Positions 1-35,879 of a stretch of 35,879 nucleotides of DNA are shown here, piece by piece (the first letter of the stretch is position 1; the number at the start of each line of letters is the position of its first letter). Position numbers and translations under genes: made by a program. The notes under the pieces are model-generated. The model did no database searches. It was not told where the DNA came from and saw only the letters and a program-made list of their open reading frames with translations. Where the stretch lies: assembly GCA_903957405.1 (NCBI GenBank), contig CAJBPC010000003.1, positions 1 to 35,879 on the forward strand. The letters run 5' to 3'. The stretch comes from an uncultured bacterium. GTDB lineage: Bacteria > Bacteroidota > Bacteroidia > Chitinophagales > Chitinophagaceae.

Positions 1-672
1 GTATACCGGTTCGTCAGGGGATGTGAGCCGGTGGATGAGCGTTTGGAAGTCAAGTGTTTGTGCACCATGCGAAAGAATCAGGATCCCAATGAGAAATCCA
101 AGGTCGGCAAATCGGGTGACGATGAATGCTTTCCTGGCAGCGGCAACGGCGGAGGGCTTCGCATAGTAAAATCCGATCAGCAGGAACGAGGATACGCCGA
201 CAAGTTCCCAGAAGATATACATCTGGAACAGGTTGGAAGACATCACCAGTCCAAGCATCGAGAAGGTGAATAGCGAAAGGAAAGCGTAATACGTGGGGAA
301 GCGGTCCTCCCCTTTCATATAGTCCAGGCTGAAGACATGTACCATCAGGGAGATGAATGTCACTACGACCAGCATCATGACGGAGATGGGATCCAGGAGC
401 ACGCCCATGTCGATGCTGAGGGAAGGGGTGAATGTCAACCACGGGACGCGGAATGGCAAGACTGCGACATGGCTGCCGGCCGGTTTCCCCCAGCTGAAAT
501 AGTAACCGTATGCTATGACCAGCGCTATGGCTGCGGAGATGGCCGACAGCATCGTCCCGAACCAGCCTGCCGTTTGTCCACCGAATTTTTTTCCGAAAAA
601 TGCCAGCACGACGAACCCCAGCAATGGGAGCAGCGGAACCAGTATGATCACAAAATTCTCAGGCATGGTCAT
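1..672 (-). CDS. nuoL: NADH-quinone oxidoreductase subunit L, N-terminal part (cut by window edge)
   Basis: This is the proton-pumping antiporter-like subunit at the distal end of the complex I membrane arm. The frame is open for 224 codons from ATG at 672 down to base 1, so the C-terminal two thirds lie outside the window. The visible part begins MTMPENFVIILVPLLPLLGF and contains the family hallmarks FSLDYMKGEDRFPTYYAFLS and NLFQMYIFWELVGVSSFLL, with strongly hydrophobic segments between them. A second in-frame ATG at 666 (MPEN) is an alternative start; neither has a clear Shine-Dalgarno sequence. The gene is last in the visible nuo operon, 113 nt after nuoK. nuoM and nuoN would be expected next, beyond the edge. 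Confidence 0.95.
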   Translation of the reverse strand, partial: MTMPENFVIILVPLLPLLGFVVLAFFGKKFGGQTAGWFGTMLSAISAAIALVIAYGYYFSWGKPAGSHVAVLPFRVPWLTFTPSLSIDMGVLLDPISVMMLVVVTFISLMVHVFSLDYMKGEDRFPTYYAFLSLFTFSMLGLVMSSNLFQMYIFWELVGVSSFLLIGFYYAKPSAVAAARKAFIVTRFADLGFLIGILILSHGAQTLDFQTLIHRLTSPDEPVY

Positions 673-785
673 TGCGAATTACGCATCGGAACAGATGATG
701 GAAGGGTGGGATTCCGTATCGCATCCCTATGACCTCTCTTATCCCATGTTCTGCGCGGTGAATGTATTTTTTCTTTGTTCGGTCT

Positions 786-1100
786 TCAATTTTTCAACTC
801 CTCCGCCGCATGCACATCAATGGACTTATGGTTCCAGAACAGATGGATGATGATGGCGATGGCCACGGCCGCTTCAGCCGCCGCGATGGCGATGATGAAC
901 ACCGTGAAGAACAGCCCGTCGAGCCGGTCTGGCCAAAGATATTTGTTGAAAGCGATGAAGTTCAGGCAGACGCTGTTGAGTACGAGCTCCAGGCTCATCA
1001 GCATGGTGATGAGGTTCCGTCTTGTCAGGAACCCGTAGATGCCGATGAAGAATAGCGCGGTACCGATGAACAGCAGATGATCCAGTCCGGGTTCCATCAT
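786..1100 (-). CDS. nuoK: NADH-quinone oxidoreductase subunit K
   Basis: NuoK is a small three-helix subunit of the complex I membrane arm that takes part in proton translocation. The 104-residue product has the usual family length. It shows helix 1 (LLFIGTALFFIGIYGFLTRR), helix 2 with the conserved membrane glutamates around MLMSLELVLNSVCLNF, and helix 3 (FFTVFIIAIAAAEAAVAIAI) with a second conserved glutamate. The ATG overlaps the end of nuoJ by 4 nt, which suggests translational coupling. The C-terminal tail (HLFWNHKSIDVHAAEELKN) is hydrophilic. Confidence 0.97.
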   Translation of the reverse strand: MMEPGLDHLLFIGTALFFIGIYGFLTRRNLITMLMSLELVLNSVCLNFIAFNKYLWPDRLDGLFFTVFIIAIAAAEAAVAIAIIIHLFWNHKSIDVHAAEELKN

Positions 1101-1618
1101 GATGACTTTGTTTTAGAGCGCATGGCAATGACGATGCATCCGATCATAGCGGCCAGCAGCAGCATGCTCACCACTTCGAATGGCAGTGCGTATCCATCCT
1201 CCCCAACGCCGAGCATGCGGCGGCCGATGGCCGATACGCCGTTGTCGATCGCCGGATTAGTTGTACCGGAGAACCGATGCCGGAGTACCTGCAGCATGAC
1301 AAGGCCCAAGCCCGTTAAGGCGGCTACGGCCGCAGAGAGCATCCTCGCCCGTGACTGCCTGGGAAGGTCCTCGCCGGATCGCTGGGTGAGGAACACCGAG
1401 AAGATGATGAGTACCGCGATGCCGCCCGCATAGACGACGATCTGCACGGCGGCAACGAACTCATAACGCAACCAAAAATAGATGCCCGCGATGCCCAGCA
1501 AGCTGAGCAACAGGCATATCGCCGCGCGAAAGATCTGCCTGGAAGTCACAGCCATCAAGGCGCTCACAAGGGTGAGGGCGGCGAGCAGATAAAAAACGAT
1601 TGTTTCCCCGTTCATCAT
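1097..1618 (-). CDS. nuoJ: NADH-quinone oxidoreductase subunit J
   Basis: NuoJ is a five-helix membrane-arm subunit of complex I next to NuoH, NuoA and NuoK. The 173-residue product carries the typical EFVAAVQIVVYAGGIAVLII segment, which holds the pi-bulge helix of this family, and then a hydrophilic loop and a last helix (VVSMLLLAAMIGCIVIAMR). It overlaps nuoI upstream and nuoK downstream by 4 nt each. I-J-K therefore form a tightly coupled block. The start could be either of the two tandem ATGs at 1618 and 1615. Confidence 0.96.
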   Translation of the reverse strand: MMNGETIVFYLLAALTLVSALMAVTSRQIFRAAICLLLSLLGIAGIYFWLRYEFVAAVQIVVYAGGIAVLIIFSVFLTQRSGEDLPRQSRARMLSAAVAALTGLGLVMLQVLRHRFSGTTNPAIDNGVSAIGRRMLGVGEDGYALPFEVVSMLLLAAMIGCIVIAMRSKTKSS

Positions 1619-2091
1619 TCAACCCCCTCCTGGAGTTTGGATTCCGGCTTGTTAAGGATCTTTGTGAGCTGGCTTCTGTCGTAGACGCTGTGCTCGAATG
1701 ACTGTGCCATTTTGATCGCATCCGTCGGACAGGCCTGTATGCAAAGATTGCACATGGTACAAAGTTCTAAATGGTACACGAAGGCATCGACGGCCTTCTT
1801 CCTTTTCCCTTCTGCATTCAGCTCGAACTTGGTGACGATCTTGATGGTGCCATTCGGGCAAGCGAGCTCGCAGGCGGTGCATCCTGTGCAGCGGTGTTCA
1901 TTCTGTCCGTTGTGGGGCATCACGACTTCCCCCCTGAACCGTTCGGGCAGCACCAGCGTCGCACGATTGTCGGGGTACTGCTCCGTGATGATCTCCTTGT
2001 GGTGCGTGAAGTAATACCCGGTCCTGCGCATACCCGAGAGCAGCGAGCCGACAGCCTGTGCGATATCGTTGAAATAATCTTTCAGGAACAT
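1615..2091 (-). CDS. nuoI: NADH-quinone oxidoreductase subunit I (2x[4Fe-4S])
   Basis: NuoI is a peripheral-arm subunit carrying iron-sulfur clusters N6a and N6b, which pass electrons towards NuoB. Two ferredoxin motifs are intact in the 158-residue product: C68, C71, C74 with C78 (CTGCTACELACP) and C111, C114, C117 with C121 (CTMCNLCIQACP). The protein lacks extra domains and has normal family length. It starts 101 nt after the nuoH stop and overlaps nuoJ by 4 nt. A 21-codon out-of-frame ORF (2082-2147) reads over its start codon. Confidence 0.97.
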   Translation of the reverse strand: MFLKDYFNDIAQAVGSLLSGMRRTGYYFTHHKEIITEQYPDNRATLVLPERFRGEVVMPHNGQNEHRCTGCTACELACPNGTIKIVTKFELNAEGKRKKAVDAFVYHLELCTMCNLCIQACPTDAIKMAQSFEHSVYDRSQLTKILNKPESKLQEGVE

Positions 2092-2192
2092 GTTTCAATC
2101 ATTTGCATGATGCGTACGTTGTCTTGCGGATCCAAATTCATATTCATTTATTCGTTCCAAATGAGCTAATGGCTTCCCATATCCATTCCTCC

Positions 2193-3269
2193 TTAAAAAT
2201 GCCATTTAAGGATCGCGATGACCGTCACCAGCAGGATATTCACCATGCCGATCGGGAGCAGGTATTTCCATTCGAGGGTGAGCAGCTGGTCGATGCGCAG
2301 CCTCGGGAACGTCCAGCGAAACCACATCATCACGAATATCAGGAAAAACGTCTTGCCAAAAAACCAGATCGATGAAGGGATGTAGTCCATCGCATGGTTG
2401 AACCAATCCAGGCTCCCGATGTGCAGCGGCATCCATCCGCCGAGGAACAGCGTTGCACCGACCGCACAGACGACGAAAACGTTGATGTATTCGGCAAGAA
2501 AAAACAATGCGAACTTCATCCCTGAATACTCCGTGTGGAAGCCCCCGGTGAGTTCCGATTCCGCCTCGGCCATATCGAAAGGCGCGCGGTTCGTCTCGGC
2601 CGTGGCAGCGATGAGGAAAATCACAAAGGCAATGATGGCGGGGATATGTCCCTTGAAGATCCACCAGCCATTGGACTGTGAGGTGACGATATCCGATATC
2701 TGCAGGCTGCCCGACAATACAACGATCGTGAGGATCGAAAGGCCGGCGGAAAGCTCATAGCTCACGATCTGCGCCCCACTGCGCATCGCGCCGAGCAGAG
2801 AATACTTGTTGTTGCTGCTCCATCCTGCCATCAGTATCGCGATCACGTTCAACGAGGAGATGGCGGTGATGTACAACACCCCGATGTTGAGGTCCCATAT
2901 CTGAAAGTCTTTTGCAAATGCTATCGGTGCCAGCAGGAGCATCGCCGCGATCATGGCCACCAAAGGTGCGAGGTTGAACAGGACCCTGTCGACACCATTG
3001 GGCGTCATCCCTTCCTTCACAAGCAGCTTCAGGGTGTCCGCCAGTGATTGCAGCATGCCCTTGGGCCCCACGCGGTTCGGCCCCAGACGGATCTGCATAT
3101 AGGCGGATACCTTCCGCTCCATGATCACCAGCACCAGGCCCAGCATGGCAAAGAGCCCGATGGCAGCCACCCCCACCATCACCATTTCCAACGCCAGCGC
3201 CCAGGCCGGACTGAAGGTCTCGTACAGCCAGGCGTGGATGAGGTCCGTCAATTTTGAAAAACTCCACAT
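2193..3269 (-). CDS. nuoH: NADH-quinone oxidoreductase subunit H
   Basis: NuoH is the eight-helix heel subunit of complex I that forms much of the quinone channel. Family motifs are clear: ERKVSAYMQIRLGPNRVGP on the first cytoplasmic loop, ETNRAPFDMAEAESELTGG (the conserved charged loop), YSGMKFALFFLAEY, and FRWTFPRLRIDQLL near the end. I use ATG 3269 (MWSFSKLTDL, 358 residues). The nine-residue in-frame extension to 3296 (MPANRNSKV) lies in the spacer and overlaps another short frame. The gene follows nuoD directly after a 112-nt spacer, where nuoE, nuoF and nuoG sit in a canonical operon. Confidence 0.97.
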   Translation of the reverse strand: MWSFSKLTDLIHAWLYETFSPAWALALEMVMVGVAAIGLFAMLGLVLVIMERKVSAYMQIRLGPNRVGPKGMLQSLADTLKLLVKEGMTPNGVDRVLFNLAPLVAMIAAMLLLAPIAFAKDFQIWDLNIGVLYITAISSLNVIAILMAGWSSNNKYSLLGAMRSGAQIVSYELSAGLSILTIVVLSGSLQISDIVTSQSNGWWIFKGHIPAIIAFVIFLIAATAETNRAPFDMAEAESELTGGFHTEYSGMKFALFFLAEYINVFVVCAVGATLFLGGWMPLHIGSLDWFNHAMDYIPSSIWFFGKTFFLIFVMMWFRWTFPRLRIDQLLTLEWKYLLPIGMVNILLVTVIAILKWHF

Positions 3270-3381
3270 AACTTTTGAATTACGGTTGGCCGGCATTTTC
3301 CGGCTCTTCCGATACAGGTTTCATATTTAGGTTCCACCTCCACTTTCCATCCTTTCTTGACGACATCGGCCAGCGTATCGT
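3270..3381 (-). other. nuoD-nuoH spacer where nuoEFG would be expected
   Basis: This is one of three roughly 100-nt gaps in an otherwise compact operon. It holds a 14-codon ORF (3280-3324, MKPVSEEPENAGQP) preceded 9 nt upstream by a strong GGAGGTGG-type ribosome binding site (3334-3341). Another frame stays open through the whole spacer without an ATG and would read KVEVEPKYETCIGRAGKC. Both could be chance. No gene for an NADH-module subunit fits in the space. Confidence 0.5.
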
Positions 3382-4497
3382 CTATCTATCGATATCCGGA
3401 ATGACCAGATCGAAACTCCCCATGATCGCCACCAGGTCACCGATCTTTTGCCCGCGGACCGTATGGTCCAATGCACTAAGGTTCGAAAAACCGGGCGAAC
3501 GAAACTTTATCCTGTAGGGCGTGGTACCTCCTTCGCTGACGATATACACCCCGAACTCTCCCCTGGCCGTCTCGACGCGGGAATAGAACTCTCCCTTCGG
3601 AAGCTTCAGTACGGCTTTGGTCTTGGCCTGGAAATCTCCTTCGGGGATGTTGTCGATCAGCTGCTCGATGATCGAAAGCGATTGCCGCATCTCGACCATC
3701 CGCACCAGATACCGGGAATAGGTATCGCCGTCGGTGGACATGGCCTGCTCAAACTGCAGCTTCTCGTATCCCTCATAAGGATAGGTCTTCCGGATGTCGC
3801 AATCCACTCCGCTTGCCCTCGCAGTAGGGCCACTGCAACCGTAGGAGATAGCATCCTCTTTCGAAAGGATGCCGACACCCTTGGTGCGTGACTTGAAAAT
3901 GGCGTTATGCGTCACCAGTTCGTCGTATTCCGGCAGCTTGTTGCGCAATTGTTTGACGAACGCTTTCACCCGACGATGGAAGTTCGGGTGCAGGTCGAAC
4001 TGCACGCCTCCCGGCACCATGTAATTCATCGTGAGCCTTGCGCCACAGGTCTCTTCCATGATGTCGTTGATCATCTCCCGCTCCCGGAATGCATGGAAGA
4101 AGGGCGTAAATGCTCCGATATCCATTGCCATCGCACCCCACCAGAGGACATGCGATGCGATGCGGGTGAGCTCGTCCATGAGGATGCGTATGACCGCGGC
4201 CCTTTCGGGCACTTCCAGCTGAAGCCCCTTCTCTACGGTCATGGCACAACAGTGGTTGTTGATATGAGAAGAGAGATAGTCCATCCGGCTGGTGGAATAT
4301 ATGAACTGCCGGTACGACAGGCTCTCGCACATCTTCTCGATGGAACGGTGGATATACCCGAGGTGGGGTTCCACCTTCCTGACCGTCTCCCCGTTCAGTG
4401 TGATGACGAGGTGAAGCACGCCGTGCGTCGCCGGGTGCTGAGGGCCGATGTTGATGATGAGGTCGCCCTCATCCGTTGTACCGATTTCTTCAACCAT
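3382..4497 (-). CDS. nuoD: NADH-quinone oxidoreductase subunit D
   Basis: NuoD is the 49-kDa-type subunit that shapes the quinone reduction site next to cluster N2. Conserved segments include INIGPQHPATHGVLH near the N-terminus, HLGYIHRSIEKMCE, SRMDYLSSHINNH, GCSGPTARASGVDCDIRK and the C-terminal GSFDLVIPDIDR. I take ATG 4497 (MVEEIGTTDE, 371 residues); the frame continues upstream to a TTG at 4539, which would add 14 residues. It is a stand-alone NuoD, not the NuoCD fusion found in enterobacteria. It lies about 100 nt downstream of nuoC and is followed by nuoH without nuoE, nuoF or nuoG. Confidence 0.97.
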   Translation of the reverse strand: MVEEIGTTDEGDLIINIGPQHPATHGVLHLVITLNGETVRKVEPHLGYIHRSIEKMCESLSYRQFIYSTSRMDYLSSHINNHCCAMTVEKGLQLEVPERAAVIRILMDELTRIASHVLWWGAMAMDIGAFTPFFHAFREREMINDIMEETCGARLTMNYMVPGGVQFDLHPNFHRRVKAFVKQLRNKLPEYDELVTHNAIFKSRTKGVGILSKEDAISYGCSGPTARASGVDCDIRKTYPYEGYEKLQFEQAMSTDGDTYSRYLVRMVEMRQSLSIIEQLIDNIPEGDFQAKTKAVLKLPKGEFYSRVETARGEFGVYIVSEGGTTPYRIKFRSPGFSNLSALDHTVRGQKIGDLVAIMGSFDLVIPDIDR

Positions 4498-4598
4498 GAT
4501 TGTTGTGTCAGGGTTATGTACCGCGCTTGACAGCACCAAGGATTCATCAGAAAACCATCCTTAAGTGGTGTCTCGCAGCGATGGATTACATGCTACAT

Positions 4599-5054
4599 CT
4601 ACATTTTGATCATATTCACCGGATCATCATAATCCTTCCTCAATGGATATCCGACCCAGTCATCGGGTAGGATCAGATTGCGCAGGTCGGGATGGTCCGA
4701 AAAATGCACGCCGAACATTTCAAAAACTTCTCGCTCATGGAACTCAGCTGTTCGCCAGATATTGCAGACCGTTCCGATTTCCGGAGCCGACCTGTCGAGT
4801 GTCGCTTTCACCACGATGTTGTGGCGATACCGGGTGGATGAGAGATGGTAGACCATCGTCAGATGCGTCTTCCAATCCACACAGGTGAGGCAGAACAGAT
4901 AGTCGAACCACAGGTCTTCCGACTCCCGCAGCATGGCTGCAAAACCAGGCCATTCCGCCGCCGCGACCATGAAGTTCGGCCACTCTCCGCCGGTCTCGGA
5001 AACAAGCTCGGGTTTCCGCTCCGTCAATGCCGCGATGATCTCCTCGTTCGTCAT
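4599..5054 (-). CDS. nuoC: NADH-quinone oxidoreductase subunit C
   Basis: NuoC is the 30-kDa-type peripheral-arm subunit that packs against NuoD and NuoI. The 151-residue product contains the signature EREVFEMFGVHFSDHPDLRN followed by LILPDDWVGYPLRKDY, both diagnostic for the family, and an N-terminal domain with YLFCLTCVDW. It sits between nuoB (59 nt upstream) and nuoD. It is a separate gene, not fused to nuoD. Confidence 0.96.
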   Translation of the reverse strand: MTNEEIIAALTERKPELVSETGGEWPNFMVAAAEWPGFAAMLRESEDLWFDYLFCLTCVDWKTHLTMVYHLSSTRYRHNIVVKATLDRSAPEIGTVCNIWRTAEFHEREVFEMFGVHFSDHPDLRNLILPDDWVGYPLRKDYDDPVNMIKM

Positions 5055-5113
5055 GCAAATTGATTCACTGTGTTAACAGAATTGCCCCTCATGATCCGTT
5101 CCTTACCTGTCAT

Positions 5114-5656
5114 TCATTTCAGCGTGCTTCCATCTATCTCGATCCGTTCGCGCTTCCCTCCGCTTTTGATCTTTTCCTGCAAGGTGATCAGCGCATGCAG
5201 CAATGCCTCAGGTCGGGGCGGACAGCCAGCCACGTAAACGTCTACCGGGATCACGTGATCAGCGCCTTTCACCACGGAATAGGTATTATAGAAGAATGGT
5301 CCGCCACTGATCGCACATGCACCCATGGCGATCACGTATTTGGGATCGGCCATCTGGTCGTACAGCCTTTTAAGCACAGGTGCCATCTTATTGACGATGG
5401 TGCCGGCGATGATGATCAGATCAGCCTGCCGGGGTGTGGCACGGGCGACTTCGAACCCGAACCGGGAGAAGTCATACCGCGCACCCGCTGTCGACATCAT
5501 CTCGATGCCGCAGCAGCTGGTCGCAAAAGTCAGCGGCCACAGCGAATTGCTGCGTGCCCAATTGATGACATCCTCAAGAGGCCCTGACAGGATGCCGCCA
5601 CCGGCGGTCTCTTGCACCAGGCCCGGGAACTTCGCGGGTTGTGTTTCTGCACTCAT
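5114..5656 (-). CDS. nuoB: NADH-quinone oxidoreductase subunit B
   Basis: NuoB carries cluster N2, the last iron-sulfur centre before quinone. The four ligands are in place in the 180-residue product: the tandem cysteines C48-C49 ([10 protein letters not shown]), C114 ([11 protein letters not shown]) and C145 (VAGCPPRPE). The segment [18 protein letters not shown] is also typical. The gene starts 37 nt after the nuoA stop and is followed by nuoC. Confidence 0.97.
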
Positions 5657-5693
5657 GCGTTGACTTACTTAAATATGTTTTCAACAGGGCCGG

Positions 5694-6044
5694 TCATACC
5701 CATTTCAATGCGCCTTTCTTGTGCGCATACAAGAACCCTATGAATAGTATGAAAAAGAATATGACGATCTCCACCAATGCGATCCACCCCACCTGTTGCA
5801 CTGCGACGGCCCAGGGATAGAGGAATATCAACTCCACATCGAAGATCAGGAATATGAGCGCGAAAAGATAATAGCCGACATTGAACTGTATCCATGTCTG
5901 CCCCCTGGTGGGGATTCCGCATTCGTAGGGTTCACCCTTCTGCGGATTCCATGTGGCCTTGAGTACCGTTCGGGAAACAAGTATCGCAATGACGGAGAAA
6001 GTCACCGCAGCCATTATCAGGACAATCATGGAAGCCGGACCCAT
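5694..6044 (-). CDS. nuoA: NADH-quinone oxidoreductase subunit A
   Basis: NuoA is a three-helix subunit at the junction of the membrane and peripheral arms. The 116-residue product shows the characteristic YECGIPTRGQTWIQFNVGYY loop, then LIFLIFDVELIFLYPWA with its conserved acidic residues, and a final helix. It is the first gene of the visible operon; the next gene upstream ends at 6269, so the promoter should lie in 6045-6213. I see only weak matches to the Bacteroidota TAnnTTTG box there (for example TATATTCG on the minus strand). Confidence 0.97.
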   Translation of the reverse strand: MGPASMIVLIMAAVTFSVIAILVSRTVLKATWNPQKGEPYECGIPTRGQTWIQFNVGYYLFALIFLIFDVELIFLYPWAVAVQQVGWIALVEIVIFFFILFIGFLYAHKKGALKWV

Positions 6045-6204
6045 AGTTGATTTCGTTGATCGTCCGGGTACATCGACTGACCCGGGCGTGTGATATTACG
6101 AATATAAGCAACCCATGCAAAATATTAAGCAATTTGATCCATACGGATGAGTAAGCTTGTCCTTAAAAGTGATGGATGTCATGATTCACCATGTCCGGGA
6201 CTTC

Positions 6205-6241
6205 CCAAAACAGATGCCCCGCAACCAAGGGTGCAGGGCAT
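6205..6241 (-). terminator. Probable terminator after the META-domain gene
   Basis: On the minus strand a hairpin closes with ATGCCC/GGGCAT (6214-6241) and continues inward with one mismatch (GCACCC against GGTTGC). CTGTTTTGGG follows. It lies 28 nt past the stop codon of the META-domain gene and would separate it from the nuo operon. Confidence 0.55.
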
Positions 6242-6268
6242 GGGGGTAAAGAGGTGGGAAAAAGCGGT

Positions 6269-6706
6269 CTATTGCTTTTTGACGAATCGCATCATGTTGA
6301 CATCTCCCATCTTCAGGTTGAGCGTATTGCCCTCTGTGATGGTCCAGGAATCGACTTTCGACAGGATGCTCATGAAAGTGGATTCCCCCTGCCCTTCACA
6401 GAACATCTTGGTCATGGCCATTGGATCGGCAAAACTGATCTTACTGCCACTGGCGGTGAGTTTCCCGTTGAAATTATTGCAGCTGGTATTCCCGGTCACC
6501 CTTCCGCCCGCCACATCGAAGGCGATAAAGGGCTTTCGGTCGGGGTACAACCCCTCGAAGGCGATGCGCGGACCGGAGATGAAGTTCAATTCCCATGTAC
6601 CATTCAGCTCGTTCAGATCCGCCATCTTTGTGGGTGTTTTTTTTGTGCTGTCGCATGATGCGAAGATGCCTGCGAACATGATGAAAGCGAAAAGAGTTCT
6701 TTTCAT
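6269..6706 (-). CDS. META-domain lipoprotein (HslJ-like)
   Basis: The 145-residue product has a lipoprotein signal peptide (MKRTLFAFIMFAGIFASC, predicted lipidated Cys18) and one META domain. The domain shows LNGTWELNFISG, then PFIAFDVAGGRVTGNTSCNN, the most recognisable stretch, and FADPMAMTKMFCEG before the last strands. META/HslJ-type proteins are envelope lipoproteins linked in some bacteria to stress or antibiotic tolerance; no enzymatic role is known. It appears to be a single gene, with a terminator-like hairpin downstream and 237 nt upstream to the AraC-type gene, in which I see no further gene. Confidence 0.85.
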   Translation of the reverse strand: MKRTLFAFIMFAGIFASCDSTKKTPTKMADLNELNGTWELNFISGPRIAFEGLYPDRKPFIAFDVAGGRVTGNTSCNNFNGKLTASGSKISFADPMAMTKMFCEGQGESTFMSILSKVDSWTITEGNTLNLKMGDVNMMRFVKKQ

Positions 6707-6943
6707 GGCGATGCTTTTTATCGTTTAATGACTAAAAATAGATGATTTGTCCCTCTTTCGGATCCTCTCAGCGCACAACTTTGGGTGTTCGGAAATACAT
6801 TATCATGTACGGGCCGGAAAACGGAAACTATGAGCGGTGATGGTGCAATGTCCTTTATGGCTGTGCCATTTGCTTCAAGAAGGCGGATCCACAACATTTC
6901 TTCGGAAGCACGGTCAAGTGGAGCTGGCACAGTGATGCAAACA

Positions 6944-8179
6944 TCAGGGTTTCTTTCCGGATATCCGCTTCTGCATCCTGATATATTCCATAGGCATGCA
7001 GCCTTCCCGCTTACTGAACGCGTTTGAAAAAGCATTCATGGAGATGAACCCAGACTGGCTTGCGAGTGTCTTCAAACTGAGATCAACTGCTTCCGGATTT
7101 CCTATGAGTTCTTTGACATATTCCACCCGATAATGGTTGACGTATTCGTTGAAGTTCATTCCAAACTCCTGGTTGATCACAGCAGATATAAAACCGACCG
7201 GGATATTCGTGGCGGCAGACATGGAGGGAAGTCCGTATCCGGCTGTCAGAAAAGGCTTATTGCTTTTCAACTCATCAACGATCCGGGAAAGACAAACTGC
7301 TTTTTGGGCATCGGAAATGACTATGCCATCACCCATCTTTCCAGGGCCGTCAGCAGCCCCGGACGGGTCGGGTGGAGCGCTCTCCCTTAAAGGCATCCTT
7401 CCCTGGAATCCATAGAGAATATTAGGATTAAAAAAAATAATGGCTCCGGTGATGAACAAGATGAGTGCGGCCTCAACCGTACTCATGATGTAGAGGTTAT
7501 AGGCGGGTGGCTTACCGACCGAGAACCAGTGCATCATCAGTGTCAGGATGATGATCACATTGAAGCTGAAGAACAAGAACAGCCAGCGGAACAGTATCTC
7601 GTTGTGGCGAATGTTCACATAACGCCCTTCGGTCCCGCCTTTTAAAAGCATACGACCCGAGAGGAACAACATCCCGAAATTATACAGCAGGATCAATATC
7701 GGGTGTACGTTCGGCGGCAGAATACCTTCTTTTTGCTGTATGCCCATATTCATATTGCTTAGGAAGGTCTCCACCTGCAGCGACTTTTCGGCAATATCAA
7801 CAGTGTAGAACGGAATCATCTCCACATAAAATAGCAATGTGGGCAGAAATAGAGCCAAGTCATACCGCCGGGCCCTTTGTTCTCCGAATAGTACAGCGCG
7901 GACATAAAGAAACACCATCACCCCGGGTAAGTAGAGTAAAGGTCTAGTGATCCGGAACAGGTAAGGGACTTTTAGGATAAGGGTACTGTCGGTGAGAAAA
8001 TTCTGTACACAAAAAAACGACAGCATCAGGATGTAGGCAGCAAGCAAGCGGCTGACATGCCGCTGGTTCATATTGAAAAAAACCAGTGCGATTGACAACA
8101 CCAATCCCAGCAATGATGCCGATATGAATAATATGGAAACTGGACCGACCTCCATGAGTATGCAGTTGTGCAATATCAT
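6944..8179 (-). CDS. Membrane-anchored AraC-family transcriptional regulator
   Basis: The 411-residue product has an N-terminal membrane half (residues 1 to about 260) with about seven hydrophobic helices (for example VSILFISASLLGLVLSIALV and AALILFITGAIIFF). A variable linker follows, and then a C-terminal AraC-type double helix-turn-helix over roughly the last 100 residues (FISAVINQEFGMNFNEYVN, LKTLASQSGFISMNAFSNAF). This is the 7TM-AraC layout common in Bacteroidota, in which the membrane part presumably senses an envelope or small-molecule signal. ATG 8179 gives the longest form; ATG 8155 (MEVGPV) is also possible. Two short palindromes sit just upstream (8193-8218). The target genes cannot be deduced. 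Confidence 0.88.
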   Translation of the reverse strand: MILHNCILMEVGPVSILFISASLLGLVLSIALVFFNMNQRHVSRLLAAYILMLSFFCVQNFLTDSTLILKVPYLFRITRPLLYLPGVMVFLYVRAVLFGEQRARRYDLALFLPTLLFYVEMIPFYTVDIAEKSLQVETFLSNMNMGIQQKEGILPPNVHPILILLYNFGMLFLSGRMLLKGGTEGRYVNIRHNEILFRWLFLFFSFNVIIILTLMMHWFSVGKPPAYNLYIMSTVEAALILFITGAIIFFNPNILYGFQGRMPLRESAPPDPSGAADGPGKMGDGIVISDAQKAVCLSRIVDELKSNKPFLTAGYGLPSMSAATNIPVGFISAVINQEFGMNFNEYVNHYRVEYVKELIGNPEAVDLSLKTLASQSGFISMNAFSNAFSKREGCMPMEYIRMQKRISGKKP

Positions 8180-8192
8180 GAATTATGCAATA

Positions 8193-8218
8193 AGTATGAT
8201 ACTATTCGTGAACACGAA
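8193..8218. promoter_or_regulatory. Adjacent palindromes upstream of the AraC-type gene
   Basis: Two perfect palindromes lie side by side between the AraC-type gene and the gene upstream: AGTAT-G-ATACT (8193-8203) and TTCGTG-AA-CACGAA (8205-8218). The 2-nt loop of the second makes a terminator unlikely. An operator, possibly autoregulatory, is an inference. Confidence 0.35.
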
Positions 8219-8222
8219 GATG

Positions 8223-8714
8223 TCAGATCTGAGAACCCGGTCGGGAGAGTTCCTCCAGTTGTTTGGATAAGTCATATTGCAGATCATCATGGAGTGTGGC
8301 GATGCCCTGCTTGATTTTTTTGATCTGATTGCCATACAGGTTCAACAATACCTGATTGCGTTCCAGTTCAATGCCACTTCGATTCAGGAGGCTGCAGAAG
8401 TGGATGAGCAGTTCCGCTTCCGCCTGTCGGGAGCCGGAAAATCGAATGTATTTGCTGGTGAGTCGGAGGGTCTTCCGGATCGTCTTCTTCGCCTGATAGA
8501 GATGGCGGGGGTTGATGTCGAGCATGGATGCATCCATCTCGAGCCTGACGCCCGCAACATAACCGGAAAGGTCATGTGCCTCGAAAAGCAGATAGGTCAG
8601 CAGTTCCTTGTTCTCCTTTTTGAAGCGGGCGAGGCGCTGTATGATGTCCACCAACTGCTTCTGAGGCAGCACCTCCAGTTCGTCACGGATCTCCTTTACG
8701 GTGGCGGCATTCAT
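8223..8714 (-). CDS. Conserved hypothetical protein, helical
   Basis: The 163-residue product has no signal peptide or membrane segment and is rich in charged helical stretches (VKEIRDELEVLPQKQLVDII, YQAKKTIRKTLRLTSKYIR). It reads as a soluble, mostly alpha-helical cytoplasmic protein. I do not recognise a named domain. It is followed by the AraC-type gene 43 nt downstream and starts about 50 nt after the small membrane protein gene, so it could be co-transcribed with either. No function is proposed. Confidence 0.7.
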   Translation of the reverse strand: MNAATVKEIRDELEVLPQKQLVDIIQRLARFKKENKELLTYLLFEAHDLSGYVAGVRLEMDASMLDINPRHLYQAKKTIRKTLRLTSKYIRFSGSRQAEAELLIHFCSLLNRSGIELERNQVLLNLYGNQIKKIKQGIATLHDDLQYDLSKQLEELSRPGSQI

Positions 8715-8763
8715 GATCCTTCGAAACTACGGCAGTTTCGCATGTCGACAAAGAAAAGGCAGG

Positions 8764-8967
8764 CTACGGTTTTGGCAGATCGCATCCGTCATCCAGGCAT
8801 CTCCTTGGACGAAAGAAGCCGGAGACAATAAACGCCACGCCGAAAACCATCACCGGCCATGAACCATCCTTGACATAGGCGATGCCCACGCCGAGGAATA
8901 TCACACCCAGCACCCAGCGCAATATGCTGCTGAACAAAACCAGTTTACGGTCATTCATGGATTTCAT
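8764..8967 (-). CDS. Small two-helix membrane protein coupled to the TauE/SafE permease
   Basis: The 67-residue product has two hydrophobic segments (VLFSSILRWVLGVIFLGVGI and PVMVFGVAFIVSGFF) and a short cysteine-containing tail (RRCLDDGCDLPKP). Its ATG overlaps the TGA of the permease gene by 4 nt (ATGA). That favours the start at 8967 over ATG 8958 and suggests translational coupling. Small membrane proteins of this size often accompany TauE/SafE genes linked to sulfur or rhodanese functions, but no rhodanese is present here. The role is unknown. Confidence 0.75.
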   Translation of the reverse strand: MKSMNDRKLVLFSSILRWVLGVIFLGVGIAYVKDGSWPVMVFGVAFIVSGFFRPRRCLDDGCDLPKP

Positions 8968-9767
8968 TTAATCGGAAAGAATAATTGTTGCGTGATGATA
9001 TATACGCCCATCACCAAGACGAACCATCCAAATCCTTTTTTCAATTTGTCTCCGTCGATTTTTTTACTCAGGGCATCCCCCAGGAATATTCCCACAACGG
9101 CCAGCGTTGTGACGATGATCAGCAGGCGCCAGTCCATCTTCATGTGTGAAAGATCTCCCGTGAATCCTATCAGGGATTTTGCGGCGATGATCAGCAGGGA
9201 TGTCCCCACTGCTTGTTTCATGGGGAGTTTGCTCAAGAGCACCAGTGCCGGGATGATCAGGAAACCTCCACCCGCACCGACAAGACCGGTCAATACGCCC
9301 ACGACAGCCCCCTCCAGGAGGATCAGTGGATAGTTGAATACCTGCGCACCGTCTTCGTCTTCATGTGTTTTTTTCTTCTCGCGGATCATGGACATGGATG
9401 CCGCTACCATCAGTATGGCGAAGAACAACATCATCAGGATCGGTTTCGTGATTGCCAATCCCCCGACGGTAAAGAGCTCATCCGGGATTTCCGGTATGAC
9501 GTATTTGCGGGTGGCATAGACCGCGATGATGGAAGGCACCCCGAAGATCAGGGCGGTCTTCAGATTCACCAGTCCCTGCCGGTATTTCGGCAATGCCCCT
9601 ACAAGGCTGGTGGTACCGACAATGAAAAGTGAATAGGCGGTCGCAGAAATGGGATCGACGCCCATCAGGTATACCAGAACGGGAACGGTAAGGATCGATC
9701 CGCCACCACCGATGAGTCCGAGTGAGATGCCAATGATCAGCGATGCGATGTAACCTACGATTTCCAT
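8964..9767 (-). CDS. Sulfite exporter TauE/SafE family permease
   Basis: The 267-residue polytopic protein has eight or so hydrophobic segments and the two internal repeats typical of TauE/SafE (PF01925). Each repeat starts with a glycine-rich motif: GISLGLIGGGGSILTVPVLV in the first and GVLTGLVGAGGGFLIIPALV in the second. Family members move sulfite, sulfoacetate or other small organic or sulfur-containing anions; the substrate cannot be read from the sequence. The central loop (REKKKTHEDEDGAQVFNY) is cytoplasmic by charge. It is coupled to the downstream small membrane protein gene. Confidence 0.92.
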   Translation of the reverse strand: MEIVGYIASLIIGISLGLIGGGGSILTVPVLVYLMGVDPISATAYSLFIVGTTSLVGALPKYRQGLVNLKTALIFGVPSIIAVYATRKYVIPEIPDELFTVGGLAITKPILMMLFFAILMVAASMSMIREKKKTHEDEDGAQVFNYPLILLEGAVVGVLTGLVGAGGGFLIIPALVLLSKLPMKQAVGTSLLIIAAKSLIGFTGDLSHMKMDWRLLIIVTTLAVVGIFLGDALSKKIDGDKLKKGFGWFVLVMGVYIITQQLFFPIK

Positions 9768-9969
9768 ATATGTATTTCTGAATGCAAAATTGCAAAGAAC
9801 CTCGTGAGCGATCCGTGATATTTATCACCCAAAGGCATCATGCGGTGACATACCAGTTATTTATTTCATTGAAAAAGAGAACCATGACCACCGTCATTTT
9901 TTGGGCATATGACCTGAACGACCTTTACAAGGAATGATTCGCAAAGCTTAACCTTTTAAATGGAATGCC

Positions 9970-10215
9970 ATGAAAACAACTGGAAAGATCATCACAGCGG
10001 CGGCAGCAGGGATTGCCGCCGGTGCGGTAGCAGGGCTGCTTTTAGCACCGAAGTCAGGCAAAGAGACAAGGGATATGTTGCAAAAAAAGGGCAACAAACT
10101 CACTGACAAAATGAAGGATGGTGTGAAGGAGGGAAAAGACACCATGTCCGGTATCCGTGAAAAAATCGAAGAAAGCTTGAAGGATGTGAACCACAAAGTG
10201 GGTGGGGTGATCTGA
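9970..10215 (+). CDS. YtxH-domain protein
   Basis: The 81-residue product begins with a hydrophobic, glycine/alanine-rich helix (IITAAAAGIAAGAVAGLLLA) followed immediately by PKSGKETRDMLQKK, the YtxH (PF12732) signature. A lysine-rich, amphipathic helical tail follows. Such proteins are small membrane-associated and often stress-induced; a precise function is not established. It is a single gene on the plus strand, divergent from the permease (202 nt gap) and convergent with the TPM genes, separated from them by a large inverted repeat. Confidence 0.9.
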   Translation: MKTTGKIITAAAAGIAAGAVAGLLLAPKSGKETRDMLQKKGNKLTDKMKDGVKEGKDTMSGIREKIEESLKDVNHKVGGVI

Positions 10216-10223
10216 GTGGAAAA

Positions 10224-10287
10224 AAGTCAAAAATCAAGGTTGGATCGTGGCAATTGTTTCACAACTTCCAACCTTGATTTTTGACTT
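10224..10287. terminator. Bidirectional terminator: 21-bp perfect inverted repeat
   Basis: The arms are 10224-10244 and 10267-10287 (AAGTCAAAAATCAAGGTTGG plus one more base pair), without mismatch, around a 22-nt loop. It lies between the convergent ytxH and TPM genes, 8 nt past the first stop and 12 nt before the second. For the minus-strand TPM transcript the stem is followed by a T-run (GACTTTTTTCC), as in a Rho-independent terminator. In the other direction the T-tract lies within the right arm. Confidence 0.85.
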
Positions 10288-10299
10288 CAATGTATTTCT

Positions 10300-11085
10300 T
10301 TACCAGCTGCCACCGGCGCCGCCACCGCCGAAACTACCGCCACCGAAGCCGCCGAAGCCACCGCCGCCACCGCCACTGCCGCCGCCCCATCCGCCGCCAC
10401 CACCACTTGGCGGGAACCACATGGTGCTAGGGCCGTTCCAGTTGCGATATCCCCGTCGGCTCATGAAGGAACCGCCACCACCGCCGCCTTTCATGCGGGA
10501 GATGATGAAGATAATGATCATAAGCACGATGATCGATCCGAGAATATTGCCGCCTTCTCCTTTTTTACCTCTTTTGGAATACCCTGCGGGGGGGGTGTAT
10601 TCTCCAGCCGCAGCCCGAATGACCGCGTCCGTGCCATAATCCAACCCTCGGTAGTAATCATTACCCCTGAAGTTGGGCAGGATCTCATCTTCCACGATTC
10701 GTTTTGCGGTGATATCGGGGATGGCGCCTTCCAGGCCGTAACCGACGGCGATGTACACCTTGCGATCGTTCTTTGCGACCAGGACGACAATCCCGTTGTT
10801 GAATTCCTTGTTACCCACTCCCCATTGACGGCCGAGTTGGAAAGCCACATCGGAGATATCGTAGTCCCCCGTCGTTGGGATGATGACTACGGCTATCTGG
10901 TTGGATGTCGTGTCGTCGTAGAGTGCCAGTTTATCTTCAAGCGCCTGTTGTTGGTCCGCCGAAAGGGTTCCTGTCAAGTCTACCACCAATCGAGCGGGAC
11001 TTGGTGCCGGCGGGATGATTTTTTCGATCTGTGCGATCGTCATCTGCGCGAGCAGGAGCAATATGGGGACAAGGATTTTTCTCAT
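10300..11085 (-). CDS. TPM-domain protein with glycine-rich tail (YgcG-like)
   Basis: The 261-residue product has a signal peptide (MRKILVPILLLLAQMTIAQ) and a TPM domain (PF04536) at about residues 32-155, with VVDLTGTLSADQQQALEDKL, SNQIAVVIIPTTG, RQWGVGNKEFNNGIVVLVA and VGYGLEGAIPD. A transmembrane helix follows (GSIIVLMIIIFIISRM), then a low-complexity tail of about 60 residues that is mostly Gly with a few Trp, Phe and Ser. The domain would face the periplasm and the tail the cytoplasm. Family members were named for a plant photosystem II repair factor; their bacterial role is unclear. Its start overlaps the stop of the upstream TPM gene by 1 nt, and lemA precedes both. Confidence 0.9.
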   Translation of the reverse strand: MRKILVPILLLLAQMTIAQIEKIIPPAPSPARLVVDLTGTLSADQQQALEDKLALYDDTTSNQIAVVIIPTTGDYDISDVAFQLGRQWGVGNKEFNNGIVVLVAKNDRKVYIAVGYGLEGAIPDITAKRIVEDEILPNFRGNDYYRGLDYGTDAVIRAAAGEYTPPAGYSKRGKKGEGGNILGSIIVLMIIIFIISRMKGGGGGGSFMSRRGYRNWNGPSTMWFPPSGGGGGWGGGSGGGGGGFGGFGGGSFGGGGAGGSW

Positions 11086-11546
11086 CAGTTTCCGAAAACG
11101 ATATTGTCAGGGAGTTCGTTCTTATCCTCCTGTTGGTAAGGGAAATGCTCGACAAGGGCTGTTCCGATGTCTCTCACGATATCGATGATGCCATCCACAT
11201 GATGTGCCGCATTAAAAGATTGAAGGATTTTTGCGACCTCCTGTTTCCAGTAGTCCGTACCCACGATCCTATGAATGCCTTCATCTCCAAAGATGGCAAG
11301 CTGATGATCCTTCATGGCCACATAAAGCAACACACCGTTTCGGTCTTCAGTCCTCTCCATCTGGAGGCCGAAAAACACTTCAGCGGCACGATCCACGGGA
11401 TCGACGAAGCGACAACGGCTTTCAATGAACACCCGTATTTCTCCGCTGGTGCGACACTCTGCCTCGCGAATGGCTTCAACGATGCGGAGTTCATCCGCTG
11501 CCGTGAAAAAACTTTTGGCATTTCGCCGATTGAAAAATAACGGCAT
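11085..11546 (-). CDS. Second TPM-domain protein, soluble form
   Basis: The 153-residue product is a TPM domain without a signal peptide, with SGEIRVFIESRC, RNGVLLYVAMKDHQLAIFGD and GIHRIVGTDYW in the usual order. It ends shortly after the domain and lacks the transmembrane helix and Gly-rich tail of its neighbour. The stop and the next start overlap (TGATG), so the two TPM proteins are probably made together. With lemA 12 nt upstream, the three genes form the lemA-TPM-TPM cluster seen repeatedly in Bacteroidota. Confidence 0.88.
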   Translation of the reverse strand: MPLFFNRRNAKSFFTAADELRIVEAIREAECRTSGEIRVFIESRCRFVDPVDRAAEVFFGLQMERTEDRNGVLLYVAMKDHQLAIFGDEGIHRIVGTDYWKQEVAKILQSFNAAHHVDGIIDIVRDIGTALVEHFPYQQEDKNELPDNIVFGN

Positions 11547-11558
11547 TGTGGCGTTGGG

Positions 11559-12158
11559 TTATTTTGCGTTGAAGTCAACCGCAGGAGCCTTGTCAGCACC
11601 TTGATCAGCGGCAAAATAGCCTTTTTCCTTGAAGCCGAACATCGATGCAAATATGATGTTGGGGAAGGTCTTGACCGTGGTATTGAAGGACTGCACGGCG
11701 GTATTGAAATCGTTGCGTGCCACTTTGATCCGATTCTCGGTACCTTCCAACTGCACTTGCAGGTCACGGAAATTCTGATTTGCTTTCAGGTCCGGGTACT
11801 TCTCAATGGTCACGAGCAAACGGCTCAACGCGCTCGACAATTGTCCTTGTGCTTCCTGGAATTTCTGGATATTCTCCGGTGTGAGGTTTGTCGGGTCGAT
11901 GGTGGTAGCCGTGGCTTTTGCCCTTGCGTTGATCACTGCCTCGAGTGTGGATTTTTCGAAATCCGCTGCGCCTTTGACGGTATTCACCAGATTAGGGATC
12001 AGATCGGAACGACGCTGGTATTCGCTTTGCACATTGCCCCATTTGCTTTTCACATTCTGGTCTTGGGTTACCATGCCGTTGTAGCCGGAACAGCCGCAAC
12101 CACCGAGCAGGAGTATTAGGCCGATGACGATGATCAGGCCGAGATTCTTGGAGTTCAT
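11559..12158 (-). CDS. lemA: LemA family protein
   Basis: The 199-residue product has an N-terminal hydrophobic segment (LGLIIVIGLILLLGGCGC) that could be a lipoprotein signal or an anchor. The long-helix LemA domain follows: YNGMVTQDQNVKSKWGNVQS, QRRSDLIPNLVNTVKGAADF, then QGQLSSALSRLLVTIEKYPD and GTENRIKVARNDFNTAVQ. The function of LemA proteins in bacteria is not known; the family is widespread and usually sits beside TPM genes, as here. It is first in the three-gene unit, with a TAnnTTTG-type box about 90 nt upstream. Confidence 0.93.
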   Translation of the reverse strand: MNSKNLGLIIVIGLILLLGGCGCSGYNGMVTQDQNVKSKWGNVQSEYQRRSDLIPNLVNTVKGAADFEKSTLEAVINARAKATATTIDPTNLTPENIQKFQEAQGQLSSALSRLLVTIEKYPDLKANQNFRDLQVQLEGTENRIKVARNDFNTAVQSFNTTVKTFPNIIFASMFGFKEKGYFAADQGADKAPAVDFNAK

Positions 12159-12243
12159 GTCTGTAAAAATGATTTTAGTTATGTACTAAGATATGCATTT
12201 GCTTAAAACCGTTGCATGGCCATACATCAAGATGTTGCCATTG

Positions 12244-12251
12244 CAAAGATA
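12244..12251 (-). promoter_or_regulatory. Candidate -7 box for the lemA unit
   Basis: TATCTTTG on the minus strand is an exact match to the Bacteroidota TAnnTTTG element and lies in the 98-nt gap between pgk and lemA. No good TTG -33 element is found at the expected spacing, so the call is tentative. Confidence 0.35.
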
Positions 12252-12256
12252 AGGTG

Positions 12257-13462
12257 TCATGTGTGGCTGGTGATGGCTGCAATCCCGGGAAGTTCTTTTC
12301 CTTCAAAATATTCCAGCAGCGCACCGCCACCGGTGGAGACATAACTCACCTGGTCATTGAAACCGAAGCGGTTGACAGCCGCCACGCTGTCGCCCCCACC
12401 CACAAGGGAGAATGCCCCGCTGGATGTGCTCTCCGCGACGGCTTCAGCAATGGCTTTCGTTCCAGACTGGAATTTCTCCATTTCGAACACCCCCATGGGG
12501 CCGTTCCACAGGATGGTTTTACTCCTTTTGATGACTTCGGCAAAGGCCTTCGACGCTTCCGGACCGATATCAAGGCCCATCCATCCGTCTGGTACAGCAT
12601 CGGAGGATACGATATCGGTGGCTGCGGCTGCATCGAACTTGTCGGCGATGACGGAATCCGAAGGCAGATGAATATTCACGCCTTTCTGTTGGGCCTTTTC
12701 TATGATATCGAGGGCTGTCTGTAGGCGGTCATCTTCACAGAGAGAATTTCCGATCTTGCCCCCTCGAGCCTTGATGAAAGTGTAGGCCATACCGCCTCCG
12801 ATGATGATGTCTGTCGCCCTTTCAAGCAGGTTCTCGATGATCAGGATCTTGTCAGACACTTTGGCTCCTCCGATGATCGCCACGAAGGGTTTTTCGGATT
12901 GATGCAGTACTTTTTCTGCACTGGCCACTTCAGCTTCCATGAGCAGACCGAACATCCGCCTGTCGGCCGGGAAGAAATCTGCAATGACGGCCGTGGAGGC
13001 ATGTGCCCGGTGTGCGGTGCCAAAGGCATCGTTCACGTATGCATCTGCAAGCCAGCTGAGGTTTTCCGCAAAGCCTGGGTCACCGCTCTCCTCCTCCTTG
13101 TAAAACCGGAGGTTCTCCAGCAGCAGCACTTCTCCCCCCCGGAGCATGCTTGCCGTGAGGTGTGCCTGTTCTCCGATGCAGTCACCGGCGAACAGCACGG
13201 GCACATTCTTGCCCAGGAGCGCAGACAGGTGCGGCAGGAGATGCTTCAGCGAGTATTTTTCCGAAGGCCCGTCTTTTGGACGCCCGAGATGGCTCATCAG
13301 GATCACCGACCCGCCATCGGCAAGGATCTTGCGGATGGTGGGAAGCGCAGCCGTCATGCGCGTATCGTCCGTCACTTCGAATGCCTCGTTCAGCGGGACG
13401 TTGAAATCAACCCGGACGAGGGCCTTTAGGCCTTTGAAATTGAATGAGGAGAAAGTCGCCAT
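12257..13462 (-). CDS. pgk: Phosphoglycerate kinase
   Basis: The enzyme interconverts 1,3-bisphosphoglycerate plus ADP with 3-phosphoglycerate plus ATP in glycolysis. The 401-residue product has normal length. The N-terminal substrate-binding lobe shows [24 protein letters not shown] and [13 protein letters not shown]. The C-terminal nucleotide lobe shows [38 protein letters not shown] and [10 protein letters not shown]. It lies 99 nt downstream of gapA on the same strand, with a hairpin between them. This is a common glycolytic pairing. Confidence 0.97.
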
Positions 13463-13499
13463 ATGGATATTTTTTCACCACTAAAGGAATGAAGGCAAT

Positions 13500-13537
13500 A
13501 AGGTCTCGCTGAGTGTTTCAATACCCGGCGAGACCTT
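13500..13537 (-). other. Stem-loop between gapA and pgk
   Basis: A perfect 10-bp stem (AAGGTCTCGC / GCGAGACCTT) with an 18-nt loop lies 24 nt past the gapA stop. On the minus strand it is followed by ATTGCC, not a T-run. It therefore looks more like a partial terminator or an mRNA-stabilising or processing hairpin between two co-transcribed genes than a full terminator. Confidence 0.6.
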
Positions 13538-13561
13538 TCATACGCTTGCGCGCCTGAGGGT

Positions 13562-14575
13562 TTATTTGGAGATCAGTTGCGCGAAGTAGTGCACCGTCCG
13601 CACCAGCTGGCTCACATAGCTCATCTCATTATCGTACCAGGCGACGGTCCGCACCATCTGGGTGTCGCCAACATGAATGACCTTTGTCTGCGTGGCATCA
13701 AAGAGCGAACCATAGGAGATGCCTATGACGTCACTGCTCACGATTTCGTCCTCCGTATAGCCAAAGCTCTCATTGGCTGCGGCTTGCATTGCGGCGTTGA
13801 CCTCTTCGACGGTGACTTTCTTTGAAAGCACCGTTGTCAGTTCTGTCAGCGAACCGGTGAGTGTCGGAACCCGCTGTGCGGTGCCGTCAAGCTTGCCCTT
13901 AAGGCTTGGGAGCACCAATCCGATGGCCTTGGCTGCGCCGGTGCTGTTCGGAACGATGTTCTGTGCAGCGGCACGGGCCCGGCGAAGGTCTCCTTTAGGG
14001 TGAGGGGAATCGTGGGTGTTCTGGTCGTTGGTATAAGCATGTACGGTCGTCATCAGACCGGCCATGATGACATAGTTGTCTTCCAGCACCTTGGCCATCG
14101 GAGCAAGGCAGTTCGTGGTACAGGATGCACAACTGATGATCGTCTCACTGCCATCCAATACATCGTGGTTAACATTATAGACGATGGTCTTCAGGTCGCC
14201 GGTGGCCGGTGCTGAGATGACCACTTTCCGGGCACCCGCAGTGATATGTGCGGAAGCCTTGTCCTTGTCTGTGAAAAAACCCGTGCATTCCAACACCACA
14301 TCCACATCATGCGCACCCCACGGAATCTGTGCCGGGTCTCTTTGAGCATAGATCATGACCTCTTCACCATTCACGGTGATGGACTGCTCCGAAGCCTTCA
14401 CATCTGCATCAAAGCGGCCCTGGGCGGTATCGTATTTCAACAGATGCGCCAGCACCTTCGGACTCGTCAGGTCGTTGATGGCAACCACATCGATGCCTTG
14501 CATATTATAAATCTGGCGGTACACGAGTCTGCCGATACGTCCAAATCCGTTGATGGCTACTTTTACTGTGCTCAT
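13562..14575 (-). CDS. gapA: Glyceraldehyde-3-phosphate dehydrogenase, type I
   Basis: The enzyme oxidises glyceraldehyde 3-phosphate to 1,3-bisphosphoglycerate. The 337-residue product has the Rossmann motif [13 protein letters not shown] and Asp35 in AINDLTSP, which is typical of NAD preference. The catalytic cysteine is C152 in [13 protein letters not shown] and the catalytic histidine is H179 in [11 protein letters not shown]. The C-terminal [16 protein letters not shown] is canonical. The active-site motif reads SCASCTTN where SNASCTTN or SAASCTTN is more usual, a small variation. A TActTTCG box at 14612-14619 could be its -7 element. Confidence 0.97.
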
Positions 14576-14758
14576 AGCTGAAAACTGTGTTTAGTCGTTT
14601 TAAAAAGTACACGAAAGTAAAGAATTGATGTTTACCCATAAGGTGATTTTTTACAGGATCAACCCTCCCAGGGGGCAACCCCGCTGGAAATCGCCCTGTC
14701 AAGTGACATCCTGTGGATTTTACAAGAATATAAAAGTACAGGATTCTTTCATGAAAAA

Positions 14759-14790
14759 TTTTGATGAAATACCTCAGGGTCTTATCTTTG
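14759..14790 (+). promoter_or_regulatory. Promoter of tRNA-Glu, near-perfect Bacteroidota consensus
   Basis: TTTTG (14759-14763), a spacer of exactly 19 nt, and TATCTTTG (14783-14790) match the primary sigma-factor consensus of Bacteroidota. Transcription would start about 7 nt later, roughly 9 nt before the tRNA 5' end. Confidence 0.85.
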
Positions 14791-14805
14791 CACACCTTTA
14801 AACAA

Positions 14806-14880
14806 GGCCCGTTGGTCAAGCGGTTAAGACGCCTCCCTTTCACGGAGGAATCACGAGTTCGATTCTCGTACGGGTCACCA
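14806..14880 (+). tRNA. tRNA-Glu (anticodon UUC)
   Basis: The gene folds into a standard cloverleaf. The acceptor stem is GGCCCGT with ACGGGTC (one G-T pair), the anticodon stem CCTCC/GGAGG with loop CTTTCAC and anticodon TTC at the central positions, and the T-arm CGAG-TTCGATT-CTCG. The CCA end is encoded. It has its own promoter upstream and a terminator 4 nt after its end. Confidence 0.97.
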
Positions 14881-14884
14881 GACA

Positions 14885-14910
14885 AACCAGGCATTCCGCC
14901 TGGTTTTTTT
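14885..14910 (+). terminator. Rho-independent terminator of tRNA-Glu
   Basis: A perfect 8-bp stem, AACCAGGC / GCCTGGTT (14885-14892 and 14898-14905), with a 5-nt loop runs directly into a T-run ending at 14910. Confidence 0.92.
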
Positions 14911-15231
14911 ATGCTCCTCGGGCAGTGGTCATCGGATGCCGGCAGCAGACCATCCCCCTGTTTGAAATATGATTAAAAAAACCTATTTTTAATATTGTTG
15001 CGTGCATGTCATGCTTTTGATTGAAGCCATGCGTCGATGGAGCCAATGACTCCAGATGCCAAGCACACCACGCAGTCGCCACCTTTTCCCAGCGTCGTTC
15101 GCGCCCCATCCCCATCCAATGAATGCCAATGCTGCAGGCTTTCAGTTCACTGAAAGTGCGACAGCCAACCGAAAGACACCCATACAAATTTCGGCAGACC
15201 CGGCATAACTCAAAAGAACCAACCCGTACAC
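14911..15231 (+). other. Intergenic region and long leader upstream of the GT-C-like gene
   Basis: No convincing gene is present. A minus-strand frame across the region (14909-15241) is cysteine-rich, matches nothing recognisable, and lacks a plausible start region. A promoter candidate is at 14961-14991. Near 15131-15164 an interrupted hairpin (GCTG, then CTTTCAG-TTCA-CTGAAAG, then CAGC) lies in what would be a 5' leader of about 230 nt. Confidence 0.5.
14961..14991 (+). promoter_or_regulatory. Candidate promoter for the GT-C-like gene
   Basis: TTTG (14961-14964), a 19-nt spacer and TATTTTTA (14984-14991) match the TTTG-N19-TAnnTTTG pattern with one mismatch in the last position, and the spacing equals that of the tRNA promoter nearby. 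The start codon is 240 nt downstream. Confidence 0.45.
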
Positions 15232-18200
15232 ATGAAAACAACGAATGAAGCCCGGATGGGTATCGTTCCGAAGTTCCCTTTCAGAAAGGAGAACATCATT
15301 TTCGTATTCTTATCCGCCATCATCGCAGGAATGGCATCGATCCTTCTCGTGCAGAGATTCCTGGCACTACCCATCGATTACGCTGATTTCCTGGTCGGCA
15401 ACATGAGCTGGCATGGACAGACAAGGCTTCAGGACATCGTCAGCCTGCCGGCCTTTGTCATAGGATTTATCCTCGCCGGCCGGATCAGTATCAAAATTTT
15501 CTCAGACATCTCGCTGGCAGGCGGACAAGTGTATGAGAATGAACTCACCCAAGTACTCTCATGGTGGCTCATCCCAATGGCCGGACTCTTCGGAGGACTC
15601 CTCAGTCAGCAACCGACGGCCATGCTCTTCACGCTTCCCCTGGCACTTGCCGGACTGATCGCGACGGTCACGGCAGCACACCTGAACCTCCGACACCGGC
15701 AGCTCATGGCCACCGAGATCGGCACAGGCGTGCTGGCAGCCATGATGTTGGCAATCTTACCGGCAGGCATCTCCGCCCTCCTGGACCGTCTGCAGGCCTT
15801 CCCCCTCATGCCGGGCATCAGGGGTGGGATGCAACTCATTTTCTTCACATACCTGGCAGCCTGCATGCTGTTTTTTTACCTGGTGGCGAAGAAACCCGAA
15901 CTCTACAAAAAGCATCTCGCACAGGTAGTCGTGATTCCGCAGGCCGCAATCATACTTTTCTACCTGCTCATCATCCCTGACATGCACGTTGGTGAAACCG
16001 GACAATATGCGATTCCCTTCAGGGAATGGCTGCCGCTGTTGAGCATTGCACTCATGGGGATCGCGGGAAGAGACCTCTTCCAGAGATGGAAACAGTACAA
16101 GGATGCCGAGAACAATGACCTCGGCAAGCTATGCTCGCCTTGGGCCATCTTTGCGGTTGTCATCCTGCTCAAGACCGGAACGACTTCGCCTCCCGTGATC
16201 TCTTCAGATGATTTCCAATATGGTGAAAGCCTTTTAGGCTGGTGGAGCTACCGAGAGTTCGGCATGGTTCCTTACATCGATTATTTCCCGCCCAATGGAC
16301 TCTTCGTCGATGATTTGGCAGGCTTCTTCTCTTGGGTGTTTTTCGACGGCACGGCGGGTACGATCGATGAATCGCTACGGCTCATCATGACATTGACCCT
16401 GCTCGCTGCATTCATCGGTCTGCACAAAGCCACCAGGAGCATCGGCCTGTCGCTCGTGTCGGTATTGTTTTTTGCCTACAGCAATATGTACTGGAACAGT
16501 CTGAACTTTTTGCTTCTCGTGCCGCTTTTCACCCTTTTTCTGAAATATCCCGCAGATCCCGATTCCAGAAAATGGCTGCTGGCATGGCCTGCAATCGGTA
16601 TTCTACTGGTCCTGCTCGCACCCTCTCAGGGTTATATTTTCCTGTTGGCATCCCTGCCCGCCCTCATATACCACCTGCGGCACGCCGTTGCTGGAAAGCT
16701 ATCGAAAAAAACCATCTATATCACAGCCGGCATCGGACTGCTGAGCCTCGCTACACCCATACCCCGGATGCTTTACAGTGCCATTCGCCATTTGGTTGAG
16801 AAAATTGCCATCTATCCTCTTAGTTTCGGGACCGACTGGACAAAGGGCTATCTCACCGTTGCCGGCAATGACATCCCGTTGCTGAATTACATCCTGCTGG
16901 ACTTCTTCAGGATGAGTTGGATATGGGTCCTGTTGGCCGGATGCATCATATTCATGTTACTGATCCATAAAAGACGGCACTGGCAATACCTGGCACTCGT
17001 CGCATTGCCTGCGACATTGTTCATCCTGCTGATGACAGGTTATGCCATGGGTAGAATGGATATCCTCAACTCCTCCGGGCCCGGCATCCTAAGCAGTTTT
17101 TCCCTCACGATCCTCCTACCATTGTTGCTGGCGCCACTGCTCGCCAGATACCAAAAGATCCTGATGGCATCACTCATCGCATTTTTCTGTGCGGGAATTG
17201 GCAATCACCATCTCGGCTGGAGTGGACTGGGCAACGCATTGGAAAAAAACGAGGCTTTCAACCTCGCCGCTGCCGGGAAGATCGGAATCAACAACGTCGG
17301 ACTTGCGGAAATAGACCCACAGCATGCCGACAGACTCCTTCGCGTGAACGCCAACCTAAAAAAATACCTGAGGTACAGGGAACCCTACCTCGACCTCACC
17401 GGCAATAATGCGCATTACATGTATTTCGACAGACCCCCTGCCATGTCACTGACCGCACCCGTGAACCTGGTGTCTATTGCGCAACAGGAAAGGGAAGTGT
17501 CCAGGCTCAGGCAGGATCCGCCACAAATAGCCTTGCTGATGGCCGATAACAAAAGGGTTGGCGAGGGCAAACTGGCACTCAGGAACCATATACTCTATCG
17601 CTTTGTGCTATCAAGGTATCGGGCAGAACTGCACGACGGATATGTCTTCGCCTTTCTCGATACGGCAAGGCTTTCCACTGCCGCCATGACATTCATGCCC
17701 AGTGACCGAACCGATTCGGCATGGCTGAAAGGTGTGCACAGAAGACTTCCAGCAGTGATCATCAGGGATACCCTCGCCATAAAATTCCTGCGAACAGGAG
17801 ACAGGATCATTCTGCCTGACGGAAAGCCCGCACAGATCGGCAGGATCCTGCCTAAAGAGCAGGTGGTATGGCTTGACGGGAATTATTTTTCCCCGACCGC
17901 TTTTGATTCACCCAACCCCGTGCGGGTTATACTTGATGATTCCAGAAAGGCCGAACTGTCATGCCGACTGATGCAGCTGGCATGCTCCGACGAAGACCTG
18001 GCCCAGCTGCCGGTGACATGGGGACGATCCGCGAACAGCCTTGACAATCGGATGACACTGGTCCACACTTTCGATACCGGCAAGATCATATTGAAAAACA
18101 TCCGTTTCGAAAAGGGAGGATATCAACCCATGGATGACTCATCCTACATGGAGTTCCAACTTGCCGGAGCCGCCCTGAACGGCAAGCAAGCCGGACTGCT

Positions 18201-18483
18201 GAGTTTTGATTTCACGTCGATCGCAGCTGACTTGCCGGCACGCCGCATGCGCATCTCCTGGCTATCGGATGACAACAAGGAATGCGGAGCCGGTCAAAGC
18301 CTGATGATGACGGCCGCCAACGGCAGGCTGATCGTGCCGCTCGACGGATTCCCTTCGTGGCTCAATGCGAAAAAAATCTCAGCCATTCGCATCGAAATGG
18401 ATGAAACACCCGGGAGCAGTGCTTTCAACATCGCAAATATCCGTCTGGAACAGCGGATCATGACGACGACAGGGCTTGACTGA
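15232..18483 (+). CDS. Large polytopic membrane protein, GT-C glycosyltransferase-like core
   Basis: The 1083-residue product has three visible parts. Residues 1 to about 322 hold about nine hydrophobic segments and no recognised motif. Residues 324-660 begin with an acidic loop, SSDDFQYGESLLGWW (D326, D327), followed by GMVPYIDYFPPNG (344-356) and then about eight more membrane helices. An acidic pair in the first outer loop followed by a G-PY-D-P-G motif is the usual opening of GT-C fold glycosyltransferases (PMT/ArnT/GT39-GT83 type), which transfer sugars from polyprenyl-phosphate donors on the outer face. Residues 670-1083 are hydrophilic and presumably periplasmic. It is flanked by the tRNA terminator and its own terminator, so it is probably monocistronic. 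Acceptor and donor are unknown, and a role in the adjacent polysaccharide locus is not shown. Confidence 0.6.
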   Translation: MKTTNEARMGIVPKFPFRKENIIFVFLSAIIAGMASILLVQRFLALPIDYADFLVGNMSWHGQTRLQDIVSLPAFVIGFILAGRISIKIFSDISLAGGQVYENELTQVLSWWLIPMAGLFGGLLSQQPTAMLFTLPLALAGLIATVTAAHLNLRHRQLMATEIGTGVLAAMMLAILPAGISALLDRLQAFPLMPGIRGGMQLIFFTYLAACMLFFYLVAKKPELYKKHLAQVVVIPQAAIILFYLLIIPDMHVGETGQYAIPFREWLPLLSIALMGIAGRDLFQRWKQYKDAENNDLGKLCSPWAIFAVVILLKTGTTSPPVISSDDFQYGESLLGWWSYREFGMVPYIDYFPPNGLFVDDLAGFFSWVFFDGTAGTIDESLRLIMTLTLLAAFIGLHKATRSIGLSLVSVLFFAYSNMYWNSLNFLLLVPLFTLFLKYPADPDSRKWLLAWPAIGILLVLLAPSQGYIFLLASLPALIYHLRHAVAGKLSKKTIYITAGIGLLSLATPIPRMLYSAIRHLVEKIAIYPLSFGTDWTKGYLTVAGNDIPLLNYILLDFFRMSWIWVLLAGCIIFMLLIHKRRHWQYLALVALPATLFILLMTGYAMGRMDILNSSGPGILSSFSLTILLPLLLAPLLARYQKILMASLIAFFCAGIGNHHLGWSGLGNALEKNEAFNLAAAGKIGINNVGLAEIDPQHADRLLRVNANLKKYLRYREPYLDLTGNNAHYMYFDRPPAMSLTAPVNLVSIAQQEREVSRLRQDPPQIALLMADNKRVGEGKLALRNHILYRFVLSRYRAELHDGYVFAFLDTARLSTAAMTFMPSDRTDSAWLKGVHRRLPAVIIRDTLAIKFLRTGDRIILPDGKPAQIGRILPKEQVVWLDGNYFSPTAFDSPNPVRVILDDSRKAELSCRLMQLACSDEDLAQLPVTWGRSANSLDNRMTLVHTFDTGKIILKNIRFEKGGYQPMDDSSYMEFQLAGAALNGKQAGLLSFDFTSIAADLPARRMRISWLSDDNKECGAGQSLMMTAANGRLIVPLDGFPSWLNAKKISAIRIEMDETPGSSAFNIANIRLEQRIMTTTGLD

Positions 18484-18549
18484 AGAGGATATACCACGGA
18501 TGAGGCTGAGGCGAGTCTTGGATGAACCTCGCGTTTGACAATACTGATC

Positions 18550-18600
18550 GAAGGATCCTTCCCGTATGGGCATTTCATACAGAAAGGATCCTTCTTTATT
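18550..18600 (+). terminator. Terminator after the GT-C-like gene
   Basis: An 11-bp perfect stem (GAAGGATCCTT 18550-18560 with AAGGATCCTTC 18584-18594) encloses a second 5-bp stem (GTATG/CATAC, 18564-18568 and 18576-18580) and is followed by TTTATTTT. It lies 66 nt past the stop and isolates the gene from the polysaccharide locus. Confidence 0.85.
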
Positions 18601-18608
18601 TTCGGTTA

Positions 18609-18625
18609 ATACTAACCGTTAGTAT
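18609..18625. promoter_or_regulatory. Palindrome upstream of the first heparinase gene
   Basis: ATACTAAC-C-GTTAGTAT is perfectly symmetric (8-bp arms, one central base). It lies after the terminator and 120 nt before the start codon of the lyase gene. An operator for the plus-strand arm of the locus is inferred from position and symmetry. Confidence 0.4.
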
Positions 18626-18745
18626 CACGCAGGCTGCGCAACGATGGTAAACGCGACATGCTCAGAGGATAGCGAGGATCGCGAAAACCCGATTTTTCTT
18701 TTTCACCCCCATGTTGTAATTTTTACCTTCAAACCATTCCTCCAC

Positions 18746-20635
18746 ATGAAGCCATCCCTGAAAACCTGCATGCTGTTATTTTTTATGTATCTGAGCGGCG
18801 CGCTGCTGCAAGCCCAGGAAGGACCCGTGGCAGCCGATTTCAAGATGCCCCAACATCCGAGGATCCTCCTGTTTGCCGGCGAGGAGCAGGGCATTCGGAA
18901 TGCCGTATCCGGGGATCCGGAATGGCAGGCCATCCATGAGGCCATCCTGAGGGAGTCGGATAATATCATCGGACTGGAACCCATCAAACGCATACAGATC
19001 GGAAGGCGCCTGTTGGACAAATCCCGGGAAGCGCTGCGAAGGGTCTTCATGCTCTCGTACGCATCCAGGACGACCGGCGAAAAAAAATATTTCGTCAGGG
19101 CGGAAAAGGAGATGCTCGATATTGCGGCATTCAGCGACTGGAACCCGTCGCATTTCCTTGATGTTGCGGAGATGACCATGGCCATGGCCATTGGATACGA
19201 CTGGCTGCATGACAAACTGTCGGCGGCGTCGAAGACAGCCATCCGCGACGCGATCATGAAGAAAGGCCTGGAGCCCTCTATGGAGCCGCGTTACAGCAGT
19301 TGGCTGAAGGCCGAGCACAACTGGAATCAGGTATGCAACGCCGGCATGACCTATGGCGCCATGGCGCTCTACGAGGATCATCCCGTCTTCGCCAGGAATA
19401 TCATCAACAGAGCCATCGGGTCGATCGTGCTGCCCATGAAGGATTACGGCCCCGACGGCGTCTACCCTGAGGGGTACGGTTACTGGGGTTACGGCACCAG
19501 CTTCAACGTGATGTTCCTCAGTGCCATTGAGAAGCTATTTGGAAAAGATTTCGGACTGACCGGCGCACCCGGATTCCTTCAGTCCGGCAGGTTCATGGAG
19601 TTCATGACCGGCCCTTCCGGCAGCCCCTTCAATTATTCGGATGCCGGGAATAACGGAGGATTTCATCCCGCCATGTTCTGGATCGCGGATAAGGTCGGCG
19701 ACCCTTCTATCCTATGGGAAGAACGCAGATTTTTGAAAAATTACGGAGTCGACAGGCTCGTGGGCGACAGACTGTTACCGGCCATCATGCTTTGGCGCAA
19801 CGGACTGAAGATGGACAAGATCACGGAGCCGAAAATAAATATGTGGGTCGGCATGGGAAAGAATCCCGTCGCCATGATGCGTACCTCATGGACAGATCCG
19901 AATGCGATCTACCTCGCGATGAAAGGCGGTTCGGTATCCGTCAACCATGCACACATGGATATCGGATCATTCATCATGGAGGCCGATGGGGTGCGATGGG
20001 CGATGGACTTCGGCATGCAGAATTATGAATCCCTGGAATCCAAAGGCATACAACTTTTCGGAAGGGCGCAGAACGCTCAAAGATGGAGTGTGTTCCGCCT
20101 CACCAACCTTGTCCACAACACATTGGCGGTGGACAACCAGCATCAGATCGTCACAGGCACGGCGCCGATCGTTGCGCATAGCTCAGCCCCGGCATTCATG
20201 CACGCCGTCACCGACCTCTCAGAGATCTACAACGGGCAGGTGGCAAAGTCTGTACGCGGCATCGCCCTCGTCAACAAGCGGTTTGTGGTGGTACGCGACG
20301 AGGTCAAGACACTCGACCGGGAGACGACCATCCGATGGACCATGCTCACCCCGGCGGATGTGAAGATCTCCGGACCTGACAGGGCGATACTGACAAAAGA
20401 CGGAAAGACCATGCTGCTGCAAGTGGACGCACCCGGCAAAATGCAGATGCGCACTTGGTCCACGGATCCGCCAAACAGTTATGATGCCCCAAACCCGGGC
20501 ACCACACTCGTGGGATTCGAAGTGAAAGTGCCGGCAAATACCGAAACGGCCTTCACGGTGAAGCTGATCCCAGGAGGCAAGGCAGGCAAGGCGAAGATGA
20601 AGGTCCAACCATTGGACAGCTGGAAAAACCATTGA
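18746..20635 (+). CDS. Heparinase II/III family polysaccharide lyase
   Basis: The 629-residue product has a signal peptide (MKPSLKTCMLLFFMYLSGALLQAQ) and an N-terminal alpha/alpha toroid. A C-terminal beta-sandwich typical of heparinase II/III-type lyases (PF07940) follows. Likely active-site regions are HNWNQVCNAG (191-200), PEGYGYWGYG (241-250, with candidate catalytic Tyr) and NHAHMDIGSF (400-409). The frame continues upstream to ATG 18644, but residues before 18746 do not look like a signal peptide and ATG 18746 gives one directly. Such enzymes cleave uronate linkages by beta-elimination; the family (PL12/15/17/21 or an unclassified relative) cannot be fixed by eye. It is first of three lyase genes on this strand. 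Confidence 0.85.
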   Translation: MKPSLKTCMLLFFMYLSGALLQAQEGPVAADFKMPQHPRILLFAGEEQGIRNAVSGDPEWQAIHEAILRESDNIIGLEPIKRIQIGRRLLDKSREALRRVFMLSYASRTTGEKKYFVRAEKEMLDIAAFSDWNPSHFLDVAEMTMAMAIGYDWLHDKLSAASKTAIRDAIMKKGLEPSMEPRYSSWLKAEHNWNQVCNAGMTYGAMALYEDHPVFARNIINRAIGSIVLPMKDYGPDGVYPEGYGYWGYGTSFNVMFLSAIEKLFGKDFGLTGAPGFLQSGRFMEFMTGPSGSPFNYSDAGNNGGFHPAMFWIADKVGDPSILWEERRFLKNYGVDRLVGDRLLPAIMLWRNGLKMDKITEPKINMWVGMGKNPVAMMRTSWTDPNAIYLAMKGGSVSVNHAHMDIGSFIMEADGVRWAMDFGMQNYESLESKGIQLFGRAQNAQRWSVFRLTNLVHNTLAVDNQHQIVTGTAPIVAHSSAPAFMHAVTDLSEIYNGQVAKSVRGIALVNKRFVVVRDEVKTLDRETTIRWTMLTPADVKISGPDRAILTKDGKTMLLQVDAPGKMQMRTWSTDPPNSYDAPNPGTTLVGFEVKVPANTETAFTVKLIPGGKAGKAKMKVQPLDSWKNH

Positions 20636-20761
20636 AAGCCACCCTGCCAGTCCCGCATCTCCTAGTGTGCACAGCATAAGCGGACAAGTTGGTACGACAC
20701 CACCTTGCAGCGGATTTTTCATCATCCATAAAGAAAAGCATCAGCATAAGAACCCTTCCAT

Positions 20762-23527
20762 ATGAACAGGATTTTTTCACGCCCTATTCGGGCCGCCAGG
20801 TTCGCATGGACCACCACAATGGTCATCCTGATTTTTTCCGGGACCATGACAGCACAACGGGTGCATCCGCATATCCTTGTACGACCCGAGGACAAGCCGG
20901 TCATCCTGAAAAAAATCAGTGAACAAGACTGGGCGAGGCTGGTGTATGACGAGATGCGGAAAGAAATCGCCCCGTATGTTGTCCGCCACCGCACCGACCC
21001 TGAATGGATCCTTAGCCGGTACCTCATGAACCGCATTCCGGGCAAACGATACACCCAATTCATTTCAGATGCCGAAGGAACGGCACTGACGGGATATGCC
21101 GGTGATGCGCCCTTCCCCACAGTTCGCGTTGCGCCCCATAAGCGTCCACCGATAAGCGCGGACGGGTACGGCTACAAGATGCCCGCCATAGAAGAGCTCC
21201 TGCCCTACGACACATCCATGACGATGATGATGCAAAGCACTGCGCCCGGAGGGAGAATGGAAAGGGTGGATCCGCAGACCTATGTGGACAACATCAACGG
21301 AGGCATCAACGAACTCGCCCTGCAGGCATCCGTGATCTACTGGCTCAGCGGGGATGAATCATACGCGCGGTTTGCAGCGGATATCCTCGTGCAATGGGCC
21401 AGGGGCGCCTACCACCAGTCACCCATCACGGGACCTTGCCGCACGGGTTTCCTTTCGATACAGACGCTGGGCGACGGCAGCTATGAGGCCATGCCGCTGA
21501 TACACGACTTCCTGTATGACTACCTAAGGAAAAATAAATATGAGACGAAATGGTTCGAGCCCGTCTTCGACAAGATGGCACACACGATGACCTTCAGGGG
21601 ATTCTGGAACAATAATTGGTTCGCGGCGCAAAGCATCATGATGGTTTTCTCCGCGCTCGCGCTCGAAGACGAGAGCCGGCGGGATTTCTACCTCGACTTC
21701 TACCTCTCGAAAGACACCATCAGCGGCGCATGCGGGCACCTCGCCCTGCCATCCGTAGTGAGCAAATGGCTCACCCCCGACGGACACTGGAAAGAACCCG
21801 GCGGATACCACAATTTTCCAGTGGGCAATCTGCTTCTGTCTGCAGTCGCCATGGAAAAAAACGGACATGATGTCTTTCGCCGATTCCCCGAACTGTTCAA
21901 GGCGTCGCATGTGATGCTCAAATATGCATTCCCCAACCTCATGAACCCCACATTCGGAGACACCGGCCCGTCATCGCAGAGTCCGGGATCATTGGAGATC
22001 GGAATGGCAATGGCGGAAAAATATCATGACACATCAGCAAGGCAACTGGCTTCGGTCCTGCAGGTGTTGATCGATAACAAACGCTATGAGAGAAGATCGG
22101 CGGGACTGTACGGACTGCTGACCCACCTGCCCGAACTTCCGAAAGCAGACACTAACGGTTACGCATGGCCGAGGAGCGGGGAGCTTGATTTCGCGAAGGC
22201 CTACCTTCAGCGGAACGGTACCGATAAACAGTCCGGGCTGATGTACATCGTACAGGGCGGCACATACAACCACAACCATGCGAACGGCATGTCCGTCGAG
22301 TTGTACGGTGCCGGCATGATCATGGGTCCAGACCCCGGAAACGGCCCCACATACGAGGCTCCGCTGCACGTACAATACTACACGCAGTGGGCCGCACACA
22401 ACACCGTCACCGCCGGCGGCGTGTCATCACCCATACCGGTCTTCAAAGGCGGAGGTGGCACAAAGCAGATCGGAGCGATCTCCCTGAAGGCGATGGAGCC
22501 CATGGCGGGAAAGGATGCCGTCTCCCCCAACCATTCATTCACCGATACCAGGTACAAGGACAAAGCAACGGGAGCGCTTCAGCAAAGAACGCTTGCCATC
22601 ATCCGTACCAGTCCGACGACCGGTTACTATACCGACATATACCGTTCCGCACATCCCGGCAGCAACGAATACGTATACCACAACATAGGGAACGCATTCC
22701 AGTGGCTCGATTCGGCGAGGATGCCGCTGCGCTCGGTTCCGACAGACTTCCCCCTGAGTAAAAAACCCATTGACCCTCCCGGATTCCGATTTATAAAAAA
22801 CATGCAGTCCATCGGTAGATCCGATAGGGGTGTGATCGCTTCCTTCAGCATCAGGGGAGACGATGCAGCGGAGAAAAATATGCAGGTGCATTTCGCTGCA
22901 GCAAAAGGCAGGACCTATTACAATGGATTGGCCCCCGAGGCGAAGACGACCGATCCTGCTTACCGAAAATGGAAGATCCCGACCATCATCGCACGTCAGG
23001 AAGGAGAGGCATGGAAGCGACCATTCGTGGCAGTGTACGAACCCTTCACGGGTGAAGGCAAGCACACGATCGAAGAAATATCCGTCCTGGAATTATCTGA
23101 CCCCGGAGACTTCACCGTACTGCAGGTGAGGCACCGCGACAACGGCAAGGAACTGATCTTCCAGTCAGTGGATGGGACGAGATCGTATCAAAAAGGAGCA
23201 TGGCGGTTCACCGGCCGATTCGGTGTCGTCGGACTGAAAGGAGACCAGCCCGAATACATGTACATCGGGAGCGGATCTGCCTTGGCATACGGGACATGGT
23301 CGATACAGATCCCTTCAGGTGAAGGCGCGGCGGAGCTGAGATTTTCCAACGGCCATGTGCACATCAGCTGCAACCAGGAAACAAGCATCGCGATGGATGG
23401 CAAAAAGCCAGGATCCGTCAGACTTTTGAAAAATGGCGTCGGCATACCCCTTGCGATGCAACAAACAATAAGCGGCGTACGCTTCTCCGTACCCGCCGTT
23501 TCTGACGCACTGTTGATCATAGAATGA
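20762..23527 (+). CDS. Large heparinase II/III-like lyase
   Basis: The 921-residue product has a signal peptide (hydrophobic stretch MVILIFSGTMTA) and a long helical N-terminal region. That region includes WNNNW (282-286) and GGYHNFPVGN (347-356). A heparinase II/III-type sandwich domain around GGTYNHNHANGMSVELYGAG (499-518) contains the conserved histidines H504 and H506, with a C-terminal beta-rich region of about 300 residues. It shares only the general fold with the preceding gene and is about 290 residues longer. It starts 126 nt after that gene and 15 nt before the PL8 gene, consistent with one operon. The substrate is unknown beyond a uronic-acid polymer. Confidence 0.82.
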   Translation: MNRIFSRPIRAARFAWTTTMVILIFSGTMTAQRVHPHILVRPEDKPVILKKISEQDWARLVYDEMRKEIAPYVVRHRTDPEWILSRYLMNRIPGKRYTQFISDAEGTALTGYAGDAPFPTVRVAPHKRPPISADGYGYKMPAIEELLPYDTSMTMMMQSTAPGGRMERVDPQTYVDNINGGINELALQASVIYWLSGDESYARFAADILVQWARGAYHQSPITGPCRTGFLSIQTLGDGSYEAMPLIHDFLYDYLRKNKYETKWFEPVFDKMAHTMTFRGFWNNNWFAAQSIMMVFSALALEDESRRDFYLDFYLSKDTISGACGHLALPSVVSKWLTPDGHWKEPGGYHNFPVGNLLLSAVAMEKNGHDVFRRFPELFKASHVMLKYAFPNLMNPTFGDTGPSSQSPGSLEIGMAMAEKYHDTSARQLASVLQVLIDNKRYERRSAGLYGLLTHLPELPKADTNGYAWPRSGELDFAKAYLQRNGTDKQSGLMYIVQGGTYNHNHANGMSVELYGAGMIMGPDPGNGPTYEAPLHVQYYTQWAAHNTVTAGGVSSPIPVFKGGGGTKQIGAISLKAMEPMAGKDAVSPNHSFTDTRYKDKATGALQQRTLAIIRTSPTTGYYTDIYRSAHPGSNEYVYHNIGNAFQWLDSARMPLRSVPTDFPLSKKPIDPPGFRFIKNMQSIGRSDRGVIASFSIRGDDAAEKNMQVHFAAAKGRTYYNGLAPEAKTTDPAYRKWKIPTIIARQEGEAWKRPFVAVYEPFTGEGKHTIEEISVLELSDPGDFTVLQVRHRDNGKELIFQSVDGTRSYQKGAWRFTGRFGVVGLKGDQPEYMYIGSGSALAYGTWSIQIPSGEGAAELRFSNGHVHISCNQETSIAMDGKKPGSVRLLKNGVGIPLAMQQTISGVRFSVPAVSDALLIIE

Positions 23528-23542
23528 ACCCCAAAAAAGAAA

Positions 23543-25672
23543 ATGAAAATTAAAATCCGCTCCGCACTTCCCATCGCTTTTAGGTGGGCATTTGCAATCC
23601 TGATGACATGGTTCGCCGATGGAAACCTACAGGGCCAATCTGTCAACGATCTCGAGACCATCAGAAAAAGGATCATCGCCGACCAGCTTGCGCCATCAGC
23701 GGGCAAGGTGGAAGCCATGCAGTATGCGTCCTCCCAGCTTCCAGACGGGAGCTGGGCCGACATCAACTATACCGACACCTCACGCACCGGCTTCCAGCAT
23801 CGTTTTCACTTGGATCGGATGCTGTATCTATCCCGTGCATTCAGAAAGCCCGGCTCCCCGCTGTATGGCGACCCCGCCGTCAGGAAGGCTGCCATGCAGG
23901 CATTGGACCACTGGATCGCAAAGGATTACCAGTGCCAGAACTGGTGGTGGAATGAGATGGGGACACCCGGTTCGATGATCAACACCTTGCTGATATTGGA
24001 CGAGGAACTCTCACCGGCACAACGGAAAGGAGGGCTTAAGATCGCTGCAGGAGCGCGTTTCGACGGCTTCGGCGCAAGGCCGGGAGGCGACCTGATACAG
24101 ATCGCGGGCATGATCGGAAAACAGGCGCTGTTCAAGCGCGACATCGCACTGTTCGACAGCGTCGTGAAAATCATGACAAAAGAGATCAAAGTGTCGGAAG
24201 GAAGGGGTTTGCAGGCCGACATGAGCTTTCACCACAGGACGGACAACGTCATCTCGACCCTTACTTACGGTACCGGCTACGCGCAGACATTCGCATACTG
24301 GGCCTCCAGGATCGCGGGCACGGGATTCTCGTTCCCGGAAGCTTCGACAAAGCTCCTGACCGACTACTATCTGGATGGCATTTCAAAGTCGATGGCATTC
24401 GGGAAATACCCCGATGTCGGTGCCCGAAACCGCGACATGAGCCGAAGGAATGAGGAACACAAAGCATCCTCGGAAACCCCCGCCAACCTTGCCAGGGTGT
24501 CATCCTACCGGAAAAAAGAACTCGAAGAGCTGGTGCGCATCCGAAAAAACGAGCTGAAACCCGACCTGTCATGGAGCCGATTTTTCTGGCATTCGGAATA
24601 TTACACGCACCAGCGCCCGGGATGGTTCGCATCCGTCCGCATGCATTCATCCCGCCAGTACAGCATGGAATCTCCCCATAATGAGGAAGGTTTGCTTCAC
24701 CATCACTTCGCGGATGGATCCAACTTCGTGAGTATGTCGGGAAATGAATATGACGGCATCTTCCCGGTATGGGACTGGCAGAAGATCCCGGGCGCCACCA
24801 TCGTCCAAAAGCCTGCACTGCCTCACTGGAAAGAGATCGCGAAAAAAGGGCTTTCTGATTTTGTGGGCGGTGTCACGAACGGAAGGATCGGAGCGGCAGC
24901 GGAGGATTTCAAGAGTCCTCATGACCCATTGTCTGCACGCAAGGCATGGTTCTTTTTTGAAGATGAGTACGTGTGCCTCGGTGCAGGCATCCGATCCGAT
25001 GCGGCGTATCCGGTATCCACCACCATCGACCAGCGCAACCTTGTCGGGGATGTTCAGATCATAACGGGAAAGGCTAACCTAAAACTGGAAAAAGGCGTGT
25101 CGTCCATGAGGCGCGTGACAGGCATCACCCATAACGGCATCGCCTATGTGTTTCCGGTGATGACCGGCGTACAGGTCAGTGCCGCCATGGCGAAGGGGAA
25201 CTGGCGCAGGATCAACCACCAGGACTGGGCGACGGAAGAAACCGTGGAGAAGGAAGTGTTCACCCTTCGAATAGACCACGGCATCAAGCCGGCGTCTGCA
25301 GTTTATGCGTACATGGTCGTACCGGGTGCAAAGGCGGGGGTAGCACAAAGCTTCAGTGGCCGCAGGCTGCGCATCCTGTCGAACACGCCCTCCCTGCAAG
25401 CCGTTCGGCATGACGGGAAAGGCATTGTCCAGGCGGTGTTCTACAGCCCCGGAACAGTGACGATCGCACCGGGAATGACGCTTACGGTGAGTGGCCCTTG
25501 CATGCTGATGGTGGAAATGGAAGGTGTGAATCTGCGCAGGATGACCGTTTCCGATCCCTCCAGAAAACAGAGATCGCTAACCGTCGAGGTCACCGCACAG
25601 GATACAGTACCCCGCACCGTTAGCCTTCCTGAAGGGATCATGGCAGGCAGCAGCGTGGATGTGTCGCTCTGA
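23543..25672 (+). CDS. Polysaccharide lyase family 8 (chondroitin AC/hyaluronate/xanthan lyase type)
   Basis: The 709-residue product has a signal peptide (to about LQGQ) and the complete PL8 layout: alpha/alpha barrel, then super-sandwich and C-terminal domains. NWWWNEMGTPGSMINTLLIL (133-152) is the aromatic-patch motif. SFHHRTDNV with TYGTGY (228-246) supplies the candidate catalytic His231 and Tyr242. GARNRDMSRR (293-302) supplies the arginines. EYDGIFPVWDWQKIPGAT and KAWFFFEDEYVCLGAGI match the sandwich domain of Pedobacter chondroitinase AC as I recall it. The loop that holds the catalytic Asn in that enzyme (GANKSD) reads GARPGGDL here (177-184). It is last of the plus-strand genes and ends 4 nt from the opposing lyase gene. 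Confidence 0.9.
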   Translation: MKIKIRSALPIAFRWAFAILMTWFADGNLQGQSVNDLETIRKRIIADQLAPSAGKVEAMQYASSQLPDGSWADINYTDTSRTGFQHRFHLDRMLYLSRAFRKPGSPLYGDPAVRKAAMQALDHWIAKDYQCQNWWWNEMGTPGSMINTLLILDEELSPAQRKGGLKIAAGARFDGFGARPGGDLIQIAGMIGKQALFKRDIALFDSVVKIMTKEIKVSEGRGLQADMSFHHRTDNVISTLTYGTGYAQTFAYWASRIAGTGFSFPEASTKLLTDYYLDGISKSMAFGKYPDVGARNRDMSRRNEEHKASSETPANLARVSSYRKKELEELVRIRKNELKPDLSWSRFFWHSEYYTHQRPGWFASVRMHSSRQYSMESPHNEEGLLHHHFADGSNFVSMSGNEYDGIFPVWDWQKIPGATIVQKPALPHWKEIAKKGLSDFVGGVTNGRIGAAAEDFKSPHDPLSARKAWFFFEDEYVCLGAGIRSDAAYPVSTTIDQRNLVGDVQIITGKANLKLEKGVSSMRRVTGITHNGIAYVFPVMTGVQVSAAMAKGNWRRINHQDWATEETVEKEVFTLRIDHGIKPASAVYAYMVVPGAKAGVAQSFSGRRLRILSNTPSLQAVRHDGKGIVQAVFYSPGTVTIAPGMTLTVSGPCMLMVEMEGVNLRRMTVSDPSRKQRSLTVEVTAQDTVPRTVSLPEGIMAGSSVDVSL

Positions 25673-25676
25673 GGTG

Positions 25677-27752
25677 CTATTGCATGATGATCGTCTTGTC
25701 CCTACCGATTTTTTCCTGGGCCTCCTGATTGCCGTTCCCTGCATATGCGTTGTTGCTTACGGACAGGTTGGTTGTCGCATGGGATTCGACACCGTATCCC
25801 GTATTGAACCTTATGACATTGTCATGGACTTTGACGTGCATTGACCCGCGGTGCAGGAATTCCATCATCACCCCGCTGCGGTCGTTTGCCTCTATGAGGT
25901 TTCTGGAAGCACTGATGTTCCGGCTTTCGGAAACCAGCAGACCGAAGTATCCGTTGCGGGCGATCTCGCAGTCTGTCACGGATGCGGTGTCGCAATGGTC
26001 AAGGGCAACGCCGCAGCCATAGGGAGATGTCACCAGCCGGCATCCGCTGACAAGGATATTCCTGACATGTCGGAGCAGCAGGTTATGCTGCAGTCTCGGG
26101 CCGGGGACGATGCTGCTCCCATTCTCACTGAAATCGCATCGATCGATCCTGACATGTTCCGCACCCGCGATATGTACCCCGTCGAAAGTGGCATTCCTGA
26201 CCGTCAGGTTGATGAGTGCGATGTTCTTCATCTGACCTTCGCGCAGGGCACGGAAGAGGATGCCTCCCCGATTGTAGCCGCTCTTGAAAGAGCGGTTCGT
26301 ATTCGGATCTGATCCCGGGTCGGTGCGGTTGGAAACCTCGATCACCAGGTCGCGGATGGTCACATCGTGCATGTCGATGTCAGCATTCACCATCGCTTCC
26401 CTCATACCAGAGGCAGGATCGAGGTGCAGGATCGTGTGAATCCCTTCGCCCCTGATCGTGATGCCGGATGGTATTTTCAATGTTTGAGGGAACGTGTGGA
26501 TGCCATTTTTCAAGACTAAAGAAAGACCTTTTCCGGAGAGCGCGTCGAGTGCCTGCTGGATGGATTGCCCGGGTTCCAAAATGACCGAGCCTGCGGGGAT
26601 TTCCATGTCCGATGGGACTGTTGTCGCACCGCTTATGTATGCGGTTTTAGAAGGCTTGGGAGCCCCCTTATTGGCCATTGGGGATGAGAATGACGCACGG
26701 ACTGCTGTCAGTACGCTCCGGCCGGCTTTCTGCCTCAATGAATCTGCTGCACGTTTCGTCCATGGCATCTCCACCCCTTTGGCGGCATAATGCCGATAGA
26801 CGTATTCATAATTATCCCGAAGCCGTTTTTCCCGTTCAGATATCGTGCAATAGCAATGCGGGTTTTCGCCGAAAAGGAAGCGAGCGGTGTATTCAAAGCC
26901 CAGGGCGATGCGGTCGTCACCGATGGAAAAGAGATCCACTCCTTGCGTGAAAGCGATGCGGGCCGCCCCGGAGAATTCATCCAGTCCCAGCTGCACATGG
27001 CCCTGATCGCGAGGACTCTCCTGACACTGTCCGTTTGGGTAGATGTACTTGAAGATGCCGCCATTGACGGGTGCATGCAGGAAATTATCGACGGCATTGC
27101 TGAATATTTCACGGTTATCGGTGAAGATGCCGATGGCGAGTAAGGAATGGATGATGGCACCATTCCAGTTGCCATTCGCCGTAGGGAAATATTGCCGGAG
27201 CAGGGGATAATGGACTGTCATCAGCATGTGGCTGAAAGCATCGATGGATGCTGGTTTCCAGCCGGCATCGGTGTAGCGCAGGATCTCTGCGGCATTGCAG
27301 AAAAGATAGCCTGTCAGTCCGGCCAGAAGTTTCGCATCGTTGTAGTCAAAATCCCATATCCTTGATGACCATGCGTTGATGATACCAATGGACTTGTCCG
27401 CATAGCGGCGCTCCCCCGTCAGGTACCACATGAGTGCGCAATCGTACGCCATCCGCGCACCATTCATGAGGTCCTCCCCTCCGATATTGGGTTTGGCGTA
27501 TGGACCGCGCAGGACATGGGTGTGCGGTCTGATGGTAAATTCCTTGTCGGCAGATTCCTTCATCCTTTGGAACGCAGCCTTGTAGGGTTCACGACCTTCT
27601 GCGACAAATCTTTTCATCTCGGCAAGGTCTTTGGCAGACTGGTCGATACCGGGATGCAGGAAACCCTGCCCCTTAAGGGTAAGGGCGTTGAAAGTCATGA
27701 TCATCATCAGGATGACTGAAAATACTGAGGGAAGAATTGATCGCTTCATCAT
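25677..27752 (-). CDS. Alginate-lyase-type domain fused to right-handed beta-helix
   Basis: The 691-residue product (ATG 27752) has a signal peptide (MMKRSILPSVFSVILMMIM) and an N-terminal alpha/alpha domain of the alginate lyase family (PF05426). The domain shows GEDLMNGARMAYDCALMWYL, GNWNGAIIHSLLAIGIF (194-210) and YPNGQCQESPRDQGHVQLGL. A linker is followed by a C-terminal parallel beta-helix (about 385-691) starting VILEPGQSIQQALDAL, with repeated turns such as NIALINLTVRNATFDGVHIA and NILVSGCRLVTSPYGCGVAL. The frame extends to ATG 27794, but that codon lies in the loop of a terminator-like hairpin. The domain pair suggests two lyase or epimerase activities in one secreted protein. It is last of the minus-strand arm. 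Confidence 0.85.
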   Translation of the reverse strand: MMKRSILPSVFSVILMMIMTFNALTLKGQGFLHPGIDQSAKDLAEMKRFVAEGREPYKAAFQRMKESADKEFTIRPHTHVLRGPYAKPNIGGEDLMNGARMAYDCALMWYLTGERRYADKSIGIINAWSSRIWDFDYNDAKLLAGLTGYLFCNAAEILRYTDAGWKPASIDAFSHMLMTVHYPLLRQYFPTANGNWNGAIIHSLLAIGIFTDNREIFSNAVDNFLHAPVNGGIFKYIYPNGQCQESPRDQGHVQLGLDEFSGAARIAFTQGVDLFSIGDDRIALGFEYTARFLFGENPHCYCTISEREKRLRDNYEYVYRHYAAKGVEMPWTKRAADSLRQKAGRSVLTAVRASFSSPMANKGAPKPSKTAYISGATTVPSDMEIPAGSVILEPGQSIQQALDALSGKGLSLVLKNGIHTFPQTLKIPSGITIRGEGIHTILHLDPASGMREAMVNADIDMHDVTIRDLVIEVSNRTDPGSDPNTNRSFKSGYNRGGILFRALREGQMKNIALINLTVRNATFDGVHIAGAEHVRIDRCDFSENGSSIVPGPRLQHNLLLRHVRNILVSGCRLVTSPYGCGVALDHCDTASVTDCEIARNGYFGLLVSESRNISASRNLIEANDRSGVMMEFLHRGSMHVKVHDNVIRFNTGYGVESHATTNLSVSNNAYAGNGNQEAQEKIGRDKTIIMQ

Positions 27753-27780
27753 GTGTCGGATGCTGGGGTTAGGAAAACGA

Positions 27781-27815
27781 AAAAGGTCATGCATCCATCA
27801 GACACATGACCTTTT
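27781..27815 (-). terminator. Terminator between the lipoprotein gene and the lyase/beta-helix gene
   Basis: On the minus strand, AAAAGGTCATG pairs perfectly with CATGACCTTTT (27805-27815 and 27781-27791) around a 13-nt loop and continues TCGTTTTCC. It sits 25 nt after the stop of the lipoprotein gene. It would end or attenuate the SusCD transcript and argues against the upstream start at 27794 for the next gene. Confidence 0.8.
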
Positions 27816-27839
27816 CCACTGATGCTTTGGGGTCGATCG

Positions 27840-28832
27840 CTATTTTGTGGTCATGTTATACCGGAGCATGCTGACGACCGCACTGCCGTTCACATTGACC
27901 GAGTTGATAAACACATAGGCCCTGAATTTCTTGTCGGCTGTTTCCACCCAAACACCAGCCTCTGCCCTCAATCCGGTGGCGAAATTGGAAGCGGTGGTGA
28001 GATCCACCTGCTGGAAGTCTTTGTCATCCACGTATATCCCGAATTGCAGACCCGCGAGGTTTCTATCCTGCAGGTTCCAAACTTTAAGAATCTTGCTGTT
28101 GTTGGATACGCCGGCCGGGAGTGTGACACCCGGGAGGTATGCAGGATCGGCGGCTGGGGCCACAAGACCGTGGGTGAATGCGACCGGTGTGGTTCTGTAG
28201 AGGTAAACCAGGTCGATGTTTGCAGCATTCGAAGCGGCGCTGGCGGCATTGTACACCGCCATGTCAGCGATGGAGATGAAGGCCATGTTGTTGTTCGAAA
28301 CGGCAAGGCCCTTTTTGATCTCCATCTTGGAAACGTCATAAGGGCCCATTTTATAGGTCGCGGTTTTGCCGTCAGAGCCAGTTGCGGTGAAAGTGAAGGA
28401 CACCTGTTTGCCCATGGCTTCCTGAGGGACGATGTAGAAATATCGCAGGGAAGCCGCATTCGTATCTACGCTGAAGGTCACTTTCGTACTGTTCCCTGTG
28501 GTTACCGACGGACTACCGACCGTCACAGGCACGTCCACACCGCTGGTGTTGGTGTAGTAGGACCGGTGTTCGAGGTAAGTCCCAGTAGCGCCAGGGATGG
28601 ATGCCTGCACTTCAGCGGAGGCGATCTTGCCGATGGATTTCGGGATGGCCATTGCATAGACGAACTCTATCGGGAGGGATACGATATTCGGCCCCAGCGT
28701 CCGTTTGATGCCATCGCTGGTGATGGTTGATATGGGATCGGGGATCTTGTATTCATCCTTCTCACAGGATGCGAACAGTCCTGCCATCAGCAAACCTGCC
28801 ATATATGTTCTGCACTTGATAATATTGAGCAT
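27840..28832 (-). CDS. Surface lipoprotein of the polysaccharide locus (DUF4466-like)
   Basis: The 330-residue product has a lipoprotein signal peptide (TYMAGLLMAGLFASC) and a beta-rich body with stretches such as DGIKRTLGPNIVSLPIEFVY, GTYLEHRSYYTNTSGVDVPV and AGVWVETADKKFRAYVFINS. From memory this resembles the DUF4466 proteins of Bacteroides polysaccharide loci, but the assignment needs a profile search. Its place after SusC, SusD and another lipoprotein suggests a cell-surface glycan-binding protein. No catalytic motif is seen. It is followed by a terminator. Confidence 0.75.
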   Translation of the reverse strand: MLNIIKCRTYMAGLLMAGLFASCEKDEYKIPDPISTITSDGIKRTLGPNIVSLPIEFVYAMAIPKSIGKIASAEVQASIPGATGTYLEHRSYYTNTSGVDVPVTVGSPSVTTGNSTKVTFSVDTNAASLRYFYIVPQEAMGKQVSFTFTATGSDGKTATYKMGPYDVSKMEIKKGLAVSNNNMAFISIADMAVYNAASAASNAANIDLVYLYRTTPVAFTHGLVAPAADPAYLPGVTLPAGVSNNSKILKVWNLQDRNLAGLQFGIYVDDKDFQQVDLTTASNFATGLRAEAGVWVETADKKFRAYVFINSVNVNGSAVVSMLRYNMTTK

Positions 28833-28853
28833 CTTTTTGACTTTGATGGGTGA

Positions 28854-29258
28854 TTATTGGACCTTGACAATGATCTTGTAGGCCTTTCTGACCTTTCTGT
28901 TTCCGGAGACGACGGTGTATGTCTTTGGATTTGCCAGATCGGAGAAGTCTACCTTCCCGACGATCTTAGGATCCAGCTTGCAATCCGAGGCAAGGGTGAA
29001 CTGAGGGTAGAGGTTTTTAAGATCGGTGCCGAAATTCACGGTCACGTCGATGGTCTGAGCCACCGTATCGATGATCGGCACCCCGTTGCGTACGGTTATG
29101 AAATCCGTTCCCAGCAACTCGAAGTTGCTGACGAAGCATTCCGCCCTTGTGGTGATCAGCAATCCATCCTCATCGACCGGAAGGTCTTTTTTGCATGCAG
29201 AGGCAAATGCTGCCAGCAGCAAGATTGCATAGAGTATGGTATTTTTAATACTTTTCAT
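28854..29258 (-). CDS. Small surface lipoprotein, DUF5018-like
   Basis: The 134-residue product has a lipoprotein signal peptide (ILYAILLLAAFASAC) and a single Ig-like beta domain with DVTVNFGTDLKNLYPQFTLA and ending YTVVSGNRKVRKAYKIIVK. This pattern recalls the N-terminal domain of DUF5018-type proteins, which usually sit just after SusD. It lies 28 nt after SusD and 21 nt before the next lipoprotein gene, in the same transcript. A spacer or accessory role in surface glycan binding is inferred. Confidence 0.7.
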   Translation of the reverse strand: MKSIKNTILYAILLLAAFASACKKDLPVDEDGLLITTRAECFVSNFELLGTDFITVRNGVPIIDTVAQTIDVTVNFGTDLKNLYPQFTLASDCKLDPKIVGKVDFSDLANPKTYTVVSGNRKVRKAYKIIVKVQ

Positions 29259-29286
29259 GTCAGTTGATTTTTTTAGGTATTACGGT

Positions 29287-31146
29287 TTAGCGCCAGGGGA
29301 TGTTTTGTGTCAGATTCGGGTTTCTGTCCCTTTCCGTTGGCGGGATCCTGAAGATGTAGTTCTGCTGGTACACCCTGTCGATCGTGTTTTGATAATACCG
29401 TTGTTGTTGTGCGCCCCATGTATCGATCCTCCATACGCCAACGCCTCCGGGAGGTCCCCATGTCTTTTCAATGGCCCTCCACCTGCGAAGGTCAAAACCG
29501 CGATGTCCTTCAGCGACGAGTTCGATGATGCGTTCTTGCTCTATGGCGTCAAAGAAGGCCTGTTTGCTGGCGAATTTATCCGCTTTCAGCGCCGGGAGGT
29601 TGCCCCTGGCGCGTATTTTATTCAGTCCGGCGACAGCATCCGCCAGCGGGCCGCTTACTTCGTTGCTGGCTTCGGCGTACATGAGGAATACATCTGCCAG
29701 GCGCATGACAGGCCAGGCGAAATCCCCTTCTGAACGTCCGAGTCCTTCATAGTTGCGGACAAATTTCCGGAAAATGTACCCGGAATTGGATCCATCCGTA
29801 TTGTACGAGATATATTTCACCCCGCCGATGGTGACGTTGGCTGCCCATGTCCGGTAGATGAACGGGGAGAAGCCTGTGGACTTCAGTGCGGTGAGTCCGA
29901 TGCACATCTCATAATCCCACAAGATGGAGGCCTTCATCCGGTAGTCACGGTTGGCGTAGGAGTTGGGGTTCACCGCGGAGTTGAGCGTTGTGCGTGCAGC
30001 AGCATTTGTCGTCGGATTCAATGGTATCAGCTTGGGGGCGAATTCGCCCGTTGTCGTCAGCTGATAGCGGTCGGCAATCTCATAGCGGGGTGAGGCCCAT
30101 GCTTGAGAGCCTTCGATGGTACGACCTGAGAAGTCCCGCATCAGCTCCTCGCCCTGTGATGGGTTGGTGGGGGTGCCTGAGTGGTTGAAAGCCATGATGA
30201 CTTCGGGATTGCCATTCGCCTTCGGTGTGAAGAGTTCGAAATAGTTCGGCAGGATGTCTGCTTTTCCGAGGGCGTCTATCTGACCCGGATCACCATTTTT
30301 ATAGAGGGTGAGACCGAAATCGTTCATCACGGATTTGAAATCGGCTGCGGACGCTGCGAAGGCCGTCTGTGCCTCACCTGAATTCTGCTGGAAGCCTTCG
30401 AGCTCAGGCCATCCGTTCTTCTTCCAGCTGCCCCAGTAGAGGTTTAGTTTTCCGCGGAATGCGAGGGCTGCGGGCTTGGCGGCACGCCCTACTCCTACCG
30501 CTTTAGCCGGCAGCTTTGCCACGGCGTAGTCGAAGTCGGCCATGATGGAGTCCTTCACCTGGCCGATCGGCAAGCGGGTGAGCTGGGTCACTTCACTGTT
30601 GTCGTATATGATCTTCCCGATATAGGGCACGTCACCCCACATGGAGATCAGCCTGAAGTAGGTCATTCCGCGCAGCAGCCTGGCCTCCGCAATGATCGTC
30701 TCGAGGTTGGCCAGGGATGCACCCGATGCATTGGGCAGCATCTTCAGCGTGATGTTCTCGATCACATAGTTCGCACGGTGTACCGATCCGTAGAGGTACT
30801 GGAAATACTTGTCGAAGCTTGCACCATAACCGGAAGGGTCATAGTTGCCGCCCTGATAGGCATCGCCCCTGAGGATGCTACCGCTCGTGGCGCTGGTGCC
30901 TCTGACGCGGGTGTATTCAGACTGCCCTTCGAAGTAGTAGTCACGGTCGAAGACCGCCCTGGCAGATGCGTAAGCCGACATCAGCGCAATGGTAGCATCC
31001 GCTTCCGTCTTCCAGAATACCGAGGCATCCAGCAAGCCGGTGGGTGTCTGATCAAGCAGCTCTTTCTTGCAGGAGACATGCATCAGCATGATCACGCCGA
31101 GAAAAAGGGTCGTGTATCTTTTCATATCGTTCATCGGAAATTTCAT
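29287..31146 (-). CDS. SusD/RagB family outer-membrane glycan-binding lipoprotein
   Basis: The 619-residue product is a SusD-type lid protein that captures oligosaccharides and delivers them to SusC. It has a lipoprotein signal (FLGVIMLMHVSC) followed by KKELLDQTPTGLLDASVFW, the usual SusD opening. Tetratricopeptide-like helices include HRANYVIENI and RLLRGMTYFRLISMWGDVPY. The C-terminal part has VMRLADVFLMYAEASNEVSG, NKIRARGNLPAL and EGHRGFDLRRWRAI, all diagnostic of PF07980/PF14322. Alternative starts are ATGs at 31134 and 31125. It begins 11 nt after the SusC stop. Confidence 0.95.
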   Translation of the reverse strand: MKFPMNDMKRYTTLFLGVIMLMHVSCKKELLDQTPTGLLDASVFWKTEADATIALMSAYASARAVFDRDYYFEGQSEYTRVRGTSATSGSILRGDAYQGGNYDPSGYGASFDKYFQYLYGSVHRANYVIENITLKMLPNASGASLANLETIIAEARLLRGMTYFRLISMWGDVPYIGKIIYDNSEVTQLTRLPIGQVKDSIMADFDYAVAKLPAKAVGVGRAAKPAALAFRGKLNLYWGSWKKNGWPELEGFQQNSGEAQTAFAASAADFKSVMNDFGLTLYKNGDPGQIDALGKADILPNYFELFTPKANGNPEVIMAFNHSGTPTNPSQGEELMRDFSGRTIEGSQAWASPRYEIADRYQLTTTGEFAPKLIPLNPTTNAAARTTLNSAVNPNSYANRDYRMKASILWDYEMCIGLTALKSTGFSPFIYRTWAANVTIGGVKYISYNTDGSNSGYIFRKFVRNYEGLGRSEGDFAWPVMRLADVFLMYAEASNEVSGPLADAVAGLNKIRARGNLPALKADKFASKQAFFDAIEQERIIELVAEGHRGFDLRRWRAIEKTWGPPGGVGVWRIDTWGAQQQRYYQNTIDRVYQQNYIFRIPPTERDRNPNLTQNIPWR

Positions 31147-31157
31147 TGTTGCAGGGT

Positions 31158-34100
31158 TTAGAAGCTCAGGTTGACTGCTAATGAATAGGACTTGTTGATG
31201 GGGTAAACGTTGTTGTCATCCCCTTGTTTTTCGGGGTCTAGACCGCGGTATCTCGTCATTGTGCCAAGGTTCTCGGCAGAAGCCACCAGTCGGAGGTTTG
31301 AGATGCCGAGTTTCGACAATCCCCTGCCGGGTATGGTATAACCGACTTGTACGTTCTTCACCCTCAGATAGCTCATATCATCCAACCAAAAAGTACTGGA
31401 CTGGCGGTTATTGCCACTGCCACCGAGCCTTGGCCAGCTGCCATCCCGGTTCTCCCATGTCCATGGGTTGTTCCAATGCTCCCAAGAGGCGGCATATCGT
31501 GCATTGTTGAAGTTGGTATTGTTGTAGATATTCAGCCAGTAATCCTTCCGGCCTGTGGCGCCTTGGAGGAAAACCGTGACATCGAATCCCTTCCAGGTAA
31601 CGAAACCATTCAACGCGAAAGTGGTCGTCGGACGCTCTTGCTGGATGTTGGGATAGGCCTTTCTGTCATCCGCAGTGATGCGGCCGTCACCGTTGAGGTC
31701 TTTAAGGAGCACATCCCCCGGTGAGGCGCCTTGCGGTGTGGAATTGTATATGTCCTGCCAGGTCTGGGCGAGTCCTTTGTCTTCATAAGCATACACGAAC
31801 TGGTATGGCATCTCCAGGAAGATGTTGCCTCTGAGCAGCAACGTATTCCATGACTCGAGGTTGTTGTGGTTGTACGCGAAGTTGGCATTCACTCCGTACA
31901 TGAGTTTTCCGATCCTGTCTTTCCAGCTGAGATCGAATTCAACACCGTTGTTCCGCAAGTTCCCGATGTTCGTCCTTGGTGCGGGGCTGTATGCGCCGAT
32001 CAGGAAGATGGAGAACTCAGACGGGCGGTTCATCCCGGAGGTCAGACGGTTGTAATAATCGACGGTGGCCGTCAGCCTGTTATTGAGGAAGGCGAGGTCA
32101 AGGCCCACATTGAGTACGGTGGAAGTCTCCCATGTCAGGAAGCGGTTGATCATCTTGCTGTTGGCGAAACCGCGCTGAACGCTGGATCCGATCACATAGT
32201 TGATGTTTGCCAGGGTCTCTTTCTGTTCGTAGCGACCGACACCGCTGTTATTTCCAAGGCTGCCATAAGACACACGCAGCTTACCGTTGGTCAGGAACTT
32301 GTCCGTGAACCTTTGGATGAATTTCTCCTCTGTGAATTTCCAACCCACCGCCACGGAAGGGAAGAAACCAAAGCGGCTTCCATCCAGGAACTTTGAGGAG
32401 CCATCCACGCGGATATTGGCTTCCAGGAGATACTTGTTATACGCGGTGTAGTTGACCCTGCCGATATAAGACTGCAGTCCTTCCGCTGTGGAGTTGCCGG
32501 AGGTTGACTGGATATCCGTCAGTGCAGCGTTGATCTCCGTCAGGCTGGGATGCAGACGATCATTCCGTGAACTTCCCTGTGAGCGATCATACCAATACTC
32601 CTCGCTGTAAACGAACAGTGCTCCGATGTCATGGTCGCGGCCGATCTTCTTGTTGTAGTTCAGACGACCGGTGAGCATCGTCTTGTATCCGGTGGCAGTG
32701 CTGTTGGATATACCGGCATTTTGGCCCACATAGGTGCGGCTTCCGAAGGATTCTGTCTGGAAGTTGTAGGCCTGGTTCGGTGTATTCGCCGCATACTGAA
32801 ACTGGTTGTAATAGTTGAGGGCATAATCGGCGCGCGCTGTCAGTCCCTTGATGGGCGTCCAGTCAAAATACATCTGGGTATTCGCCTCCTGGCGTGTCCT
32901 CCGCGTGAGGCTGTTGATGTATAAAGTGTAAGGGTTGTAGGCTTGCGGATCCTCGCCATAGGCCATCACACCACCGAAGTTGCCAGACGCCGGATCATAG
33001 GGCAGCAGACCGGAGATGGCATACTGCATATCGTTGCCTGCCGTGTTGGAAGCATCCGGGTCATTGAATCCTTCGTCCAGTGCGAAAACATAATTGGACC
33101 AGTTGCCGTTGAAACGGAAACCGACATTCATGTTGTTCCTGATCTTGGAATCGAAGTTGAAGCGGGCGTTGTACTGCCTGAAATCATTATTGATCTGCAG
33201 CCCTTGTTCATCCTTCACACCGGCGGAGACGAAGAAATTATTCGTCTCGCTGCCGCCAGTGGCCGAGACGTTATAGTTCTGGTAGCGTCCCTGACGCATG
33301 ATGATGTCCCACACATCCGTGTTGGGGAACTTCACCGGATCGATCATGCTTTTTGCCAGCCACTCATCCACCGTGCCATTCCTAAAGAGTTGGTTGCCCG
33401 GCAATGTCGTGACAGCGGTCCTGTTTTGCTGGAGCGTGAGTGCACGGGAATAGTCATCCATGAAGTCTTGTCCGCGTGTGGGCAAGATGATTGAGCTGTT
33501 GCTGACGAAATCCAGCCTGGTTTTCTTCATGCCCTTACCGCTTCGGGTGGTGATCAGGATCACCCCGTTGGCCGCCCTGGATCCGTAGACCGAAGCGGAT
33601 GTAGCATCTTTCAGGACAGATATGGTCTCGATGTCGTTGATGTTGATGCGGTTGATGTCCACATCCGGCATTCCGTCCACTACGATCAATGGACCGGCAT
33701 TGTTGACAGTACCCAGACCGCGGATGATGAGGCTTGCATCGTTATTACCGGCCATGCCGGAAGACTGAACCGCCTGCAGACCCGGCACAAGGCCTGTAAG
33801 TGCGGCGGATGCGTTGGGCAATGCCCGGCTGGTGATCTTTTCATCCACACCTACGGTCGAAACGGAACCGACCAGGTTGACTTTCTTCTGGCGACCGTAA
33901 CCGACCACCACGACATCATTCATGGCCGAAGAAGAAGGCGTCATCACCACGATGTAGGCATCCCGTTGGTCGACTTTAATGGTGAATGACTCATGCGTGG
34001 CCGAAGACAGGAGTATTTCCGCACCGGGATTCGCAATGATCTTGAAATTGCCAAGGGCGTCTGTCGTAGTGCCCGACGCACTCCCCTTGACCATCACGGA

Positions 34101-34253
34101 GATGTTGGCCAAAGGCTCCCCGGCAGGATCTTTCACCGTGCCGGTGATCGTTTTCTGCTGTGCCTGTGAAGCAAGCGAAGAAAAGATCAGAAAAAAAATA
34201 AATGAAAAGACGACCTTGAAGATGGTCGAACTTTTGCATGGATAAAATCTCAT
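31158..34253 (-). CDS. SusC/RagA family TonB-dependent outer-membrane transporter
   Basis: The 1031-residue product imports oligosaccharides across the outer membrane using the TonB system. It has a signal peptide (IFKVVFSFIFFLIFSSLASQ) and a carboxypeptidase-D-regulatory-like domain (KTITGTVKDPAGEPLANISV). A TonB-box-like stretch (MNDVVVVGYGRQKK) and a plug domain ending in SVLKDATSASVYGSRAANGV follow, then a 22-strand barrel ending in YSLAVNLSF. There is no N-terminal STN domain, so no direct FecR/ECF signalling is expected. The 82-nt gap to the GH88 gene upstream is AT-rich with a short palindrome (CTAAT-TTTTT-ATTAG on the minus strand). Confidence 0.96.
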   Translation of the reverse strand: MRFYPCKSSTIFKVVFSFIFFLIFSSLASQAQQKTITGTVKDPAGEPLANISVMVKGSASGTTTDALGNFKIIANPGAEILLSSATHESFTIKVDQRDAYIVVMTPSSSAMNDVVVVGYGRQKKVNLVGSVSTVGVDEKITSRALPNASAALTGLVPGLQAVQSSGMAGNNDASLIIRGLGTVNNAGPLIVVDGMPDVDINRININDIETISVLKDATSASVYGSRAANGVILITTRSGKGMKKTRLDFVSNSSIILPTRGQDFMDDYSRALTLQQNRTAVTTLPGNQLFRNGTVDEWLAKSMIDPVKFPNTDVWDIIMRQGRYQNYNVSATGGSETNNFFVSAGVKDEQGLQINNDFRQYNARFNFDSKIRNNMNVGFRFNGNWSNYVFALDEGFNDPDASNTAGNDMQYAISGLLPYDPASGNFGGVMAYGEDPQAYNPYTLYINSLTRRTRQEANTQMYFDWTPIKGLTARADYALNYYNQFQYAANTPNQAYNFQTESFGSRTYVGQNAGISNSTATGYKTMLTGRLNYNKKIGRDHDIGALFVYSEEYWYDRSQGSSRNDRLHPSLTEINAALTDIQSTSGNSTAEGLQSYIGRVNYTAYNKYLLEANIRVDGSSKFLDGSRFGFFPSVAVGWKFTEEKFIQRFTDKFLTNGKLRVSYGSLGNNSGVGRYEQKETLANINYVIGSSVQRGFANSKMINRFLTWETSTVLNVGLDLAFLNNRLTATVDYYNRLTSGMNRPSEFSIFLIGAYSPAPRTNIGNLRNNGVEFDLSWKDRIGKLMYGVNANFAYNHNNLESWNTLLLRGNIFLEMPYQFVYAYEDKGLAQTWQDIYNSTPQGASPGDVLLKDLNGDGRITADDRKAYPNIQQERPTTTFALNGFVTWKGFDVTVFLQGATGRKDYWLNIYNNTNFNNARYAASWEHWNNPWTWENRDGSWPRLGGSGNNRQSSTFWLDDMSYLRVKNVQVGYTIPGRGLSKLGISNLRLVASAENLGTMTRYRGLDPEKQGDDNNVYPINKSYSLAVNLSF

Positions 34254-34335
34254 GGCAGCAGTTTTTAAATTGTTTTCAACCTGACTATAACCCTAATAAA
34301 AAATTAGCAATAGTAATGAAGATATCTCATACCCA

Positions 34336-35523
34336 TTATAGAATCCATTTCTTGTAACGGTGCATTGCCTCCAGAAAATAGTAGTCGCCGTAGGTCAGCG
34401 GCTGGTCGACTTCTGATTTCGCCAGAAGGTGACCCACTCCATGCATGAGGATGAATCCCCCGTTCTCACCCGGCTTAGCCCTATAAGCGTTTGACCCTAG
34501 TTTCAGGATGATCTGTTTGGCCGTCTCGACGTATTTCTTCCGTTCCTTTCCTTTGGTATACCGTGATAGTTCCAGTAAGCCGGAGGCGATGACGGATGCG
34601 GCAGATGCATCGCGCAATGCGTTGGGGATGTCCGGCGCGTTGAAATCCCAGTAGGGGATATTGTCTGATGGCATGTTGGGATGCTCCAATAAGTACTTGA
34701 TGATATTCCTTGCATGGTCGAGGTAGCGCTTATCCTTTTCAAAGCGATACATCATCGTGAATCCATAAAAGCCCCATGCCTGTCCGCGCGACCATGCGGA
34801 GGCATCATTGTAGCCCTGATGGTTCTTGCCTTTGAATGCACCCGTCTCCAGGTCGTAGTCGAGCACGTGGAAAGCGCTGTGATCGGGGCGATAATGGTTC
34901 TTTAGCGTGGCGTTCGCATGGTTCAAGGCGATCTCCCTGAATTTGGGATCTCCACCCTGCTGCGTCACCCAGAGCAACAGCTCGAGGTTCATCATGTTAT
35001 CGATGATGACCGGGCAGTTGAAATTTTGGTTCTTGTTCCAGCTCTGTATCGATTTTATCTGCGGGCGATACCGTGTGATGAGCGACATGGCCGCCGTATC
35101 GATGGTCTTTTTTACAGAAGGGTCCTGGAACAGCCGGTAGGCGTTTCCAAAACTGCAGTACATCATGAAGCCCAGGTCGTGGTTGCCGGTATAGTGCTTC
35201 ATCTTTTCCTGGATGGATAGTCTCTTCTTTGCAATTTCCAACACCTGCCCATCGCCGGTGTGTTCATAAATGTAGAGCATGCTTCCCGGAAAAAACCCGC
35301 TCGTCCACCAACGGGTATCACTTGGGACGACCTTTCCCGTCTCCTTGACGAAACTGCGCGGCATCATGTCAGATGGAACCTGTGCATCCAGCAGTTTGTA
35401 CTGGGCAGCTGCATTGCGGAACTGTTCGTCGATGAACGGCCCCATATCCTGGGCCGTTATTGTTGCGGGAGTAAAAATGACAAAACACAGCACCAATAGG
35501 TGCAGCATGACGAATTTTTTCAT
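34336..35523 (-). CDS. Unsaturated glucuronyl hydrolase, glycoside hydrolase family 88
   Basis: The enzyme hydrates the double bond of the 4,5-unsaturated uronate left at the non-reducing end by polysaccharide lyases, releasing it from the oligosaccharide. The 395-residue product has a signal peptide (MKKFVMLHLLVLCFVIFTPA). The (alpha/alpha)6 fold shows the two acidic residues of the family, D116 in NHDLGFMMYCSFGNAY and D175 in VIIDNMMNLELLLW, plus NDASAWSRGQAWGFYGF. ATG 35523 gives a direct signal peptide; the frame extends to ATG 35580. It is the first gene of the minus-strand arm and logically follows the action of the lyases encoded here. Confidence 0.94.
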   Translation of the reverse strand: MKKFVMLHLLVLCFVIFTPATITAQDMGPFIDEQFRNAAAQYKLLDAQVPSDMMPRSFVKETGKVVPSDTRWWTSGFFPGSMLYIYEHTGDGQVLEIAKKRLSIQEKMKHYTGNHDLGFMMYCSFGNAYRLFQDPSVKKTIDTAAMSLITRYRPQIKSIQSWNKNQNFNCPVIIDNMMNLELLLWVTQQGGDPKFREIALNHANATLKNHYRPDHSAFHVLDYDLETGAFKGKNHQGYNDASAWSRGQAWGFYGFTMMYRFEKDKRYLDHARNIIKYLLEHPNMPSDNIPYWDFNAPDIPNALRDASAASVIASGLLELSRYTKGKERKKYVETAKQIILKLGSNAYRAKPGENGGFILMHGVGHLLAKSEVDQPLTYGDYYFLEAMHRYKKWIL

Positions 35524-35573
35524 GAGCAAGGAAGGTTGTGGGGTGAAAATTAAGGTGAATTGATGATATCCCA

Positions 35574-35605
35574 TAAACATATATGAAGATTTATTTCAGA
35601 CCAAG
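35574..35605 (-). promoter_or_regulatory. Candidate promoter for the GH88-SusCD arm
   Basis: On the minus strand CTTG (35602-35605), 20 nt, then TATGTTTA (35574-35581) resembles TTG-N19-TAnnTTTG with one mismatch and one extra spacer base. It is about 50 nt before the GH88 start codon and just downstream of the inverted repeat. Confidence 0.4.
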
Positions 35606-35629
35606 TCTCGTGCAGTCCGCGTCGATTGA

Positions 35630-35671
35630 AAACGAAATCGTTTGCGTTATTTTTTTTCGCAACCGATTTCG
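35630..35671. promoter_or_regulatory. LacI-like operator pair: inverted repeat upstream of GH88
   Basis: CGAAATCGTTTGCG (35633-35646) and CGCAACCGATTTCG (35658-35671) are inverted copies with 13 of 14 positions matching, 11 nt apart. The left copy also forms its own palindrome AAACGA-AA-TCGTTT (35630-35643). The CGCAAaCG half resembles LacI/PurR-type operator halves. Control of the minus-strand arm by a LacI-family protein is inferred; no such gene is in the window. Confidence 0.5.
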
Positions 35672-35879
35672 ATGAATTTATACGACCGCATTGAGAAACC
35701 ATCCCACTATGGCTATATTCGGAATGTCTTATATGACGGCTTCGCGATTGCGGCCTCCAGTCATTAACCAAATCCGCCATGACGTCTTTTTTTATACCAA
35801 TCCTTCGACAAGATGACAAAACCGCAGTTTACTCATATTGATCGCATACAAATCACAACTCCATGATGATAAAAAGAAC

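Follow-up and report, generated by a model that had tools for sequence, protein, structure and literature searches.

How is a protein to be read whose candidate catalytic loop, of the kind found in GT-C glycosyltransferases, lies behind nine additional helices? The question is raised by a gene at positions 15232-18483 of the window, i.e. the whole stretch of 35,879 nucleotides that was analysed. A first-pass annotation had described this layout as matching no GT-C subfamily familiar to it, with an acidic motif at residues 324-328, a G-PY-D-P-G motif following it, and about 410 soluble residues beyond the core. The extra N-terminal membrane module raises the broader question of whether a partner that hands over the donor can be built into a GT-C enzyme. 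The protein belongs to a conserved family of GT-C type that is new in the sense that none of the family libraries searched has a model for it. This family, with members of more than 1000 residues, is linked to a cassette of seven genes in Legionella, Pseudomonas, Azotobacter, Collimonas, Gallionella, and others, providing a testable route to a surface-glycan modification that lacks characterisation.

Gene structure and relatives

The reading frame is complete and intact, encoding 1083 residues on the forward strand; the parts of the gene, the tRNA, and the two hairpins described below lie on the same strand. A hydropathy scan over 19 residues yielded 17 hydrophobic segments, nine of which precede S324-S-D-D-F328, in agreement with the first-pass annotation; the last segment ends at residue 661, followed by a tail of 422 residues. 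The second motif was also located after the acidic one, as G344-x2-P347-Y348-x-D350-x2-P353-P354-N-G356 (16261-16299). Upstream lies a tRNA-Glu (TTC) gene (14806-14880), which together with GAPDH marks a boundary kept throughout the genus and is followed by its terminator hairpin (14884-14906; z -4.9). Downstream, a terminator-like hairpin (18550-18594; z -5.17) is followed by the T-rich run TTTATTTT. With strong hairpins on both flanks, the isolation of the gene by terminators held, and the gene is therefore probably transcribed alone.

The whole protein had no match in Pfam, NCBIfam, PADLOC, or the PDB sequences, and nothing of note in PHROGs. The curated Pfam model PMT_2/PF13231 did not match, and a comparison of profiles with two PMT_2 proteins of the window's genome found no relationship (probability 0.2%). 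Segments searched separately, including the N- and C-terminal ones proposed for this check, gave nothing above family cut-offs, and the core and C-terminal profiles revealed no relative of a solved structure by sequence. Across the libraries searched, no GT family was matched at the sequence level, nor did the Pfam, NCBIfam, and PDB searches return a known family of another function covering the full length.

To find relatives, a single genome of each species was scanned with search patterns that allowed for variation around the loop motif. Hand-made variants of this motif in the query alignment served only to widen the patterns and entered none of the later alignments, and every relative was confirmed by tblastn using the real window protein. 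The 22 loci so confirmed were mostly from Pseudomonadota, with full-length relatives 24-40% identical to the window copy. Hosts included Methylobacter, Gallionella, Burkholderiales, Legionella santicrucis, Azotobacter, Casimicrobiaceae, Pseudomonas, Amantichitinum, Azoarcus, Collimonas, and Cupriavidus, together with more distant alphaproteobacteria, Bdellovibrio, and fragments elsewhere. Within Bacteroidota, neither 121 near genomes nor two samples of about 400 genomes, drawn from the order and the phylum, yielded a full-length relative; when the protein alone was used as the query, genome and viral contigs gave none either, nor did plasmids searched by tblastn. A weak match in one genome (G062) was discarded, as it spanned 83 residues with four stops over acetolactate-synthase-type genes, and three weak hits of the profile (L059-L061) appear to be unrelated membrane proteins.

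Close full-length members measure 996-1159 residues and carry 8-11 predicted helices ahead of the acidic motif. The layout is thus shared by a conserved family, mostly in Pseudomonadota, and is neither a fusion accident nor a one-off. Identity to the window copy varied by part, being highest at residues 690-812 (36-54%) and amounting to 24-43% in the membrane core, 25-37% in the C-terminal domain, and 15-32% in the N-terminal module. Two shorter proteins from other Bacteroidota (L057, L058) share the core motif (D-x-F-H-E-G-E, P-F/Y-x-D, H-G) and the 690-812 region, but they have only 603-616 residues, with a short N-terminal membrane part and without the C-terminal extension. These short GT-C-like proteins also lack a Pfam family. 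In one Burkholderiales relative (L009:9893-10210), ~100 N-terminal residues are tandemly repeated, reflecting either a real duplication or an assembly artefact.

The N-terminal membrane module (residues 1-300; 15232-16131) comprises eight helices according to hydropathy and alignment, and its first loop is conserved at Y50, F53, V55, G56, W60, K/R65 (R65 in the window copy), and D68. A weak profile match to an O-antigen ABC permease (E 6e-4) probably reflects hydrophobic composition. An origin of the module as an internal duplication of the core was not supported by profile comparison. As a matter of speculation, the module might dock a flippase or a synthase.

The GT-C core and the C-terminal extension

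The membrane part of the core (residues 301-660; 16132-17211) was delimited with AlphaFold2 models and Foldseek, and comprises the first core helix, the acidic loop, and the remaining helices. In the alignment of 21 cores, D326, G331, E332, and G356 are invariant, while H329, R608, Y729, and Q752 are nearly so. S324-S-D-D-F328 (16201-16215) forms the acidic first loop of the core and is followed by Q329-Y-G-E332 (16216-16227), which reads H-F-G-E in the family, the near-invariant His being Gln in the window copy. Since these four residues are invariant and the full-length layout is kept in other phyla, the motif is more than a chance resemblance. GT-CA enzymes are marked by a conserved acid in the core's first external loop, and D326 was found there in 21/21 sequences. 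The placement of the catalytic loop right after the first helix of the protein, which is typical of GT-CA enzymes though not universal, is not seen here, as nine helices precede it.

AlphaFold2, run on the family alignment, gave a pLDDT of 76.9 and a pTM of 0.77 for the whole protein, and 83.7 and 0.84, respectively, for residues 295-818. When the core model was compared with the PDB by Foldseek, the 14 best chains were all GT-C (probability 1.00 to 0.82), namely AftA, ArnT (apo and with undecaprenyl phosphate), STT3 (yeast and human), DPY19, PglB, and PMT1, with AftA and ArnT at the top of the ranking; the 15th match was a transporter with a probability of 0.08. TM-scores to GT-C structures were modest (0.41-0.49, query-normalised, best five), which therefore places the family on a distant GT-C branch. 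The succession of a helix, the D326 loop, short helices, and a long helix in the model can be read as the GT-CA order, and a GT-CA fold of the membrane core is, at the level of predicted structure, shown by computation. The full-length model retrieved EmbA, EmbC, STT3, PglB, and AftA, together with several CBMs. The possibility that structure prediction would reveal no GT-C core was therefore not borne out, and there is support for a protein that combines such a core with extra N-terminal helices and a sizeable C-terminal part in the periplasm, and that falls into none of the curated families searched.

Beyond the last helix, residues 690-812 (17299-17667) form an alpha/beta periplasmic part with the motifs Y-L-D-L-T ... 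R-P-P ... Q-Q ... L-R ... L-Y-R-F, and are the best conserved part of the family. Because the shorter relatives L057 and L058 keep these residues, they belong to the core. With the core reaching ~812, the true C-terminal extension is confined to about 815-1083; of the claim of about 410 soluble residues beyond the core, the long tail stood, but its assignment to the extension as a whole did not. The C-terminal stretch is made up of ~120 core residues, then a beta domain of small size and a putative CBM-like sandwich of beta strands, rather than a single extra domain. Some relatives (L015, L025) lack the small beta domain (residues 815-905; 17674-17946) or have a shortened version of it. The beta sandwich (residues 915-1076; 17974-18459), predicted from Foldseek matches and secondary structure, is conserved at W930-G-R-S, W1010, and W1043. 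Foldseek matches of the C-terminal part were CBM86, CBM27, CBM28, CBM11, CBM22, and the EmbC C-terminal domain, with probabilities of 0.92-1.00 and E-values of only 0.003-0.12; CBM86, CBM27, CBM28, and the EmbC domain are those the sandwich resembles. Matches to viral proteins were mainly of beta-sandwich and capsid type.

A linked cassette in Proteobacteria

In the proteobacterial relatives, six partners recur: two GT2s, a DAO-type flavoenzyme, a Rossmann protein, a xylose-isomerase-like TIM barrel, and an SMR-like protein. One GT2 resembles ArnC/PgfS and the other dolichyl-phosphate hexose transferases; the SMR-like protein (118 residues) is similar to ArnE/ArnF and the TIM barrel to keto-sugar epimerases. 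The cassette adjoins the GT-C gene in eight loci, with six of six partners near the gene in L008, L009, L010, L011, L013, and L018, the SMR-like gene missing in L012, and the cassette of L007 cut by the contig end. The gene stands alone in Amantichitinum (L014) and Azoarcus (L015), each with a complete cassette elsewhere in the genome, and in Aquabacter (L023), where a divergent cassette with GtrA lies elsewhere. GtrA also replaces the SMR in Sulfitobacter (L024), making two alphaproteobacteria with GtrA. Cupriavidus (L025) has no cassette beside the gene and no clear flavoenzyme in its genome, so the window copy is not the sole orphan.

Compared with the Collimonas genes, the cassette partners are 62-91% identical, whereas the big protein reaches only 33-71%. 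The exchange of flippases at the same place and the stronger conservation of the partners fit a scheme in which a single lipid-linked donor is the product of the partners and the choice of acceptor falls to the big protein. In Salmonella gtr operons there is a like contrast: GtrA and GtrB are conserved, GtrC is variable, and the operons lie beside tRNA genes (PMC3688519). Both a linked polyprenyl-phosphate-sugar synthase and a linked flippase (GtrA or SMR), as in Gtr/Arn systems, were found for the family; in the window, the synthase is not adjacent. That a flavoenzyme, an epimerase, and a reductase are conserved together hints at an unusual sugar. A description of the cassette was not found in the literature, an observation that carries little weight given partial coverage. 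Some cassettes contain extra membrane proteins of about 530-770 residues (L008:15225-16901, L010:13195-14781, L007:15245-16888, L012:2831-7398); those that were scanned matched neither Pfam nor NCBIfam, and these proteins may be additional GT-C enzymes with other acceptors.

Proposed role, alternatives, and the window copy

The reading we favour, with a probability of roughly 80%, is that of an inner-membrane GT-CA glycosyltransferase using a polyprenyl-phosphate monosaccharide donor and decorating a surface polysaccharide, as the third component of a Gtr/Arn-type system. By analogy with other GT-C systems, the donor would be made by a GT2 synthase and flipped to the periplasmic face by SMR or GtrA. 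In the core's first loop, D326 (or D327) may act as the acceptor-activating or metal-binding acid, as GT-C precedent suggests, while the conserved His, Arg, and Tyr residues would hold the lipid phosphate and the sugar. On the same precedent, the CBM-like domain would hold the glycan acceptor, and the sugar would pass to the surface glycan from a lipid carrier exposed at the periplasmic side of the inner membrane. In Proteobacteria, the big protein would be the acceptor-specific third component next to the GT2 synthase and the SMR or GtrA flippase; the Bacteroidota copy, devoid of a cassette, would draw on the host's own lipid-linked sugars. A bolder extension, which we consider doubtful, is that the cassette edits the sugar, perhaps on the lipid (through the DAO flavoenzyme, the Rossmann reductase, and the TIM-barrel epimerase), that the GT-C protein founds a new CAZy family, and that the N-terminal module receives the donor from the flippase or the synthase. 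Such editing would resemble that of DprE1/DprE2 in manner, although the cassette enzymes are unrelated to them.

Several characterised systems share parts of this arrangement. ArnT (GT83), which works with ArnC and ArnE/F, has the GT-CA fold by structure comparison and finds ArnC-like and ArnE/F-like counterparts in the cassette; however, it has 537-541 residues in the structure library, about half the length of the window protein, with no detectable sequence similarity, and the nine pre-loop helices and the putative CBM-like domain are features of the window protein. GtrA/GtrB/GtrC likewise join a flippase, a polyprenyl-phosphate-sugar synthase, and a variable GT-C, with a divergent transferase and a tRNA-gene neighbourhood, whereas here there are two GT2 genes, three sugar-editing-type enzymes, a transferase of more than 1000 residues, and a window copy standing alone. 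AftA and EmbA/B/C are the best structural matches, the Emb chains having 1034-1078 residues in the library and a CBM, but they share no sequence similarity, and Emb uses decaprenyl-phosphate arabinose in mycobacteria. The GT136 enzyme ORF12 of Citrobacter youngae shows that a GT-C can bind its acceptor O-polysaccharide through a CBM at the C-terminus (PMC11127046). The present family resembles it in the GT-C core, in a C-terminal domain that is putatively CBM-like here, and in the three-component logic, but ORF12 differs in its size of about 650 residues, its 11 helices, a proposed catalytic D31 near the N-terminus, a MATE flippase, and a PRPP-derived donor (PMC11127046); by layout description the present family is set apart from GT136, only the C-terminal CBM-like domain agreeing.

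The window copy itself departs from residues common to at least 12 of 13 full-length members, through H329Q, R616G, and the loss of NxxHDGGG at 773-780. Residues 996 (18217-18219) and 1062 (18415-18417) are both Ser, in place of Cys in nearly all relatives, suggesting the joint loss of a periplasmic disulfide. The loss of H329, NxxHDGGG, and R616 means that this copy may have another specificity or donor, or reduced activity. An acquired GT-C without a donor pathway, now decaying or repurposed, would account for these active-site changes in an otherwise conserved family and is compatible with the family-level explanation; the cassette flavoenzyme was also not found in the window's 88%-complete genome, in a search with positive controls. 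This state of the copy is nevertheless rather unlikely, considering that the 3.2 kb frame is intact, D326, D327, E332, and R608 are kept, codon use matches the neighbours, the gene has its own terminator, and other contigs of the genome encode a GtrA (over the Pfam cut-off) and an ArnC-like GT2.

Could the enzyme instead act on lipid-diphosphate oligosaccharides, as a polysaccharide polymerase, a ligase, or an oligosaccharyltransferase? The presence of STT3 and PglB among the structural matches speaks for this, but the top-ranked AftA and ArnT use lipid-phosphate monosaccharides, and the linked genes encode polyprenyl-phosphate-sugar-synthase-like GT2s and SMR/GtrA flippases rather than Wzx or PglK, leaving it improbable.

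The tree places the window copy within Pseudomonadota, as the sister of the Methylobacter and Gallionella proteins (support 99/100). This nesting, and the lack of a full-length relative in several hundred Bacteroidota genomes, would also be expected if the assembly were chimeric and the gene belonged to a proteobacterium. The chance of this is slim, however, since a single contig spans the conserved GAPDH/tRNA-Glu pair and the SusC/SusD locus, and GC3 and codon use equal those of neighbouring genes. GAPDH and tRNA-Glu, at 13562-14880, are genus-wide neighbours, found together in 14/14 same-genus stretches (the tRNA inverted in one). The region beyond the tRNA is variable, the 11 long-enough stretches differing there from the window and among themselves. 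As judged from sequence, the window copy was apparently acquired horizontally from Proteobacteria, and an old acquisition into a variable site is the simplest reading; a recent transfer was rejected, as the gene and its neighbours agree in GC, GC3, and codon use. Least credible is a membrane scaffold or transporter resembling GT-C enzymes by chance, to which the lack of a sequence family, the modest TM-scores, and the weak permease match of the N-terminal module would be congenial, but which is contradicted by the sharp fall from GT-C matches to transporters, the invariant loop acids, and the cassette linkage.

The adjacent locus (18644-35580) encodes two heparinase II/III-like lyases, a chondroitinase-AC-like lyase, an alginate-lyase/beta-helix protein, DUF4466, SusD, SusC, and a GH88-like protein, a content that suggests the use of a uronic-acid polysaccharide; its SusC/SusD genes can also be read as a sign that the window comes from Bacteroidota. 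The gene does lie beside a polysaccharide locus, as the first-pass annotation had noted, but this SusC/SusD lyase locus serves degradation, not synthesis, and its uptake and lyase genes lend no support to the first-pass interpretation. Membership of the GT-C gene in it was rejected, given the strong terminator between them and the glycan-synthesis genes neighbouring the relatives; as far as the data show, the adjacency is coincidental. Just before the heparinase-like gene, at 18609-18625, lies the perfect 17-base palindrome ATACTAACCGTTAGTAT, which occurs once in the window (0.02 expected by chance with up to 3 mismatches) and looks like an operator.
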